Source: Streptomyces sp. Ru71
Lineage (GTDB): Bacteria; Actinomycetota; Actinomycetes; Streptomycetales; Streptomycetaceae
Length of the DNA stretch: 64,000 nt
Direction: 5' to 3'
Assembly (NCBI RefSeq): GCF_002920535.1
Contig: NZ_PQSS01000013.1
Span: forward strand, 1 to 64,000
This document shows positions 1 through 64,000 of the stretch, in pieces (position 1 is the stretch's first letter; each line of letters begins with the position of its first letter). The position numbers were made by a program, and so were the translations under genes. The notes beneath the pieces were generated by a model, which was not told the DNA's origin, made no database searches, and was given only the letters and a program-made list of their open reading frames with translations.

Positions 1-80
1 AAACGCACGGCGGCCCGGAAGTGCGGGGCTGGCGCGTGTCTTGGCCGGTTGTCAGTTGATCGGATGCGTAGGCCCGATCA

Positions 81-134
81 GTGATCACTGATGCGATGTG
101 GGACCGGATCGATCCGCTGCTGCGGGCGATCCGG
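81..134 (+). pseudogene. IS5-type transposase N-terminal stub
   Basis: A GTG at 81 begins ITDAMWDRIDPLL, the usual opening of IS5-group DDE transposases of streptomycetes (ITDAMWxRIxPLLP). The similarity stops after about 17 codons and the frame then runs into unrelated sequence. The rest of positions 1-235 holds no gene I can recognise. Seen: the short match. Inferred: a decayed insertion-sequence end. Confidence 0.35.
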
Positions 135-235
135 TCCTCCGCACAAACGGCTGATCAGGTGGAATCGTCGCCGGTCCATGCACAAGTTGGACGACGAAGA
201 GATCCGCACCTCCGCGCGTGGACGTGCATGTTCGA

Positions 236-964
236 TCACGCAGACCGGATCTGCCAGGCCGCCTGGCCGACGGCCAGGATGCCGCGCGCGGGGAGTGGCA
301 CTTCGCCGATGCGGGGGTTGCGCTTCAGCCGGACCGGACGTCCGAGGTCGGTGTCGTCGAGAACGGCCCGGGCGTCGGCGATGTAGTACATCTGCTCGGG
401 CATCAAGGTGCCGACGTGCCCGCTCGGCATCACGCCGGTCATCTGCACGCGGCCCAGCCCGAGCGCGCGGGCCATCAGCTCCCGGCTTCGCACCAGCGGC
501 CTCACGCGCCAACTCGCGAGCGGCAACGCCGAACTGACGGCGTTCATCGCGGCGAGGACGGGCGTGGAGCGGGCGGTCAGCGTCCAGTCGAGGGAGGGCG
601 AGTCCATCGTCACCCGCAGTGAGGCGGGTCCGGTCCAGGTGAGCTGGATGCGGGCGAAGCCGGTGCGCTCACAGGCTGCCCCGTAGTAGCGGGGGCAGGC
701 GGTATCGAGGCGGGGGCCGTCGACGTGGATGGACCACCGGCCGTCGGGGGTGCGGTGCCACACCGTCCGGTAGGGACCGAAGGAGCCTTCGGGGAAGACC
801 CGTAGCGCGAGGACGTGGCCGGAGTCGAAGGGCAGCGCGAAGACACCCCAGCCCTTGACGTACTCGTGCCCCGGCCACGGCGCGCTTCCGGGCGACTGCG
901 GCGGGCGGGAAAGCCGTGATCCCAGATGCGGCGAGCGGGAGAGCCGTGATGCCAGATCGATCAT
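236..964 (-). CDS. Conserved hypothetical protein (242 aa)
   Basis: The frame encodes a protein with no signal peptide and no clear membrane segment. It is rich in Trp/Tyr beta-type segments (GWGVFALPFDSGHVLALRV, then YRTVWHRTPDGRWSIHVDG), the sort of texture seen in lipocalin or AttH/CrtC-like beta barrels, but I cannot name a family. ATG at 964 was chosen over GTG at 973 because AGGTGA lies six bases upstream. It is monocistronic here, with the ArsR-rhodanese gene next downstream on the opposite side and a transposase stub behind it. Confidence 0.6.
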   Translation of the reverse strand: MIDLASRLSRSPHLGSRLSRPPQSPGSAPWPGHEYVKGWGVFALPFDSGHVLALRVFPEGSFGPYRTVWHRTPDGRWSIHVDGPRLDTACPRYYGAACERTGFARIQLTWTGPASLRVTMDSPSLDWTLTARSTPVLAAMNAVSSALPLASWRVRPLVRSRELMARALGLGRVQMTGVMPSGHVGTLMPEQMYYIADARAVLDDTDLGRPVRLKRNPRIGEVPLPARGILAVGQAAWQIRSA

Positions 965-1054
965 GATCGTCACCTCGCTCGGAAGCAGCCCGTCACCCGG
1001 TGTCCAGCATGGCAGCGCAGTGGCCCGAGCGCCGGTCGGAGCCGTCGGTGTCGG

Positions 1055-1720
1055 TCATGCGGCGTCTGCCTCGACGGGCAGGGACGCCAGGCGCCATTCG
1101 AGCATGCCGTCGGCCAGCCGTTTCGCCTCGCGGCCGTGCGCGGTCAGCAGGCGGACGGCGTCGTGGGCGAAGACGCAGTTGGACCCCCGGCAGTAGGCCA
1201 CGACCTCGGTGTCGGCGGGAAGTTCGGCCAGGCGCGCTTCCAGCTGGTCGAGGGGGATGGACAGCGCGCCGGGGATGTGACCGGCGGCGTACTCCTCGGC
1301 CGGGCGCACGTCGATCAGGGTGGCGGTGCCGGCCTTGACCCGCTCCAGCAGTTCCTCGCGGGTGAGGTGGTCGGTGTCCTCGGGGCCCAGGTAGGCGGCG
1401 CGGGCCTGCTCGGTGGCGGCGAGGTGGGTGCGGGCGACCTGCTGCAGCAGCGCGTACAGGGCGGCGACGTCGTCGCCGGCGAGCCGGTAGTAAATGCGCA
1501 CCCCGTCACGGCGTGTGGCGACGAGTCCGGCCTGCTTGAGGGTCTGCAGGTGCGCCGATGCAGTGGTCATGCCGAGACCGGCGGCCTTGGCCAGGGCGTC
1601 GACGCTGCGCTCGCCCTGGGCGAGGAGGTCGAGCAGTTCCAGGCGTTTGCCGTTGGCCAGCGCCTTGCCCGTGGTCGCGAGGGCGTCGTACAGGGCGGCC
1701 TTGCGGGTGGGGTCTCCCAT
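1055..1720 (-). CDS. ArsR-family regulator with C-terminal rhodanese domain
   Basis: The 221-aa protein has two domains. Residues about 10-100 are an ArsR winged helix (LELLDLLAQGERSVDALAKA, then MTTASAHLQTLKQAGLV as recognition helix). Residues about 115-215 are a rhodanese domain with the active-site loop CRGSNC, the likely persulfide-carrying Cys being residue 177. ATG at 1720 follows a GGAGG five bases upstream. It is divergent from an MBL-fold/rhodanese enzyme and an MFS exporter. Family knowledge says ArsR proteins are derepressed when a bound thiol or metal state changes; the attached rhodanese suggests that sulfane sulfur or persulfide is the input. That last point is inference. Confidence 0.85.
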   Translation of the reverse strand: MGDPTRKAALYDALATTGKALANGKRLELLDLLAQGERSVDALAKAAGLGMTTASAHLQTLKQAGLVATRRDGVRIYYRLAGDDVAALYALLQQVARTHLAATEQARAAYLGPEDTDHLTREELLERVKAGTATLIDVRPAEEYAAGHIPGALSIPLDQLEARLAELPADTEVVAYCRGSNCVFAHDAVRLLTAHGREAKRLADGMLEWRLASLPVEADAA

Positions 1721-1803
1721 GGCATCCTCCATAAATCCATGGAATAGTGTATGGGTGGCCCGGGTGGAACACCACCCGCCTCGCCGTGAAGCTGGAGAGC
1801 GCC
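1721..1803. promoter_or_regulatory. Divergent promoter region of the ArsR-rhodanese / MBL genes
   Basis: These 83 bases separate two divergent genes. They contain an AT-rich island unusual for this sequence (around 1728-1752) centred on the 8-bp palindrome TCCATGGA at 1736-1743. An ArsR-type operator placed here could control both directions. The palindrome is short, so the assignment is tentative. Confidence 0.35.
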
Positions 1804-3165
1804 ATGGGCTGTGACGAGCACCTGATACCGCTGGTCGACGAAGGTCTGGGCAACAGCGCCTACCTGGTCGACCTCGGCGACGGCCGCGCCCTCGCCGTCG
1901 ACCCCGCACGCGACCTGCGGGCACTGCGGGCCGCCGCTGCCGAGCGCGGCCTCACCGTGGCGTTCGCCGCCGACACCCACCTGCACGCCGACTTCCTCAC
2001 CGGCGCGCTCCAGCTCGCGCACGACGACGGTGCCACGGTGCTGGCCTCCGCCGCCGGCCACCGCACCTTCTCGCACACCGCGCTCGACGACGGCGACGAG
2101 GTGGACCTGGGCGGACTGACCCTGCGGGCGCTCGCCACACCCGGCCACACCGACGAGCACCTGTCCTTCCTGCTCCTCGACGGCACCCGGGAGCTCGGCG
2201 TGTTCACCGGCGGGTCGCTGATCGTCGGCTCCGCCGCCCGCACCGACCTGCTCGGCGCCGACCGCGCGGAGGAACTGGCCCGCGCCCAGTACCGGTCGCT
2301 GCAACGCTTGAGCATGCTGCCGGACGCGACCGCGGTGTGGCCGACCCACGGCGCCGGCTCGTTCTGCTCGGCCCCGTCCGGAGCCGAGCGCACCACCACC
2401 GTCGGTGCTCAGAAGGCCGCGAACGACCTGTTCGCAGCTCCGGACGAGGACGCCTTCGTGGCCCGCCTCCTCGGCTCGCTCGGCTCCTACCCCGCGTACT
2501 TCGAGCGCCTCAGTGAAATCAACCGCCGCGGGCCCGCTCTGCTGACCACCGCACCGGGCCTCGACCCGCTGACCCCACAGCAGGTGCGCGCCCTGCTGGC
2601 CGACGGCGCCCACCTGGTCGATGCCAGATCGGCCGCCGCCTTCGCCGCGGGGCACATCCCCGGCGCCCTCTCCAACCCGCTGCGGCCCGCGTTCGCGACG
2701 TGGATCGGCTGGCTGCTGCCACCGGACGTGCCGCTCGTCTTCCTGCTCGAACCAGACCAGGACGGCGCGGACCTGGCCTGGCAGGCCGCGAAGATCGGCT
2801 ACGACCGGCTGGCGGGACAGCTCGACGGCGGCATGGACGCCTGGCGTGCCGACGGCGGCTCGATCGACACGATCGAGCTCGTGACGGCCGACCGGATCGG
2901 CACCCGGCCGGTGCTGGACGTGCGACAGGACGCCGAGTTCACCGCCGGGCACATCCCCGGAGCCGCCCACCGCGAGCTCGGCGACCTCGGCGCCGACGGG
3001 CAGGCCGCCGCCGACGGGGCAGTGGTGATGTGCGGGCACGGCGAACGCGCCATGACGGCCGCCAGCATCCTGGCCCGCCACGGCACCCGCGACCTGGCAG
3101 TGCTGGTCGGCGGCGCCGCCGACTGGGCCAAGGCCACCGGCGGCCGCTTGGCGGACGGCTCGTGA
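1804..3165 (+). CDS. MBL-fold hydrolase with two rhodanese domains (persulfide dioxygenase-like)
   Basis: The 453-aa protein starts with a metallo-beta-lactamase fold carrying THLHADF (H59, H61, D63) and GHTDEH, the layout of ETHE1/CstB-like enzymes that oxidise glutathione or low-molecular-weight persulfides. Two rhodanese modules follow. The first (LVDARSAAAFAAGHIPGA) lacks the catalytic Cys, having LLEPDQ at that position. The second keeps it (VVMCGHGERA). So one rhodanese is probably structural. ATG at 1804 was chosen because GGAGAG precedes it; the reading frame is open further upstream but without homology. It overlaps the next gene by four bases (GTGA), so the two are translationally coupled. 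Confidence 0.85.
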   Translation: MGCDEHLIPLVDEGLGNSAYLVDLGDGRALAVDPARDLRALRAAAAERGLTVAFAADTHLHADFLTGALQLAHDDGATVLASAAGHRTFSHTALDDGDEVDLGGLTLRALATPGHTDEHLSFLLLDGTRELGVFTGGSLIVGSAARTDLLGADRAEELARAQYRSLQRLSMLPDATAVWPTHGAGSFCSAPSGAERTTTVGAQKAANDLFAAPDEDAFVARLLGSLGSYPAYFERLSEINRRGPALLTTAPGLDPLTPQQVRALLADGAHLVDARSAAAFAAGHIPGALSNPLRPAFATWIGWLLPPDVPLVFLLEPDQDGADLAWQAAKIGYDRLAGQLDGGMDAWRADGGSIDTIELVTADRIGTRPVLDVRQDAEFTAGHIPGAAHRELGDLGADGQAAADGAVVMCGHGERAMTAASILARHGTRDLAVLVGGAADWAKATGGRLADGS

Positions 3166-4451
3166 CCACCACCGACCCCGGCACCAGCCCCGGCAGCACC
3201 AGCCCCGGTCACGACGGCATCCGGCTCGGCCTGCGGGCCAACCTGGCGCAGTTCTCACTGCTGGTCGCGGTCAATGCGCTGGTGGGCGGCATGCTCGGCC
3301 AGGAACGCTCCGTCCTGCCGCTGCTGGCCGACCGTACCTTCCATCTGTCCGCCTACACCGCCGCGCTCACCTACATCGTCGCGTTCGGCGCGACCAAGGC
3401 GGTCACCAACTTCTTCGCCGGAACCCTCTCCGACCGCCACGGCCGCAAACCCATCCTGGTGGCGGGCTGGATCGTCGCCCTGCCGGTGCCGCTGCTGCTG
3501 ATCTGGGCCCCCTCCTGGGGTTGGGTCGTCCTGGCCAACGTGCTGCTCGGCGTCAACCAGGGCCTGACCTGGTCCACCACCGTCATCATGAAGATCGACC
3601 TCGTCGGCCCCGCCCGGCGCGGACTCGCGATGGGCTGCAACGAGGCCGCCGGCTACCTGGCGGTGGCAGGCACCGCGATGGCCACCGGCGCCATCGCCGC
3701 CCACTGGGGGCTCCGGCCGCAGCCGTTCTTCGTCGGCATCGCCTACGCCGCCCTCGGCCTCGGCCTCTCGGTCCTCACCGTCCGCGAGACCCGCGAGCAC
3801 GCCCGAGCCGAAGCGGCCCTCCACCCCGCCCCGGCGGACCCCGGCCACCACGCTGAACTCACGACCGGTCAGATAGCCCGTACCACCAGCCTCACCGACA
3901 AAGCCCTGTCCTCCGCCAGCTGGGCGGGCCTGGTCAACAACCTCAACGACGCCCTCGCCTGGGGCATCTTCCCCCTGCTCTTCGCCGCCCACGGCCTGAC
4001 GATCGGACAGGTCGGCCTGCTCGCCGCCCTCTACCCCGCCGTCTGGGGTCTCGGGCAGATCCTCACCGGCTGGTGGTCCGACCGCACCGGCCGCAAGCAC
4101 CTCATCACCGCCGGCATGCTCCTCCAAGCCGCTGCCATAGGCCTGGTCGCCACCGGCACGACCTTCGGTGTCTGGGCACTCGCCCAGATCCTGCTCGGTG
4201 CGGGCACCGCCCTCGTCTACCCGACCCTGCTCGCCGTCATCGGCGACGTCGCCCACCCCGCCTGGCGTGCCCGCGCCGTCGGCGTCTACCGCCTCTGGCG
4301 CGACGGCGGCTTCGCCGTCGGCGCCCTCCTGGCCGGAGCCCTCGCCGACGCCTACGGTCTCACCACCGCCATCTGGGCCGTCGCAGGCCTCACCGCCACC
4401 GCGGGCATCGTCGTCGCGGTACGGATGTACGAGACCCATCAGCACATCTGA
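3162..4451 (+). CDS. MFS transporter, 12 TM
   Basis: This 429-aa major-facilitator protein has about 12 hydrophobic segments and the loop 2-3 motif GTLSDRHGRKP (motif A), repeated in the second half as GWWSDRTGRKH. It begins at a GTG overlapping the stop of the MBL-rhodanese gene, so it is the second gene of that operon. Family members export drugs, sugars or small anions. Its place beside rhodanese genes suggests a sulfur-containing substrate such as sulfite or thiosulfate, but nothing in the protein itself proves that. The next gene starts 175 bases downstream after a spacer without recognisable content. Confidence 0.85.
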   Translation: MTTTDPGTSPGSTSPGHDGIRLGLRANLAQFSLLVAVNALVGGMLGQERSVLPLLADRTFHLSAYTAALTYIVAFGATKAVTNFFAGTLSDRHGRKPILVAGWIVALPVPLLLIWAPSWGWVVLANVLLGVNQGLTWSTTVIMKIDLVGPARRGLAMGCNEAAGYLAVAGTAMATGAIAAHWGLRPQPFFVGIAYAALGLGLSVLTVRETREHARAEAALHPAPADPGHHAELTTGQIARTTSLTDKALSSASWAGLVNNLNDALAWGIFPLLFAAHGLTIGQVGLLAALYPAVWGLGQILTGWWSDRTGRKHLITAGMLLQAAAIGLVATGTTFGVWALAQILLGAGTALVYPTLLAVIGDVAHPAWRARAVGVYRLWRDGGFAVGALLAGALADAYGLTTAIWAVAGLTATAGIVVAVRMYETHQHI

Positions 4452-4626
4452 TCGCAGTCCAACAGGGCACCGTCGCCATCGGGTGGCGCGTCCATGACCC
4501 CATTGGACCTGCCGGAGTGCGAGGTACGAGTGGTCTTCGCAGCATGGCGTCTGACGACCCCAGCCAAATGGTGACGAGTTCGATCGGTGCCGAGGGCCTG
4601 TCACGGCACCGATGCGGAAGGACGAC

Positions 4627-6492
4627 ATGCCCATACGCAACCGCGGCACAGCTGCCGCAGCCGCCATGTTCCTGACCGGCCTGACGGTGCTGTCCGCGGC
4701 CCCGGCCGACGCCACGTCCGGCGTGTCGACCACCCGCCAGAAGCCAGTAGCGGGGGAGGACTCCCCACCGCGCCTCAGCTACTCACGGCCCGGCCTGTCA
4801 CCGGGACGGCCGGCCGGCGAGTCCATACCCGCACGCTCGAAGGCCGCCACGCACACCGTCGCCTCCGGAAACACGCTGTGGGACATCGCCCAGCAGACCC
4901 TCGGCGACGCACTGCGGTGGGGCAGCGTCTACACCCTCAACCAGCAGACCATCGAGGACGAGGCCCGTCAGCACGGATACGCCTCCAGTGACCGGGGCCA
5001 CTGGATCTTTCCGGGAACCGTGCTCACCCTGCCCCAGGCCTCGACGGCGCAGACGCAGGGGACGTCGCGGTTCGAGCCCGCTCCGTGCCCGACCACTTAC
5101 GGAGAACTCAAGGACACCCGCTGCGGCTTCCTCGTCGTACCGGAGAACCGGGCCCACCCGTCCACGCGAACCCTTCGCCTGGCCGTCGCGCTCGTCGGCT
5201 CGTCATCGCCGAAGCCGCACCCCGACCCGATCGTGTTCCTCTCCGGCGGGCCCGGCGCGGACGGCCTGGGGAACATATCCGAACTCACCGAGGCCGGGCT
5301 GAACCGCGACCGCGATCTGGTCGTCCTGTCCCAGCGCGGCACGCTCTCGTCCCAGCGGCCACTGACGTGTCCCGAGATCGACCGGTTCTACGGTGAGCGC
5401 GTCCACCTCCTCTACGACGCACCTTCCACCGGAGACCGGTACGCCCAGGCGGCCGCCCGGTGCCGCGAGCGCCTGACAGCCCAGGGAGCCGATCCGGCCG
5501 ACTACAACACCAGCGAGAACGCAGCTGACGTGGCGGATCTGCGCAAGGCCCTGGGAATCCGCGAGTGGAACGTCCTGTCGCATTCCTACGGCACGCAACT
5601 GGCGCTGACCTACATGCGCATGTTCCCCGAAGGGATCCGCTCCGTGACCGTCGACGGCGTCGTACCGCCGTCGGTGGCGACGCCCGGGTGGACGTGGAGC
5701 AGCATGCGCGAATCGTTCGACAACATCGTGAGCGCCTGTGCGGCACAGACCTCCTGCCGGCAGCGCTACCCGGACATCGGTGCCACCTACCTGCGCATGG
5801 TGCGCCAGCTGGAGGCTCACCCGGTCACCACGCACGTGACGGTGCCGCAGGTTGGCAGGGTGAAGGTGGTCCTCGACGGCGGGGCGCTGCTGAACTGGAT
5901 GGTGCGTGCCAGTCACGCCCCCCAGACCTTCCCGGTGGGCGTGGACGAGTTGGCCCACGGTCACCCGGAGCGCATCGCGGAGCAGTGGGCGGCCGCCTGG
6001 CTTCCCGGCTCGCAGGGGATGTTCGCTCACGGGTTGTCGCTGAGCGTGTGGTGCAGCGAATGGGTTCCGTTCGAGACGCCCGCCGAACAGCTCGCCAAGG
6101 GGCAGCGAGCTTTCCCCGAGCTCCCCCGTTCGGTCCTGGCTCAGGCGCCTCAGCTGCCGTTCCTGCGGCAGGCGTGCCAGGCCTGGGACGTCCCGAAGGC
6201 ACCCGACTCCGTTCGCGAGGTCACCCGGAGCAGCATCCCCACCCTGGCCATCTCCGGCAGTTTCGACGCTCAGACCGGGGCTCAGTGGGGGCAGTACGTG
6301 GCACGGACGCTCTCCCGCTCGACGGTGGTGACCCTGGCCGGTGTCGCCCACGGGACGTTCGACCATCCGTGCGGGGCAGAGGTGATCACCTCCTTCTTCG
6401 ACGACCCCGAGCACCCCGACACCCGGTGCGTGAGCTCCGTGAAACCGGCGCCGTTCGTCATCGGCAGCGAGGGAGCCGGTACCGGTGAATGA
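4627..6492 (+). CDS. Exported LysM / alpha-beta-hydrolase (tripeptidyl aminopeptidase-like)
   Basis: The 621-aa precursor has a Sec-type signal peptide (about residues 1-30, ending PADA). A LysM-type wall-binding domain follows (HTVASGNTLWDIAQQTLGD to FPGTVLTLP, about 75-135). The rest is an alpha/beta-hydrolase of the secreted aminopeptidase (S33) family. It has LSGGPGADG as oxyanion region, SHSYGTQLA as nucleophile elbow, and a late SGSFDAQT Asp and AGVAHGTF His. ATG 4627 was preferred to ATG 4612 because GGAAGGA sits five bases before it. A LysM module on an S33 peptidase would tether the enzyme to peptidoglycan. It overlaps the next gene by eight bases. Confidence 0.85.
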   Translation: MPIRNRGTAAAAAMFLTGLTVLSAAPADATSGVSTTRQKPVAGEDSPPRLSYSRPGLSPGRPAGESIPARSKAATHTVASGNTLWDIAQQTLGDALRWGSVYTLNQQTIEDEARQHGYASSDRGHWIFPGTVLTLPQASTAQTQGTSRFEPAPCPTTYGELKDTRCGFLVVPENRAHPSTRTLRLAVALVGSSSPKPHPDPIVFLSGGPGADGLGNISELTEAGLNRDRDLVVLSQRGTLSSQRPLTCPEIDRFYGERVHLLYDAPSTGDRYAQAAARCRERLTAQGADPADYNTSENAADVADLRKALGIREWNVLSHSYGTQLALTYMRMFPEGIRSVTVDGVVPPSVATPGWTWSSMRESFDNIVSACAAQTSCRQRYPDIGATYLRMVRQLEAHPVTTHVTVPQVGRVKVVLDGGALLNWMVRASHAPQTFPVGVDELAHGHPERIAEQWAAAWLPGSQGMFAHGLSLSVWCSEWVPFETPAEQLAKGQRAFPELPRSVLAQAPQLPFLRQACQAWDVPKAPDSVREVTRSSIPTLAISGSFDAQTGAQWGQYVARTLSRSTVVTLAGVAHGTFDHPCGAEVITSFFDDPEHPDTRCVSSVKPAPFVIGSEGAGTGE

Positions 6493-8068
6493 CGACCTGC
6501 TGTCGGCCGGCTCCGACACCGCGCGCTCCGCGCCGCCCGAACTCCCCGGTCCCACGCGGTGGTCTCGACGTGGCTTTCTGAACGCTGCGGCAGCGGTGGG
6601 CTGCGCGACCGTCTCACTGGGACCGGCGGCGACGGCGGCCGCGTCACCGCGATCCGCTGTCCACGGCGGCGGCACGGGCGGCACGGGGAGCTCATTGTTC
6701 GCCGAGCTCGACGCCAAGATCGAGGAGGGCATGAAGGCGTACGCGATACCGGGAGCGGCCGTCGGCGTGCTCTGGAACGGTCAGGAGTACGTCAAGGGGT
6801 ACGGGATCACCAATGTCGACCATCCGGTGCCGGTCGACGGTGACACCGTCTTCCGGGTCGGCTCGACCACCAAGACCTTCACCGGCACGACACTCATGCG
6901 GCTGGTCGAGCGGGGCGAGGTCGAGCTGGACGCCCCCGTGCGCCGCTACCTCCCGGATTTCTCGGTGGCCGACCCGTACGCGTCGGCGCAGGTCACCGTG
7001 CGGCAGCTGCTCAACCACAGTGCCGGGTGGCTGGGCGACGACTACCAGGACTTCGGCCCCGGCGACGACGCGCTGGCCCGCTTCGTGGCATCCATGGCCC
7101 GGCTTCCCCAACTCACCGACCCCGGGGAGGTGTTCGCCTACAACAACGCGGCGCTGTGCGTGGCCGGCCGGATCATCGAGGTGGTGATGGGCACGACCTA
7201 CGAGGCCGCGGTGCGCAAACTGGTCATCGATCCGCTCGGGCTCGACCACAGCCGCTTCTCCAGTGACGAGATCGTGGGCTTCAACGTCGCGGCGTCACAC
7301 GACGTCGTCGACGGCAAGGCCGTGCTGGAGCCCTCCTTCTGGACCCAGCCCCGCAGCCTCGCGCCGACCGGCGGCCTGATCTCCAGCGTGCGCGACCAGC
7401 TGAGCTGGGCCCGCTTCCACCTCGGAGACGGTACGGCCCCTGACGGCACGCGACTGCTGAGCAGGTCATCGCTGGAACAGATGCGCTCCAAACCCGGCCC
7501 CGGTGGCACGCTCGTCGTGGAACTCGACGGCATGGGAGTCACCTGGATGCTGCGCCCGACGGCCCAAGGACCACGGATCGTGCAACACGGCGGGACCTGG
7601 CCGGGCCAGATCTCGGGCTTCCTGATGGTTCCCCGCCGCGGCTTCGCTCTCACCCTGCTGACCAACTCGGAAGGCGGGACCCGGCTCAGGGACGAGCTGT
7701 TCACCGATGACTGGGCCCTCAGCCGGTTCGCCGGGGTGACCAACCTGCCGGCCACACCCAAGGTCTTGACCAGCGAGGAGCTGGCGCCCTACGAGGGCCG
7801 CTACATCGCGCAGCGGATCAACGACAAGGGCGCCGTGGAGGACACCGTCATCGAACTCCACCGGCACAACGGACAGTTGAAGGGCACCCAGACGACCCAG
7901 AAGCAGATCACCGACCCCGGAGTCGCCTTCTACCGAAAGGACTTCGGACTCGACCTCGACGACGAGGGCAGACCGGTCGGCACCCGCTCCGACTTCGTAC
8001 GTGGACCCGACGGGAAGGTGGCCTGGTGGCGCAACCACGGACGGCTGCACCGCCACCAGACGCATTGA
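6485..8068 (+). CDS. Tat-exported serine hydrolase, beta-lactamase/DD-peptidase family
   Basis: The 527-aa protein starts at GTG 6485 inside the end of the LysM-hydrolase gene, so the two are probably co-translated. It carries a twin-arginine signal (SRRGFLNAAAAVG). The class C beta-lactamase/penicillin-binding fold shows the SxxK motif as STTK, the YxN motif as YNN (AYNNAALCVAGR) and HGG near the end (QHGGTWPG). Members are esterases, DD-peptidases or D-aminopeptidases acting outside the cytoplasm. With its LysM partner it forms a small cell-wall or peptide-hydrolysing unit. The substrate is not readable from sequence. Confidence 0.85.
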   Translation: MNDDLLSAGSDTARSAPPELPGPTRWSRRGFLNAAAAVGCATVSLGPAATAAASPRSAVHGGGTGGTGSSLFAELDAKIEEGMKAYAIPGAAVGVLWNGQEYVKGYGITNVDHPVPVDGDTVFRVGSTTKTFTGTTLMRLVERGEVELDAPVRRYLPDFSVADPYASAQVTVRQLLNHSAGWLGDDYQDFGPGDDALARFVASMARLPQLTDPGEVFAYNNAALCVAGRIIEVVMGTTYEAAVRKLVIDPLGLDHSRFSSDEIVGFNVAASHDVVDGKAVLEPSFWTQPRSLAPTGGLISSVRDQLSWARFHLGDGTAPDGTRLLSRSSLEQMRSKPGPGGTLVVELDGMGVTWMLRPTAQGPRIVQHGGTWPGQISGFLMVPRRGFALTLLTNSEGGTRLRDELFTDDWALSRFAGVTNLPATPKVLTSEELAPYEGRYIAQRINDKGAVEDTVIELHRHNGQLKGTQTTQKQITDPGVAFYRKDFGLDLDDEGRPVGTRSDFVRGPDGKVAWWRNHGRLHRHQTH

Positions 8069-8093
8069 CGAGCACGGACGAAGGGCAGGATCG

Positions 8094-8549
8094 TCACAGG
8101 CGGCCGGCGTCCGGCGCGGGCTGACGGAACTCCGACGTGCCGCAGCAGTCGCCCGGAGCGGTGGCGGCCTTCTGCAGGGTGTCGGCGTCGGCCTTCACGA
8201 CGTAGACCTCCCATGGTTCCTTGCCGGGGCCGGTGACCCACACCTTGTCCTGGAGGGCGTAGCAGCAGGCGGTGTCGCTCTCCTCGAAGGTCGCCAGGCC
8301 CGCGTCCTTGAGCCGGGCGGTGGCCGCGGTGACGTCCTCGGTGGACGCGACCTCGACGCCGAGATGGTCCAGACGGGTGTCCTCGCCGGTCTCGCCCTCG
8401 ATGAGGACGAGCTTGAGCGGGGGCTCGGCGATGGCGAAGTTGGCGTAGCCCTCGCGGCGCTTGGCGGGCTCGGCCCCGAACAACTTGGAGTAGAAGGTGA
8501 TCGAGGCGTCGAGGTCGGCGACGCGCAGGGCGAGCTGAACACGGGACAT
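8094..8549 (-). CDS. arsI: ArsI/CadI-type VOC protein, organoarsenical C-As lyase
   Basis: The 151-aa vicinal-oxygen-chelate protein matches the ArsI layout. Metal ligands would be Q5 (VQLAL), H62 (LDHLG) and E114 (PWEVY). The vicinal pair C95-C96 (SDTACCYALQDKVW) would bind trivalent arsenic, and there is a further cysteine cluster near the end (GDCCGTS). Known ArsI enzymes cleave the carbon-arsenic bond of methylarsonite or aromatic arsenicals with Fe(II) and O2. It is divergent from arsR across an 86-bp operator region. CadI, a cadmium-induced relative, is the alternative name; the arsC neighbour favours ArsI. Confidence 0.85.
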   Translation of the reverse strand: MSRVQLALRVADLDASITFYSKLFGAEPAKRREGYANFAIAEPPLKLVLIEGETGEDTRLDHLGVEVASTEDVTAATARLKDAGLATFEESDTACCYALQDKVWVTGPGKEPWEVYVVKADADTLQKAATAPGDCCGTSEFRQPAPDAGRL

Positions 8550-8635
8550 GGCGGTCTCCCATCAAAGGGCTTGTTTCGACATCTGTCGATACAGTCGACC
8601 TTGCCACCGGGATCGACGACTGTCAATATTGAGGA
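8550..8635. promoter_or_regulatory. arsI/arsR divergent operator region
   Basis: The 86-bp region holds several symmetric elements. TTGTTTCGACAT (8571-8582) is mirrored exactly by ATGTCGAAACAA (8636-8647), which includes the arsR start codon. TCGACATCTGTCGA (8576-8589) is a 6-2-6 inverted repeat next to arsI. TCAATATTGA (8623-8632) is a perfect palindrome next to arsR. ACAGTCG/CGACTGT (8591-8597, 8617-8623) lie between. TTGCCA (8601) and CAATAT (8624) with a 17-bp spacer could be the arsR promoter, which would make arsR leaderless; its only Shine-Dalgarno-like bases abut the ATG. Confidence 0.65.
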
Positions 8636-9019
8636 ATGTCGAAACAACCTGGTCTGCCGGTGCTCGGGCAAGACGACGAGACGGCGTGCTGCGCGCCGAT
8701 GGTCCGCGAGCCCCTCGGCGAGGAGGCAGCGGCCGAGCTGTCGCGGATGTTCAAAGCGCTGTCGGACCCGATCCGACTGCGGCTGCTGTCCCTGATTGCC
8801 TCCCACGAGGGCGGCGAGGCGTGCGTGTGCGACCTCGTCGGTCCGTTCGACGTGTCCCAGCCGACGATCTCCCACCACCTGAAGGTGTTGCGGGAGGCCG
8901 GGCTGGTCGGCTCCGAGCGGCGCGGGACCTGGGTGTACTACTGGGTGCTGCCCGAGGCGCTGGCGAAGCTGTCCGCCCTGCTCCAGATCCCCGCCGCCTC
9001 CACGAAGGCCCCCGCGTGA
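8636..9019 (+). CDS. arsR: ArsR arsenical-responsive repressor
   Basis: The 127-aa winged-helix repressor has ALSDPIRLRLLSLIA, then the metal-site motif EACVCDL (C63, C65) and the recognition helix QPTISHHLKVLREAGLV. An extra vicinal pair near the N terminus (TACCAP, C18-C19) resembles corynebacterial ArsR, where N-terminal cysteines complete the As(III) site. It is the first gene of arsR-aquaporin-arsC and divergent from arsI. It should bind the symmetric sites between the two genes and release on As(III) or methylarsonite. The stop overlaps the GTG of the aquaporin gene. Confidence 0.92.
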   Translation: MSKQPGLPVLGQDDETACCAPMVREPLGEEAAAELSRMFKALSDPIRLRLLSLIASHEGGEACVCDLVGPFDVSQPTISHHLKVLREAGLVGSERRGTWVYYWVLPEALAKLSALLQIPAASTKAPA

Positions 9020-9792
9020 GCGCGCCGGCCCCGCTGCTGCGGCGAGCGGCCGTCGAGGGACTGGGCACGGCCGCGCTGGTCACGGTGGTGGTCGGCTCCG
9101 GGATCCAGGCCACCGAACTGACACGCGATGTCGGGACGCAGCTGCTGGCCAACTCCCTCGCCACCGTGTTCGACCTCGGCGTGCTGATCGCCCTGCTCGG
9201 AGGGGTGTCCGGGGCGCACTTCAACCCGGTGGTCACCCTCGCAGCCTGGTCCAGCGGCCGCCGCACCGGCGAGGCCCCCACTCTGCGGGACGTCGCCGCG
9301 TACCTGCCCGCCCAGATCACCGGGGCGATCGGCGGCGCGGTGCTGGCCGACGCCATGTTCGGCAAACCACTGGTGCGCTTCTCCACCCACGACCGGTTCT
9401 CCAGCCCTCTGTGGCTGGGGGAGGTCATAGCCACCGCCGGACTGGTCTGGCTCATCTTCGGCCTGGCCCGCGTCGGCCGCGCGCACCTGGCGCCGCTGCT
9501 GGTCGCCTCCTACATCGGCGCGGCGTACTGGTTCACCTCCTCCACCAGCTTCGCCAACCCGGCCGTCACGATCGGCCGCGCCTTCACCGACACCTTCGCC
9601 GGCATCGCCCCCACCTCCGTGCTGCCGTTTGTGGCTGCCCAGCTGATCGGCGCCGCCGCAGGCCTCGGCCTGGTCACCGTCTGCTTCGGCCGCCCGACCC
9701 CCGTGAGCGAGGACGACATCATCATTCCCGACGACAGTCAGCAGCCCGCCGCACCCACCCGTACCACCGCAGAAAGCACTCTGGCCCGATGA
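9016..9792 (+). CDS. MIP/aquaporin-family arsenite channel
   Basis: This 258-aa integral membrane protein has six hydrophobic segments and the paired pore motifs HFNPVVT and FANPAVT; the first NPA is NPV. It starts at a GTG overlapping the arsR stop and ends overlapping the arsC start (ATGA). In Sinorhizobium meliloti an aquaglyceroporin (AqpS) replaces the usual arsenite pump in an ars operon, letting As(III) made inside by ArsC leave down its gradient. The same logic fits here, because no ACR3 or ArsB gene lies in the cluster. Confidence 0.88.
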   Translation: MSAPAPLLRRAAVEGLGTAALVTVVVGSGIQATELTRDVGTQLLANSLATVFDLGVLIALLGGVSGAHFNPVVTLAAWSSGRRTGEAPTLRDVAAYLPAQITGAIGGAVLADAMFGKPLVRFSTHDRFSSPLWLGEVIATAGLVWLIFGLARVGRAHLAPLLVASYIGAAYWFTSSTSFANPAVTIGRAFTDTFAGIAPTSVLPFVAAQLIGAAAGLGLVTVCFGRPTPVSEDDIIIPDDSQQPAAPTRTTAESTLAR

Positions 9793-10208
9793 GCACTCCC
9801 GCCCGCCCCTCCGTCCTGTTCGTCTGCGTGCACAACGCCGGACGCTCCCAGATGGCAGCCGCCTTCCTCACCCACCTAGGCGGCGCCCGCGTCCAGGTCC
9901 GCTCGGCAGGATCCGCCCCCGCCAATGCCGTGAACCCGGCCGTGGCGGAGGCCATGAAAGAGGTCGGCATCGACATCTCCGCCGAGACCCCCAAGGTCCT
10001 CACCACCGAGGCGGTGCAGACCTCCGATGTCGTGATCACCATGGGCTGCGGCGACGCCTGCCCCTACTTCCCCGGCAAGCGATACCTCGACTGGCAGCTC
10101 GCCGACCCGGCAGGCCAGGGCATCGAGGCCGTCCGACCGATCCGCGACGAGATCGAGCAGCGCGTCCGCCACCTGCTCACCGAACTCCGCATCGAGCCGG
10201 CAGCGTGA
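9789..10208 (+). CDS. arsC: Arsenate reductase ArsC (low-MW phosphatase type)
   Basis: The 139-aa protein has the phosphatase loop CVHNAGRS (C13, CX5R) and a redox pair in GCGDACPYF (C87, C91), followed by DW near residue 102. Three cysteines in this spacing indicate the thioredoxin-coupled type rather than the single-Cys mycothiol-dependent type. It reduces arsenate to arsenite in the cytosol, and the adjoining aquaporin channel would let the product out. It begins within the aquaporin stop codon. An 82-bp stretch to the next, convergent gene has no obvious terminator. Confidence 0.92.
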   Translation: MSTPARPSVLFVCVHNAGRSQMAAAFLTHLGGARVQVRSAGSAPANAVNPAVAEAMKEVGIDISAETPKVLTTEAVQTSDVVITMGCGDACPYFPGKRYLDWQLADPAGQGIEAVRPIRDEIEQRVRHLLTELRIEPAA

Positions 10209-10290
10209 ATCGCCCTCACGGGCCAACTACAGCCCCGCAACCGACACAGCCCAGGAAGGCGGCTTCCCACCTCTTCGGCTCGGAGATCGC

Positions 10291-10719
10291 TCAGTCGATA
10301 CAGAACTCGTTGCCCTCGATGTCCAGCATCGGGATGCACGCATCGTTGCCGTCATACAGGGTTCGTACATGTACCGCGCCAAGCGGGACCAGTCGCGCAC
10401 ATTCGGCCTCAAGCGCGGCGAGGCGCGCTTCACCCACAAGTCCGGTGCCGACCCGCACATCAAGATGCACCCGGTTCTTGACGGCCTTCCCTTCGGGAAC
10501 GCGCTGGAAGTACAGTCGCGGGCCGACCCCTGAGGGATCTACGCAGGCGAACCAGGAATCCCGCTGCTCAGGCGGCTGTGAACGCTTGTAGGCGTCCCAC
10601 GTGTCAAACCCCTCCGGTGGCGGCGGCACGACGTACCCCAACACCTCGCACCAGAAACGAGCGAGACGCTCAGGCTCTGCGCAGTCGAAGGTGACCTGAA
10701 ACTTCTTGATCGCTGACAT
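10291..10719 (-). CDS. VOC-superfamily (glyoxalase-like) protein
   Basis: The 142-aa protein starts FQVTFDCAEPERLARFWCEVLGY and ends IPMLDIEGNEFCID. These are the two beta-alpha-beta-beta-beta halves of the small glyoxalase-like domain (Glyoxalase_6 type) common in Streptomyces. The conserved late DxEGNEF supplies a candidate metal-ligand Glu. Substrate unknown. It is convergent with arsC and tandem with the tetR gene, so it may or may not belong to either unit. Confidence 0.8.
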   Translation of the reverse strand: MSAIKKFQVTFDCAEPERLARFWCEVLGYVVPPPPEGFDTWDAYKRSQPPEQRDSWFACVDPSGVGPRLYFQRVPEGKAVKNRVHLDVRVGTGLVGEARLAALEAECARLVPLGAVHVRTLYDGNDACIPMLDIEGNEFCID

Positions 10720-10809
10720 CGGCGCACACTAGCAGGGGACTCGGCCGCTCATCTCCTGGGTGGAGCGGCCCGCTACACATGACCTTCTGCCGCCTTGGAC
10801 GCCAAGTGA

Positions 10810-11451
10810 TCAAACCGGGTCCTGCGCCGCCAGTGCCGCGACCGCAGGGATCGCTGCGAAAGCCTGGCGCATGTGCCGGATGAGTGCCGTACGGTCCTGC
10901 TGTGCTGCGTCCGACGAGGCCCATGCCTCCAGCGCGCGGTGCCACGCAGCCAGCATGAGGTCGAGCAGAAGGCGCAGTTCGGTGTGGCCAGGGGACTTCC
11001 CGGCCAACCGGTGTTCCACGATCCGAACCACGTTCGCGGAGACCTCTGAGCAGTGGCGCAGGCTGTGCGCGGTCAGCGCGGGGGTGCGGTCGGCCAGGTT
11101 GCGGCTGGCCTGGAAGCGCCGTTCCCATCCGTCCGTCATCCGCTCAAGTGCCGCGAACAGCGCGTCTTTGTAGGCGCCGAGGAGGTGCTCGCCGGTCAGG
11201 GGCCGGCTCTCGATATCGGTGACGTAGGCGGCCCACAGTTCCTTCTCCGGGGCCAGGGCCACGTCTTCCTTCGAGGCGAACGTGCGGAAGAAGGTGCGCT
11301 TGGAGACTTCCACCGCTTCGACGATCTCGTCCAGCGTGACGGTGGTGAAGTCCCGCGCGGTGAACAGCTCAAGGGCGGTATCGACCAGAGCCTGACGGGT
11401 GCGCAGTTTCTTGCGCTCGCGCAGCGGCAGTTCTTCCGGGTCCTTGGGCAC
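10810..11451 (-). CDS. TetR-family repressor
   Basis: The 213-aa protein has a TetR HTH at about residues 15-60 (RTRQALVDTALELF, then TVTLDEIVEAVEVSKRTFFR) and a helical ligand domain. I chose GTG 11451 because homology begins at PKDPEELPLRERKK; the frame is open up to 11529 but that would include the operator. It is divergent from a zinc-less quinone oxidoreductase, a very common actinobacterial pairing in which the repressor controls both genes. Confidence 0.85.
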   Translation of the reverse strand: MPKDPEELPLRERKKLRTRQALVDTALELFTARDFTTVTLDEIVEAVEVSKRTFFRTFASKEDVALAPEKELWAAYVTDIESRPLTGEHLLGAYKDALFAALERMTDGWERRFQASRNLADRTPALTAHSLRHCSEVSANVVRIVEHRLAGKSPGHTELRLLLDLMLAAWHRALEAWASSDAAQQDRTALIRHMRQAFAAIPAVAALAAQDPV

Positions 11452-11492
11452 GAGGCAAAGCCTAGCAGCCGCGTTTGCCCCTTGTAGGCTTA

Positions 11493-11507
11493 TGCCACTC
11501 AGTGGCA
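11493..11507. promoter_or_regulatory. Probable TetR operator (7-1-7 palindrome)
   Basis: TGCCACT-C-AGTGGCA is a perfect 15-bp palindrome centred in the 68-bp gap between the tetR start and the oxidoreductase start. It is a typical size and position for a TetR-dimer site. Binding here would block both promoters. Confidence 0.65.
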
Positions 11508-11519
11508 ATATCTCTCGCT

Positions 11520-12455
11520 GTGAAGGCATTAACGATCGACCACTCGGCCCCGGGACACCTCTCGCTCACCGAGGTCGCTGACCCCGAACCCGCCACCCAC
11601 CAGGCCCTGATTCAGGTCCACTCGTTCTCCCTCAACGCCGGCGAGGTCCACCACGTGGTCCCCGAGGGCGAAGCCGGCACGGTGCCCGGCTGGGACGCCG
11701 CGGGCGTCGTCGTCCGCGCAGCCGCCGACGGCTCCGGTCCCGCAGTCGGCACCCCCGTCGTCACCCTGGGGCCGGACGGCGCCTGGGCCGAACTGCGCGC
11801 CGTGGACACCAATCTGATAGGCACCGTGCCGGAGGGAGCCGACCTCGGTCCGATCAGCACACTGCCGGTCGCAGCGGGCACAGCCCTGCGTGCCCTGCAC
11901 CGCATCGGCCCGATCCTCGGACGGCGGGTCCTGGTGACCGGCGCGGGCGGCGGCGTGGGCCGCTTCACGCTGCAGCTCGCGGCCCGAGGCGGCGCACATG
12001 TCACCGCAGTGACCAGCGATCCGGCGAAAGCGGACGCACTTCGCGCACTCGGCGCTGATGAGATCGTCACCGACCTGGCCGCGCTCCAGCACATCGAACC
12101 GGTACACGGCGTGGTCGAACTGGTCGGCGGCGCCCACATGGTCGCCGCACACGGCGCGCTGACCGACAATGGCGTGCTGGTGGCCGCAGGTCACATATCC
12201 GGCGACGGCGAGCAGTTTCCCTACGGAGCCCTCTTCGGCAACGGCCGTCGCCACAACCGCCAGATCGTCACCTACTACCTGCTGGACGACGCCGTTGGAC
12301 TGGGCGCCGACCTCACCTGGCTGGCCGCACTCACCGCCCGCGGCGAACTGGACCCGCAAGTCGCCCTCCGCGCCGACTGGACACAGGCGGCGCGGGCGGC
12401 AGCCGAACTCGCAGGCCGGCGCGTGCCGGGCAAAGCCGTCCTTGACGTCCACTGA
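11520..12455 (+). CDS. Quinone oxidoreductase / MDR-family alcohol dehydrogenase
   Basis: The 311-aa protein is a medium-chain dehydrogenase/reductase. The N-terminal GroES-like half has FSLNAGEVHHV and VPGWDAAGVVV; the Rossmann half has VLVTGAGGGVGRFTLQLAA for NADPH. It lacks the structural-zinc cysteines, so it belongs to the quinone oxidoreductase/zeta-crystallin branch. GTG 11520 was chosen because VKALTIDH is the normal opening. It likely reduces electrophilic quinones or enones whose presence is sensed by the divergent TetR protein. Confidence 0.85.
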   Translation: MKALTIDHSAPGHLSLTEVADPEPATHQALIQVHSFSLNAGEVHHVVPEGEAGTVPGWDAAGVVVRAAADGSGPAVGTPVVTLGPDGAWAELRAVDTNLIGTVPEGADLGPISTLPVAAGTALRALHRIGPILGRRVLVTGAGGGVGRFTLQLAARGGAHVTAVTSDPAKADALRALGADEIVTDLAALQHIEPVHGVVELVGGAHMVAAHGALTDNGVLVAAGHISGDGEQFPYGALFGNGRRHNRQIVTYYLLDDAVGLGADLTWLAALTARGELDPQVALRADWTQAARAAAELAGRRVPGKAVLDVH

Positions 12456-12540
12456 GCGAACAAGACGACGTCCGCCGCAGGCCCCGTGACGCACCTGCGG
12501 CGACTCCGGTGGCCTGCAGCAAGATCCCGCAGCCGCCCGA

Positions 12541-12574
12541 GTGCCCGGTACCGATGACTTCGGGTGCCGGGCAC
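12541..12574 (+). terminator. Hairpin after the oxidoreductase gene
   Basis: GTGCCCGG at 12541-12548 pairs with CCGGGCAC at 12567-12574. This 8-bp GC stem lies 85 bp after the stop and before the esterase gene. There is no U-tract, as is common in streptomycetes. Confidence 0.4.
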
Positions 12575-12617
12575 GGTCGTACCCGGTGTAGCTTCCCGCC
12601 CACCGGAAGGCCGAAGG

Positions 12618-13748
12618 ATGAGCAGCACGCTGTACGAGACACTGCGGCGACGTGTCGACGACGGAACCGTCCCCGGTGCCGTCGCCCTGGTCGCCCGCGG
12701 CGACGACGTCGAGGTGGTCGCCGTGGGGTCGGCCGACGCCGGTGGCAGCGTCCCGATGACCCGGGAGTCGATCTTCAGGATCGCCTCGATCACCAAGCCG
12801 ATCATGGCGGCGGCGGTGCTGACTCTGCTTGATGAGGGCCGCATCGCGCTGGAGGACCCGATCGACGAGTGGCTGCCGGAGCTGGCGAAGCCGCACGTGG
12901 TCCGCACACCGCAGAGCCCCGTCGACGACGTGGTCCCGGCGGCCCGTTCGATCAGGGTGGAGGACCTGCTCACCTCCCGCCCCGGCTGGGGCCTGCCCTC
13001 CGATTTCTCGCTGCCGGCTGCCAAGGCGCTGTTGCAGGTGCAGGATCACAGTCGCCCCCTGCAGAGCTGGCCCGGCCCGGACGAATGGCTGGCCCGGCTC
13101 GCAGAGGTACCGCTGCTCCACCAGCCCGGCGAGGCCTGGCTGTACGGCACGGCGTCCGCCCTGCAGGGGCTGCTGGCTGCCCGTGTGACCGGGCTGACCC
13201 TGCCGGAGTTCCTGAGCGTGCGGATCTTCGAGCCACTGGGGATGAAGGACACCGCGTTCGAGGTCCCGACGGCGAAACGGGACCGGTTCACCTGGTCCTA
13301 CGCCCCCTCGGAAACCGGCGAACTGCAACTCACGGACACCCCGGACGGCGATTTCAGCAGCCCTCCGCGCTTCCCTTCGGGCGGCGGCGGGCTGGTCTCG
13401 ACAGCCGACGACTGGCTGGCCTTCGCCCGCATGCTGCTGTCCGGGGGCGGTGACCTGCTGTCTCCGAGCTCGGTGAGCCGGATGACGAGCAATCACCTCA
13501 CCGCGGCGCAACGCGAGAACGTGACGCTCTTCCTGGAAGGCCAGGGCTGGGGCTACGGCGGCCAGGTCGACGTCGAACCGATCGACCCGTGGAACGTCCC
13601 CGGCCGCTACGGCTGGGTCGGCGGCACGGGGACGACGGCCCATGTGATCCCGGCGACGAACACGGTCACGATCCTGCTGACCCAGGTGGCCATGCGCGGC
13701 CCGACCCCGAACCCACTGATGCGCGAGTTCTGGCGGGCGTGCGTCTAG
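12618..13748 (+). CDS. Serine hydrolase, beta-lactamase/EstB family
   Basis: The 376-aa cytosolic protein, with no signal peptide, shows SxxK as SITK (S57, K60) in FRIASITKPIMAA. Its second motif is LYGTASALQG, where the YxN Asn is replaced, as in EstB-like esterases. Near the end comes WVGGTGTTAHV, replacing the KTG/HGG motif. Such proteins act as esterases or amidases rather than beta-lactamases. The ATG at 12618 has GAAGG just upstream. It is separated from its neighbours by hairpins on both sides, so it is probably monocistronic. Confidence 0.85.
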   Translation: MSSTLYETLRRRVDDGTVPGAVALVARGDDVEVVAVGSADAGGSVPMTRESIFRIASITKPIMAAAVLTLLDEGRIALEDPIDEWLPELAKPHVVRTPQSPVDDVVPAARSIRVEDLLTSRPGWGLPSDFSLPAAKALLQVQDHSRPLQSWPGPDEWLARLAEVPLLHQPGEAWLYGTASALQGLLAARVTGLTLPEFLSVRIFEPLGMKDTAFEVPTAKRDRFTWSYAPSETGELQLTDTPDGDFSSPPRFPSGGGGLVSTADDWLAFARMLLSGGGDLLSPSSVSRMTSNHLTAAQRENVTLFLEGQGWGYGGQVDVEPIDPWNVPGRYGWVGGTGTTAHVIPATNTVTILLTQVAMRGPTPNPLMREFWRACV

Positions 13749-14085
13749 GCCGGCGCTTGCCGACACCAGGCCGGTGTCGGGCGGGTGGCCCCCCGCTGGC
13801 CGGACGCACGCCTCCGGTGGACACGCCCTGCCTTGGCAGGGTCGACCACTGCGGTGATGTCGGTGATGTGATGCTCGGTGACCGTGAAGACGAGGAGGGA
13901 AAGCGGGGTGCCGTCTTCGCTCCAGGAGATGCCGCCGGGGCGGCCGTTGACGATCGCCGCACGTCCGAGTGCCGCGCCAGCCACGCGCGCGAGTGGCCAC
14001 TTCGGTGCCCCGAGCGTGACGAACGTGCCGTTCGGGGTGTGGACGGTGAACCCCCTTCGCGCGGACGACCAGCACTGCCTCGTGA
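13745..14085 (-). pseudogene. C-terminal remnant of a SigJ-like sigma factor (SnoaL domain)
   Basis: Read on the minus strand from about 14085, one frame gives TPNGTFVTLGAPKWPLARVA, then GRAAIVNGRPGGISW and LSLLVFTVTEHHITDI. These match the SnoaL-like tail of SigJ-type ECF sigma factors (ALVNGxPGVxV..GFTVxDGRIxEIDxLADP). A stop lies immediately upstream and no sigma domains are present. The expected final residues are replaced by Arg-rich sequence. It is a leftover 3' end with no plausible start, possibly truncated when the neighbouring operon arrived. Confidence 0.5.
13760..13780 (+). terminator. Hairpin after the esterase gene
   Basis: CCGACACC (13760-13767) and GGTGTCGG (13773-13780) form a perfect 8-bp stem with a 5-nt loop, 11 bp past the stop codon at 13748. 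Confidence 0.55.
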
Positions 14086-14129
14086 AGAAGTCGCTCGGCT
14101 TCAGGACCGCAGGCTACCGATGTCACCGG

Positions 14130-15101
14130 TCAGGGCAGCGTCCAGAACCGGACTGTGACGAGGTAGAAGACGACGACCCAGAAGGCCATCGCCACCGCGA
14201 CGATACCGAGACCACGGAGATTGGCTCTGGCCGGTTCGTCCGGTGCTGGCCGCAGCCATCGCCCGAGCATCGGGTTCACGTAGTAGGGCATGGTCAGGAA
14301 GCTCATGAGGAAACTCGACAGCAGGTTGCCCACGAGCAGGCCGATCCAGAGCGGCATGTGCAGCGGGGACAGAGCAAGCGTCAGCAGCACGACAGTCGGG
14401 TAGAGGCCGACCCAGACCGCGAGGGAGGTCCTGGTCTCGGAGGGTGGCGACGGTGCCTCCTTGCCGTTGCCCTCGAAGGCGAACCAACTGCCGAACGAGT
14501 TGTCGATCGTACGCAGTTGGAAGTCGCTGAACTTCTCGCCCTCGGCCAGGATCCTCTGCCGTTGGGGCGACGTCAGCCACGCGTCGAGGTGTTCCGCAGT
14601 GTCGTAGCGGTACAGCGTGGTCCATTCCTCCTGAAGCCCCTCGATGGGGCGGAAGAGCTCGGTCCCGCGAAACCCCTCGAACTTGCTCTCCTCCTGGACC
14701 ATGTGGTGCTGCCAGGCGAGGAAGTCGTCGACCTGGTTCGGGGAGACGCGGTGAGTGACCACCACGGTGACCAGCGGATCCAGTGACTGGGTGCCGCTGC
14801 TGACCACCTGCTGGGTCGCTGGACCGTCGAAGTACTTGGCGCCGACGTCGAGATACGTCTGCCTGGTCGCGCTGTTGATCCACGCCTGCAGATGCGCCAC
14901 CGAGTCGAACCGGTACACCACGACCCAATCGGACTGCAGCGCCGTCGGCGGGGAGATCTCGGCGCCGAGGAAACCGGGGTAGTAGGCGGCCGCGGCGTTG
15001 AGATCCTCCTGCCATGACTCGAACTCCCGCTCCATCCCGGGCAGGACCTTCTGGCCGATGATTGCCGTAGCCGCGGCGGCTACGTTTCTTTCGGTGTTCA
15101 T
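14130..15101 (-). CDS. Double ABM-domain membrane protein
   Basis: The 323-aa protein carries two antibiotic-biosynthesis-monooxygenase (dimeric ferredoxin-like) domains: residues about 10-105 with WVVVYRFDSVAHLQAW, and 110-200 with WTTLYRYDTAEHLDAW. Three C-terminal membrane segments follow (WVGLYPTVVLLTLALS, IGLLVGNLLSSFLMSFL, VAVAMAFWVVVFYLV). The gene starts six bases after the molybdenum-hydroxylase stop, with AGGTTGAG as ribosome site, so it is the last gene of that operon. ABM domains bind or oxidise small aromatic compounds, sometimes without cofactor. A membrane anchor next to a hydroxylase suggests a product-handling or electron-passing role; this is inference. Confidence 0.8.
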   Translation of the reverse strand: MNTERNVAAAATAIIGQKVLPGMEREFESWQEDLNAAAAYYPGFLGAEISPPTALQSDWVVVYRFDSVAHLQAWINSATRQTYLDVGAKYFDGPATQQVVSSGTQSLDPLVTVVVTHRVSPNQVDDFLAWQHHMVQEESKFEGFRGTELFRPIEGLQEEWTTLYRYDTAEHLDAWLTSPQRQRILAEGEKFSDFQLRTIDNSFGSWFAFEGNGKEAPSPPSETRTSLAVWVGLYPTVVLLTLALSPLHMPLWIGLLVGNLLSSFLMSFLTMPYYVNPMLGRWLRPAPDEPARANLRGLGIVAVAMAFWVVVFYLVTVRFWTLP

Positions 15102-15107
15102 GGTGGC

Positions 15108-17825
15108 TCAACCTGTCGACACCGACTGCTCCGCGGGGAGTCGGCCGTAAATGCGTTCCGGAGTCAGCGGCAGCGCACGGTAGCGGACACCCGTGGCGTC
15201 ATGCACCGCGTTCGCGAGCGCGGGGGCCACTGGGTTGATGCAGCACTCCGCCATCCCCTTCGCCCGCAGGGGCCCGACCGAATCCGCCGAGCCCACCAGG
15301 AGGACCTCGGTACGGGGGATGTCGGCGTAGGTGGGGATGCGGTAGTTTCGGAGGTTCGGGTTGACCATGACGCCGTTGCCGTCGACCTGATGGTTCTCGG
15401 TCAGCGCGAAGCCGATTCCCTGGGCCACACCGCCCTCCACCTGTCCCCGGACCTGCGCCGGGTTGATGATCAACCCGGCGTCGGCCGCCTGCACGCTGTA
15501 CAGGATCCGTATCTCACCCGTCACCCGGTGCACGGCGACCCGGAACCCCTGCGTGTTGGAGGTGACGCTCCGGGGTGAGCCGTATGCCTTGCGGGCGGCG
15601 GTGAAGCGGATTCCACGTCTCCGGGCCAGCGCGACGAGTTCGGCCAGCGACACCCGCCGGTCCCCGCAGACGACACCGTCGTCGTCCATCGTGCACATCA
15701 CGACATGGATGCCCGTGTGCGCGGCGGCGAATTGCAGAATGCGGTCGCGCACGGCATTGGCCGCCCGCAGGACCGCATTGCCCGCCACGAAGAGGCCCGC
15801 GCTGGCGAAGGCGCCGGTGTCGAATCCCGTGCGGTCGGTGTCGGACTGCACCAGACGGATCCGTGACGGTGTCGTGCCCAGCTGGTTGGCTGCGATCTGG
15901 ACATGGGCCGTGGAGGTTCCCTCCCCGAACTCGACGGTGCCGACGGCCAGTTCGTAGATGAGATCGTCGCCCAGCGTGACCCATGCCTCGGAGAGGTGGT
16001 CCGTCGGGGGCGCGGTCTCGTGGAGGGAACTCGCCACGCCGGCTCCGACGAGCCACTCGGGGCCGGGGGGCGGCTGGTCGGCCGTACGAGCCAGGGCGTC
16101 GCCCACCAGGTCGATGCACCGGGCGAGGCCGTCCTCGGTGAAGATCACGTCGTCGGGGCCCTCGTGCATCGCGAGCAGGGGCTCACCCGGCCGCACGATG
16201 TTGCGCCGGCGCAGTTCGAGCGGGTCGATGTGCAGGACGCGGGCCAGTTCGTCCATCGCCGACTCCACGGCGAACGCTGGCTGCGTCATGCCGTAACCGC
16301 GCAGCGCCCCGCTCGGCACGGTGTTCGTGTAGACGGAGTACGCGTCGTACTTCTTGTTGGGGCAGCGGTAGATCATGACGGCGGCTCCGCCCGCGTACAG
16401 CGTTTCGCCGCCGTGGTTCCCGTAGGCGCCGGTGTTCGACACGTTGCGTACCTGGAGGGCTGTGAGCGTTCCGTCAGCCTTCGCGCCGAGCTTGACCGTC
16501 AGGCTCATCGGATGCCGCGGCGAGGCCGTGGTGAACTCCTCCTCACGGGTGTACTCGAAACAGGTGGGCCGTCCGGTGTCCAGGGTGGCGAGCGCGACCA
16601 GGTCCTCCGAGATCACCTCCTGCTTGCCGCCGAATCCGCCGCCGACGCGCTTGCAGAACACCCTCACCTGGTCTGGGCGCAGCGCGAACAGGTACTCCAG
16701 CTTGACTTTCGCGATCGACGGTGACTGGGAACTGGTGCGGACGTTCAGCCGGCCGTCCTCCATCCAGGCGATCGAACCGTGGGTCTCCAGATGCGCGTGC
16801 TGCACCCGCGGTGAGAAGTACGTGCCTTCGTGGATCACGTCGGCCGCGGCGAACCCCACGTCGACGTCACCGATGTGCGAGTGGAGTTCGACCAGGATGT
16901 TGTGGCCGGGGTCGCGGACGAACGGATCGTGGGAGCCGTGCAGCTGGGGTGCGCCGTCGGCCATCGCCGCCTCCGGGTCGAACACCGCCGGCAGCACCTC
17001 GTACTCGACCGCGAGACGCCGGCAGCCCTCCTCCGCCGCCCCGATCGTGTCGGCCAGGACCGCGGCGACGCGCTGACCGGCGAAGCGGACCGTGTCGTCG
17101 AGGATGTAGGTGTCGTCCGGGTCGACCAGGTGGTCGGTGTGGATCGCGGTGGTGAAGCGTCTGCGGGGTACGTCTTCCCAGGTGTAGACCCGATGCACGC
17201 CGGGCACCGCGAGGGCGGCGCTCTTGTCGATCGAGAGGATCCGGGCGTGGGCGTGGGGCGAGTGCAGCACCTTGAGGTGCAGCATGCCGTCGATCCGCGT
17301 GTCCATGGTGAACTCGGCGTGACCGGTTACCACGTCATGGGCCGCGGGCACGCCGACGCTCGTCCCGACGGCCTTTCCCGGTGCTGCCGTCTCCACCGCA
17401 CTGACGCCCTTCACGGCGTCCTCGATCGCCCGGTATCCGGTACAGCGGCAGAGGTTACCCTTCAACGCCCGTGGCAGATCTGCCTTCTGGTCCTCGGTGA
17501 AGGTCGCCGACGTCATGATCATCCCCGCGGTGCAGAACCCGCACTGGAATCCCGGGGCGTCCTCGAACTGCCGCTGCATGGGATGCAGGGCGCCTGGTCG
17601 CCCAAGGCCCTCGATCGTGGTCACCTCACGGCCGTTCGCGCGGAAGGCGGGGGTGATGCAGCTGTGTACCGGTACGCCGTCCAGCCACACCGTGCAGGCG
17701 CCGCAGTCGCCCGCGTCACACCCCTTTTTGACGCCGAAGTGGCCGAGTGCGCGCAGGAACGTGCGCAGACACTGGCCGGGCGCCGGTTCCCGGTCAAATC
17801 TCCGGCCGTTCACGATGTAGGTCAT
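15108..17825 (-). CDS. Molybdenum hydroxylase, fused [2Fe-2S]/Mo subunit
   Basis: The 905-aa protein joins two subunits that are usually separate. Residues about 1-155 are the ferredoxin-like and helical [2Fe-2S] domains, with GCDAGDCGACTVWLDG and CGFCTAGM...CRCTGY. Residues about 165-900 are the molybdopterin-binding xanthine dehydrogenase fold, with VGGGFGGKQE, GALRGYGMTQP and the late GMAECCINP supplying the catalytic Glu. It has no CODH-type CSFR loop. Length and order match the Desulfovibrio aldehyde oxidoreductase type, but here a separate FAD subunit gene overlaps it by four bases. The substrate is probably an aldehyde, purine or N-heterocycle; which one is unknown. Confidence 0.88.
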   Translation of the reverse strand: MTYIVNGRRFDREPAPGQCLRTFLRALGHFGVKKGCDAGDCGACTVWLDGVPVHSCITPAFRANGREVTTIEGLGRPGALHPMQRQFEDAPGFQCGFCTAGMIMTSATFTEDQKADLPRALKGNLCRCTGYRAIEDAVKGVSAVETAAPGKAVGTSVGVPAAHDVVTGHAEFTMDTRIDGMLHLKVLHSPHAHARILSIDKSAALAVPGVHRVYTWEDVPRRRFTTAIHTDHLVDPDDTYILDDTVRFAGQRVAAVLADTIGAAEEGCRRLAVEYEVLPAVFDPEAAMADGAPQLHGSHDPFVRDPGHNILVELHSHIGDVDVGFAAADVIHEGTYFSPRVQHAHLETHGSIAWMEDGRLNVRTSSQSPSIAKVKLEYLFALRPDQVRVFCKRVGGGFGGKQEVISEDLVALATLDTGRPTCFEYTREEEFTTASPRHPMSLTVKLGAKADGTLTALQVRNVSNTGAYGNHGGETLYAGGAAVMIYRCPNKKYDAYSVYTNTVPSGALRGYGMTQPAFAVESAMDELARVLHIDPLELRRRNIVRPGEPLLAMHEGPDDVIFTEDGLARCIDLVGDALARTADQPPPGPEWLVGAGVASSLHETAPPTDHLSEAWVTLGDDLIYELAVGTVEFGEGTSTAHVQIAANQLGTTPSRIRLVQSDTDRTGFDTGAFASAGLFVAGNAVLRAANAVRDRILQFAAAHTGIHVVMCTMDDDGVVCGDRRVSLAELVALARRRGIRFTAARKAYGSPRSVTSNTQGFRVAVHRVTGEIRILYSVQAADAGLIINPAQVRGQVEGGVAQGIGFALTENHQVDGNGVMVNPNLRNYRIPTYADIPRTEVLLVGSADSVGPLRAKGMAECCINPVAPALANAVHDATGVRYRALPLTPERIYGRLPAEQSVSTG

Positions 17826-18649
17826 GGCAAGTCCCCAGCCGTGAGTTCGCGGCGGATCTCTTCGGCGAAGTGCCGTGACAGGTGCAGACGGTGGTCGGGG
17901 GTCCCGTTGGGATCGGCGAACCAGACGTCGGCAGGCACGGCGTCGATGCTCTGCCGCAGGGTTCGGGCATCGGGCAGGGACACGAAGGCGATGCGGACCG
18001 GCCGTGTGGTGCCGGCGGTGACGGTGAGCAGCAGGTCATTCGCTCCCGGACGTTGCGTGCCGACGAGGAACACCGTCGAGCGGCCGAGCCGGGTCAGCGT
18101 GAAGCGACGGTGCGCGGTGCGTTTGCGCAGCGCGTACTCCGGAATGGTGATGCGCCGGAGGATCTCCCCAGGGGCGAGAATGTTGCGGTGGTCGCCCGTG
18201 ACGAAATCGAGGGCGTCGACGAAGCGTACGGAGCCGTCGGGCGCCCACAGCTCGTACCGTGCCTCAAGCGCGACCGTCATCGTGATCATCGGGCCGGCTG
18301 GCAAGGACATGCAAATGTTTCCGCCGACGGTCGCCGCGTTCCAGACCTTGAACGAGGACAGGAATGCCTCGCAGCTCTCCCGGAAGAGAATTCCGGCGGT
18401 CCAGGTCTTCGGCCATGGAAAGGCGTACAGGTCGCGAATGGTGCAGGTGGCGCTGATCTCCAGACCCTCGTCCGTCGGAACAATAGGCTCCCAACGCAAC
18501 GCCGTCAGGTCGATCAGCCGTCGCAGGTCCGGCTGCTCCGTGGAATAGAGCCATGTTCCGCCGGCGAGCCAGGCGTCGCCCTCGTGCCAGTCCATGCCTG
18601 GCTGCTCGGACGGCTGCCGGTTTACTTCGGTGATGGTGTTGAGGTCCAT
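17822..18649 (-). CDS. FAD-binding subunit of the molybdenum hydroxylase
   Basis: The 275-aa protein has the CoxM/XdhB layout: WLAGGTWL (FAD pyrophosphate loop, normally AGGT), RLIDLTAL, the WNAATVGGNICMSLPAGPM block for the second FAD contact, and the C-terminal CO dehydrogenase flavoprotein domain. ATG 18649 (MDLNTITEV) was chosen; the frame is open upstream to 18751 but that stretch is low-complexity. It is the first gene of a three-gene operon: FAD subunit, Fe-S/Mo subunit, ABM membrane protein. Electrons would pass from Mo through Fe-S to this FAD. No molybdenum-insertion (XdhC-type) gene is visible nearby. Confidence 0.87.
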   Translation of the reverse strand: MDLNTITEVNRQPSEQPGMDWHEGDAWLAGGTWLYSTEQPDLRRLIDLTALRWEPIVPTDEGLEISATCTIRDLYAFPWPKTWTAGILFRESCEAFLSSFKVWNAATVGGNICMSLPAGPMITMTVALEARYELWAPDGSVRFVDALDFVTGDHRNILAPGEILRRITIPEYALRKRTAHRRFTLTRLGRSTVFLVGTQRPGANDLLLTVTAGTTRPVRIAFVSLPDARTLRQSIDAVPADVWFADPNGTPDHRLHLSRHFAEEIRRELTAGDLP

Positions 18650-19407
18650 GAAAACCGACCTACGGGAGAACGGACCTACGGGAAGGCGACCGTCCCCTGG
18701 AGCTGTTGGCGTGGATTTCCCGCTGACCGAGCAGGTACCACCGTGCCGCACTGTCGGGCGGCCGAGCCGCGAGGGGAGGGCGGGCGCACGCGGTTTTGCC
18801 TCAGTTTATCGCAGCATGCGGATGACGGCCCCGGCCGAGGACAGCTGAGAGTGGCCGAGGCGCTCCGGACGGTCACACGGGTGTTCTTGCGCCGCTGACC
18901 GGGGCCGCCCCGTCCCGCGTAGAGCAGGCGCCGATGCTCCTGCTTTCGAGACGGTGATGTCCCGCATCCGCATGCCCCGCGCCGGCTCGGGCAGGGCCCG
19001 GACCCGGCCCCTGGCGGTTTTGGCCGACCGCGTATTCATCGATCACTCACAGGACGTCGAGCTGCCCCGGGAGGAACTCAAGACTGTTCCGGTCGGACGG
19101 CCAGCGCTGCTTCAGGAAGCCCTGCCCGGACCGGAGCGTGGCTGGCTTCCGGGGGGCAGAGGGTGGCCACATGTGTGAGGTCGTAGCCCCGCTCACCCGG
19201 CGGGACGGCGAGCGAGCCAAGAGCAATCCGCCCCCCGTCGTCCACATGGTCGAGCCGACCATACGGACGCCTCCATCAACCTCGACATCCTCGCGCTGGC
19301 CTGTCACGCCCGCCGTCGCGGCTGGGCCATCCGCGTCGAGTCCCCCTACCTTCCGCAGAGCCTCCTGCGGGCCGCGCAACCCTTCTAAGGATGTTGCAGA
19401 AGACTGA
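18650..19407. other. Stretch without a recognisable gene
   Basis: The first part should hold the promoter of the molybdenum hydroxylase operon. The remainder (about 18900-19390) is open in several frames but none gives a recognisable protein. One frame ends in a coherent-looking tail before TAA near 19388, possibly the end of a lost gene. Confidence 0.4.
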
Positions 19408-19668
19408 TTGGCGGACGAGGCGGCGCGACGCCGCCGGCTGGCCGTGTCGTTCCTCATCAGGACGGGGTTCCTCGACGACGTGTTGCAGCAGGCGTCTGCG
19501 TCGGGGGTCCGGCAGGTCGTGCTGCTCGGCGTCGGCAGGGACAGCCGGGCCTTCCGGATGGACCGGCCCGAGGGCACCCGGCTGTTCGAGGTCGACACCG
19601 CCGCGCCACTGGAGTTCAGGCCTGGCACGCGGTTGGTTACCAGGATGAGGGCGGTGAGGTGCGGGTGA
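19408..19668 (+). pseudogene. Internal fragment of a SAM-dependent methyltransferase gene
   Basis: About 60 codons encode RLAVSFLIRTGFLDDVLQQA, then VVLLGVGRDSRAFRM and TRLFEVDTAAPLEF, the SAM-binding core of the TIGR00027 methyltransferase family. The sequence is nearly identical, in inverted orientation, to part of the intact gene at 22997-23845. Homology stops abruptly at about 19620 and the N-terminal part is missing. The SAM motif GAGMD of the intact copy is GVGRD here. It is a partial duplication, not a functional gene. Confidence 0.75.
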
Positions 19669-20281
19669 CCACGGAGGGAAGGGGCTCGCTCTCCAGCACG
19701 TGCCGGGGGAGGGTCAGTCCGAAGTGCTCACCGATGACGTCGAGGGCCTTGCGCTTGGCTTCGAGAGGCGTCAGTTCCTGATCGTCGTCGAGCAGGTCGT
19801 CGAGGGAGTCTTCCGGTGCGATGGCTCCTGCGGCTTCCAGGGCTGGGCGCAGGAGGTCGGGTTGGGCGCCGCTGGGGTAGTAGCCGGCGCCGAGCTCGAA
19901 GTGCAGCTGCAGTTCACCGTTGGCGAGGTACCGGAAGAAGGAAGGCGGGTCGTCCGGCCGCGGGTCGAAGATCAGTACCTCGGCTCCGTCCCGGGAGACT
20001 GCCGGGTCGAGAGCCCAGCCTTCGCTGCCGCCGGACTCCACGATGAACGACCAGTCGTCGCTTCGGCCCAGGCGGCCGACGCAGTAGGTCTGTGCGAGGT
20101 CGACGAGGGCGGACGCTTCCCGGCCGGTGAGGGCGGGGCCGATCTCGACGGGTTGGTGGTCGGCCATGCGTTCGGCGAGCTGCTCGGGGCTCAGGCCGCG
20201 GGCGCAGGTGATGTAGAGGTCGCCGGGGTTGAGGTTGGTGCCGCCCCAGGCGTCGGCGATCCAGGCAAGGCTCTCGGGCAC
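19637..20281 (-). CDS. DUF6461-type hypothetical protein
   Basis: The 214-aa cytosolic protein starts MPESLAWIADAWGGTN and contains YITCARGLSPEQLAERM and WSFIVESGG. This resembles the DUF6461 proteins widespread in Streptomyces, which are often found next to secreted or contact-dependent effectors. The GTG start at 20281 is preceded by GGGGAG. It lies directly downstream of the large secreted nuclease-like gene on the same strand, with a strong hairpin between. An immunity or regulatory role is possible but unproven. The 3' end overlaps the edge of the methyltransferase fragment on the other strand. Confidence 0.65.
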   Translation of the reverse strand: MPESLAWIADAWGGTNLNPGDLYITCARGLSPEQLAERMADHQPVEIGPALTGREASALVDLAQTYCVGRLGRSDDWSFIVESGGSEGWALDPAVSRDGAEVLIFDPRPDDPPSFFRYLANGELQLHFELGAGYYPSGAQPDLLRPALEAAGAIAPEDSLDDLLDDDQELTPLEAKRKALDVIGEHFGLTLPRHVLESEPLPSVVTRTSPPSSW

Positions 20282-20316
20282 GGTTGTTTCTCCCCTCTGT
20301 TGGCGGAGTCAAGGGT

Positions 20317-20353
20317 GGTGGGGCACAGCCTAGGTCCCGTGCTGTGCCCCACC
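20317..20353 (-). terminator. Strong hairpin after the secreted nuclease-like gene
   Basis: GGTGGGGCACAGC (20317-20329) and GCTGTGCCCCACC (20341-20353) form a perfect 13-bp stem with an 11-nt loop. It sits just past the stop of the 20370-22391 gene and before the DUF6461 gene, so it would separate their transcripts. Confidence 0.75.
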
Positions 20354-20369
20354 GGTTGTCGGCAGCCGG

Positions 20370-22391
20370 TCAGGGCTTGGGTACGGTGCAGGTCACGGTT
20401 GCCTTGGTTGCGTCACAGTGCGTGAACTGGGGGAAGTCCACCCAGTACGGGTCCTTGTCCAGCAGTCGGTACTTGCCGGAGAAGCCCGAGCTGAAGGCTC
20501 CGCCCATCGAGGTGGAGTTGATCCAGCCCGACATGGCGGAGCGGCCGCAGACTTCCTTCCAGGTGGGGGCTGCCGTACGGATGTCGTCGTACAGGTGCCA
20601 CTCGCCCTGCTTGACGCGGGTGGCGTAGGACTGCACGCAGTCGTTGCCGGTGTCGACCTCGTTCAGGCCGCCCATCGTGCCGCCGGGCATGCCGCCGGAG
20701 TTGTAGCTGGAGGCATAGGCGAACTCGTCGCAGGACGCCTTGTCGCCGGTGCTGATCTCGGGAACGGTTGTGGCGTCCGGGTTGCCGTAGGTGGCTGCCC
20801 AGCCGTCGGGGCATATCACCTTGCGGTTGTCGTCGGGGTCGCGGCCGGGGGCGTTCTTGTCCTTGGAGGGAAGGAAGAACATCGGCTTGTTGGCGGCCCT
20901 GCTGCCGGGATGGTTGGGCAGCTTCGACTGGATCAGCCAGGCGTGCGCAACGGCCGGCGGAGTCTTCGCGAAGTTCATCACCCATGTCGGGACGTACTTG
21001 TAGAAGGTGCAGCCCGGTGTGGTGGAGGCGATCGTCTCGCAGCGGATCTGGGCGCCGTCGGCCTGCCACCGGGAGGCGGCAGGGTTGGCCACAGGGGAGT
21101 AGGCCGTGATCTTCGTGGACAGGTCCAGCAGGTCCATGTTGTCCGTCGGCGTCCACGTGTGGTCGAGCTTGCCGATCGCGTTGTGCGAGAACGGGTTGGC
21201 GCCGGTCCACTCCAGGGCGCCGTCCCAGGACTGCGGGCCGTTCGAGCAGTCATCGGCCATCAGGCAGTCGAACCGCACGTCGAGCGTCACGGAGATGAAC
21301 TTGGGGTCGACTTCCACCGGCACGAGGATGAGCTGCTGCGTGAAGGTTCCCGAGTTGCCCGAGAGCCTCACCTCCTGGCCGACGGCCCATGAGGCGTTGA
21401 GGATCTCACCGGTGGGCTTGCCGTCCTTCACGACGATGCCCTCGTACTCGTACGTGAAGCCCGAGATGCAGGCCTCGTAGCGTTTGATGTGCGAGTCGGT
21501 GTAGGTCTCGCACCAGTCGACGAGGTGGGGCAGGCCCGAAGTCGCCTGCTTCAGCAGAGACTGGCGGGCACTCTTGCTGACGCCGGGAACGATCCGCGAG
21601 CACGGCTGGATCCCGGTCTTCGTGTTGACCTTGCCGCAGTTCCAGCCGGAGGACGCACTGAGGCCGGTGGGCGGTGTAGCCGGTGGCACCGAGACGATGC
21701 TCGGCTGAGCAATCTTCTGGGGCTCCTGGAAGTTGTCCTGGTTGAGCGCCGCAGCGTCCTTGTTCGGCTCGGGCAGCTTGATGTCCACGGCCCGGCCGCG
21801 GGTGTGGAACTTGGCCCAGGACGACCAAGTCGTCTCGTACAGGCTGCCGTCATAGGCGCTGGTGCGGAACGCGTAGGTGGTGTTCGGCTTCAGGTCGCCG
21901 TACCGGATGGTGACGTTGGCCCATCCGCCGGACGTCACGTAGTCGGACACCAGCACGCCGTACGCGGCCGGTTTGCCGGTGTCCGGGTCGGTGAGCTGGA
22001 CCTGGTCCTTCGGGTTGCCGCTGGCGTCCGTGGTGTAGACCTGGAAGGAGAGGTCAGCCTTGTCGCCGTCCGCATCCGTCACCGTGTTGCGCAGGGTGAC
22101 AGTGGTGCGATTGACCTGCCAGACCCCGGCGGAGTCCTTGGTGGACGGGGGACCTGCCTGGAGGTTCTTGCCCGATACGGGCCGACTGCCGCCAGCCAGG
22201 AGGGAGTTGGCTTCGGGCCCGGCGGCCGGAGTCGCCGACGGCGGCGCGGTGATCCCCGGACTCACGTCCCTCGCGGGGGAGGTGGCAGCTGCGTTCGTTG
22301 TCGCGGCAAACGGGACGATGGCCAGGAGCGCCGCGCCGAGCGCGGCGCGGGTTAAGCGGCGGTTGGTCATCCACCGTCTGGAGCTTTGCAC
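20370..22391 (-). CDS. Large secreted protein with NucA/NucB-like C-terminal domain
   Basis: The protein of about 673 aa has a Sec signal peptide (RRLTRAALGAALLAIVPFAA, ending TNAAA), a Pro/Ala linker and a fibronectin-III-like segment (LSFQVYTTDASGNP to TYAFRTSAYDGSLYETTWSSW). A Cys-rich middle region and a C-terminal domain of about 120 residues follow. That last domain begins CDEFAYASS and ends SGKYRLLDKDPYWVDF, the pattern of NucA/NucB deoxyribonucleases (CDEYPFAS...RAYRIL..D.FYV). I chose GTG 22391; a TTG at 22424 and an ATG at 22370 are alternatives. Secreted DNase or polymorphic-toxin-like effector is the best guess; the nuclease assignment is moderate. Confidence 0.6.
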   Translation of the reverse strand: MQSSRRWMTNRRLTRAALGAALLAIVPFAATTNAAATSPARDVSPGITAPPSATPAAGPEANSLLAGGSRPVSGKNLQAGPPSTKDSAGVWQVNRTTVTLRNTVTDADGDKADLSFQVYTTDASGNPKDQVQLTDPDTGKPAAYGVLVSDYVTSGGWANVTIRYGDLKPNTTYAFRTSAYDGSLYETTWSSWAKFHTRGRAVDIKLPEPNKDAAALNQDNFQEPQKIAQPSIVSVPPATPPTGLSASSGWNCGKVNTKTGIQPCSRIVPGVSKSARQSLLKQATSGLPHLVDWCETYTDSHIKRYEACISGFTYEYEGIVVKDGKPTGEILNASWAVGQEVRLSGNSGTFTQQLILVPVEVDPKFISVTLDVRFDCLMADDCSNGPQSWDGALEWTGANPFSHNAIGKLDHTWTPTDNMDLLDLSTKITAYSPVANPAASRWQADGAQIRCETIASTTPGCTFYKYVPTWVMNFAKTPPAVAHAWLIQSKLPNHPGSRAANKPMFFLPSKDKNAPGRDPDDNRKVICPDGWAATYGNPDATTVPEISTGDKASCDEFAYASSYNSGGMPGGTMGGLNEVDTGNDCVQSYATRVKQGEWHLYDDIRTAAPTWKEVCGRSAMSGWINSTSMGGAFSSGFSGKYRLLDKDPYWVDFPQFTHCDATKATVTCTVPKP

Positions 22392-22996
22392 GATGACTCG
22401 TGTCCTTCCCGTAGGATCCTTCAAACGTTTGTACGAGTCGCGCCCAAGTCGAAGATCCTACGGCGAGGGAAGAGTTCAGCCCTCCGGTGGCGGCTTGTTG
22501 ACCGATAGTCAACTAATGCTTGGCCGGTTACCCCGGGTTCGGATACAGCAAGAGCGCCGCGAAACGGGGCAGTTGGCGCCTTCGGTAAGCCTCGCCACGA
22601 CGTCGGACAGGAGCGGCCATCCCGCTCGGACTGCAATCAGTCCGGTCCTTGGCCGTGGATTGAAAGAGCCGGGGCATCGGCCTGCATGCCGCTCGCCCGC
22701 AGTCAGACGGGGCAGCCGCGCAGTCCCACCCGCCACGCCGGTTCTGCCAGCTCCAGCGCTGGTTCAGCCTTATACGAACGCTGATTGAGGGGAGAATCGC
22801 AAGATCGTGTTGAGATCCTGTCGATCACCTCGACTGATGCCAACAACATGCCCTCGACCGAGGGAATCAGCCACACCACCGTCCAGCCCGGCGATTCAGG
22901 CGAACTTAGTGGTCGCAGGCAGTCAGTGTGCGCATGAACCTGCCTGCACTCATCAGGCCCCCTAGGAATCAATCGTCTAGGGAACCGGGAGGCGCG
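22392..22996. other. Intergenic region with a 10-bp palindrome
   Basis: About 600 bp separate the secreted-protein gene and the methyltransferase gene. CAAACGTTTG at 22422-22431, just upstream of the secreted-protein start, is a perfect palindrome and could be an operator. CCCTAG/CTAGGG (22960-22965, 22977-22982) form a weak inverted repeat next to the methyltransferase stop. I see no gene in it. Confidence 0.4.
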
Positions 22997-23845
22997 CTAC
23001 CGGCGGACCGCCGAGATCAGCCCGCCGGGCCGCTCCTCGCCCTGCGCCGGGGTGCTGATCGGCCGGCCATAGGCGGCAGCGCGCTCGCGCAGGGTGTGGC
23101 AGCTGGCCTTCCAGCCGTGCCCGGCCAGCCAGCCCACCGGGTCGTCGGGCATCTCCGAGACCCACATGGACGCCGCCGATCCCGGCACGGCGTCCGCGCC
23201 GAAGCGCTCGATCACACCGCGCGAGCCCAACGTCAGCCCCATCCGACTGCCAGCCGCCGAATGCGCGCTGACCCTGGCCATCAGCAGCTCCACCGCATCC
23301 TGGGGCAGATAGATCAGCAGCCCTTCGGCGATCCACGCGGTCGGCACGGCCGCGTCGTGGCCTGCGGCGGCCAGTGCGCCTGGCCAGTCCTCCCGCAGAT
23401 CCACCGCGACGGTGATCCGCTCGCAGCGCGCGACGGCCCGCTCCTGGCGCAGCACCGAAGCCTTGAACTCCAGTGGCGCGGCGGTGTCGACCTCGAACAG
23501 CCTGGTGCCCTCGGGCCAGTCCATCCGGAAGGCCCGGCTGTCCATGCCGGCGCCGAGCAGCACGACCTGCCGGACCCCGGACGCGGAGGCCTGCTGCAAC
23601 ACGTCGTCGAGGAACTTCGTCCTGATGACGATGGAGAACGACACAGCCAGCCGGCGGTGTCGCGCGGCCTCGTCATCGGGCGGCGGCGAGGAGGGCCACA
23701 GGCCGCCGGCGGCGGCGAAGGCCTGCGCCAGTGGGTCGCGGAACAGCGCGTTCTCCCGCTCGGTCTCCAGCGCCCGTACCCTGGCCACCCCCACCGCCGT
23801 GGCCCACACTCCCGACGGCTGCACCCGCTCCTGCCCATCAGTCAC
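22997..23845 (-). CDS. SAM-dependent methyltransferase (TIGR00027-type)
   Basis: The 282-aa protein has RDPLAQAFAAAGG near the start, motif I as VVLLGAGMDSRAFRM, the acidic FEVDTAAPLEFK loop, and TAWIAEGLLIYLP. This is the layout of the actinobacterial class I O-methyltransferase family that includes leucine carboxyl methyltransferase relatives. The start is GTG 23845; no strong ribosome site is visible. An inverted fragment of the same gene lies at 19408-19620. The substrate is unknown. Confidence 0.85.
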   Translation of the reverse strand: MTDGQERVQPSGVWATAVGVARVRALETERENALFRDPLAQAFAAAGGLWPSSPPPDDEAARHRRLAVSFSIVIRTKFLDDVLQQASASGVRQVVLLGAGMDSRAFRMDWPEGTRLFEVDTAAPLEFKASVLRQERAVARCERITVAVDLREDWPGALAAAGHDAAVPTAWIAEGLLIYLPQDAVELLMARVSAHSAAGSRMGLTLGSRGVIERFGADAVPGSAASMWVSEMPDDPVGWLAGHGWKASCHTLRERAAAYGRPISTPAQGEERPGGLISAVRR

Positions 23846-23955
23846 CGCGCCAGCCTAGATGATCGACTCCAAGGGGCCTGATGAGCGGAGCCAGTTTGGA
23901 CAGCCTTGGGGGAGGGGGGATCCTGGGTGTCGGGGGCATCCGGTTGGATGAGCAT

Positions 23956-24636
23956 GTGACTGTCCATGACGTAGCTCGTCGGTTCCCTTCCATCGCCGAC
24001 CTGCGGAACCTATGCCGCTCACTCGCGATGCTCGATGCGATCTTGAGCCCGGACTGGGAAGGCCGGTACCACTCCTTCAATGCAGGCTGGGGCGACGGCG
24101 AAGAGATGGCGTCGATGCGCAACGGTTCCGGGGCCGAGTACTCCATCGTGTTCTCGGCGGCCGGTGCCTATGTCCGCGGCTTCGACCACGAAGCACCGAT
24201 GAGCCCGTACGGCAATGATGGCGAGCCCTGGCCGGGAGTGATCGACGAGGTTCCGGAGGCCTTCAAGCCCTTCGTCGAAGAGCCGGCGTTCACGGACGAG
24301 GGCGGCGTTCCCGTCGTAACGGCCTGCCTGTGGCGGGAGGCGACGGATGATCGGTGGCGACACGGGGTGATCGACTTCCCCGCCGGGTGTCCCGACCCCG
24401 ACGGGGCAACGGGTCTGTTCAAGCTCCTGGTCGACCGCTCACCGGAAGCGTTCCAGCGCTTCGCCGAGGACTACTACGAGATTCCCGTGGACCTGGAAGT
24501 GGTACGTGACGTGTATGCCTTGCGACCCCTGAGCCAGAAGCTCGTGTCATCGCTGAACTCGGAGATCACCCTCGCAGACCTGGCCGTGGACATCGCCGAG
24601 ATCGGCTACCCGCAGCCGACCCGAGACACGAGCTGA
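23956..24636 (+). CDS. Conserved hypothetical protein (226 aa)
   Basis: The acidic cytosolic protein begins VTVHDVARRFPSIADLRNLC, has WEGRYHSFNAGWGDGEEM and ends with a helical ALRPLSQKLVSSLNSEI segment. I recognise this as a Streptomyces-type hypothetical without a function I can name. GTG 23956, with GGATGAG upstream, is preferred. The frame is open to an ATG at 23881 behind AAGGGG, but that extra stretch is Gly-rich and unlikely. It is divergent from the methyltransferase gene. Confidence 0.6.
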   Translation: MTVHDVARRFPSIADLRNLCRSLAMLDAILSPDWEGRYHSFNAGWGDGEEMASMRNGSGAEYSIVFSAAGAYVRGFDHEAPMSPYGNDGEPWPGVIDEVPEAFKPFVEEPAFTDEGGVPVVTACLWREATDDRWRHGVIDFPAGCPDPDGATGLFKLLVDRSPEAFQRFAEDYYEIPVDLEVVRDVYALRPLSQKLVSSLNSEITLADLAVDIAEIGYPQPTRDTS

Positions 24637-24710
24637 GCTTCAGCCGTCGGTGAATCGTTGGAGTCCAGCCAGATGGTGACCGCACGTGGACGCCTGTGGC
24701 GTACCGGAAG

Positions 24711-25154
24711 TCAGGAAGCACCCTTCCGCAGCGACGCGATGAGGAGGTCAAGGTCCCCGCGGGCCGTGTACGTACGGATCGAGTCGATGTAATCGCGTGA
24801 CTCGATGATCTGACCGTCCCGGACCCGCATGACAAAGATGCAGGGCACCTTGCTTGTGGAGTCGTCCGGCGACGTGAACTCGTAGGCGAACTCGGCGACG
24901 ATCACTTCAGGATCGGCGGTCTCATGAACGACGACATCGGTGACCCGCCTCTTCGGCAAGGACTCCCGCGCTTCCGGCGGCACCGCGAAATGCTCCTGGA
25001 GTGCGCGCCGGGTCGTCAACGGCTCGGACTCCGGCGTCGCCATGGGATGGCGGACATCGGTGACCTCGCCATACAGGTAAGGCAACTCATGGAAGTTCCC
25101 GCTTGCGACCCCATGAACAAGCCGGAGAAATACTTCACGCGGACTCAGACTCAT
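24711..25154 (-). CDS. SnoaL/NTF2-like protein
   Basis: The 147-aa protein starts SPREVFLRLVHGVASGNFHE, has TRRALQEHFAV, then VIVAEFAYEF and CIFVMRVRDGQIIESRDYID. This is the classic alpha-plus-beta cone of ketosteroid-isomerase/SnoaL-like proteins. ATG 25154 follows GGGGGTC. Such proteins bind or isomerise small hydrophobic molecules or are accessory to biosynthetic enzymes. No pathway gene adjoins it. Confidence 0.8.
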   Translation of the reverse strand: MSLSPREVFLRLVHGVASGNFHELPYLYGEVTDVRHPMATPESEPLTTRRALQEHFAVPPEARESLPKRRVTDVVVHETADPEVIVAEFAYEFTSPDDSTSKVPCIFVMRVRDGQIIESRDYIDSIRTYTARGDLDLLIASLRKGAS

Positions 25155-25436
25155 AAGACCCCCAGGTAATCCGCACAGGCGACTGTTGATCATTATTGCC
25201 TGATCAGGGCAGCCTTGCGGAGTTTCTCGACCAATAGTTCCCAATCCGCCTGACTGACGCGGTCCTTGGCCATCTCCCTGGTCGCGTACATGGGGATACG
25301 AGCCCGGACGCTTCACCGGCTCGTGCGAGCCCTTGAACCCATGCCGTGCACGAGGCCTCACGTTCGCCCGCATTGGCATGGGTGACCAAGACGTGACCTG
25401 CGGGGAGGGCAACCTCCCGGGGCCCGGCCGGGTCAC
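25155..25436. other. Intergenic region
   Basis: No gene is called. On the minus strand 25200-25298 is a 32-codon ORF (MYATREMAKDRVSQADWELL onward) whose composition looks protein-like and which may be the end of a lost gene. A GC-rich stretch before 25437 should hold the lipoprotein promoter. Confidence 0.35.
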
Positions 25437-26684
25437 GTGGACATGATCAGATGCCTTGCCCGTGCCGGTGCGGTGCTCGCCGCCGCATCCCTGCTGCTGA
25501 CCGCCTGCTCCGGCGCCTCCGGTACACCCGACACCCCGGCCCCCACGCCCACCGCGCACCCCGTCTTCGGCCAGAAGCTTGACCGTCAGATCTTCCTCGC
25601 TATGCGCCGGACCCAACAGGCGGGCAATGCCGCCTTCACCCAGACGATCACCTTCGTGTCGAAGAAGGGCCGGGCGGTGCAGACGCTCAGCGGACGGCTG
25701 GACTTCGCGCAGGGAATGGGCGCGGCGACGGCGAAGTGGGAGTTGTCCCCAGGTCTCTCGAAGGACGTACGGGACACCGTCCTCGGGCTGACCCCCGGCA
25801 AGGGCAACGCCGATGCCTCGGGCAGCATGCTCGTGGACCGCTGGACCATCCGCTACCGTGCCGGGTCGGCCGCCTACTGGCTGGAGTATCGGATGGGTGA
25901 CGCCGAAACGTGGTCCGTGCAGGACAACATCAACACCCTTCGCGGGTCCGAGGCGCCGATCGGCGGCACGCTCCTGGAGGGGCTCGGAGCGACGCAGGCC
26001 ACGTCCCAGCGAGGCGAGGGCCCTGGGCGCGTCTACCAGGCCCGTATGCCGAGTTCCACCGCGTGGGACGTCTTCCCCGAGGACCTCAGACGCCACCTGT
26101 CCGCGGAGCAGGAAGGGATCATGTCCTACCGCGAGAGTTTCCCGCTACCGGCGAGCGTATCGGTGGACGGCCAGGGCCGTGTCACGCACGTGCGCGCCGA
26201 CTTCTCCAAAACGCTGCGCCACCAGGACAGCGCCTTCAAGGACATGACCTCCTTGACCATCGACCTGCGACTCGCCGGACACGGCACCTCGCGACCGGGC
26301 ATGAAGGCCGACGGGCCCGTCCGGGCGGCCCACGACGCGGTCCGCCGGGTCGAGTTGGTCAAGCGCGGCGGTTGCATCGACTTCAGCACGGGCCAGCGCT
26401 CCATGCCCACCGTCGTGGACGTGCCGTGCACGGGTCCGCACGACGGGAGGATCTTCGGCCAGGAGAAGCTCGGTGGAAGGACCTACCCGGGGGCAAAGGC
26501 GGCACGGCAGAGGGCTGGTGACGCCTGCCTCACCGCCTACCACCGGGCCCCTGGCAGATGGACCGCCGAGTCGGCGGTGCCCGGCCGCATCTGGTCCATG
26601 TGGCCGACCGAGAACGCATGGAACCGCGACGGAGGCCACGCCACCTGCTACGTCATCACACGCAGGGGTACGGCAGTGGATTAG
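25437..26684 (+). CDS. Lipoprotein with septum-formation (Septum_form) domain
   Basis: The 415-aa precursor has a type II signal peptide with lipobox LTAC (GAVLAAASLLLTACSG), so it is anchored to the outer face of the membrane. The middle region resembles LppX/LprG-like lipoproteins (FTQTITFVSKKGRAVQTLSG). The C-terminal 100 residues show VPCTGPHDGRIFG, AGDACLTAY and WPTENAWNRDGGHATCYV, the septum-formation family signature with its paired cysteines. GTG 25437 and ATG 25443 are both possible starts. Role in envelope or septum biology is inferred from the family. Confidence 0.75.
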   Translation: MDMIRCLARAGAVLAAASLLLTACSGASGTPDTPAPTPTAHPVFGQKLDRQIFLAMRRTQQAGNAAFTQTITFVSKKGRAVQTLSGRLDFAQGMGAATAKWELSPGLSKDVRDTVLGLTPGKGNADASGSMLVDRWTIRYRAGSAAYWLEYRMGDAETWSVQDNINTLRGSEAPIGGTLLEGLGATQATSQRGEGPGRVYQARMPSSTAWDVFPEDLRRHLSAEQEGIMSYRESFPLPASVSVDGQGRVTHVRADFSKTLRHQDSAFKDMTSLTIDLRLAGHGTSRPGMKADGPVRAAHDAVRRVELVKRGGCIDFSTGQRSMPTVVDVPCTGPHDGRIFGQEKLGGRTYPGAKAARQRAGDACLTAYHRAPGRWTAESAVPGRIWSMWPTENAWNRDGGHATCYVITRRGTAVD

Positions 26685-26746
26685 CAGCGCGCCGGTACGG
26701 ACAAGCCGGCGGCCCTCCGGTTGCGGCGGGACGTGGCACGCGCCGC

Positions 26747-26780
26747 CTAGTACTCCAGTGCGACTTCGTGAGCTATCCGG
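26747..26780 (+). repeat. 34-bp terminal inverted repeat, left copy
   Basis: It begins CTAGTACTCCAGTGCGACTT and is the exact reverse complement of 30276-30309. CTAG at the outer end is probably the 4-bp target site typical of IS701-group elements. Confidence 0.85.
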
Positions 26781-26935
26781 TTGAGGGATCGGTGGGGCGT
26801 CGCCGCCAGTGGCTGCGGCAGGCTGTGGCCTGGCGGTGTCTGCGTCAGTTCACCCAGTGCAGCGGCCTGTGCGCAGACGTAGTCGGCGAGGTCGGCAAGG
26901 CACTGGGCAGACTGCGGATTGGCCGGCCCGTACGA
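26747..26935 (-). mobile_element. IS701-type right-end remnant
   Basis: Read on the minus strand, this carries the last codons of an IS701-family transposase (LHWVN, then a TGA where the intact copy has TGG, then RRHRQATACRSHW) and the terminal inverted repeat at 26747-26780. It aligns over roughly 190 bp with the right end of the copy at 30120-30309. Everything upstream in the element is missing; the truncation point abuts the 3' end of the araC gene. Confidence 0.75.
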
Positions 26936-27901
26936 TCATTCGTTACGAACTGACCCGCCATCCCGACCGCACCTGTCGCCGCCAGTCCGACGGGCTGACC
27001 CCGCAGCCCGCTTGAACGCCACACTGAACGCGAACGCGTCCGCGTACCCCACCTCGCGCGCCACCGCGGCGACGGTCTCTTTTGTGTCGCGCAGCAGATC
27101 CGCCGCCAGAGCCATACGCCAGCCGGTGAGGTATGTGAGCGGCGGCTCGCCGACCGCGCCAGTGAAGCGCGCGGCGAAGGTGGCCCGGGACTGGCCGACC
27201 CGTGCGGCCAGCTCGGCGACCGTCCACCGGTGTGCCGGGTCCTCGTGCAGTAGGCGCAGCGCGTCGCCAACGGCCGGGGTGGCCAGTGCCCGGTACCAGG
27301 AGGGGGGTTGGGTCTGCGGCCGGGCGCACCAGGCGCGCAGCGCCAGCACCAGTACGAGGCCCAGCAGCCGGTTCAGGACGGCGTCCTGGCCGGGCTCGTC
27401 GTGGGCTGCCTCGGTGGCGAGCAGGTCCAGCGCCGCCCGGGTGCGCGGCCCGGCGGGCACGACGGCCAGCGGCGGGAGTATGTCCAGCAGGCGCTCGCCG
27501 ACGTCGCCGCGGAGTTCGTAGGCTCCCCGGAGCAAGGTGGTGGCGCCGGGCAGTCCGTCGCCGTACGTGCGGGGTGCCAGGTTCTGTCGGGCCGCCGTCC
27601 CGCTGTCGATCACGTGCTTCCTACCACCGCGGATCACCACCTGCGGCGGGGTGTCCGGGGCGTCGGCGATCGTGTACCGGCTGGTGCTGCTGATCAGGGC
27701 GATGTCCCCGGCGGCCAACCGCACCGGCGCGGCCTGCGGGTCGTCGTCGAGCCGGACCGACGCGTGGCCGCCAAGGGTGGCCACGACCGTGAGCGAAGGG
27801 GCGTCGGCGAAGGCCATCGACCACGGTGGCCGCTGGATCAGCTGCCGAACCTGCGCGTTCCTGGCGCGGGCCCGGTGCAGCAGATCACTCAGGACGTCCA
27901 T
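26936..27901 (-). CDS. AraC-family regulator with cupin domain
   Basis: The protein of about 321 aa has an N-terminal cupin_6 domain (MDVLSDLLHRARARNAQVRQ, then WSMAFADAPSLTVVATLGG). The C-terminal double HTH has WTVAELAARVGQSRATFAAR and VAREVGYADAFAFSVAFKRA. The end is abnormal: after KRA the frame reads Arg/Gly-rich sequence, while the expected CGVSPSDWRRQ lies in another frame, implying a one-base deletion near 27015. DNA-binding may survive because the second HTH is intact. It is divergent from an NmrA-like gene, the usual partner of this regulator type. ATG 27901 chosen; GTG 27910 possible. Confidence 0.8.
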   Translation of the reverse strand: MDVLSDLLHRARARNAQVRQLIQRPPWSMAFADAPSLTVVATLGGHASVRLDDDPQAAPVRLAAGDIALISSTSRYTIADAPDTPPQVVIRGGRKHVIDSGTAARQNLAPRTYGDGLPGATTLLRGAYELRGDVGERLLDILPPLAVVPAGPRTRAALDLLATEAAHDEPGQDAVLNRLLGLVLVLALRAWCARPQTQPPSWYRALATPAVGDALRLLHEDPAHRWTVAELAARVGQSRATFAARFTGAVGEPPLTYLTGWRMALAADLLRDTKETVAAVAREVGYADAFAFSVAFKRAAGSARRTGGDRCGRDGGSVRNE

Positions 27902-27983
27902 GCCAGCCACGCTAGACGATCACAAAGGAATCGGCGACGTTCTCCCATGGACCGTCTGTCTCCACCGGGGTTGTCTGGAGAGC

Positions 27984-28820
27984 ATGAAGAACATCCTCGT
28001 CCTCGGCGGCACCGGCACGACCGGCCGCCGCATCGCCCGCCGCCTGACGGCCAAGGGCCGACCGGTCCGCACGGCGTCCCGCACCGGCGGCGACGCCCAC
28101 TTCGACCTGGACAACCCGGCGACCTGGGCGCCCGCCCTCGACGGCGCCGCCGCCGTCTACCTCGTGGAGCCCAACCTGCAGCCCGGCGTGGACCGGCAGG
28201 CGCGCATCCCCCGCCTGGTGGCCGACGCGGTCGCCGCGGGCGCGCGGCGGCTGGTGCTGCTATCCGCCCACGGCGTCGGCCGGGCCGACGACAACCACCC
28301 GCTCAAGGCCGCCGAACAGGCCGTCCGCGACTCCGGCGTCGACTGGACCATCCTGCAACCCGACTGGTTCGCGCAGAACTTCAGCGAGTCCTTCTGGCTG
28401 CCAGGCGTCCTGGCCGGAACCCTCGCCCTGCCCACCGGTGACGGGCGCACACCGTTCATCGACGCCGAGGACATCGCCGAGGTCGCCGCCGCAGCGCTGA
28501 CCGAGGACCGCCACAGCGGACAGACCTACCAGCTGACCGGCCCGCAGGCGATCGGCTTCGGCGAGGCGGCTGACCTGATCGCCGCCGCCACCGGCCGGAC
28601 GGTCCGTCACCTCGACGTAGAACCCGATGCCTTCGTTGACCGCATGGTCGCCGAAGGCGTGCCCGCCGACGTCGCTCGTCTGCTCACCGGCCTGCTCGTG
28701 GACATCCGCGACGGCCGGGGCGCGGATGTCCGCGACGGCGTGGAGCGGGCGCTCGGCCGGCCGCCCAGGTCGTTCAAGGACTTCGTCGCCGAGGCCGCCG
28801 CCGCAGGCCGCTGGAGCTGA
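27984..28820 (+). CDS. NmrA-like NAD(P)-binding protein
   Basis: The 278-aa protein is an atypical short-chain dehydrogenase with ILVLGGTGTTGRRIARRL as NADPH-binding loop, RLVLLSAHGVG, and WTILQPDWFAQNF as the substrate-side strand. There is no Tyr-x-x-x-Lys catalytic pair, so it may be a redox sensor or a reductase of the NmrA/HSCARG and QorB kind. GGAGAG precedes ATG 27984. It is divergent from the AraC-family gene, which probably controls it, and is followed by a strong terminator. Confidence 0.85.
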   Translation: MKNILVLGGTGTTGRRIARRLTAKGRPVRTASRTGGDAHFDLDNPATWAPALDGAAAVYLVEPNLQPGVDRQARIPRLVADAVAAGARRLVLLSAHGVGRADDNHPLKAAEQAVRDSGVDWTILQPDWFAQNFSESFWLPGVLAGTLALPTGDGRTPFIDAEDIAEVAAAALTEDRHSGQTYQLTGPQAIGFGEAADLIAAATGRTVRHLDVEPDAFVDRMVAEGVPADVARLLTGLLVDIRDGRGADVRDGVERALGRPPRSFKDFVAEAAAAGRWS

Positions 28821-28824
28821 CCCC

Positions 28825-28860
28825 GCCACCGGCCGCCGGGCGAGCCCGGCGGCCGGTGGC
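28825..28860 (+). terminator. Strong hairpin after the NmrA-like gene
   Basis: Two perfect 17-nt arms, 28825-28841 and 28844-28860 (left arm GCCACCGGCCGCCGGGC), with a minimal loop, begin four bases after the stop codon. Confidence 0.85.
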
Positions 28861-28931
28861 GACCGCTGGCACTCCGGGCGTGAATTCACGATCTTTCGTC
28901 GGACCCCGGAGCGAACGGGAACGGCCACCGC

Positions 28932-30283
28932 GTGATCATAAGGGTTGTGTGGACACTTGAAGATCGCGCTGTGGCCGCAGGTCACAGCATAGATGCCGCC
29001 CGCTGGCGGTCGATGTTCGACCAGGCCATGGCCCGGATTGCGGGTCGGTTTAGGCGGGTGGAGCGTGCTGCGGCCCGCGCCTTCGTGCTCGGCCTACTGT
29101 CCGGCGTCGAGCGGAAGAACTGCTGGCGGCTGGCCGAACAGGCCGGCCACGCCCGCCCCGGGCCGATGCAGAGGCTGCTGCGAAGTGCCCGCTGGGACGC
29201 CGACGCGGTCCGTGACGACGTGCGCGCCTACGTTTTCGAGCACCTGCGCTCCGACGACGGCGTGCTGATCGCAGACGAGACGGGATTCCTGAAGAAGGGC
29301 ACCGCCTCGGCGGGCGTGCAGCGGCAATACACCGGCACGGCGGGCCGGATCGAGAACAGTCAGGTAGCGTGTTCCTCGCCTGCGCCTCCAGCAGGGGACG
29401 GGCGCTGATCGACCGTCGGCTCTACCTGCCCGAGCGCGCGTGGTGCCAGGACGCTGAGCGACGCACCCGGGCCGGGGTGCCCGACCAGGCGGAGTTCGCG
29501 ACCAAACCCGTTCTGGCCGGGCAGATGATCGAGGCAGCCCTGGACGCCGGGATCAGCGCCTCCTGGGTGACCGCGGATGAGGCTTACGGCCAAGACGCCA
29601 GCCTGCGTGATCTGTTGGAGTCCCGCCGGATCAGCTACGTCCTGGCCGTCGCCTGCAGCACGCGGGTGCGGATCAACCAGGGGCGAACCGCCATCCGCGC
29701 GGACGCTGTCGCTGACCGCCTGCCCGCCTCAGCCTGGCACCGGCAAAGCGCCGGAGCCGGAGCGAAGGGGCCGCGCTACTACGACTGGGCCTGGATCGAG
29801 ACCGGCACCGACGGCCATCGGCACGTGTTGATCCGCCGCAACCCCACCAGCGGCGAACTCGCCTACTACCTGTGCTCGTCCCCCGGACAAGTGCCGCTGT
29901 CCGAGCTGGTCCGGGTGGCCGGGACCAGATGGTGCATAGAGGAGTGCTTCCAAGCAGCGAAAGGCCAGGTCGGACTGGACCACTACCAGGTCCGCCACTG
30001 GACGGCCTGGCACCGGCACATCACTCTGGCCATGCTCGCCCTGGCCTTCCTGACCGCACTCGCCGCCGACGCGACGCTGACCACGACCGCACAGCCCAAC
30101 CGGCCCGCCCGCAGAACCGACCAGATCGACCTGACCGTCCCGGAGATCCGCCACCTGCTCGGCGCCCTGCTGAACCCACCAACCATGTCCCCGAACAGGC
30201 TGCTGCACTGGTCGAACTGGCGCAGACACCATCAGGCCACAGCCCGCCGCAGCCACTACCGCCGACGACTCGCGACCGGATAG
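28932..30283 (+). pseudogene. IS701-family transposase, frameshifted
   Basis: The first part (to about 29366) encodes FVLGLLSGVERKNCWRLAEQ, then DDGVLIADETGFLKKGTASA with the first DDE Asp, then TGTAGRIENSQV. The match continues in the +1 frame from about 29369: FLACASSRGRALIDRRLYLP, ASWVTADEAYGQD, and YHQV-type HWTAWHRHITLAMLALAF. Loss of one G in GTAGCGTG (native GTAGGCGTG) near 29366 explains the break. Together the parts cover a normal-length transposase of about 450 aa. The right inverted end is intact. No matching left end is found just upstream; the only partner is at 26747. Confidence 0.85.
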
Positions 30284-30309
30284 CTCACGAAGTCGCACTG
30301 GAGTACTAG
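30276..30309 (+). repeat. 34-bp terminal inverted repeat, right copy
   Basis: It is the exact reverse complement of 26747-26780 and ends in CTAG. It immediately follows the transposase reading frame and includes the stop codon. Confidence 0.85.
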
Positions 30310-31085
30310 GGCGACGAGGATTGACGGCGCCAGCACATTCGACCGCCCTGGTCACCTCGTTGCGTCCCGCGGGGTCCTGGCGTCCCACTTGTTGTGGCGT
30401 CTTCGGGGCGGGCGTCACAACGACTCGCATGCATGCTCCCGGGCGGGCAGTTTGGATGCCGGACGATCTGGATCGCCACCCTGGGCGGCGGCGCGCGGCC
30501 GCCTCGACCCGGCGGTTGTCGGTCCTGGATGCCGTGACGGACGTCATCGCCAGGAGGAGGACGGCGGCGGTCGTAGAGCGCGGACCCGAGCCCGCCGAGC
30601 CCCGCGCGAGCAGCCACGGCGGGGTTCCAGGCGCCTTGTATGGGGCGCCATCACCGCTGCGGCAGCGGTCACGGCCGTGGCCATCGCGGCCAATATCGGC
30701 AACGGTTCGACACCGTCTCGCGCTGAGCCGGGTACAGCTTCGGCGCGTCCGACCGGGCAGGCGACGCCGGGCCTCTCGCCGCTTGCCGGTGAATGGCGTG
30801 GCGGCTACCACTGCAGCCAGGCCGAGACGGGTCTCCCCTCACCCGGCCAGAACCAGAGGCCCCCGTCGGCCGCAGCTCAGCCGGGGGCCGGACGGGGACC
30901 TCCGGTTCTGGGCCGGCGACGCGGTCGTTACGGTGGTCGCCATGACCGGTCCAGCGGTGCCTGGGAGGATGACCCTCGCGGCGCTGCGCCTGAACAGCCG
31001 GTGAATTGCTGGTGCCATTCCGCCGCTGCTGTGCGATGCCGCCTACTGTGGAGGTACGCGCCACCCAGAGCCTGCGAGGTGTGTC
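30310..31085. other. Probable decayed gene region
   Basis: On the plus strand about 30624-30830 encodes a membrane-anchor-like piece (VWGAITAAAAVTAVAIAANI) followed by a Thr/Pro linker and LAGEWRGGYHCSQAETGL. A second piece, DGDLRFWAGDAVVTVV, continues in another frame near 30890-30940. This looks like a single-pass exported protein broken by a frameshift, but I cannot name the family. Confidence 0.35.
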
Positions 31086-31472
31086 GTGACCCGCGACTAC
31101 CGCTTCCACCTTGATATGGAAGGCCACTCGGTGACGGTCCAGACCCGCCACGCCACACGCGAGGCCGAGCTGCTCGTGGACGGGAAGGTGGTCGGCTACC
31201 TGCACGCCCTAGGACACCGCGAACCTGCGAGCGCACTCACCGCCGAGCTGGCTGGTGATCCGCCGCGGCCCTTCTCCGTCATGCTCCACGCCAGTGAGAG
31301 TGCGGAGGGTGCCCCCACGTGTGTGCTGGAGATCGCTGGACGCAGGCATCCCATGCCCGAGGTGGCACTGGCCCGATCCGACTCCACCCCTTCCGTAGCG
31401 GCCCGTCCCTCACTGCGGGCGGTCCGCAGGCTGTTCCGCCAAACTGTGCGCGGCACGCGACGCCGCCGGTAG
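31086..31472 (+). CDS. Hypothetical protein (128 aa)
   Basis: A GTG start leads a basic-tailed protein with an Ig-like beta pattern (YRFHLDMEGHSVTVQTRHAT, then AELLVDGKVVGYLHALG) and an Arg-rich C terminus (RRLFRQTVRGTRRRR). There is no signal peptide. It is coherent, with strong GC3 bias, but I recognise no family. Confidence 0.5.
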   Translation: MTRDYRFHLDMEGHSVTVQTRHATREAELLVDGKVVGYLHALGHREPASALTAELAGDPPRPFSVMLHASESAEGAPTCVLEIAGRRHPMPEVALARSDSTPSVAARPSLRAVRRLFRQTVRGTRRRR

Positions 31473-32582
31473 CCGGCGCGAGACGGCCGGCCACCGGCGG
31501 CTGTGAGTCGCGTGGCAAAACGGTGGCGTACGCGATCGAGGCGGACGGCTGCGTCGACTGAGCGTGTGCACGCCATGTGTCAGATGCCGGTGGTGCCGGG
31601 GCGTGGCTCCTGCGCCCGGGGAGGCCCTCCCTGACGAGCGGCAACGATGACCGCCGTCTGTGCGATGCAGCGGCGTTGGTTGCGGTGCAGCCCGGCGCTC
31701 ACGGGGTCTGCTGGTGCCGTGGCGGTGGTAGCCATGATGGCGTCGCGTGCCTCAGATGATGGTGATGATGGTGTGGACGGTGAGGTGCGGTCGCCACGCT
31801 GAGCTGCGGGCTGGTGGGGCCGGGGGTGTCGTCGGTGGCGGTCACGCAGACCCACATGCGGGAGTGTGATCCGTCGTCGGGGGTGGCGAGGTCGATGTCG
31901 GCGAAGGTCAGGGTCCGTCTCCGGCGTTTCTCCTCGTTCCGCGGTCACGGAGTGCCGCCGGGGGAGTCCGGAAGGGCCGCCAGGACTCGGTGGAAGGCCG
32001 CCTCGGTCTGTTCCGGGCGTCCCACGACGTCTTGCACGATCGCGCTCAGCGAGTACAGATCCGCCGGGCCTTAGAGGGCGATCCAGGTGGAGCACGGCTG
32101 TGCCAGGTGCGCCTTGGCCAGGCGTTCTCGGCGCGGCCGAGGAAGCTCAGCGCCGCGCGGGCTTCGCCCTCGTGGGGGAGTGAGGCGTGCAGGGGGCGGG
32201 CGGCGCCGTGGCCCGGGTGGCTGCGCGGACGCGCCGCTTCTGGGTAGTCGCGGCGTCGGCAGGCGAGCATGGTCCTGTCCCTCGCCTTCGAAGGCACGCG
32301 GATTCATGAACCGGGTGCGGATGTACACGAGTTTCGACATCAGCAAAGCCGGCATCACCGTGAGGGAGCGATCGCGTCCGGTGTACGCTTGCTGTGTTCG
32401 TGATTGACCAGGAGTTGAGGATAGGAGGTGAGGTTGATGACCGCGCCCATGGCCACCATGCGGAGTGTCCGGGTCTCCCTCACGTCCCGGGCCGTGGCCT
32501 GACTCCCTTGTCCTGCCTTCGCTGAGAGCGTGAGCTCGCGGGGCCACCACACGAACACCTCCCGAAACGGATCACCATCACC
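31473..32582. other. About 1.1 kb without a confident gene
   Basis: No frame gives a recognisable protein. Minus-strand pieces at about 31750-32060 are protein-like in one frame (LYSLSAIVQDVVGRPEQTEA, then TGA, then TLTFADIDLATPDDG) but interrupted by a stop. They may be the remains of a small gene or of two tandem small ORFs. Confidence 0.35.
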
Positions 32583-33095
32583 ATGGGCAACACCTGGATC
32601 ACGCGCGCCGAAACCAGCGCCGACATCCCCGCCATCCGCGAAATCAACCTCGCCGCCTTCCCAACCCCCACCGAGGCCGACCTCGTTGACAGCCTGCGCG
32701 CCGACCCGACCGCCTGGATCGAGGGTCTTTCCCTCCTCGCAGCGGACGAGACCGGCCATCCCGTGAGTCACGCGCTGCTGACCCGCTGCCACATCGACAC
32801 GGCTCCGGCCCTGTGCCTGGCCCCGTGCGCCGTCCGACCGGAACAACAGCGCACCGGTGCCGGTACCGCGGCGATCCGTGCCGCTCTGGCCGCAGCACGC
32901 TCCCTGGGGGAGCACCACGTGGTCGTTCTCGGGCACCCGGCCTACTACCCCCGGTTCGGGTTCACCCGTGCCTCGACCCACGGCATCGGGCTGGCCATCG
33001 ACGTTCCCGATGACGCCTTGATGGCACTCAGCCTCGACGCCGACCGTCCCCTCCCCAGCGGGACTGTCCACTACGCCGCTGCGTTCGGCATCTGA
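32583..33095 (+). CDS. GNAT-family N-acetyltransferase
   Basis: The 170-aa protein has the GCN5-type fold of the YhbS branch: IREINLAAFPTPTEADLVDS, LCLAPCAVRPEQQRTGAGTA (acetyl-CoA pyrophosphate loop, Q/RxxGxG/A) and VVVLGHPAYYPRFGF near the end. It should transfer an acetyl group from acetyl-CoA to a small molecule or protein amine. The ATG at 32583 has only a weak GGA upstream. A clear hairpin follows, so it is monocistronic. Confidence 0.85.
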   Translation: MGNTWITRAETSADIPAIREINLAAFPTPTEADLVDSLRADPTAWIEGLSLLAADETGHPVSHALLTRCHIDTAPALCLAPCAVRPEQQRTGAGTAAIRAALAAARSLGEHHVVVLGHPAYYPRFGFTRASTHGIGLAIDVPDDALMALSLDADRPLPSGTVHYAAAFGI

Positions 33096-33105
33096 CCCAG
33101 CAGGC

Positions 33106-33131
33106 GCCGCGCGGGCCGAACTCCGCGCGGC
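33106..33131 (+). terminator. Hairpin after the GNAT gene
   Basis: GCCGCGCGG (33106-33114) and CCGCGCGGC (33123-33131) form a perfect 9-bp stem with an 8-nt loop, 10 bp after the stop. Confidence 0.6.
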
Positions 33132-33399
33132 ACGTGCAGCGTTCGCCGATCTCACGGCAGCCTCGCCGTGGTGCTGCCCGCTCTCACGACATCGAACACG
33201 GCTCGCCGGCGGTGCCGTTCACGCAGGACAGCAACGGCGAGCCCTGGAGTTCGAGCTGGGCGGGTGAACCGATCCCAGCGGCCATGGCGTGCATTGACCC
33301 GCACTAGCGCGGCTGCAGGTCAGGCGGGCGAAGCGGCAGGACGCGCCACCGGCGGACCACTCCTCCCGGACGCCATGCCGCTAACCGCAGACGCCCTCG

Positions 33400-33589
33400 C
33401 AGCCGCGGCGGCGGGCCGCTGGTCTTCGATCGTGATGCCTACACACAACGCAACACGGTCGGGCACTGCATCAATGAACTCAAGCAGTGGCGCGGCCTGG
33501 CCACCCGCTACGACAAGACCGCCACCGTCTACTCCGCCGGACTCCACCTCGCTGCCATCTTGGTCAGCGAGATGACCGAAAGAAGTGTC
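33400..33589 (+). pseudogene. IS5-family transposase C-terminal remnant
   Basis: One plus frame from about 33413 reads VFDRDAYTQRNTVGHCINEL, then KQWRGLATRYDKTATVYSAG and LHLAAILV. This is the conserved C terminus of IS5/IS427 transposases (RNxVE..FxxLKQWRGIATRYDK), with the final catalytic Glu region degenerate. No upstream transposase domain is present. The CTAG-flanked element begins immediately after, so that element landed in or beside this older remnant. Confidence 0.75.
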
Positions 33590-34345
33590 CTAGTACTGCA
33601 GCCGCAGTTGGTGTGACTGGTGGTTCGGCTGACTGCTGAAGCGATGAAGTGCGTTTCAACTCAGGGCGGTTGAGTTCTCGATCCGCAGTGACCAAGTCGT
33701 CATTGGGCCCCCCTTCAACTCCGGCCCCTCGATTGCAAGCACGCCGTTCACGTCGGGTACGACGATGACGTCGTCGAACCGGTGGCTGCGCCCCGCGAGC
33801 ACGCGGATGCACCGCCCCATCTCGTTGTAAATGCCCAACCGCCCGCCGGCATCACCGAACTCGGCGGTGAGCCGGGTCCCCGGCGCCGGGCACTGGAAGA
33901 ACCGCGAGGCACTGCCCTTGGCCTTCGGCGGCAGCGGCCCCACGGACATCGCGTCCAAGAACCGGATCTTCCATCGCCCCGACATCTTCCAGCCCCTGCA
34001 TGATCCGCACCGATTCGCACTGGCCGGGCTCAAGGAGAATGTGCGCTCTTCTCCCGCCCAGAGGCCCCGAGAAGCCGACGTGCTCCTCCGTGTACCGCCC
34101 CCGGGGCTCGGTCACGGCGACAACCTTGAACCCACCCGAGCTGCCGATCCACCCCTTGCACCCCGGCCGAGCCGACACCCTTCTTGATGAAGCCGGTCTC
34201 ATCCACGATCAACACGCCGTCGTCGGCGCCGAGCACGCGTCGCCTGCTTGCTCGGCCAGCGTCCAGCCATTCTTCCGCTCCAACGGCCCAAGCAAACCGC
34301 GCACGTACTCATCACCGGTCACACCAACTGCGGCTGCAGCACTAG
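33590..34345 (-). mobile_element. 748-bp deleted IS701-like element with CTAG flanks
   Basis: A 24-bp inverted repeat with one mismatch (33594-33617 beginning TACTGCAGCC; 34318-34341 ending GGCTGCAGCA) is bordered on both sides by CTAG, matching a 4-bp target duplication. On the minus strand, starting inside one end, lies a transposase N-terminal piece: GLLGPLERKNGWTLAEQAGD, then DDGVLIVDETGFIKKGVGSA. The transposase then stops and unrelated coding sequence follows. The element has therefore lost most of its transposase and carries a different insert. Confidence 0.75.
33656..34165 (-). pseudogene. Cargo gene inside the deleted IS701-like element
   Basis: After the transposase stub the minus strand encodes GGFKVVAVTEPRGRYTEEHV, then LLEPGQCESVRIMQ in one frame. 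It continues in a neighbouring frame as GRWKIRFLDAMSVGPLPPKA and further to GRLGIYNEMGRCIRVLAGRS, ending ENSTALS. A frameshift near 33990 separates the halves. Together they would make a protein of about 165 aa rich in beta structure. I do not recognise the family; it could be an exported or toxin-related protein. Confidence 0.4.
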
Positions 34346-34692
34346 GCCTCAGGGTCGGCAGAAGTGCGTTTGTAGTGACATGGGTAGGGATAGGGCTCCC
34401 CGCCGTCCGCGTAGACAGTCCCATCCATCTGCAGCTCTCCCTGCTCCAAAAAGAATTGCAGAATCTGGATGTCGTTGTGATTCGTGAAACGAAGTACTAG
34501 ATAGGGTGACAGCCCAGGACCTTTGTTGGCTCCATGCCATTTACCGTCGGATGAATAGCGTGTCACCTGCGCGTCCGGCGCGGGGCCGTCCCACTCGACT
34601 GGGAAGTCTTTGCTGGAAAAAGTGCAATTACCAGCGCGGAAGCGGACAGGGCCACCGCGAAGACCCGGGTGACGCGCGTGCTGACCGGTCAC
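34342..34692 (-). CDS. Hypothetical protein, lower GC than neighbours
   Basis: An open frame of 116 codons encodes SSKDFPVEWDGPAPDAQVTR, then GLSPYLVLRFTNHNDIQILQ and DGGEPYPYPCHYKRTSADPE. Its stop codon is the TAG of the CTAG at the element border. Codon use is visibly less GC-biased than the surroundings. A signal-peptide-like run (RVFAVALSASALVIALF) lies at the start in another frame, suggesting an exported protein with a frameshift near 34620. No family recognised. Confidence 0.35.
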   Translation of the reverse strand: MTGQHARHPGLRGGPVRFRAGNCTFSSKDFPVEWDGPAPDAQVTRYSSDGKWHGANKGPGLSPYLVLRFTNHNDIQILQFFLEQGELQMDGTVYADGGEPYPYPCHYKRTSADPEA

Positions 34693-35017
34693 CGGCCTGG
34701 CACTGGACTTACCCTACGCCGTCCAGGCCGCGAAGATCACCGCTACCGCACCGACCTCAAGAGCGGGAAACGGACCGGGCAGACCGTCTACGCGCTCACC
34801 GATCTGTCCCACCTGCAGGCCTCACCGAAGCACAGAGGCGAGCTCGGCCCGCTCGCAGTGGACCATCGAGAACAGGCTCCACTTGTCCGCGACACCTCCC
34901 TCGGCGAGGACGCCTCCCGGGTCCGCCCCGACCCCGGCCGAGAGAACATGGCCACCCTGCGCTCCGACGAGCCTTCACCCGCCCCCTAGACCGCCTCGAC
35001 ATCCCGTGGCCAGGACA
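34669..35017 (+). pseudogene. ISAs1-family transposase 3' remnant (plus copy)
   Basis: The frame gives GREDHRYRTDLKSGKRTGQT, then VYALTDLSHLQASPKHRGEL and VRDTSLGEDASRVR...ENMATLR. This matches the C-terminal part of ISAs1-group transposases (TVYALTxL..ELxRxHWxIENxLHxVRDVxxxEDxSxVR..P..MA.LRN). Small frameshifts occur in the middle. The end CCTCGACATCCCGTGGCCAG at 34994-35013 is mirrored by the minus copy. Confidence 0.75.
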
Positions 35018-35109
35018 GATGAGAGATCATCAGGACTTTGGCCTGGAGCATCTCGACGTCGCCGGCTGCCCGGAGATTGCGTCGGGAGGACGGGCGACGC
35101 TCGGTCGCA

Positions 35110-35331
35110 CTACTTGTCGTAGGCGGACGGCGATGATCCTGCGTTGTTTCCAGATGTCGCCATCGACCGCCACCAGTCGGCGCCAGCCATCATCTCCCTG
35201 AGCTGGGTGTCGGAGAGGTCAGGATGAGCCTCGGCGGCGTGCGCCTTGATGCGTCCGAACAGCTCCTCGTCATCCGCGCCGGTGAAATCGATCCTGCCGT
35301 GCGAAGGGTCTATGCAGTGAAATCCGCGCAT
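35110..35331 (-). CDS. DUF1059-like small protein
   Basis: The 73-aa protein MRGFHCIDPSHG...DDEELFGRIKAHAAEAHPDL resembles the DUF1059 family (small Cys/His-containing proteins of unknown role). It has an excellent AAGGAGGAG ribosome site just before ATG 35331, so it is probably expressed. It lies between two inverted ISAs1 remnants. Confidence 0.7.
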   Translation of the reverse strand: MRGFHCIDPSHGRIDFTGADDEELFGRIKAHAAEAHPDLSDTQLREMMAGADWWRSMATSGNNAGSSPSAYDK

Positions 35332-35485
35332 TTCTCCTCCTTCACGAGGTTTGTCATTTTATTCTAGAACACGACGGCGTTAGCGCGCGCACCCAGGGGC
35401 ATTCATGCGCGCCCGCCCATTTGCGTCTCCCTTCCTCCGTCCCGGGTCCATTGCCCAGGGCTGATTCTCTTCATGATCTTGCATG

Positions 35486-35760
35486 TGTCCTGGTCACGGG
35501 ATGTCGAGGAGGTCGAGGGGGCGAGTGAAGGGCGGAGGCCGGCGGTCAGCTGGTGTGGCCGTGGTCGCGGAGGGTGTTGATTGCCTGGTTGCGCAGGGTG
35601 GCCATGTTCTCCAGGCCGTGGTCGGTGCGGACCCGGGAGGCGTCCGCTGAAGGCGGTGTCGCGGACGAAGTGGAGCTTGCTCTCGATGGTCCACTGCGAG
35701 CGGGCGAGCTCGGTCACCCCACCACCCGGATCCTCGGTGCATCGGCAACGGCCCGACGCC
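35486..35760 (-). pseudogene. ISAs1-family transposase 3' remnant (minus copy)
   Basis: The minus strand encodes ELARSQWTIESKLHFVRDTA, the hallmark of ISAs1-type transposases. It continues after a frameshift with the DASRVR...ENMATLRNQAIN equivalent. Its end at 35486-35509 is the inverted, nearly identical counterpart of 34994-35017. Only the 3' fifth of a transposase gene is present. Confidence 0.75.
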
Positions 35761-35998
35761 ACCCCATCACACCGCCGTGACTTGGGCGTCCACATGATCA
35801 CAAAGACTTTGAATCAGCCCTGGATCGAGGATCTGCGCCCAATGGGCGCCGTGTCCGCTGATGGACGCTCCGGCGTTGGCGCCGGCGCGGCTCGTCTATT
35901 GGACCAGGGTTGCCCGGTCTGGAAGGGCTCCCACACGCCAATTCATACGGGTTGGCCACCACTGCGACAGCGGTGGTGGACGGTCCTACCCTGAAGTC

Positions 35999-36787
35999 AT
36001 GGCGACGGCGCAGGTCAACGGGCTGGAGGTCGCTTACGACCGCGCGGGCGAGGGGCCGCCTGTGGTGTTCCTGCACGGCGCGGGGGACGACGCCCGCCTG
36101 TGGCAGCCGCAAGTCGCGGCGCTGACGGACGCGTTCACGGTCGTGGCCTGGGATGAGCCAGGAGCAGGCCGCTCCTCCGACATACCCAAGTCCTTCGGGC
36201 TCGCGGACTACGCCGATTGCCTGGCCGCGGTCGTGGAGTCGCTGCGGCTGGGAGCGGCGCACATCGCCGGTATCTCCTGGGGCGGCACGCTCGCCCTGGA
36301 GTTCTACCGCCACCACGCCGACCTCGTCAGGACACTGATCCTCGCCGACACCTACGCGGGCTGGAGGGGCTCTTTGCCGGAGCCGGAAGTGCAGGCCCGG
36401 GTCGAGGGCGTGCGCCGCATGCTGGCCGCGCCGCGCGCCAGGTTCGATCCGACCCTGCCCGGACTGTTCGCCGGCAAGCCGCCCGCCGCGCACGGACCGC
36501 TGCTGGACGCGATGGCGGCCGCCGTCCGCCCGGAGACCCTGCGCACACAGCTGGCCCTCATGGCCGAGACAGACCAACGGGACCTCCTGCCCACCGTCTC
36601 GGTGCCCACCCTCCTGATCTGGGGAGAGCAGGACGTACGGTCACCACTGACCGTCGCAGAGCAGTTCCAGGACGCGATCCCGGATACCGAGCTCATTGTG
36701 ATCCCAGGCGCGGGGCACGTCAGCAACCTGGAACGGCCCAAGGAGTTCAACCAAGCCGTGCGCGACTTCTGCCACGCCCACTCCTGA
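35999..36787 (+). CDS. Alpha/beta-hydrolase
   Basis: The 262-aa protein has VVFLHGAGDDARLW (oxyanion HG), WDEPGAGRSSDIP, the nucleophile elbow GISWGGTLAL with Ser, the acid in IWGEQDVRSPL, and the base in PGAGHVSNLERPKEF. This is a complete catalytic triad of the haloperoxidase/esterase-like branch. The start is ATG 35999; homology begins with ATAQVNGLEVAYDRAG. It is probably monocistronic. The substrate is not predictable. Confidence 0.85.
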   Translation: MATAQVNGLEVAYDRAGEGPPVVFLHGAGDDARLWQPQVAALTDAFTVVAWDEPGAGRSSDIPKSFGLADYADCLAAVVESLRLGAAHIAGISWGGTLALEFYRHHADLVRTLILADTYAGWRGSLPEPEVQARVEGVRRMLAAPRARFDPTLPGLFAGKPPAAHGPLLDAMAAAVRPETLRTQLALMAETDQRDLLPTVSVPTLLIWGEQDVRSPLTVAEQFQDAIPDTELIVIPGAGHVSNLERPKEFNQAVRDFCHAHS

Positions 36788-36820
36788 GCGCACGCCGGCC
36801 AGTGAGGGGGGCTGCCTGGG

Positions 36821-37180
36821 TCAGAAGCTGGAACGCTTGTCGGTGGGTTGGGAACGACCACGCGCGTGTGCCCCGGGAAATGGTGACGAGAAGTGGGAAC
36901 AGCGGGCTGCGACCTCGCCGACGACAAGCCTGAGAGCGTCGGCGTCATGGGTGGCGTGATCAGTGTCGCACCAGCATGCCACGTTCACCGCCGCATCGAC
37001 TGCGAACCGGCCTAGGTCTGTGCACACCACCTGAAGCGGGACCTCCAGCTGATCGTCCCTGGCTGCGTGCTCAATGACATCTCCGCCGAGGATGATCGGC
37101 GTCCACGGCTGCTTGCCAGGGAAGGCCGCGGGTTGCGGTGTCCATTCCCACTCCCCCCGTCTCCATCGGCGCGAGCCCCA
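36821..37180 (-). pseudogene. C-terminal remnant of a conserved hypothetical gene
   Basis: One minus frame without a usable start reads PWTPIILGGDVIEHAARDDQ, then LQVVCTDLGRFAVDAAVNVA, CWCDTDHATHDADALRLVVG. The AAVNVACWC...DHxTH pattern is one I associate with a common Streptomyces hypothetical protein. Upstream the sense continues in another frame (VDHVAEILEKELPVSLSRAA near 37240). The gene appears broken by a frameshift and lacks its 5' part. The rest of 36788-37504 shows nothing else. Confidence 0.4.
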
Positions 37181-37504
37181 GCGACGGCCCCGGCCGCACG
37201 GCTGAGGGACACAGGGAGCTCCTTCTCCAGGATCTCCGCCACATGGTCGACAGGTTGCCGACCGCCGAGGCGAATACGTTCAGCCGTACCGGGCTGAGCA
37301 ACTTCAACAAGCACAGCTCAACGGGCACGGCGACAACACATCAGCACCGGCCGCTGCGACCTGCCGCCCGGACATCCCACCTACCTGATGCGGCGGCTGC
37401 CGGCGCCGCGTGCACCGCCGATATGAACGTCAGGGCAGAACACTTGCTGGCATTCACAGCCGCGCCGCGCGCGGCCACAGGAGGCGAGGCGCGGCGCGCA
37501 CCTG

Positions 37505-37762
37505 TCAGTCGCTGGTGTCTGAAGACCGATCCGGTTGCTCGGTGCTCCATGACAGCTCGATCTCCAGATCGATCTCGCCATCCTCCAGCTCGACCTCCAT
37601 CTCGGTGCTCAATTCGTCGGGGATCCGCAGAGTCAGCGTTCCGGGTCCGAGGTCCAGTTCGGCCTGGCCGCCGCGCCGGAGCGCTGCCGCAAGGGCATCG
37701 AGCTGGTCGGCGACCTCGGCGCGTGACATCGTTCGCTTCTGTTCGAACTCAAGATCTTTCAC
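37505..37762 (-). CDS. Amphi-Trp domain protein
   Basis: The 85-aa acidic protein MKDLEFEQKRTMSRAEVADQ...GGQAELDLGPGTLTLRIPDE...VELEDGEIDLEIELSW matches the amphi-Trp family: alternating polar/nonpolar strands ending in an acidic-Trp motif. It starts at GTG 37762 with GGAGG upstream. Function is unknown; it is found across actinobacteria and haloarchaea. Confidence 0.85.
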   Translation of the reverse strand: MKDLEFEQKRTMSRAEVADQLDALAAALRRGGQAELDLGPGTLTLRIPDELSTEMEVELEDGEIDLEIELSWSTEQPDRSSDTSD

Positions 37763-38222
37763 GAAAGCCTCCGCGGCCGACGGGAATCAGGAGGACATTC
37801 CCTTCCCATTCTTACGCCGCGCGCCTTCGTCGGCCCTGTGGAGCAGGCCTCGCGGTGTTGCGACGCGACGGTGTGTGCGCAGCCCTCCGCCTTTCGTCGC
37901 CCCATCGCTTCTCGCACCGGCGCCTTGCGTCAGCTTCTCTTGGCCGTCTTTCCTTGCTCATGGAACGCTGCGGGACCGCACAGTGCGAGCATTACTCTGC
38001 CGAAGGGACAGCCGGTCACCGGTGTGTCAGGCTTGGGGTGAGGTAGGGGGCAGGCCAAGTCGACAACGACAGCGCTGTCAGGTTCGCCGGATCGTGGCCG
38101 GGAGTGCGCACGGAAACCGTCTTCCGGGATGACCGGGACGAATCATGCAGCCCCAGTGATCGGGCCGGATATGAGGTGACGCACCATGCCTCGCCTCAAG
38201 CGCACCACCCAGGAGCCGCCGC
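37763..38222. other. Intergenic region
   Basis: About 460 bp with no gene recognised. It lies between divergent genes and should include the promoters of the amphi-Trp and DUF2252 genes. Confidence 0.4.
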
Positions 38223-39680
38223 GTGCCCACCGTCCCTTTTCCCGCTGACGGATCTTCGGCCGGGGGAGTGGTGTCCGACGCACTGGCCGCGTCGGGTCTG
38301 GCCGCCCGCAGGCGTCTTCCCCTGATCAAGCAGAGCGAGTGGACCCCACCTTCTCACCGAACCGACCTTGTGGTCCTCTTGAACAGAGAGGCCGAGCCGC
38401 GCATCGCCGAACTGATGCCGATCCGCTATGCCCGCATGGCCGGCTCCCATTCCGCCTTTTACCGCGGTACTCCGGCAGTCATGGCGTCCGACCTGGCCTG
38501 CGGGCCGAACAGCGGACTGATCGTTCAGCTTTCCGGAGATGCACACCTGTCCAACTTCGGACTGTTCGCCTCTCCAGAGCGCCACCTCGTCTTCGATCTC
38601 GACGACTTCGACGAAACCCTGCCGGGTCCCTTCGAGTGGGACATCAAGCGCCTTGCCGCCAGCCTTGTCATCGCCGCCGATGAGAATGGCCTTCCGGCGA
38701 ACAAGGCCGGCGCCCTCGCCATCGAGGCAGCCCGCAGCTACCGCACCCACATGAGCGAACTGTCCGCCGCCACCGAGCTCGCCGTCTGGTACGAGCACAT
38801 CGCGGCCGACGACCTGCTCCAGGAGGTCGGCGACTCGCTGCACCGCGCACGACTTCACCGCACTCTGGACCAGGCACGCCAGACCGACAGCAGCAAAGCG
38901 ATCGCGAAACTGACCGAGCCCGGTCCCGACGGCACGCCCCGGTTCCTGCACTCCCCGCCACTGCTCACCCCGTTTGACGAACAGGGCCGCGCCGTCGTCG
39001 AGCAGGTCTTCCATGACTACCGTACGAGTCTGCCGTCTGCGCAAAGGCGGCTGCTGGACCGGTACAGGATCGTGGATGCGGCTCGCAAGGTGGTCGGCAT
39101 CGGAAGTGTCGGCACCCGCTGCTACGTCCTTCTGCTGCAAGGACAGGCTGCGGGCGAGCTCCTGCTGCTCCAGGCCAAGGAGGCTGAGCCCTCGGTTCTC
39201 GCACAGTACGTGAACGTGTCCGTCACCCACGAGGGGCAGCGAGTGGTGGAAGGGCAAAAGCTGCTCCAGGCCTTCGGCGACATCTTCCTCGGCTGGTCCA
39301 CCGGACCCACCGGACGCCACTTCTACTGGAGGCAGCTGCTCGACATGAAGGGCTCCGCCTCCATCCAGGACATGTCGGAGAGCCTGCTGCACCAGTACGC
39401 CGGACTCTGCGGCAGAGCACTGGCCCGCGGTCACGCCCGCTCAGGAAACCGCGTCGCCATCGCCGCCTACCTCGGCCACGACGCGACCTTCGACCAGGCC
39501 ATCGCTGACTTCGCCCTCAGCTACGCCCAGCAGACCCGCAGCGACTACGCCACCTTCACCAGGCCATCAGCGACGGCCGTCTGCCCATCGCGCCTTCCTG
39601 ACGCCGATCTGGCCCAGGCTCGGCCATGGGCCACATCAGGGCCTCGGTTCGAACCTGCACGGTCAGAGGCAACCGGATGA
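38223..39680 (+). CDS. DUF2252 family protein with a shifted C terminus
   Basis: The 485-aa protein has the DUF2252 hallmarks: MPIRYARMAGSHSAFYRGTP, VQLSGDAHLSNFGLF, FDLDDFDETLPGPFEWDIKR and VVGIGSVGTRCYVLLL, a kinase-like fold with DxH and DxD motifs. The native end appears in another frame: HQAISDGRLPIAPS then TGA near 39600. The present frame instead reads through about 30 extra residues after TRSDYATF. A one-base indel near 39560 is likely, either biological or a sequencing error. Start GTG 38223 follows GGAG. Confidence 0.82.
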   Translation: MPTVPFPADGSSAGGVVSDALAASGLAARRRLPLIKQSEWTPPSHRTDLVVLLNREAEPRIAELMPIRYARMAGSHSAFYRGTPAVMASDLACGPNSGLIVQLSGDAHLSNFGLFASPERHLVFDLDDFDETLPGPFEWDIKRLAASLVIAADENGLPANKAGALAIEAARSYRTHMSELSAATELAVWYEHIAADDLLQEVGDSLHRARLHRTLDQARQTDSSKAIAKLTEPGPDGTPRFLHSPPLLTPFDEQGRAVVEQVFHDYRTSLPSAQRRLLDRYRIVDAARKVVGIGSVGTRCYVLLLQGQAAGELLLLQAKEAEPSVLAQYVNVSVTHEGQRVVEGQKLLQAFGDIFLGWSTGPTGRHFYWRQLLDMKGSASIQDMSESLLHQYAGLCGRALARGHARSGNRVAIAAYLGHDATFDQAIADFALSYAQQTRSDYATFTRPSATAVCPSRLPDADLAQARPWATSGPRFEPARSEATG

Positions 39681-39801
39681 AGATGCTGCATTCACCCCCG
39701 CCGGGTGAGGCCTCACGGCGTGGGCTGCCGGACTCTCTTCGTAAGCAGACCGGTGGCAGGGGGCCTGCCCACGAGGTGCTTCAGCCAGCCGAGGAGGCCA
39801 C

Positions 39802-41701
39802 GTGAACCCGTATGCGCCCATTGCCGAGCACGGCCTGGTCGGCGACCTTCACACGGCCGCTCTGGTGTCCTCCTCCGTGGTGGTGCACGCCGCGGTTCGA
39901 CTCTCCGAGCGTCTTCGCCTCGCTCCTGGACAGTGAAGGCGGAGGGCACTGCCGTCTCGCTGTGGACCTCTCGGACGAAAGCGACATGACCGTTCGGCAG
40001 CTGTACCTGTCCGACACGGCCATCCTGGTCACTCGCTTCATGGCACCCGGCGGAGTCGGCGAAGTGGCTGACTTCATGGCGCCCCTCGACTCCTCGGCTC
40101 CTCAGGACGAGCACCGCCTGGTGCGGCTTGTCCGGGTCGTAAGGGGCACCCTGCCGTTCACCTTCACCTGCCGCCCGCGCTTCGACTACGGCCGCGCCCC
40201 GCACACCCTCTCGCAGACCGATGATCACGCCGCGATCTTCCGCGGCCCGGGGACGGACCTGCACCTGCGGTCCACCACCGGATTCCCGCTTCGCGGCAGC
40301 GGCAACGACATCGCCTCCCACTTCACCCTGTCGGCCGGCCAGGCGGCGGCGGTCGTGCTGACGAGCACGGTCAGCGGCGGTCCCGCTTCACCGCGTCCCA
40401 CTCTGGAAGGCATCGCCGACGACTTCGAGGCATGTCGGTCCTTCTGGCTCGAATGGCTGCGGTCGTGCACCTACCAAGGCCGCTGGCAGGACATCGTGAA
40501 CCGTTCGGCGATCACGCTCAAGCTGCTCACCTACGCCCCCACCGGTGCGCCCATCGCCGCTGCCACCATGGGGCTGCCCGAACAGATCGGCGGTGAGCGG
40601 AACTGGGACTACCGTTACACCTGGATCCGCGACGCGGCCCTTTCCGTCCGGACACTGATCGACCTGGGCTTCCATGATGAAGCGCAGGCATTCCGCCGCT
40701 GGCTGCGGGACCGTATCGAGGCCGGCGGCACCGTCTCCGGCGATCCCCTGCAAATCATGTACCGCGTGGACGGCGACCCCCACCTGACAGAGGAAATCCT
40801 CGACCACCTGGAGGGCTACCGGGGCTCGCGGCCGGTGCGCGCCGGCAACGCGGCCGCCGACCAGCTCCAGCTCGACATATACGGCGAGGCCTCGGACGCC
40901 TTGATCGTGGGAGGCGACATCGGTGCCATCCGCGGATGGAAGGCGCTCAGCGATGTGCTGGACTGGCTGGCCGACCACTGGGACCAGCCGGACGAGGGCA
41001 TATGGGAGACCCGCGGCGGCCGGCAGAACTTCACCTACAGCCGACTGATGACCTGGGTGGCGTTCGACCGCGGGATCCACGCGGCCCGCGAGTTCTCCCG
41101 TCCCGCAGACCTCATGCGCTGGACCAAGGAGCGCGACACCGTCTTCCGGCAGATCGTCGAGCGCGGCTGGCGCGAGAAGCGGAAGGCGTTCGTGCAGCAC
41201 TACGACACCGACGTCCTGGACGCCTCCCTCCTGCTCATGCCGGAGTTCGGCTTCCTCTCGCCCCGCGATCCCGACTGGCTCAGCACCCTCGATGCCATGG
41301 ACGAAGAACTGGTCAGTGACAGCCTGGTCTACCGGTACGACCCCGCGGCGTCCCCGGACGGCCTGATCGGCTCGGAAGGCACCTTCAACCTGTGCAGCTT
41401 CTTCTATGTGGAGGCACTCGCCCGCAGTGGCAGGGTCAACCAGGCCCGACACGCTTTCGACAAGATGCTCACCTACGCCAACCACGTCGGGCTCTTCGCC
41501 GAGGAGATCGGACCCTCAGGAGAGCAGCTGGGGAACTTCCCGCAGGCGTTCACCCATCTGGCCCTGGTCAACGCGGCCATGGCGATCGATGACGAACTGA
41601 GCAAGGCGACCAGGCACCGAACCGGCGATCACATCCGCCCCTCGGCCCATCGCCTCACGGCGCCCGCAGAGAGTGCTCCAGGGGACGGCGGACGTGGTTG
41701 A
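39802..41701 (+). pseudogene. GH15 glucoamylase/trehalase-like gene with N-terminal frameshift
   Basis: The main frame, open to 41701, shows GH15 features: PRFDSPSVFASLLD, ATMGLPEQIGGERNWDYRYT with WIRDAA, and GSEGTFNLCSFFYVEALARS. The normal opening (YAPIAEHGLVGDLHTAALVS) is in a different frame starting at GTG 39802. The two frames meet near 39880 in a CTCCTCCGTGGTGGTG stretch. The protein would be about 630 aa if corrected. GH15 enzymes remove glucose from alpha-glucans or trehalose. It could be a true pseudogene or an assembly error. Confidence 0.8.
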
Positions 41702-43097
41702 GACAGTCGAGCGCCGCCGGCCGACGGGCAAGAGACGTGCGCTGGCCGCCCTGGCTCTTGCCCAGTTCATTTGCAGCTTCGCCGGCTCCAACATGAACGT
41801 GATGATCAACGACATCAGTGAGGACCTCGACACGACCGTCCAGGGCGTGCAGGTGGCGATCACGGTCTTTCTGCTGGTGATGGCGGCACTCATGATCCCC
41901 GGCGGCAAGCTCACCGACCGTTACGGCCGCAAGCGCTGCTTCCTGACCGGTCTCGTCGTCTACGCGATCGGCGCCTTGCTCAGCGCGGCCTCGCCCGGCC
42001 TCGGTGTCCTGATCCTCGGTAACTCGATCCTCGAAGGCGTCGGAACCGCCCTTCTCATCCCGCCCGTCTACATCCTCACCACCCTCCTCTACCCGGACGT
42101 GACCTCTCGCGCCCGCGCCTTCGGGGTCATCATGGCGCTGGGCGGCGTCGGCGCTGCTGCCGGACCGCTGATCGGCGGACTCATCACCACAGGCATCAGT
42201 TGGCGTGCAGCCTTCGTATTCCAGGCCCTGGTCATCGCAGTGATCGTCATGCTCAGCCGGCGCATTGACGATCCGCTTCCACCGGACCCGGCACGCTCCT
42301 TCGACACCGCCGGGGCGGTCCTGTCCGCCACGGGTCTCGTTCTCGTCGTCATGGGCATTCTTGCCGCGGACAACAACATCTGGCTCACGATCGCGCTCCT
42401 GGCCCTCGGGGTACTCGTGCTCTGGTGGTTCTTCCGCGCCGTACGCGCCAAGGAGGCCTCAGGCGAAGAACCGCTTCTGTCGCTCAGCCTGTTTCGCAAT
42501 CGCACGTCCAACCTGGGGCTCGTGACCCAGAACGTCCAGTGGCTGATGCTTCTGGGTGCGTCGTTCACGGTGGCGGCCTACCTGCAAGTCGTGCGTCACT
42601 ACGACGCCATCCAGACCGGGGTCATCTTCACGGCGGCCACACTGGGACTGCTGATCACTTCCCTGTCCGCCGAGCGACTGGCCAAACGGCGTTCTCAGCG
42701 CACGCTGATCATGGCCGGCTTCGCCGTCTGCATCGTCGGCATCGTCGTTCTGGTCGTCCTGGCCGCCGGGTTCTCCACCGCCTGGGCGTTCGTCCCCGGA
42801 CTCCTGCTGATCGGACTCGGGCTGGGCATCATGCTGACGCCGTCGGTCAACCTGGTGCAGTCGAACTTTCCCGAAGAGCAGCAAGGGGAGATTTCAGGAC
42901 TCTCCCGCAGCGTGTCCAACCTCGGCTCCTCCTTCGGTACGGCCATCGCCGGCACCATCCTGGTCTCCGGGCTGACCACAGGCGCCTATGCCGCCGCGAT
43001 GATCGTCCTCGCTGTGATCGGACTCGGCGGCCTGACAGCGGCGGCCCTTCTCCCCAGGGAGCCCGGCGCCGTATCGAGGCAGAGCACGCCGCCGTGA
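41694..43097 (+). CDS. MFS multidrug transporter, 14 TM (DHA2-like)
   Basis: The 467-aa protein has about 14 membrane segments, motif A as GKLTDRYGRKRCFLTGL and motif C-like GGVGAAAGPLIGGLI, typical of the EmrB/QacA family of proton-driven exporters. GTG 41694 (overlapping the GH15 stop by eight bases and following GGGGAC) was preferred over GTG 41673. It is translationally coupled to the GH15 gene, an unusual pairing. Substrate unknown. Confidence 0.85.
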   Translation: MVETVERRRPTGKRRALAALALAQFICSFAGSNMNVMINDISEDLDTTVQGVQVAITVFLLVMAALMIPGGKLTDRYGRKRCFLTGLVVYAIGALLSAASPGLGVLILGNSILEGVGTALLIPPVYILTTLLYPDVTSRARAFGVIMALGGVGAAAGPLIGGLITTGISWRAAFVFQALVIAVIVMLSRRIDDPLPPDPARSFDTAGAVLSATGLVLVVMGILAADNNIWLTIALLALGVLVLWWFFRAVRAKEASGEEPLLSLSLFRNRTSNLGLVTQNVQWLMLLGASFTVAAYLQVVRHYDAIQTGVIFTAATLGLLITSLSAERLAKRRSQRTLIMAGFAVCIVGIVVLVVLAAGFSTAWAFVPGLLLIGLGLGIMLTPSVNLVQSNFPEEQQGEISGLSRSVSNLGSSFGTAIAGTILVSGLTTGAYAAAMIVLAVIGLGGLTAAALLPREPGAVSRQSTPP

Positions 43098-43342
43098 GCT
43101 CCCCATTGCCGTACCAGGGATGTCAGTGTCTGGCGAGTACCGCGGTTGCCCGGTTCCTCGTGGCCCGGCTGGCGCCAGCCTTCCGCCAGAGGTTCTGTCG
43201 GCCGTGGCTCTCGCCCCCTGCGCATCAAGACACCGTCTGGCGGCCTTCGCCCGTTGGGCCTGCTGGGGCGGGCGGGAGGCTGCGCGAGTTGGGTGGCGCT
43301 CATAGTCTGGTGGTGCTCGGGGCGACAGACGGAGGACACCGC

Positions 43343-45064
43343 ATGCCCCGCAGCATCTGGTCCGGCGCCATCAGCTTCGGCCTGGTCACCGTGCCGATCA
43401 ACGTGGTCAGCGCGACCGAGGACCACTCGATCCGTTTCCACCAGTACCACCCGGAGGACATGGGCCGGATCCGGACCCGCAAGTTCTGTGAGCTGGAGGA
43501 CCGGGAGGTCACGAGCGCCGAGATCGGCAAGGGTTATGAGCCGGCGCGCGGCACCAAGACCAGGCCCGAGCACATCATCCCGATCTCGGACGAGGAGCTG
43601 CGTGATCTTCCGCTGCCGACGGCCAAGGCGGTCGAGATCGTCGCGTTCATGCCGGCCGAGGAGATTGATCCGATCCAGATCGGCGAGGGCTACTACCTGC
43701 AGGCCAGCGGCCAGGTCGCGGCCAAGCCGTACAAGCTGCTGGTCCAGGCCCTGGGCCGCTCGTCCAAGGTGGCCATCGCGAAATACGCGTGGAGCGGGCG
43801 CGAGCGCCTGGGCATGCTCCGGGTCCGCGAGGACGCGCTCGTGCTCCACGCCATGCGCTGGCCGGATGAGATCCGCAACCCCGCCGAGCTGCTGCCGGCG
43901 CCCACGGACGTGTCCGAGCCCGCCGGCAGCAACGCTCATACGCCAGCCGTGCCCGTCGCCAAGGCCGCCCAGCCACCGCGCCTGGCGCTCGTGGACGGAT
44001 TACGGCTCGCCGCCGCGCTCTTCGTCGCCGCTTTCCACTTCCTCGGCACGACGAACCCGGCCATCCTGGGGGAATCGCCTAAGGAATTCTCCTATCTCGT
44101 ACATCGCGCCGCCCTTTACGGCTGGCTCGGTGTCGAAATGTTCTTCCTGATCAGCGGGTACGTCATCTGTATGAGTGCATGGGGTCGCAGTCCGGGCCAG
44201 TTCGCGGTCTCCCGTATCTGCCGACTGTTCCCCGCGTACTGGTTCGTCATCCTGCTGATCGTCGCACGTATCGCGATCATTCCCATGCAGACCGGGGACA
44301 TCTATTCCGTCATCCATCCCCGAGTCGTCCTTTCGAATCTCACCATGTTCCCCGGGCCACTCAAGGTCGGCCTGCTCGACGGTGTCGCCTGGACGTTGGA
44401 CGTCGAAGCTCGCTTCTACCTCCTCATGGCCGTCATCCTGAAGTTCGGCGCGACGTACCACCGGATGATGACCTTCTGCACTGTGTGGCTGGTGGCAGCC
44501 TTCATCACTCACTCCACGCAGAACAAACTGCTGGACCAGTTCACCCTCAGTGCCTACGCGGGCTACTTCATCGCGGGTATCGCCGTCTACCTCATGTGCC
44601 GGTTCGGGCAAAACATGATGTTGTGGTTCCTGCTCGGCATGGCCTGGGCCTATCAACTGTCTGTGCTCCAGCTACGGGTGAACTTCCACCCCGCCACGTC
44701 CCATACTCACAAGACCGTCTCCTGGACTCTGTGCGCCCTTTTGGTGACAGGATTCCTCACTGTACTGATGACGGCGTCGCTCGGGCCTTTGAGGAGGATC
44801 CGCTGGCGCTGGCTGGTCACAGCCGGAGCCCTCACATACCCCTTCTACCTCGTCCACATGAGCATCGGCATTCCTCTGGCGAAGGGTCTGACCTGGCGCG
44901 TACCGGAACTCGGTCCTTGGGGCACCCTTATCGTGACCATGGCCGCCATGCTGCTGCTGTCGTATGGCATCTACCGCTGGGTTGAGAAACCCATGAGCAA
45001 GTGGTTCCGGCGCAACCTCATGAAGGGACTGAAGCCCAAGGAGAAGCCAGAGTTCGCACTCTGA
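43343..45064 (+). CDS. Chimera: truncated Ku domain fused to membrane acyltransferase (OafA-like)
   Basis: A single 573-codon frame starts at ATG 43343 with GGAGGACACC upstream. Residues 1 to about 190 are bacterial Ku: MPRSIWSGAISFGLVTVPIN, FCELEDREV, and LHAMRWPDEIRNPAELLPAP. The usual Ku C-terminal helices are missing. After a 20-residue linker, residues about 213-573 are an acyltransferase-3 membrane protein: RLALVDGLRLAAALFVAAFH, FLISGYVICMSAWG, VAWTLDVEARFYLL, about 10 membrane segments, and a basic tail. Ku is a soluble DNA-end binder, so this fusion is unexpected. It is most simply a recombination joint that stayed in frame. Confidence 0.85.
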   Translation: MPRSIWSGAISFGLVTVPINVVSATEDHSIRFHQYHPEDMGRIRTRKFCELEDREVTSAEIGKGYEPARGTKTRPEHIIPISDEELRDLPLPTAKAVEIVAFMPAEEIDPIQIGEGYYLQASGQVAAKPYKLLVQALGRSSKVAIAKYAWSGRERLGMLRVREDALVLHAMRWPDEIRNPAELLPAPTDVSEPAGSNAHTPAVPVAKAAQPPRLALVDGLRLAAALFVAAFHFLGTTNPAILGESPKEFSYLVHRAALYGWLGVEMFFLISGYVICMSAWGRSPGQFAVSRICRLFPAYWFVILLIVARIAIIPMQTGDIYSVIHPRVVLSNLTMFPGPLKVGLLDGVAWTLDVEARFYLLMAVILKFGATYHRMMTFCTVWLVAAFITHSTQNKLLDQFTLSAYAGYFIAGIAVYLMCRFGQNMMLWFLLGMAWAYQLSVLQLRVNFHPATSHTHKTVSWTLCALLVTGFLTVLMTASLGPLRRIRWRWLVTAGALTYPFYLVHMSIGIPLAKGLTWRVPELGPWGTLIVTMAAMLLLSYGIYRWVEKPMSKWFRRNLMKGLKPKEKPEFAL

Positions 45065-45239
45065 TGCCCATGCATCCACGCTAGAGCAGCTGGTAAGACC
45101 CAGCAGTATTCGGAGCGCCCCTCGACAGGCAAAAGGACGGTCTCGTCAAAGCCACCGCCGTGCCCGGATGAGAATGACGGCGAGGTGAGTGCGCCCTGGT
45201 CAGCGATGGCGAGCTTGTCTGTTCGCATGGCCGGTTCGC

Positions 45240-45490
45240 GCCACTGCTTGAGTGGTTGATGGCAGCTCTTCGGGGCGGTGGGGCGCCCACGACCGCGGCG
45301 ACGGCCATCGTGCCGTACGTCTTTGTCGTACGAGGCGAAGTTGGCGACGTAGAAAGCGAACGCGGCGGAGGCGACCAGCCAGATCACCAGGGCCAGGAAG
45401 CTGCCCGGGGTGATCCACTTGACGCCCTTCACCTTCGCTTTCGGGCTGGCCCAGTACGGGACCGCGATCACGAGACGACCAGCACGACGA
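45240..45490 (-). pseudogene. YihY/BrkB-family membrane protein remnant
   Basis: The minus strand encodes PYWASPKAKVKGVKWITPGS and FLALVIWLVASAAFAFYVAN, then FASYDK. This is the conserved WxTPG...YVANFxSYDKTYGT block of YihY/virulence-factor BrkB proteins. One extra A (GACAAAGACG, native GACAAGACG) shifts the frame so that TYGTMAVAAVVG falls out of frame. The 5' and 3' parts of the gene are missing. The surrounding 45065-45890 holds no intact gene; a tail reading FAQRALMFGEHSTALKQAQR ends at a stop near 45758. Confidence 0.7.
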
Positions 45491-45897
45491 GCACCACCTC
45501 GCCGGAATGCCTGTCGATCTTTCCGATGCCGCCACCGTCGCCGTCGGGTGTCACGGTGGTCTCTGAGCTCAAGGCGCCGCAGCGTAAGACCGACGCCCCA
45601 GTTGGCGGGCGCGGCAAGGGCGGGGGATGTCGTGACTGCCAGCGCAGCCACGTCGGCACTCGCCTTGAACAGTGGTGAGACGGCTTGCGCCTCGCTTTGG
45701 GCCGGGACCTCGAAGCGGGAATCGCGGCCCCCGCGGCCGTAAGGGCGGCCCGGCTATTTCCCCGGAGCGTCGAGCACATCCCTGGCTCCTCGGATGAGGT
45801 CGCGCTGTGCCTGTTTGAGGGCCGTGCTGTGTTCACCGAACATGAGGGCACGCTGCGCGAAGTCCACGGCAGGAAGGCATTGCGTTCGCCTTCGCCA

Positions 45898-48372
45898 CTA
45901 TGGATTGCTGGATGGCGAAGCCGCCGGGGCCGGCATTTCTGCCCAGATGATCTTGCCGTCTGCGGTATGGCGCGTGCCCCAGCGCGCGGCGAACTGTGCC
46001 ACCAGGAAGAGACCCCGCCCTCCTTCCTCGCCGAGTTTCGCCCGGCGTGGGTGGGGTGACGTGCTGCTGCCGTCCGAGACCGCGCAGATGAGACGGTTCT
46101 GGGTCCGGATCAGGCGCAGGGACACGGGGCCGCGGGCATGCCGGATAGCGTTGGTGACCAGTTCGCTAACGATCAGTTCCGCAGAGAAGGTCAGATCCTC
46201 AAGCCGCCAATGAGCAAGGCGCTCGCTGGTCAGGGACCGGGCTCGCGCAGCGCTTTCCGGTTCGAAGGCCAGCTCCAAGGAAGCGACGTTGTCGGCCGGC
46301 AGTGGGCGCGGCCGGGCGACCAGAAAGGCGACATCGTCTGGGGGGTGATCGGGCAGCAGGATGCGCTCCATGGTGCCGGTGATCTCTTCCAGGGGGCGGT
46401 CCGGATGGGCGAGCGCGAAGGCGAGTCGTGCCAGACCGATGTCCGTATCGGACTCGGAGGCCATGATCAGACCGTCGGTGTACAGCGCCAGGACGCAGTC
46501 GTCCGGGATTGTCATCTCCACCGATTCGAAAGGGATGCCGCCCACCCCGAGCGGGGGGCCGGTCGGGATGTCGCAGAACTCCACCGGCTTGTTCCTGTGC
46601 GCGAGGGCGAGGGGCGGATGCCCGGCGCTGGCGAACGTCGCACGGCGCGTGACCGAATCGTAGACGCCGTAAAGACAGGTGGCGCCGACCACTCCCTCCA
46701 CGCCGAAGGGGTGCGCAGTCTCAGCCTCCTCGGCCAGACGCTGGACCAGGTCGTCGAGGTGGGCCAGCAGTTCCTCCGGCGGCAGATCCAGGTCGGCCAG
46801 CGTGTGCACGGCTGTGCGAAGCCGGCCCATGGTGGCTGCGGCACGCAGGCCATGACCGATGACGTCGCCGACCACCAGCCCCACCCGGCCGCAGGAGAGA
46901 GGCAGGACATCGAACCAGTCACCGCCCACGCCGGCCTCCGTGTCGGCGGGCAGATAGCGGTAGGCGGCTTCTACGGCGGCGTGGGCGGGCATTTCGTGCG
47001 GCAGCAAGCTGCGCTGCAGCATGAGACCGGAGTGGCGCTCCCTGGTGAACCGGCGTGCGTTGTCGATACAGACGGCGGCACGGGCAGCGAGTTCCTCAAC
47101 GAGTAGCAGGTCCTCAGCGGTGAAAGGCTCGCGATTACGCCACCGCAGCAAGGTTGCCACTCCCATGGTCACCCCTCGCGCACGGAGCGGAACCACCATG
47201 TGGGAGTGGATGCCCAACTCCCGCATGCGCGCGCTGCGCACGGCGTCTTCCGCCAGCCAAGGACTGGACCGTGCCAGCACGGCGTTCAGCACTGGGTTCC
47301 CGCTTGCCAGACATTGCCACTGCGGGGACCCCTCCGTGTATCCGACCTTGCCGCCAGGTGGGACGACGGCTTCGGGCAGGTCCTCTCGGACGGACCGGTG
47401 GACGGCCCGGCGCATGTCCCCTGTCTGATCAAACAAGCGGACGTCGGGCTCTCCGCCGTCCAGAACGGCACCGAGCAAGTCGACAGCGATGAAGTCGGTG
47501 ATCTCGGGCACCAGGACTTCGGCGAATTCCTCCACCGTGCGGCCGAGGTCCAGTGTGCTGCCGATGAGGACAGCGGCCTCATTCAGCAGCGCCAGTCTGT
47601 GCTGGGCCCGGTACAGATCTGTGACGTCGACCGATTCCTCACATACCCCCAGCGTCCGACCCGCTTCATCTTGCAATCGGTAGTAGGAGAGCGACCACAC
47701 GTGTTCACGGTCGGGATCCGCGAGGGTACGTCCTTTGTACCGGAGATCGACGACGGTCCGCCCGGTAACGAGCACCTCGCTCATCAGCTGCGTCACCGAG
47801 GGCGGGTGTCCAGCCGAGAGCACCTGGCTGCCGGGGTACAGCTCACCTTCACTGCGCCCCAGATACTGCGTGAACTCTCCCGGCAACTCATCTCGCGCCG
47901 CGGCGTTGGCCCATGACACCCGCAGGTCAGGTCCGTAGATGGTCAGCGCCACCGGGGACTCGGCGGCAAGGCCGTGGAGCATGGCCTGCCGAAGCTGCCA
48001 ATCCGCATGTTCCTCGGCGTCCGCCAGGAACAGGAGGAAGGCGGTGCCCGACGCCATGGCCGGAAGCTCGTACAGCGACGTCACGGCCCGGAGGAAGTGG
48101 CCGGACCGGTGACGTAGAACCGTGTGATCGGTCGGTCCGCCGTCCGGATTCGGGCGGAGCCAGTCCTCACGGGTTCCCTCGGCCTGCGCCGCCAGCGCGC
48201 CGATCGGTTGGCCGAGCATTTCTTTCGCGTGATAACCAAGCAGCTGCTCGGCCCGCGGGCTCCAGCCGGTCACCCATTTCCGGCTGTCCAGCGTGACGAC
48301 GGCTGCGCGCGTGACACTCAGTGGGTCGCCCCGATCGTCCGCTCCCGGGGCAGTTGCCGATGTGGTCACCAC
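45898..48372 (-). CDS. PAS-PAS-GAF-PP2C-HATPase regulatory phosphatase (SpoIIE/RsbU type)
   Basis: The 824-aa cytosolic protein has two PAS domains (about 20-115 and 135-255), a GAF domain (about 260-440), a SpoIIE/RsbU PP2C phosphatase (about 465-690; GVGGDWFDVLPL, LVVGDVIGHGLRA, ALYTDGLI) and a C-terminal anti-sigma-type HATPase (about 705-815; ELVTNAIRHA, GRGLFLVAQFAARWG). Such proteins combine an anti-anti-sigma phosphatase and an RsbW-like kinase, and set stress or developmental sigma-factor activity. Streptomyces carry dozens. GTG 48372 follows GAGGACGG. No sigma or anti-anti-sigma gene adjoins it. Confidence 0.9.
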   Translation of the reverse strand: MVTTSATAPGADDRGDPLSVTRAAVVTLDSRKWVTGWSPRAEQLLGYHAKEMLGQPIGALAAQAEGTREDWLRPNPDGGPTDHTVLRHRSGHFLRAVTSLYELPAMASGTAFLLFLADAEEHADWQLRQAMLHGLAAESPVALTIYGPDLRVSWANAAARDELPGEFTQYLGRSEGELYPGSQVLSAGHPPSVTQLMSEVLVTGRTVVDLRYKGRTLADPDREHVWSLSYYRLQDEAGRTLGVCEESVDVTDLYRAQHRLALLNEAAVLIGSTLDLGRTVEEFAEVLVPEITDFIAVDLLGAVLDGGEPDVRLFDQTGDMRRAVHRSVREDLPEAVVPPGGKVGYTEGSPQWQCLASGNPVLNAVLARSSPWLAEDAVRSARMRELGIHSHMVVPLRARGVTMGVATLLRWRNREPFTAEDLLLVEELAARAAVCIDNARRFTRERHSGLMLQRSLLPHEMPAHAAVEAAYRYLPADTEAGVGGDWFDVLPLSCGRVGLVVGDVIGHGLRAAATMGRLRTAVHTLADLDLPPEELLAHLDDLVQRLAEEAETAHPFGVEGVVGATCLYGVYDSVTRRATFASAGHPPLALAHRNKPVEFCDIPTGPPLGVGGIPFESVEMTIPDDCVLALYTDGLIMASESDTDIGLARLAFALAHPDRPLEEITGTMERILLPDHPPDDVAFLVARPRPLPADNVASLELAFEPESAARARSLTSERLAHWRLEDLTFSAELIVSELVTNAIRHARGPVSLRLIRTQNRLICAVSDGSSTSPHPRRAKLGEEGGRGLFLVAQFAARWGTRHTADGKIIWAEMPAPAASPSSNP

Positions 48373-48861
48373 ATGTCCGTCCTCGCTGTACCAGCGGCTG
48401 CCGAGGCAGTCCGCGCGCTTCCTTCAAGGATCTGCTTGCGGGAGCGGAGGCACAACGCCTGCGCAGGAAGGTGCAGCACCGGCCGGACCTGCGGTGATCT
48501 CCGAAAGGCCCTGCTGGTGCCAGCGCCGAGCCGTGGCTGAGGGATCAGATGAGCGCTCGCAGGTGACGTGGTCGGGATGGCCCCCTGGGGACGAAACAGA
48601 ATGCCCATGAGGCCCACACCGTCCCGGGTGAGGGCACGCCTGCTCCGACCGCCTCCGACTGCTGATAACGGACAAGAGGCGCACGTGTTTTCCGGAAGTT
48701 CACTGCGGGTGCATTCAGGTTTACTGGAGTACGTAACGAAATGCACTGCATGAAGAAGACAGTGATGTCGGAATCCTGGGCACCGACCCAGCGGGATCCT
48801 GCCGCACGAGGATCGTGCGGTGGGCGATGGCCGCCGAATAGCTGCTCTGGCTCAGGAATCC
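48373..48861. other. Intergenic region
   Basis: About 490 bp upstream of the phosphatase gene. No gene is recognised in any frame. Confidence 0.4.
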
Positions 48862-49014
48862 TTAGGGGCCGACGTGCCAGGAGTCCTCGCAGCGGAGGAG
48901 GGTGACGACACCGCCCTCCTCCACGGCTTGGCGGACCTCGTCCAGCAGCTCGGGCAGCACCGGCTCGTTGGAGTCCGGGTACGAGACGGGCCAGGTGTGC
49001 TCAGCGATGGGCAT
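48862..49014 (-). CDS. Small acidic protein (50 aa)
   Basis: MPIAEHTWPVSYPDSNEPVL continues to LLDEVRQAVEEGGVVTLLRC and ends DSWHVGP. A near-ideal GGAGG lies eight bases before the ATG at 49014. The composition is protein-like, with an amphipathic helix and no signal peptide. It is divergent from the DUF6221 gene and is a good candidate for a small expressed protein of unknown role. Confidence 0.6.
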   Translation of the reverse strand: MPIAEHTWPVSYPDSNEPVLPELLDEVRQAVEEGGVVTLLRCEDSWHVGP

Positions 49015-49157
49015 CGGTGCCTCCAGGGGGTTGGTCTTCCTTCATCCCCTGTCGCTCCAGGGCCCGCAACGGACAGCAACCCTCTGGGCAGAAATTTCGA
49101 AAGGCTGGGACCCAGGTGGATGATGAGCCCTTCAGCACCGACAAGGGGGGTAAGGCG

Positions 49158-49547
49158 ATGAGAGATCTCGCAACCGCGGTGGTGTTCCTCAAGGCCAGTC
49201 TTCGCGAGGACGAAGCTGCTGCTCGCGCGGTGAAGCCCGGCAAGAACGAGGGCGTGGCAGGGTTGCAGGCCCGAGTCCTGGCCGACGTCGAGGCCAAGCG
49301 TCGCCTCGTGGCCTGGGTGGAGGCCAATCCTGGGACGAGATGGAAGGCGAACGCGGAGGCCGAGGACCTCCCCTTCTGGCAGAAGGCGATCGTGGATGTG
49401 ATCGCCGATGTCCCTGAGTATTTCCGTAGCCCGGTGATCTACAGACTCCTCACGGCGTATGAAGACCACCCCGACTTCCAGCCCGAGTGGAAACTGATCA
49501 ATGACGAGCCCGAGGGTGAGCCCGCCGACCACGAGAAGCGCCAGTGA
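49158..49547 (+). CDS. DUF6221-like protein
   Basis: The 129-aa protein starts RDLATAVVFLKASLREDEAA and has RVLADVEAKRRLVAWVEANP, then a Trp/Glu-rich end. This resembles DUF6221 proteins, frequent in Streptomyces integrative elements and prophages. ATG 49158 has GGGGGG/AAGG upstream. Its stop overlaps the start of a 30-codon ORF that breaks off at an AT-rich palindrome, hinting that the locus was cut by an insertion. Confidence 0.65.
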   Translation: MRDLATAVVFLKASLREDEAAARAVKPGKNEGVAGLQARVLADVEAKRRLVAWVEANPGTRWKANAEAEDLPFWQKAIVDVIADVPEYFRSPVIYRLLTAYEDHPDFQPEWKLINDEPEGEPADHEKRQ

Positions 49548-49636
49548 ACTCTGCGGCCCGCCAGGCGGCCCTGAAGCGCCAGGGTCTTGAGGAGACCGAG
49601 GCGTTCACCGCCGAGGTGCATCAGTCAGGAATTTAA
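49544..49636 (+). pseudogene. Truncated 5' end of a gene coupled to DUF6221
   Basis: GTG 49544 overlaps the DUF6221 stop (GTGA) and encodes NSAARQAALKRQGLEETEAF, then ten more residues before TAA at 49634. The coupling implies a real gene start; the abrupt end at a 16-bp palindrome suggests that the remainder was replaced. Confidence 0.45.
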
Positions 49637-49642
49637 ATTCCT
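49627..49642. repeat. 16-bp AT-rich perfect palindrome
   Basis: AGGAATTTAAATTCCT is fully self-complementary and very AT-rich for this genome. It marks the break in the coupled ORF. The following 49643-49887 holds no recognised gene. Confidence 0.6.
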
Positions 49643-49887
49643 AGCGGCCTCCCAGAGCGAACTGGTTTCTGAGCACTTAAAGTCGCACGGGCAGGCGAGC
49701 GTCTGCCTCGCGCACGGCTTTGACCTGTGTCTTTGTCCGACGGAGACGTTTGCCGAGCCAGCGTGGTAAGGACGGTAGGAGAACCGAACGCGGTCGGTCT
49801 CGACACGTCGCAGGTCAGTGTTCCGGCCGGGGCCTTGCGGTCGGTGAGGAAGAGGGGGCCACCGTCGGTGGGCTCCGGACGGGCCGC

Positions 49888-50832
49888 TCAGTCCGCCCCG
49901 TCGGACGACCGGCCTCCCGGCGGGCTCAGCGTGCCGCCCAGTTCCTGCGCCCGGCGCAGGAACTCCTCCCGCAGTCCGCGCGCCGCCTGCGGCACGGACA
50001 CGGCCCTGCGCAGTTGCAGCATCAGCAGCACCCGCGTCCCGGCGCCCGCCAGCGGCCGGTAGGTGATGGCACCCAGCCGCTCCAGCGGATCCCCGACGAC
50101 GCTGAAGTCCGGCAGCACCGTGGCCCCGAGCCCCTCCGCCACCATCAGCTTGCCCATCTCCGCCCCGTCGGTGGAGTACGAGAAGGACGGGGTACGGCCG
50201 TTCAGCAGCCGGTGCACGTACCGGTGCATGACGTAACCGGAGCGCATCGCGATCAGGGGCTGGCTCAGCAGGTCGTCCACGGTCACCTCGGGGCGGGAGG
50301 CGAGCGGGCTGTCGGGCCGTACGCACACCACCGGCCGGCCGTGCAGGAGTTGCGTCGACTCCAGTGCGGCCGGCATGTCGTCCCCTTCCAGGTGATTGAC
50401 CAGGCCGAGGTCGAAGCCGCCCTCGGTCAGGGCCCGGTGGATCTCCGTCTGCTGCGCGGCGACCACCTCGACCTGGGTGAGGGGGTGTGCGGCGCGGAAG
50501 GCGCGCACCACCGGAATGAGCAGCGGCACGGTCGCCGCGTTCACCGTTGCCACCCGCACCATGCGGCTGACGCGGTGCTGCTCGCCCGCCGCGGCCCGCA
50601 GCCGGTCCACCGCCTCCAGGACGCCGACGATGTGCGGCAGCAGTTCGCGGCCCTCCGCGCTCATCGTCGCCCCGGAGCGTTTGCGTTCCAGGAGGACGAC
50701 GCCGAGTTCGCGTTCCAGGTTCCTGACGGTCTCGCTCAACGCCGGCTGGGACAGGCGCAGTTCCTCCGCGGCCCGGCGCAGCGAGCCCAGCCGGGTCACC
50801 GCGGCGATGTATTCCAGCTGTTCCGTTCGCAC
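49888..50832 (-). CDS. LysR-family regulator of the sulfone operon
   Basis: The 314-aa protein has an N-terminal HTH (QLEYIAAVTRLGSLRRAAEE, then LSQPALSETVRNLERELGV) and a periplasmic-binding-like effector domain. GTG 50832 (VRTEQLEYI) was chosen although the frame is open to 50883. It is divergent from the leader peptide and organosulfur genes. By analogy with CysB/Cbl/SfnR-type control it probably activates them when sulfate or cysteine is scarce, but the ligand is inferred. Confidence 0.85.
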   Translation of the reverse strand: MRTEQLEYIAAVTRLGSLRRAAEELRLSQPALSETVRNLERELGVVLLERKRSGATMSAEGRELLPHIVGVLEAVDRLRAAAGEQHRVSRMVRVATVNAATVPLLIPVVRAFRAAHPLTQVEVVAAQQTEIHRALTEGGFDLGLVNHLEGDDMPAALESTQLLHGRPVVCVRPDSPLASRPEVTVDDLLSQPLIAMRSGYVMHRYVHRLLNGRTPSFSYSTDGAEMGKLMVAEGLGATVLPDFSVVGDPLERLGAITYRPLAGAGTRVLLMLQLRRAVSVPQAARGLREEFLRRAQELGGTLSPPGGRSSDGAD

Positions 50833-50969
50833 GGCAGCAGAATTCCCCTCACGGACGGAGCTGTTCAAGGGTTTCCCTGTCACACCTTCGTGAAATTCAG
50901 TGGGGTGCGCCGTAAAACCGGTCGGGTTTCCCTTGACGGCCTCGACCGGCGACTGCCACGATCGGCGGC

Positions 50970-51053
50970 ATGACGATGCGACTGGACCTCACGCGGCGAC
51001 GCCATGTCGACCTCGCGCGCGTTTCCAGCGCCTCCTGTCGCTCAGCGGCCTGA
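50970..51053 (+). CDS. Cysteine-containing leader peptide (27 aa)
   Basis: MTMRLDLTRRRHVDLARVSS then ASCRSAA. The RRHVDLxRVSSxxC pattern is the recurrent putative leader peptide found upstream of sulfur-assimilation operons in actinobacteria. It has a single Cys (TGT) near the end, so ribosome progress at that codon could report cysteine supply and control the downstream genes by attenuation. It is too short for most gene finders. The first structural gene starts about 190 bp downstream. Confidence 0.8.
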   Translation: MTMRLDLTRRRHVDLARVSSASCRSAA

Positions 51054-51240
51054 CCCCCCAGAGATCTGCCGCTCCCTATCACGCCACGGCTTTCGTCGCA
51101 CAGTTCGCTGCCGCGTTCCCGTCAGCGCCGTTGCAACAAAGCGGTTCTCGTATGCACCTGCTCATGTGAGTGATGTGGCGTTTCCTTTCGCCGGGATATG
51201 ACGTCCCGGATCACACAGAATTCAGCAACAGGAGTTCCGC

Positions 51241-52359
51241 ATGCCCGCGCCCGTGAAATTCGCCTATTGGGTCCCCAATGTCAGCGGGGGACTGGTCACC
51301 AGCACGATCGAACAGCGCACGGACTGGGGGTACGACTACAACCGCGAACTCGCCGTCCTCGCCGAGAACAACGGCTTCGAGTACGCGCTCAGCCAGGTTC
51401 GCTACATGGCCAGCTACGGTGCCGAGTACCAGCACGAGTCGACCAGCTTCAGCCTCGCCCTGCTCCTCGCCACCGAGCGTCTGAAGGTGATCGCCGCCGT
51501 TCATCCCGGCCTGTGGCACCCGGGCGTCCTCGCCAAACTGGGCGCCACCGCCGACCACCTGTCCGGCGGCCGTTTCGCCGTCAACGTCGTCAGCGGCTGG
51601 TTCAAGGACGAGTTCACCGCGCTCGGCGAGCCCTGGCTGGAGCACGACGAACGCTACCGCCGCTCCGAGGAGTTCATTCGCGCCCTGCGCCAGATCTGGA
51701 CCGAGGACCACACCGAACTCGCCGGGGACTTCTACCGGTTGCGGGACTTCTCCCTCAAGCCGAAGCCCCTCAGCTCTCCCGGGCGACCGCACCCGGAGAT
51801 CTTCCAGGGCGGCAACTCCACCGCCGCCCGCAGGATGGCCGGCCGGGTCTCCGACTGGTACTTCTCCAACGGCAAGGACTTCGACGGAGTCGTCGAGCAG
51901 ATCCAGGACGTACGCGCCGCGGCGGACCGGGCGGGCCGTACGGCGCCCCGGTTCGGCCTCAACGGCTTCCTCATCGCCCGCGACACCGAGGCCGAGGCCC
52001 GCGACACCCTCCGCGAGATCGTCGCCAAGGCCGACTCCGAGGCCGTCGAGGGCTTCGGCGCCGCCGTACGGCAGGCGGGCCGGTCCACCGCCGACGGCAA
52101 GGGCATGTGGCAGGACTCCACCTTCGAGGACCTGGTCCAGTACAACGACGGTTTCCGCACCGGCCTGATCGGCACCCCCGAACAGATCGCGGAACGCATC
52201 GTCGCCTACCGCCGCCTCGGCGTCGACCTCCTGCTCCTCGGCTTCCTGCACTACCACGAGGAGGTCGCCTACTTCGGCAAGCGCGTGCTGCCCCTCGTCC
52301 GCGAACTGGAGGCGCAACTCCCCGAGGACGAGCCCCGCCCTGCGCCCGCGCATGCCTGA
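51241..52359 (+). CDS. sfnG: Dimethylsulfone monooxygenase SfnG-like
   Basis: The 372-aa luciferase-like flavin monooxygenase starts VKFAYWVPNVSGGLVTSTIE and has SLALLLATERLKVIAAVHPG and LSGGRFAVNVVSGWFKDEF, the signature of the SfnG group within the SsuD superfamily. SfnG uses FMNH2 and O2 to turn dimethyl sulfone into methanesulfinate. GGAG lies before the ATG. It is the first enzyme gene after the leader peptide, and the FMN reductase two genes on would supply FMNH2. Confidence 0.88.
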   Translation: MPAPVKFAYWVPNVSGGLVTSTIEQRTDWGYDYNRELAVLAENNGFEYALSQVRYMASYGAEYQHESTSFSLALLLATERLKVIAAVHPGLWHPGVLAKLGATADHLSGGRFAVNVVSGWFKDEFTALGEPWLEHDERYRRSEEFIRALRQIWTEDHTELAGDFYRLRDFSLKPKPLSSPGRPHPEIFQGGNSTAARRMAGRVSDWYFSNGKDFDGVVEQIQDVRAAADRAGRTAPRFGLNGFLIARDTEAEARDTLREIVAKADSEAVEGFGAAVRQAGRSTADGKGMWQDSTFEDLVQYNDGFRTGLIGTPEQIAERIVAYRRLGVDLLLLGFLHYHEEVAYFGKRVLPLVRELEAQLPEDEPRPAPAHA

Positions 52360-52456
52360 TCTCCTGCCCGGCTCCCGCCTCACCCCCTCCCCTTACCGAC
52401 GCCACACCCGCACCGCCGCGCACCCCACCGCACGCACCACGAAAGAGGTCACCCCC

Positions 52457-53674
52457 ATGAGCACCCCCACGGCCACCGCCTGGCAGAACCGCCCCGCCCC
52501 GACAACCGCCCAGGACTGGATCGCGCGCGCCGCCGAGGTCGCCGCCGTTCTCGCCACCGACGCCGCCGCCCGGGACCGCGCTGGAGCCACCCCGTACGCC
52601 GAGGTGCAGCTGCTGAAGGACGCGGGCCTGGTCACTCTGCTCGGGCCCGTGGAGCACGGCGGCGCCGGCCAGGACTGGCCCACCGCCTACCGCGTCGTCC
52701 GCGAGGTCGCCAAGGCCGACGGGTCCATCGGCCAGCTCCTCGGCTACCACTACCTGTGGAACTGGGCCGCCCGCCTGGTCGGCACCCGCGAGCAGTGGGA
52801 GCACGTCGAGGCCGAGGCCGCGCGCAACCGCTGGTTCTTCGGCGGGGCCGTCAACCCGCGCGACAACGACGTCGTCGTCACGGAAGACGGCGACGACCTC
52901 GTCTTCACCGGCCGCAAGACCTTCTCCACCGGCAGCAAGGTCTCCGACGTCACCGTCCTCGAAGGCGTCCTGGAGGGCACCGACCAGCACGTCTTCGCGA
53001 TCGTGCCCTCCGACAGCGAGGGCCTGACCTTCCACGACGACTGGGACAACATCGGCCAGCGGCTGACCGAGAGCGGAAGCGTCACCATCGACGGCGTGCG
53101 CACCCCGTGGTCCTCGGCGGCCGGCTACGTCGACAAGCAGTTCCAGGCGCGCACCTACAACACCCTCAACGTGCCCACCATCCAGCTAGTCTTCGTCAAC
53201 TTCTACCTCGGCATCGCGGGCGGCGCGCTGGAGACGGCGGCCACCTACACCCGGAGCAAGACCCGGCCCTGGCTGCACGGCGGCCACGAGCGGGCGGTCG
53301 ACGAGCCGTACGTCATCGACACCTACGGCGATCTCACCGCGAAGCTCTGGGCGGCCGAGGCGCTCGCCGACGCCGTCGCCGCCGAGGGCCAGAAGCTGCA
53401 CGACGACCCCGACGCCGTCACCGAGCGGGCGCGCGGCGAGTTCGAGGTGCGGGTCGCCGCGGTCAAGGCGCGCGCCACCGACGTCGCCCTGGAAGTCACC
53501 AGCCGCATCTTCGAGGTGACGGGCGCCCGCTCCACGACCACCGCCGAGGGACTGGACCGCTTCTGGCGCAACGTCCGCACCCACACCCTGCACGACCCCG
53601 TCGCCTACAAGCGCCGCGAGGTCGGCCGCTGGGTCCTGGAGGGCGAACTGCCCGAACCGACCTGGTACTCCTGA
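52457..53674 (+). CDS. Acyl-CoA-dehydrogenase-like monooxygenase (DszC/SfnB type)
   Basis: The 405-aa protein has the acyl-CoA dehydrogenase fold with LVTLLGPVEHGGAGQDWPTA, DGSIGQLLGYHYLWNWA, FTGRKTFSTGSKVSD and FWRNVRTHTLHDPVAYKRRE. It lacks the catalytic Glu context of true dehydrogenases. The TH-LHDP ending is shared with DszC-type flavin monooxygenases that oxygenate sulfur. It is probably FMNH2-dependent and works on an organosulfur substrate. ATG 52457 follows GAAAGAGG. A hairpin separates it from the reductase gene. Confidence 0.85.
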   Translation: MSTPTATAWQNRPAPTTAQDWIARAAEVAAVLATDAAARDRAGATPYAEVQLLKDAGLVTLLGPVEHGGAGQDWPTAYRVVREVAKADGSIGQLLGYHYLWNWAARLVGTREQWEHVEAEAARNRWFFGGAVNPRDNDVVVTEDGDDLVFTGRKTFSTGSKVSDVTVLEGVLEGTDQHVFAIVPSDSEGLTFHDDWDNIGQRLTESGSVTIDGVRTPWSSAAGYVDKQFQARTYNTLNVPTIQLVFVNFYLGIAGGALETAATYTRSKTRPWLHGGHERAVDEPYVIDTYGDLTAKLWAAEALADAVAAEGQKLHDDPDAVTERARGEFEVRVAAVKARATDVALEVTSRIFEVTGARSTTTAEGLDRFWRNVRTHTLHDPVAYKRREVGRWVLEGELPEPTWYS

Positions 53675-53683
53675 CCCTCCCCC

Positions 53684-53708
53684 GGGGCGCCCGCCTCACG
53701 GGCGCCCC
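53684..53708 (+). terminator. Intra-operon hairpin
   Basis: GGGGCGCCCG (53684-53693) and CGGGCGCCCC (53699-53708) form a perfect 10-bp stem with a 5-nt loop. It lies between the DszC-like gene and the FMN reductase gene. It may tune downstream expression or stabilise the upstream mRNA. Confidence 0.55.
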
Positions 53709-53729
53709 GCCCGCCCCGAAAGAGGACCC

Positions 53730-54284
53730 ATGGCCACCGTCCTGTCCGTCTCCGGCAGCCCCTCCGTCTCCTCCCGCACCCAGCGCCTGCTGCGCCACCT
53801 CGACGACCGGCTCCTCGCGCAGGGCCATGACGTGATCGCGCTGGACGTGCGCACTGTTCCCGCCGAGGCCCTGCTGGGTGCCGACTTTCGGCATCCCGCC
53901 ATCGTCGAGGCCGCCGAGCTGTTCGCCCGCGCGGACGGCGTCGTCGTCGCCACGCCCGTCTACAAGGCGTCGTACTCCGGCGTCCTCAAGGCACTGCTCG
54001 ACCTGCTCCCGCAGTACGCCCTCGCCGGCAAGACCGTGCTGCCGCTGGCCACCGGCGGATCGACCGCCCACGTCCTGGCCATCGACTACGCGCTGCGTCC
54101 GGTCCTCAGCTCGATGGGTGCGGCGCACATCGTGCAGGGCTGGTTCACCCTCGACAAGGACATCACCGTCCGCGACGACGGCTCCCTCGCCGTCGCCGCC
54201 CAAGCCGACGAGGGCCTGGCCCGGGTGGTCGACCAGTTCTCGGCGGCTCTGGGCAGCAGCCTGGTCCTCGCAGCGGCGGGCTGA
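53730..54284 (+). CDS. ssuE: NAD(P)H-dependent FMN reductase SsuE-like
   Basis: The 184-aa flavodoxin-like protein has VLSVSGSPSVSSRTQRLLRH (FMN phosphate loop) and GVVVATPVYKASYSGVLKAL, the hallmarks of the SsuE/MsuE family, which reduces FMN for two-component sulfonate and sulfone monooxygenases. GAAAGAGGA precedes the ATG. Its position among three or four FMNH2-using oxygenase genes makes the role secure. Confidence 0.9.
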   Translation: MATVLSVSGSPSVSSRTQRLLRHLDDRLLAQGHDVIALDVRTVPAEALLGADFRHPAIVEAAELFARADGVVVATPVYKASYSGVLKALLDLLPQYALAGKTVLPLATGGSTAHVLAIDYALRPVLSSMGAAHIVQGWFTLDKDITVRDDGSLAVAAQADEGLARVVDQFSAALGSSLVLAAAG

Positions 54285-54289
54285 GCCCT

Positions 54290-55474
54290 ATGACCGCGCA
54301 TGTGATCGCCGACGACGCCGAAGCCCTCGCCGTCGCCGCCGCGCTGGCGAAGGAGTTCCGCGCCGGTGCCTCCGCCCGCGACGCCGAACGCCGCCTGCCG
54401 CACGCCGAGGTGGACAAGCTCTCCGCGTCGGGCCTGCTCGCCGTCACCGTCCCCGCCGCACACGGCGGCGCCGACGTCGGCGCGCTCACCCTCGCCGAGA
54501 TCTTCCGGCTGCTGGCGTCGGCCGACGGCAGCCTCGCCCAGATCCCGCAGAGCCACTTCGTCTACGTCAACGTCGTCCGCCGCCAGGGCACCGAGGAACA
54601 GCGGAAGTTCTTCTTCGCCGAGGTCCTCGCCGGGCGCCGCTTCGGCAACGCCCAGTCGGAGGCGGGCACCCGGCACGTCCAGGACATCCGCACCCGCCTG
54701 ACACCACGCCCTGACGGCTCCTACGTCCTCACCGGCGTCAAGCACTACGCCACCGGTGCGCTGTTCGCCGACTGGATCCCGGTCCTCGCCCGCGCCGAGG
54801 ACGACGAGCTGCACGTGGCGTACGTCCCGCGGGACGCGCCCGGCCTCACCGTGATCGACGACTGGGACGGCATGGGTCAGCGCACGACGGCCAGCGGCAC
54901 CGTGCGGCTCGACGCCGTGCCCGTACCGGCCGACCGTGTCCTGCCCCATCACCTCACCTTCCGCGGACCCCAGCTGCACGGCGCGGTGGCCCAGTTGCTG
55001 CACGCCGCGATCGACACGGGGATCGCCGGGGGTGCCCTGGCCGAAGCCGCCGCGTTCGTCCGCACCAAGAGCCGGCCCTGGTTCGAAAGCGGCACCCAAA
55101 CGGCGGCCGAGGACCCGCTGCTCATCCAGCGGTTCGGTGAACTCGCCCTGCGGGTGCGGGCCTCCGAGGCGCTGCTGCGCGAAGCCGCCCGCACGGTGGA
55201 CGCGGCACTCACCGGCCTGACCGACGACTCCGCGGCCGAGGCGTCGATCGCCGTGGCCGCCGCGAAGGCCCACGCGGCCGACACCGCGGTGGAAGTGGCC
55301 GGCGCCCTGTTCGAGGTGGCCGGCACCCGGGCCGCCCTCGACTCGCTCAACCTCCACCGTCACTGGCGCGACGCCCGCACCCACACCCTGCACGACCCGG
55401 CGCGCTGGAAGATCCAGCACATCGGCCGGTACGTGCTGAACGGCACCCGACCGCCACGCCACGGCCTGCTCTAG
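54290..55474 (+). CDS. sfnB: SfnB-family sulfur-acquisition oxidoreductase
   Basis: The 394-aa acyl-CoA-dehydrogenase-like flavoprotein has LLAVTVPAAHGGADVGALTL, DGSLAQIPQSHFVYVNVVRR, FGNAQSEAGTRHV, LTGVKHYATGALFADW and HWRDARTHTLHDPARWKIQH. The pattern fits the SfnB family linked to dimethyl sulfide/sulfone use in pseudomonads. It starts five bases after the reductase stop. Its exact reaction is not established; it may oxidise a methylated sulfur intermediate with FMNH2. Confidence 0.85.
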   Translation: MTAHVIADDAEALAVAAALAKEFRAGASARDAERRLPHAEVDKLSASGLLAVTVPAAHGGADVGALTLAEIFRLLASADGSLAQIPQSHFVYVNVVRRQGTEEQRKFFFAEVLAGRRFGNAQSEAGTRHVQDIRTRLTPRPDGSYVLTGVKHYATGALFADWIPVLARAEDDELHVAYVPRDAPGLTVIDDWDGMGQRTTASGTVRLDAVPVPADRVLPHHLTFRGPQLHGAVAQLLHAAIDTGIAGGALAEAAAFVRTKSRPWFESGTQTAAEDPLLIQRFGELALRVRASEALLREAARTVDAALTGLTDDSAAEASIAVAAAKAHAADTAVEVAGALFEVAGTRAALDSLNLHRHWRDARTHTLHDPARWKIQHIGRYVLNGTRPPRHGLL

Positions 55475-55515
55475 CGAGCCGGCTGCCCGCGGCGGACCTG
55501 CAGATCGGAGTTTTC

Positions 55516-56658
55516 GTGTCCCTCACCTTCCACTGGTTCCTCCCCACCAACGGCGACAGCCGTCATGTCGTCGGCGGCGGCCACGGCACCCCGGCATCCC
55601 CGTCTGGACGGGACCGGCCGCCGACGGTGGCGTACCTGAGCCAGATCGCCCGCGCGGCCGAGGATCTGGGGTTCGTCGGTGCGCTCACCCCGACGGGCGC
55701 CTGGTGCGAGGACGCGTGGCTGACCACGGCGATGGTGTCCCAGCACAGCGAGCGCCTGAAATTCCTCGTCGCCTTTCGCCCCGGCTTCGTCTCCCCGACG
55801 CTCGCCGCGCAGATGGCGTCCACCTTCCAGCGGCAGAGCGGCGGACGGCTCCTGCTGAACGTCGTCACGGGCGGCGAGAGCCACGAGCAGCGCGCCTACG
55901 GCGACTTCCTCGACAAGGACGCCCGCTACCGCCGTACCGGCGAGTTCCTGCACATCGTGCGGGCCTTGTGGGAGGGCGCGACGGTCGATCTGGCGGGCGA
56001 GCATCTGAGAGTGGAGGAGGCCCGGCTCGCACGGGTGCCCGACCCGGTGCCGCAGGTGTACTTCGGAGGCTCCTCCCCGGTGGCGGGCGAGGTCGCCGCC
56101 CGGTACGCCGACGTGTACCTCACGTGGGGCGAGCCGCCCGCCCAGGTCGCCGAGAAGATCACCTGGATCCGGGAACTGGCCGCCGAGGAGGGCCGTACCG
56201 TCCGTTTCGGCATCCGCCTGCACGTCATCACCCGCGACACCTCCGCACAGGCGTGGGCCGAGGCGGACCGTCTGCTGGCGGGCTTCGACCCGCAGACGGT
56301 GCGATCCGTGCAGGCCGGGCTCGCCCGCAGCGAGTCGGAGGGGCAGCGGCGCATGCTCGCCCTGCACCAAGGGAGCCGGGACGGTCTGGAGATCCACCCC
56401 AATCTCTGGGCCGGCATCGGCCTGGTCCGCGGCGGCGCGGGCACCGCGCTGGTGGGCAGCCACGAGGAGGTCGCCGAACGGATCCGGGAGTACCACGCCC
56501 TCGGCATCGAGGAGTTCGTGCTCTCCGGTTATCCGCACCTGGAGGAGGCGTACTGGTTCGGGGAGGGTGTGCTGCCGCGGCTCGCGGCCCAGGGCCTGTG
56601 GCACCACCCGCACACCCCACGGCCGCAGCAGGCGGCACAGGTGCCCTTCGCGAGCTGA
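55516..56658 (+). CDS. ssuD: FMNH2-dependent alkanesulfonate monooxygenase SsuD-like
   Basis: The 380-aa luciferase-like monooxygenase has FHWFLPTNGDSRHVVGGGHG, ERLKFLVAFRPGFVSPTLAA, GGRLLLNVVTGGESHEQRAY and EEFVLSGYPHLEEAYWFGEG, all typical of SsuD. It desulfonates alkanesulfonates to aldehyde and sulfite. With SfnG it completes a route from dimethyl sulfone through methanesulfonate to sulfite. GTG 55516 has GGAG five bases upstream. It is the last gene of the operon, followed by a small hairpin. No SsuABC transporter is present. Confidence 0.9.
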   Translation: MSLTFHWFLPTNGDSRHVVGGGHGTPASPSGRDRPPTVAYLSQIARAAEDLGFVGALTPTGAWCEDAWLTTAMVSQHSERLKFLVAFRPGFVSPTLAAQMASTFQRQSGGRLLLNVVTGGESHEQRAYGDFLDKDARYRRTGEFLHIVRALWEGATVDLAGEHLRVEEARLARVPDPVPQVYFGGSSPVAGEVAARYADVYLTWGEPPAQVAEKITWIRELAAEEGRTVRFGIRLHVITRDTSAQAWAEADRLLAGFDPQTVRSVQAGLARSESEGQRRMLALHQGSRDGLEIHPNLWAGIGLVRGGAGTALVGSHEEVAERIREYHALGIEEFVLSGYPHLEEAYWFGEGVLPRLAAQGLWHHPHTPRPQQAAQVPFAS

Positions 56659-56662
56659 GGCC

Positions 56663-56679
56663 GGCCGAGAACCTCGGCC
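56663..56679 (+). terminator. Hairpin at the end of the organosulfur operon
   Basis: GGCCGAG (56663-56669) and CTCGGCC (56673-56679) form a 7-bp stem with a 3-nt loop, four bases after the ssuD stop. Confidence 0.5.
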
Positions 56680-57102
56680 CTGCCTCGCTGTACGCCGGGT
56701 TCTCCAGAAGCCCGGTCAGCTCCATGCACCGTTCGAGCGGACGCTGCTGGGGCCGCTGAGGGAGTTGCTTGGCGGCGAGGAGGTACCGGCCACCGGCGAC
56801 CGTCTGCGACGAGCAGCGCACGACCGGGTTGGCGGCGGTCGCGCCCGAGGCCGTCGCCGGCGCGCAGCCTGACGGAGGGCATCGTCGAGGAGCATCACCA
56901 AGCCGCGGCACATCAGGTGCTGCCGTTGGTCGCCGCGGTGCCGAACACGGCCGTGGTGGCCGCGTACCGAGAAGGCCGGGGGACACCCCGGAGTCCCTCG
57001 CGGCGCTGGCCGAGTACGGCTACGGCGTAACCCTGTACCGCAGCGAGGCCGGCACCGGGAACGCGCGGTGGTCGGACGCGACGCCCAAGGTGCGTCTGGA
57101 AG
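56680..57102. other. Stretch without a recognisable gene
   Basis: Short protein-like pieces occur in different plus frames (for example EEHHQAAAHQVLPLVAAVPN near 56890 and ALAEYGYGVTLYRSEAGTGN near 57005). No intact frame or nameable domain is present; probably decayed sequence. Confidence 0.35.
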
Positions 57103-57699
57103 TCAGGATTGTCGATGCCGGCGATCACAGGGTTTTGATGAGGCCGCCATCGATGACGAAGTCTGCGCCGGTGATGTTGCCGGCACGCTCGCCTGCCAGG
57201 AACAGGACGAGGTCGGCGACTTCTTCGGGCCGGGTGAAACGGCCAGTGGCAGACTCGGCGGCGGCCCGCTTGGCCACTTCGTCGGCAGCCAGGCCCGACG
57301 CCTGGGCAACCGTGGCCGCGACGCCCGTGGCGCCGAGCCACAACGGGGTGGCGACCGGGCCAGGGCTGACGGTGTTGACGCGGATGCCGCGCGGCCCGAC
57401 CTCCTTGGACAGGGCCTTGCAGAAGTTGGCTCCACGTCCGCGCCGTCCTGATACTCACGGTCAGGGATCTTGGACAGCAGCGGAAGCATGGCCGACCGGT
57501 CGATGAGGTCCGCATCCGGGTCCGGCGCCTGCTGTACCTTCTCCAGCAGATCCTTTTTGCTGCACGGCCACGTGATGGCCAGCCTGGTAAGCAGGTCACC
57601 CAGGGTGAAGGGCACTTCCGCGCCGACAAGCGGTGGCAGGTTGGGGGCCATGTGGTCCTCCGGACGGGGTAGTTCAGGGATCCGTGTGGTGTCCGACAT
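57103..57699 (-). CDS. DUF2795-like protein with foreign C terminus
   Basis: The first 90 residues (MSDTTRIPELPRPEDHMAPN, then ITWPCSKKDLLEKVQQAPDP and MLPLLSKIPDREYQDGAD) match DUF2795 proteins (PASKEDLVRKAxEnxAdddvLxLLxxLPDREYxgPad). After GAD the frame runs out of phase over an SDR remnant and yields Ser/Pro/Arg-rich sequence to 57103. ATG 57699 has GGAGGG upstream, so expression is plausible. The native protein would end near 57430. A deletion has replaced its last residues. Confidence 0.6.
   Translation of the reverse strand: MSDTTRIPELPRPEDHMAPNLPPLVGAEVPFTLGDLLTRLAITWPCSKKDLLEKVQQAPDPDADLIDRSAMLPLLSKIPDREYQDGADVEPTSARPCPRRSGRAASASTPSALARSPPRCGSAPRASRPRLPRRRAWLPTKWPSGPPPSLPLAVSPGPKKSPTSSCSWQASVPATSPAQTSSSMAASSKPCDRRHRQS
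57125..57440 (-). pseudogene. C-terminal remnant of a short-chain dehydrogenase
   Basis: One minus frame gives ANFCKALSKEVGPRGIRVNT, VSPGPVATPLW, then TGRFTRPEEVADLVLFLAGE and NITGADFVIDGGLIKTL. This is the C-terminal 100 residues of a classical SDR including the RGIRVNxVSPGPV block. The nucleotide-binding and catalytic parts are absent. Upstream the frame joins the end of a DUF2795-like gene in a different frame, so a deletion fused the two. Confidence 0.8.
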
Positions 57700-58049
57700 G
57701 CCCACCCTCCGGGGGCGTCCCTCCCCAGCGCACGCCGACGTACTCCAGCCGGATCAACGCCACCCCCGTACGTCCTGCGTGTGCACAGGCCGCCGACCGC
57801 TGCCGGGCAGCCCTCGCGGCAGTGGCCGAAGTATGGAACTCCACCGTCCGACTACCCCAGCCGGCAGCACCACCCGAGGAAAACCGCAGCCTACGGCTGT
57901 CCGCCGCCGACCCTCGGGACCGCGGCCCCGCCCGCGAGCGGGCTCGTGTGACCGGGCTAAAGCGCCGAGACCAAGCCGCCGAAGGGGCTGTCCGACCGGC
58001 CCTAGGCAGCGCCCGCGCCATCATCGACAGGTCGGACATCGCGCCTAGA

Positions 58050-58370
58050 GCGTCATCGCGGATGCAGGTCATCCACGTCACGACGGCCACGGCCGCTGCC
58101 GAAAGGGGCAGCACCTTGCGGTTGTCCGCTGCCAGCTGCACCCCCTGGGCCGTCTTCTGCCGCACCGGTTCGCGAGCCTTGTCCTGCCAGATCCGCCCCG
58201 GCCCGCGCCGCCCTGGTCCGTGCCTGCTCGGCGGCTTCGGCGGCCTTGTCCTTGACCGGAGCGGGCACCTTTTCCTGCGCTTGGTGCGCGAACCGGTTGC
58301 CTTGGCCTTCAGTTCGTCGCTCTTGACGGCAGCCTGCTCCGCCAGGCCTCGCCACCCGCTAGGAGAAGAC
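58050..58370 (-). pseudogene. Decayed helical membrane-associated protein (DUF3618-like)
   Basis: Across two frames the minus strand reads RGLAEQAAVKSDELKAKATG, AQEKVPAPVKDKAAEAAEQA, then KAREPVRQKTAQGVQLAADN and RKVLPLSAAAVAVVTWM. The Ala/Lys/Glu repeats and single late hydrophobic segment resemble DUF3618-type proteins, often found near YihY and holin-like genes. At least two frameshifts are needed to join the pieces. Positions 57700-58050 show no recognised gene. Confidence 0.5.
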
Positions 58371-58497
58371 CGCGATGATGTCTGGCCGGACTCTGCATCG
58401 CGGGCTCTTTCCTCTGGGCCGCATGATGCTTCAGACAGAGATGGCGCAAGGGGCGGCGGGCAAGCGGGCCGGGCCCTCCTCGCTGTCTCTGGCACTA

Positions 58498-59082
58498 CTA
58501 CGCCTCGTCGAAGTACAACGGCGACAGCCTGGCTCCCCGCTCCGCATCATCAACGTCAGGCGGCGTGACGTGGGCGAGGTCACCGTCGATCGGGATGTCG
58601 AACTTCCGGCCGATCTCCGCGATGGCAACTCCAACCCGGCCGCGCAGCACACCCAGCGCCTGGAGCCCATACGCCCATTGGACCCGATCCCGATCCCTGG
58701 CCCACCGGATCGGATCCCGACCGCTGGGCGGGGCCTCCGGGAAGGTTCTCTCGGTCAACCTGCGTGCTGACTCCATATCTGTCAGCCATTGCCTCACAGC
58801 GGCGCGCATCGCGCGCACTTGCTCCCGCAGTTCCTCGGACTCGCACTGCTCGACCTGCTCGTTCAGATAGGTACGCAGCGCCTCGATGGATCCCCAGGAC
58901 CCATTTTCCTCTTCGAGATCATAAGGCGCATGGAGCACCCGGTGGTCCTCCAAGCGGAGCAGGATCGATCTTGCCCGCTCGCGCTCACTCTGGCTGAACT
59001 CCACGCTGGCGCTCTGACCGAAGAACGAGAAGCTGATCGTCCGTAACCGACCGCGCCAGCGCCAGCGCCACTGCTTGAACAT
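58498..59082 (-). CDS. DUF6650-like protein
   Basis: The 194-aa protein starts MFKQWRWRWRGRLRTISFSF, then FFGQSASVEFSQSERERARS and ILLRLEDHRVLHAPYDLEEE. This pattern (short basic opening, small amphipathic strand, then LEDRRVLxxPY) is that of DUF6650 proteins. GGAGGTGGGG directly before ATG 59082 decides the start over an upstream codon. It is probably a lone cargo gene among decayed sequence. Function unknown. Confidence 0.7.
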   Translation of the reverse strand: MFKQWRWRWRGRLRTISFSFFGQSASVEFSQSERERARSILLRLEDHRVLHAPYDLEEENGSWGSIEALRTYLNEQVEQCESEELREQVRAMRAAVRQWLTDMESARRLTERTFPEAPPSGRDPIRWARDRDRVQWAYGLQALGVLRGRVGVAIAEIGRKFDIPIDGDLAHVTPPDVDDAERGARLSPLYFDEA

Positions 59083-59319
59083 CCCCACCTCCAGCTCTGC
59101 CAACAGCCAGCATTCCGCACTCCAAGTGGAGAGGCCATGTCGACCCTATTGGGCGGCGGGGCGATGTTGAGGTTGCTGTTGATGGTGAGCTTGGTGACGG
59201 AGTCGAAGGCTTCGCGCGTCCATGACGAGGCCGAGGTGGTAGGCGGTCATGTGCGCGGTCTCCTGTGGCGCCGACGGGGTCCGTACAGTTCGGGCCTGGT
59301 ACGCACGGAACGGCAAGAT

Positions 59320-59690
59320 CACAAGCTCGATCATGAGGCCCGGAGCGAAGCTCACCGAGAGCGAGACCGAGCAGCGTGACCAGGCCCGCCTCGCCTGCCC
59401 GGACATCGCCCGCGCCTGCGACCTGGCCCGCGTCTTCCAGGACATGGTCCGCAACCGCCGAGGTCACCTCCTGCTGGAATGTATCCGCCAGGCTGAAGGC
59501 GACGGCCAAGGGCCCATGCGGTCCTTCGCCGGATTCCTCCGCCAGGACCTCGACGCCGTCACCGCTGGCCTCACCCACGCTTGGAGTTTGGTGGAAGGTC
59601 ACGTCCACCGCGTGAAGACCCTCATGCGGGCCATATACGGCGCATCCGTCCGTCTCCTCCGCATCCGGACCCTCACCCGACCATGAAGTC
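59320..59690 (+). pseudogene. ISL3-family transposase C-terminal remnant
   Basis: The plus frame reads ACPDIARACDLARVFQDMVR, RRGHLLLECIRQAEG, then FAGFLRQDLDAVTAGLTHAW and VEGHVHRVKTLMRAIYG. This is the end of an ISL3 transposase (AVTAGLTLPWNSGVVEGHVNRIKxLKRQMYGRA). The SG of the motif is lost, with a frameshift near 59585. No upstream transposase core is present. Confidence 0.8.
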
Positions 59691-60382
59691 CACGGAACTG
59701 CGGACAGAGCCATTTTCAAAGATGCGGTAGGCGATGAAGGGCGAACCGTGACCAGCGCGGCCCAGTATCGACGAAGCGCCTGAGGGGGGCAGGGATGCGC
59801 ATGACGGCTCATCGACCGCAGTGCGCCTAGCAGGCCGCCGGTCCGCTGAGAAAGCGGCGCGCTGCTGGACAGATGGTGATGAGGCTGCAGCCCGCGGAGG
59901 CTGCCCGCGTCCACCAAAGGCCGCCCGAAGGCGGCGGGTGCAAGAGGGCGCCCGGGAGCGCTTGAATGCATATACCTGCCCTTCTGTGCGCTGGCGCTCG
60001 CTCCATGCGGTGAACTGCGCGCGCCTTGCCTGGCCGAACTTCGAAACACCCCGTTGACTGGGCGCTCGCTCTCAACACATGTCACCAACAAGCAAGAACA
60101 GCCATAAGTGATCAGCCGGTGCGTCGGGGGCAGACGCAGGAATCCAGCCAGTCCCGGTTGGCTGTGGTGCGCTCGGCACCGAGTCGCTCGCACTGGCTGA
60201 TTGGGGCACGAAAGGGTCAATGCGCCCCGCGACTGCACGTGACGGCGGCGTATCGGTTGGGTGGTGCCACCCGGCGGTGGCCTGCCGTCCCAGTCCTGTC
60301 CTGCCGCAATGAGCAAGGTGAACGATCAGATCAGGTGTGGTCTGCCGGGCTGTGGGTCCGACGTGGACGCAGGAGGTTTGTG
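59691..60382. other. Stretch without a recognisable gene
   Basis: About 690 bp; several frames are open but none gives a recognisable protein. The end contains the AGGAGG ribosome site of the next gene. Confidence 0.4.
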
Positions 60383-60946
60383 ATGGCACTGACGCAGTGG
60401 ACGAAAGCGGTCGAGTGGCTGGCCGCCGCCGCTCGGGAGCCCCGGTTGTGCAAGCGGGACTGGCAGTACAGCACCACCGGCATCCACCTCCTGGCCGCTG
60501 GACGATTCTGGGACGTCCTGATAGTCCCCGCCTGCCTCGGCTTGCGGACAGCCGACATCCTGGCCGGCCTGCCTCGCCTCGAACCCGGCCCGGTACTGCT
60601 GGACAGCAGGCGGCAGCACGTCGGCTTCTTCCTGCCGCCCGACCCCGCGAGCATCTGGGCCGGACACAACATCCGCTACCTCACCACGGGCAGCTGGATC
60701 GCCACGCCTGCGCCCCACTGCCGCTGGGGCGATCTGAGCTGGATCTGTCCCCCCGACGGCAGTGGCATCCTGAACGCACCAGCGGCCCTGGAACTCGCCC
60801 TGCACATGGCCATGGACGAACTGGCCCGTAACCACGGCAGCTCGCACGATCGCGCCGCCCCCCACCGGGCTGACACCCCCCATTCGGCTTCCCTCGCGCG
60901 AGGGAAGCCGGACGATCCGTGGCATGGATGTGATCAGCGAGGGTGA
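60383..60946 (+). CDS. Bifunctional primase/polymerase N-terminal-like protein
   Basis: The 187-aa protein ALTQWTKAVEWLAAAAREPR, then GIHLLAAGRFWDVLIVPACL, GPVLLDSRRQHVGFFLPPDP and CRWGDLSWICPPDGSGIL matches a frequent Streptomyces protein annotated as a bifunctional DNA primase/polymerase N-terminal domain. The acidic catalytic residues of true primases are not evident, so it may be a non-catalytic relative. AGGAGG precedes ATG 60383. The last 30 residues are odd and run four bases into the HNH remnant, suggesting a junction near 60920. Confidence 0.7.
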   Translation: MALTQWTKAVEWLAAAAREPRLCKRDWQYSTTGIHLLAAGRFWDVLIVPACLGLRTADILAGLPRLEPGPVLLDSRRQHVGFFLPPDPASIWAGHNIRYLTTGSWIATPAPHCRWGDLSWICPPDGSGILNAPAALELALHMAMDELARNHGSSHDRAAPHRADTPHSASLARGKPDDPWHGCDQRG

Positions 60947-61356
60947 CGCGCCCGCGCTGCGCGCTGAGCGGGGGAGAGTGGTACAGCCCGTATGGCGACG
61001 GCTACATCCAAGGGCCCGGGCGCGGCCTGGACATCGACCACCTCGTGCCGCTCGCCGAGGCCTGGGATTCCGGGACTTCCGCGTGGTCGGCCGCGGAGCG
61101 GGAGGCCTACGCCAACGACCTGGGCGACGACCGCGCGCTGATCGCGGTGTCGGCGGCGTCGAACGGGTCGAAGGCGGACCAGGATCCGACCACGTGGCTG
61201 CCGCCGGCGGAGGGATATCGCTGCCAGTGCGTCACCGGCTGGATCGCCGACAAGCTGCGCTGGAGCCTGAGCATCGACCCCAGCGAAGCGGCCGCCCTGT
61301 CGGAGAACCTCAGCCGCTGCCCCAACGTGCCGATCACCGTACCGCTTGCTCGCTAG
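60943..61356 (+). pseudogene. HNH (DUF1524/GmrSD-type) nuclease, N-terminally truncated
   Basis: The frame encodes RCALSGGEWYSPYGDGYIQG, GLDIDHLVPLAEAWDSG, then AVSAASNGSKADQDPTTWLP and CQCVTGWIADKLRWSL. The DHLVPLAEAWDSG and N-KxD residues form the beta-beta-alpha metal site. Intact relatives are exported proteins with about 90 more N-terminal residues, including a signal peptide, which are missing here. Homology starts immediately after the join to the primase-like gene, so a deletion probably fused the loci. GTG 60943 is a possible but doubtful start. Confidence 0.75.
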
Positions 61357-61531
61357 GAGGGGACGGGCAGGTTCCTGGGGAGGTCGGCCTTGGCCCAAGC
61401 TACGGGCATGGTCCTTTTCTGTCCCTGCCGGCATCGCCGAGCGGTCCTCGAAGACGGGTTGGCCCGAAGGACTCTCACCGCGCCGTTCACCCTGTGCCCC
61501 GCCATGATCGGCAGGGGCTTCGGCGAAAGAA

Positions 61532-61561
61532 CAGGCGCCCGGCCTCCGAGCCGGGCGCCTG
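61532..61561. terminator. Hairpin between convergent units
   Basis: CAGGCGCCCGGC (61532-61543) and GCCGGGCGCCTG (61550-61561) form a perfect 12-bp stem with a 6-nt loop, between the HNH remnant and the convergent regulator gene. It could serve both directions. Confidence 0.7.
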
Positions 61562-61683
61562 CAGTGGCTGTCAGCCTCCCCGCGCAATTTGTCGCAGTAA
61601 TTCCTGGTCCTTGACGGGCCGGTCACACGGCCTTGTCCCAGGAGCGGCGCCGATGGGCGTCGGTGCAGGAGCCGCCGACAGTC

Positions 61684-61743
61684 CCAGGAGGCCTGGTGGG
61701 CCGGCCGGCCGTACCAGGAGGCACGGCGGGCCGGCCGGCGGTC
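61684..61743 (+). repeat. Two tandem 30-bp imperfect repeats
   Basis: Units at 61684-61713 and 61714-61743 share CCAGGAGGC and GGGCCGGCCGGC with a few differences. They lie just past the stop of the regulator gene. Confidence 0.55.
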
Positions 61744-61758
61744 CAGACGTAATCGCCG

Positions 61759-62745
61759 TCAGAGCCACCCCCGCTGGGCCGCCTTGAGCCCCGCCTCGAA
61801 CCTGCTTGTGGCGTTGAGGCGTTCCATCAGGGCGGCCATCTGCCGGCGCACCGTCCGCAGGGAAACGCCGAGGCGCTTGCCGGCGGCCTCGTCGGTGAGG
61901 CCGGAGGCGAGGAGCTTGAGCAGCTCCTGTTCCTGTGCGGAAAGTCCGCGCTCGTCCTGGCGGGGGCGGTCCGCGCCCAGGGGCACGGCGGAATGCCAGG
62001 TCTGTTTGAAGAGGCTGATCAATGAGGCGACGATGCCGGGAGACCGGGTGCACAAGGCACCCGCCCGGGAGTTCTCGGGGTCGATGGGCACCACCGCGAC
62101 GGTACGGTCGAAGATGAGCAGTCGGGAGGGAAGGACCGGACTCGTGCGCACCTGTGCCCCCTCCTCGGTCAGCCAGCGCGCGTAGGCGAGCATGTCCGGA
62201 TCGTTGCGCACGCTGTCCTGGTAGACGGTCTTCATCCGCACTCCGCGGCGTAGCGCGTCCGCATCGAGCGGGCGTGAGGCCTGGCGGCTCGCCGCCGACT
62301 GGGGGCCGCCCGGAATGATGGACATGCACTCCGAGGCCAGTTCGGCGGCCAGCACCTCCAGCCGGTTCTGAATGGCGTCCAGACCCACCAGCCGCTCCGC
62401 CCCGTCCACCTCGGTGTTGGGGCGCAGCGAGGCGTACTCCGCGACGGCGGCGGCCGCCGCCGCCCTGCTCTCGGCGAGCTGCTGCTGGCGTCTGGCCAGC
62501 TCCTCCTCCTGGCGTCTCAGGATCAGCTCAAGCCCCAATTGGGGACTCACGGGCCGCAGTCCGCCGCTGTACTCGCGGGAATCTCGCAGCAGTCCCAGGT
62601 CGACCAACTGGTCGAGTCCCTCGCGCACCGCCGACTCCTCCAGGCCGAGATGTGCGCACAACTCGGCCACGCCGTACGACGGTTCGGCGAGCATTCCTCG
62701 GTAGACGGCCTCCACATGGGATTCCAGCCCGAGCGTCTCAAACAC
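61759..62745 (-). CDS. TrmB-like/LuxR-type transcriptional regulator
   Basis: The 328-aa protein has three parts. Residues about 8-55 are a TrmB-type winged helix (GVAELCAHLGLEESAVREGL). Residues about 68-105 are a Gln/Glu/Ala coiled coil, followed by a PLD-like effector region to about 235. Residues about 268-325 are a LuxR HTH (LSAQEQELLKLLASGLTDEA, then LGVSLRTVRRQMAALMERLN). There is no receiver domain, so control is by ligand or protein contact. It is divergent from a tiny exported-peptide gene across a 278-bp gap with a strong palindrome, so autoregulation and control of the peptide gene are likely. Confidence 0.85.
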   Translation of the reverse strand: MFETLGLESHVEAVYRGMLAEPSYGVAELCAHLGLEESAVREGLDQLVDLGLLRDSREYSGGLRPVSPQLGLELILRRQEEELARRQQQLAESRAAAAAAVAEYASLRPNTEVDGAERLVGLDAIQNRLEVLAAELASECMSIIPGGPQSAASRQASRPLDADALRRGVRMKTVYQDSVRNDPDMLAYARWLTEEGAQVRTSPVLPSRLLIFDRTVAVVPIDPENSRAGALCTRSPGIVASLISLFKQTWHSAVPLGADRPRQDERGLSAQEQELLKLLASGLTDEAAGKRLGVSLRTVRRQMAALMERLNATSRFEAGLKAAQRGWL

Positions 62746-62813
62746 TTACAACCCCCCCAGGTCGTGGATGCAACGCATGGCGGCACGCGGCCGCCCGGTG
62801 ATCATAGACGCAT

Positions 62814-62851
62814 CCTGGCACCAAGGTGCCAGGCACTGTGGTGCCACCTGG
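62814..62851. promoter_or_regulatory. Operator array between regulator and SISWD peptide gene
   Basis: CCTGGCACCAAGGTGCCAGG at 62814-62833 is a perfect 9-2-9 palindrome. A second GGTGCCA half-site starts at 62840, 15 bp after the first at 62825. CCAGGCAC...GTGC..CCTGG forms an overlapping imperfect repeat to 62851. The array lies about 70 bp upstream of the regulator start and 170 bp upstream of the peptide gene. It is probably the regulator's own binding site. Confidence 0.65.
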
Positions 62852-63023
62852 AACCCCTTTTCGGCAGGTCAGCGCGCCAGCAGGATGGTGATCACCGGAA
62901 CGGCGGGGGCAACCACCCCGACCCGGGCCAGGTCCGCAAGGACGTTCCGGTGCAGCGCGCACAGCGGGTGTCCGCACCCGTTCTGTCCATCCCGTCCGTC
63001 CAAGCCTGTTCCGGGGGTTTCCC

Positions 63024-63203
63024 ATGTCCCGCACGATGCGTATCGCCGCTGCCGCCGTCCTGACCGCCGTGCTGTCCGCCGCTTCGGCCGTCACAGCGTC
63101 CGCCGACTCGGTCACGGGTGACTCGGCGACGACCACGACCGCGAGCATCAGCTGGGACACGCCGGCACCGGTGATCGCTCCCGACAGCATCAGCTGGGAC
63201 TGA
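63024..63203 (+). CDS. 59-aa exported peptide with duplicated SISWD motif
   Basis: The precursor has a short Sec signal peptide (RTMRIAAAAVLTAVLSAASA) with predicted cleavage at TASA-DS after residue 27, leaving a mature peptide of about 32 residues. The mature part is Ser/Thr-rich, has no cysteine, and carries SISWD twice (residues 41-45 and 55-59), the second being the exact C terminus. The spacer is DTPAPVIAPD-like. No known bacteriocin, lanthipeptide or chaplin pattern fits. It is divergent from the TrmB/LuxR-type regulator and seven bases from the next gene. A signalling or envelope-associated peptide is plausible; this is inference. Confidence 0.75.
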   Translation: MSRTMRIAAAAVLTAVLSAASAVTASADSVTGDSATTTTASISWDTPAPVIAPDSISWD

Positions 63204-63210
63204 GCCCGCC

Positions 63211-63480
63211 GTGCGCGTGATCCGAGCGAGCCTGGTCGGTGACGCCCGCCGTCCCGCACCGAAGGGCCCCGTGTCCGTCGTGCACGACCTGTTATGGGCC
63301 CACGCCGTGCCCACCGACGGCCTGGAGCACATCCGGGTGAAGTCGGCCGACCACGGCATGGACGTCTTCCTCTTCATGCGCGCCCCTTCCGACTCCGACG
63401 CCCTGAGGCAGGTGTGCGCACTGCTCGACCGGGCCCACCACCCGCTTCGTTGCCAGGGGTACCGCGTCCGCGACCCGTGA
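63211..63480 (+). CDS. Small cytosolic protein (89 aa) coupled to the SISWD peptide
   Basis: GTG 63211 follows the peptide stop by seven bases. The product VIRASLVGDARRPAPKGPVS, then VHDLLWAHAVPTDGLEHIRV and FLFMRAPSDSDALRQVCALL looks like a compact alpha/beta (ferredoxin-like) domain without a signal peptide. I do not recognise a family. The tight spacing suggests a shared function with the peptide, such as processing, regulation or immunity. Confidence 0.65.
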   Translation: MRVIRASLVGDARRPAPKGPVSVVHDLLWAHAVPTDGLEHIRVKSADHGMDVFLFMRAPSDSDALRQVCALLDRAHHPLRCQGYRVRDP

Positions 63481-63556
63481 GTTGTCGGCCGACCAGCACG
63501 GCCTCTGCGCGCACCCAGCCCAGTTCCGCTTTCCATCTGTCTCCCGGAGACCCGCC

Positions 63557-64000
63557 ATGCCCCGCACCGCACGACCGCGCTCCGTCCGACTCACCGTCAT
63601 GGCCGGCGCCGCAGCGCTCGCCGCCACTGCCCTCTACACGGCGACCCAGCACGCCGACGCCTCGGAGGTGCCCGCACCGCCCGTCAAAGCCGCAGCGTCC
63701 CCCATCGGTCGGCAGGCTGCCGTTGCGACCACCCCACCGCCCACGACACGGGCCCCCGGGCCGAAGCCCGAAGGGGCACGGCACGCCCCCGCGTCCGCCC
63801 CCACCCGGGCCGAAACCGAGGAACCGGCGGGCAGGAGCCCGCTGTCGGCGAGCCGTGTGGCGGCATCCCAGTTGCCGGACACCGCGGCGCAGAAGTGGAA
63901 GGAGCTCGCGCCTGCCAGCGTCCGGAAGCTGAGCCAGGACTTCCAGCTCAACGAGTGCGTGAGGGTGCACGGAGCGACGGCCTGGCAGCAGCAGGGTTTC
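63557..64000 (+). CDS. Exported or membrane-anchored protein, partial at window end
   Basis: ATG 63557 (GGAGA upstream) begins a precursor with a single hydrophobic segment (VRLTVMAGAAALAATALYTA), a long Pro/Ala/Thr linker, and the start of a folded domain (AQKWKELAPASVRKLSQDFQ, then LNECVRVHGATAWQQQGF). It runs off the end of the window after 148 codons. It is third in the run after the SISWD peptide and may be a membrane-anchored partner. The domain cannot be named from what is visible. Confidence 0.7.
   Translation, partial: MPRTARPRSVRLTVMAGAAALAATALYTATQHADASEVPAPPVKAAASPIGRQAAVATTPPPTTRAPGPKPEGARHAPASAPTRAETEEPAGRSPLSASRVAASQLPDTAAQKWKELAPASVRKLSQDFQLNECVRVHGATAWQQQGF

Follow-up and report, generated by a model that had tools for sequence, protein, structure and literature searches.

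We found that the window, by which we mean the whole 64-kb stretch of Streptomyces DNA analyzed here, carries at 43343–45064 (+) a single open reading frame, running from ATG to TGA and encoding 573 aa without internal stop or frameshift, in which the front part of a bacterial Ku protein continues into a membrane domain of the acyltransferase-3 (AT3) type. Judged from sequence comparisons, we consider it likely that this is a chimeric gene, seen in one genome only, in which illegitimate recombination would have broken a Ku gene and put an AT3 under the Ku start, with the AT3 being the working part of the product. The 573-aa frame held two Pfam domains, each scoring above its cut-off, namely Ku (PF02735) at residues 11–182 (profile positions 1–176 of 190, E 1.3e-39), covering the β-barrel core of Ku, and Acyl_transf_3 (PF01757) at residues 217–545 (profile positions 4–326 of 326, E 4.2e-19, 69.2 bits against a cut-off of 31). 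The NCBIfam model for bacterial Ku, TIGR02772, was matched over its positions 1–179 of 259 (E 5.6e-59). Because each half has its own strong family score together with a low pairwise dN/dS, it is unlikely that the frame is open merely by chance. A preceding sequence-only reading of this DNA had described an uninterrupted Ku–AT3 frame with a ribosome site, a Ku lacking its C-terminal helices fused to a full AT3 domain and a joint at 43905–43985. All three points were borne out, with GGAGG found before the ATG, with the profile coverages given above, and with the Ku DNA match of the nine best relatives ending at 43917–43922 (blastn; weaker relatives stop earlier) and AT3 DNA homology starting from 43973. 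Annotation by best hit could label such a gene either Ku or acyltransferase, thereby overlooking the other half.

The start at 43343 was assigned by homology to Ku and by the preceding GGAGG; the frame is also open 5′ of this ATG, and the ORF listing gives a GTG at 42425. Positions 43293–43342 (+) constitute a Ku leader with the ribosome-binding site GACGGAGGACACCGC, common to other Ku genes as seen from the blastn homology of the nine best Ku relatives. Since the DNA match of these relatives begins already at 43274–43303, the leader and the ribosome site can both be ascribed to the Ku gene. From the joint to 44200 there were four in-frame start codons, none having an evident ribosome site when inspected by eye, and the AT3, having no evident start of its own, would thus rely on that of Ku in what amounts to a capture of expression signals. 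A promoter scan of 43000–45400 gave no match of the sigma-70 type.

The Ku part, encoded by codons 1–192 (43343–43918, +), comprises the core domain as defined by PF02735 and TIGR02772, cut before the helical pillar and the C-terminus. The nearest Ku proteins were 79–81% identical to it in amino acids, these values being derived from different programs. For comparison we used 49 distinct Ku relatives of 290–354 aa, taken from fetched loci on chromosomal and viral contigs, all of which continue past codon 192 with a helical-looking tail, and as judged from most of them ∼100–110 residues are missing in the fusion beyond that codon. This set, with 27 members from viral contigs and one being the Ku encoded on contig C4 of the same genome, was kept from 65 matches after removal of two with <62% identity, five representing the window itself, two representing a Ku fragment on contig C120, six duplicates and one that was cut by the locus end after codon 192. 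The group as such is common on Streptomyces plasmids, with 128 plasmid records matched in a DNA search, 126 of them from Streptomyces, and all of 30 candidate stretches in IMG/VR (L095–L124) encode a Ku of the same group at 60–77% identity. One of these IMG/VR contigs (L104) and the S. leeuwenhoekii plasmid NZ_LN831788.1 are of equal length (86,370), which hints at phage-plasmids.

The AT3 domain with its stop codon occupies 43973–45064 (+), and by family tests this C-terminal part of the fusion is an AT3 protein. Its nearest stand-alone relative was a gene in genome G407, being 81% identical in protein as well as in DNA, which has a 431-aa product having a long Pro/Ala leader and adjoins a gene that we, from its protein sequence, take to be gatB. 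Stand-alone AT3 genes were also found in genome G334 (69%) and in S. acidiscabies and S. niveiscabiei (∼70%), with that of S. acidiscabies likewise lying near gatB. A Kyte–Doolittle analysis at one threshold resolved seven separate hydrophobic segments after residue 213 of the fusion, against the ∼10 transmembrane helices expected for AT3, and an AlphaFold2 model of modest confidence, based upon 28 sequences (mean pLDDT 61.7), displayed many long helices from residue 214, with most of the Ku half at low confidence. AT3 proteins acylate carbohydrate outside the membrane, and the AT3 part of the fusion looks functional. Models of AT3 proteins are described as having 10 helices and a cytoplasmic cavity, with the N-terminus making up part of its CoA entrance (PMC9833829). 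Because the N-terminus of AT3 helps to form this entrance, the Ku part of the fusion would be predicted to lie in the cytoplasm, near the mouth of the cavity.

We also asked how widely the fusion is distributed. A match spanning both domains was found in none of 391 other genomes of the genus when a junction fragment was used as query (at most nine candidates scored per genome), nor in any of 294 genus genomes, mostly or all within those 391, when the whole protein was used (at most four candidates scored per genome). The same was true for 60 relatives, including 24 outside the genus, while a query coverage of 80% was reached in 0 of 728 plasmid records and 0 of 87 phage records having any match. 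A scan of genome contigs with the AT3 half yielded 12 loci, in which tblastn of the complete fusion detected no Ku. The genome searches scored few candidates per genome and listed matches up to a cap, but a genuine fusion would head such a list. A conserved Ku–AT3 architecture, found in more than one species, was thereby ruled out for the genomes and the plasmid and phage records searched. In the search with the junction fragment, a few AT3 matches started within the Ku portion of the query (for instance from residue 13 in G051, 11 in G237 and 19 in G097). These three were rejected as fusions, with the stretch upstream of the AT3 in G051 being something other than Ku when read, and with the open frames in G237 and G097, of 420 and 458 aa, being too short to hold both domains. 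Searching the two halves for the same joint elsewhere, as had been proposed in the sequence-only reading, hence placed the joint in one genome only and the relatives of both parents in separate genes. Within the literature and terms searched, we found no report of a Ku–acyltransferase fusion.

Within the genome itself, four Ku matches were seen, i.e. two genes with uninterrupted frames on contigs C1 and C4, the window, and the fragment on C120, and there were three ATP-dependent ligase domains besides the Ku genes. The lost 3′ end of the Ku gene, which the same reading had suggested might lie elsewhere in the genome, was not found in this assembly, where a tail query gave the C4 Ku at 46% as its best match, the C1 Ku at 28%, and two weak matches with E >0.5. 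The copy on C120 (L004 1413–2310; G000:C120 ∼10905–11802) had 81% DNA identity to window positions 43300–43690, its frame being interrupted by a frameshift and by an internal TAG; after about residue 118 it passed into other sequence having a weak EF-hand match below cut-off. It could be dismissed as the missing remainder, being another 5′ Ku fragment and not a tail. The gatB locus of this genome was collinear with that of G407, at 80–88% DNA identity in the longer blocks, except for the AT3-bearing ∼3.9 kb of G407 (L080 5084–8950), in place of which ∼250 bp were found (L084 7508–7757); beside the AT3, those ∼3.9 kb contain a gene presumably of phospholipase-C-like type, as named from its sequence. 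There were nine AT3 matches in all in the genome, the next-best among those listed being 42% identical to the fused AT3, and among these matches the fused copy thus appears to be the only close orthologue. The AT3 would either have moved from the gatB site or been gained from outside. As AT3 orthologues are sparse, its absence at the gatB site of this genome may be ancestral and the AT3 may be of external origin.

Between the two parts of the fusion lies a linker of 54 bp (43919–43972, +) that matched neither parent convincingly and may be either AT3 leader or joint filler. When compared in register with the AT3 leader of G407 it agreed at 5 of 18 residues (shuffle p 0.05). In the DNA, 22 of 54 positions agreed with this leader (p 0.19) and 19 of 54 with the Ku continuation of L017. 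An origin as native AT3 leader, as considered from the in-register alignment, is in view of these shuffle values no more than possible. The joint is furthermore spanned by an imperfect palindrome at 43890–43931 (+), with 20-nt arms that are 85% complementary and include exact 11-bp arms at 43890–43900 and 43921–43931; an inverted repeat of this kind would fit with a filler templated by snap-back. Exact 11-bp arms with a spacer of ≤20 were, however, counted 25 times in the whole window, with five counts at three places, including the joint, within 26,550 bp of coding sequence (17 chosen frames). With that many like repeats, and with the test having been devised after the repeat was noticed, we regard the palindrome as a lead and not as a mark of end joining.

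New proteins are known to arise from chimeric genes that illegitimate recombination has formed, and we propose the following course of events for the gene studied here. A Ku gene of the plasmid or phage type would have been broken after codon 192, with loss of its 3′ third, whereupon the broken end would have been joined in frame, we infer by end joining, to the 5′ region of an AT3 gene that no longer has its own start. The AT3 would now be made from the leader, ribosome site and start codon of Ku, with the Ku fragment carried as a cytoplasmic N-terminal passenger followed by a short linker. Acylation of carbohydrate outside the membrane would be the selected function of the AT3, and the Ku part would no longer work in repair. 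Illegitimate recombination fits with the joint because unrelated sequences were joined without an extended repeat. That the process at work was end joining itself is plausible, and a transposition or a homologous route may alternatively have led to the fusion. For S. ambofaciens, NHEJ is described as contributing to mutagenic repair after breaks had been induced, DNA becoming integrated where a break healed, and five such inserts, measuring from 30 bp up to 18.8 kb, are reported (PMC5869714). The joint of the fusion resembles those scars in that unrelated sequence was joined at a break, with fill-in, microhomology and insertions being reported for the scars, which are, however, experimental, whereas the joint studied here lies in an open chimeric gene with a route that is deduced (PMC5869714). 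Between the two interpretations that had been offered in the sequence-only reading, i.e. a recombination joint or a working Ku tethered to the membrane, it was thus the former that gained from the analysis, considering the occurrence in one genome, the separate relatives of both parents, the failure to find the Ku remainder in this assembly, the gatB site without AT3 and the broken Ku on C120.

Selection on the two halves of the fused gene was assessed from their substitution patterns. For the AT3 part, pairwise dN/dS was 0.134 versus G407 and 0.21–0.26 versus other relatives. The Ku part had one deviation (I97V) at the columns that are invariant among the 49 Ku relatives, and its mean dN/dS of 0.293 ranked 10 of 47, with a median of 0.265; neither relaxed selection on the Ku half nor decay was seen. 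In lineage counts for the AT3 with G334 as outgroup, the window branch carried 67 synonymous and 30 non-synonymous changes, and the G407 branch 22.7 and 5.3; with S. acidiscabies as outgroup, the corresponding counts were 51.7 and 23.3 versus 16.7 and 9.3. The window branch is longer, with no clear relaxation. Both halves thus appear to have been constrained over most of their history, whether before or after the fusion. The lack of decay in the Ku half weighs against the proposed course of events, in that a passenger of some age would be expected to show more drift, leaving either a recent join or constraint on the Ku part. GC3 was 0.94 in the Ku half and 0.81 in the AT3 half, with 0.79–0.86 in neighboring genes of the window, while the AT3 relatives, at 0.92–0.94 (G407 AT3 0.92), were above the value of the fused AT3.

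These patterns bear upon the possibility that the gene is debris, i.e. an unexpressed or non-functional remnant that would still be open owing to high-GC frames and a recent event. The surroundings could be seen as agreeing with such a notion, in having a truncated BrkB remnant just downstream and a partial transposase 13 kb upstream, as could the second and clearly dead Ku fragment on C120 and the finding of the joint in one genome only. We nonetheless regard it as unlikely, considering that the 573 codons are without stop or frameshift, that start and ribosome site have been kept, and that the AT3 has a low dN/dS versus G407 with the Ku half being nearly free from deviations at invariant positions.

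Still less probable, in our assessment, is a chimera of assembly or sequencing, whereby two separate genes would have been wrongly joined. The assembly is indeed a draft of 192 contigs and no other genome searched has the joint, but the joint sits inside a contig of 143,974 bp, and nowhere else in the genome is there a long and almost identical copy of the 171 bp surrounding it, the best other matches being 26–27 bp at 96% and ∼60 bp at 77%; those two features together disfavor a misjoin. The Ku tail was, in addition, found on no other contig, although an assembly gap could hide it.

To evaluate what the Ku fragment has retained, we aligned it to the mycobacterial Ku (mKu) structure 8v53, with the numbering of mKu residues fixed by Y21 as given in PMC12784962. 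The mKu dimer is described as being held by a bridge (residues 23–91), pillar helix 4 (194–210) and a sling (167–227), with the tail at 228–273 serving LigD (PMC12784962). Query residue 181 corresponded to about mKu 177 and the end of the fragment, at codon 192, to about mKu 188. The fragment hence includes the bridge and is devoid of pillar helix 4, the second part of the sling and the tail, leaving incomplete the dimer interface expected of a Ku functional in NHEJ. The minimal C-terminus with the LigD-binding tail is likewise absent, in agreement with the TIGR02772 match reaching position 179 of 259 and with the continuation of all 49 relatives. Among eight named mycobacterial DNA-contact residues, Q33 and R43 are identical in the fragment, R46, R62 and R88 are replaced by Lys, and the remaining three differ, with Y21 being Val, Y44 being Thr and R58 being Ala. 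By these comparisons the N-terminal part is a Ku by descent, yet an incomplete one, and it is probably a passenger because it has lost the pillar of the dimer, half of the sling and the tail for LigD. M. tuberculosis Ku without its C-terminus was reported to bind DNA more tightly with contact to LigD retained (PMC9638933), and by analogy some residual DNA binding by the fragment is possible, with the M. tuberculosis core construct perhaps being longer than the fragment.

The other interpretation of the sequence-only reading, a working Ku bringing a DNA-end-binding domain to the membrane, gained no positive support from these analyses, with parts for both dimerization and LigD missing, even though the Ku half shows no decay. 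Its largely kept core domain, the partly N-terminal and cytoplasmic CoA entrance of AT3, by which Ku would face the cytoplasm (PMC9833829), and the raised DNA affinity of M. tuberculosis Ku upon removal of the C-terminus (PMC9638933) all speak for such a protein. We find it very unlikely when considering that the fragment ends at about mKu 188, that two of eight DNA-contact residues are identical, with three of eight having Lys for Arg and three of eight being different, that none of the other genomes searched showed the fusion, and that its own genome has two other Ku genes with uninterrupted frames. The chance seems smaller yet that the fragment acts as a dominant-negative or decoy Ku, capping ends or pairing with intact Ku and so lowering end joining, for although the M. 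tuberculosis core lacking the C-terminus still binds DNA (PMC9638933) and the bridge region lies inside the fragment, the dimer interface is partly missing and the fusion is not conserved among the genomes searched. We give as little credence to a new membrane-anchored end-binder, which end joining would have created by breaking a mobile-type Ku gene and sealing it with a snap-back templated filler to an AT3 gene, and which would be kept for envelope acylation together with the holding or capping of DNA ends at the membrane.

Returning to the chimeric gene as the favored reading, we compared it with known systems. With the bacterial Ku proteins of the Streptomyces plasmid and viral group (PF02735, TIGR02772) it shares codons 1–192, leader and ribosome site, but the Ku sequence beyond that codon is missing from it, and an integral membrane enzyme follows instead. 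With the stand-alone G407 AT3 beside the putative gatB it shares the full domain at 81% amino-acid identity, but it lacks an own start and the full leader, is preceded by 192 residues of Ku and lies at a different genomic site. Proteins such as the AT3-SGNH enzymes (e.g. OafB) and AT3-alanine racemase similarly have AT3 and another domain in one chain (PMC9833829). Those are recurrent architectures, however, whereas the partner in the fusion is N-terminal, of DNA-binding type and seen once. KuB of S. coelicolor and S. ambofaciens is, like the fusion, a Streptomyces Ku with an extra domain, but the KuB extension is a C-terminal SAP (HEH) nucleic-acid-binding motif, while the Ku of the fusion is instead truncated (PMC5124664, PMC11936186). 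In a survey of 122 chosen bacteria, prokaryotic Ku was described as consisting of the core only, save for the extension in S. coelicolor (PMC11936186). With a broken gene that itself belongs to end joining, and with identifiable relatives of either parent, a site without the AT3 and a second disrupted Ku copy, the fusion offers a useful case for studying how accessory regions in genomes of this kind are remodeled by rearrangement. If it were true that the Ku half still binds DNA, the product would be a natural membrane-anchored end-binding protein.

With regards to the neighborhood, the fusion is preceded by a separate gene for an MFS transporter (41673–43097, +; PF07690). Downstream of it, the truncated BrkB/YihY remnant lies at 45322–45471 (−) in an ORF at 44971–45651, with residues 61–110 matching positions 175–223 of 259 in PF03631, and thereafter follows a separate gene for a PAS/GAF/SpoIIE phosphatase (45898–48372, −; PF07228 and others). 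The partial DDE transposase is found at 29369–30283, its DDE_5 match starting from profile position 117. Further along the window, 49888–56658 encodes a LysR regulator followed by two luciferase-like monooxygenases and two acyl-CoA-dehydrogenase-like proteins, which we take to be possibly a cluster for oxidation of organosulfur compounds or xenobiotics.
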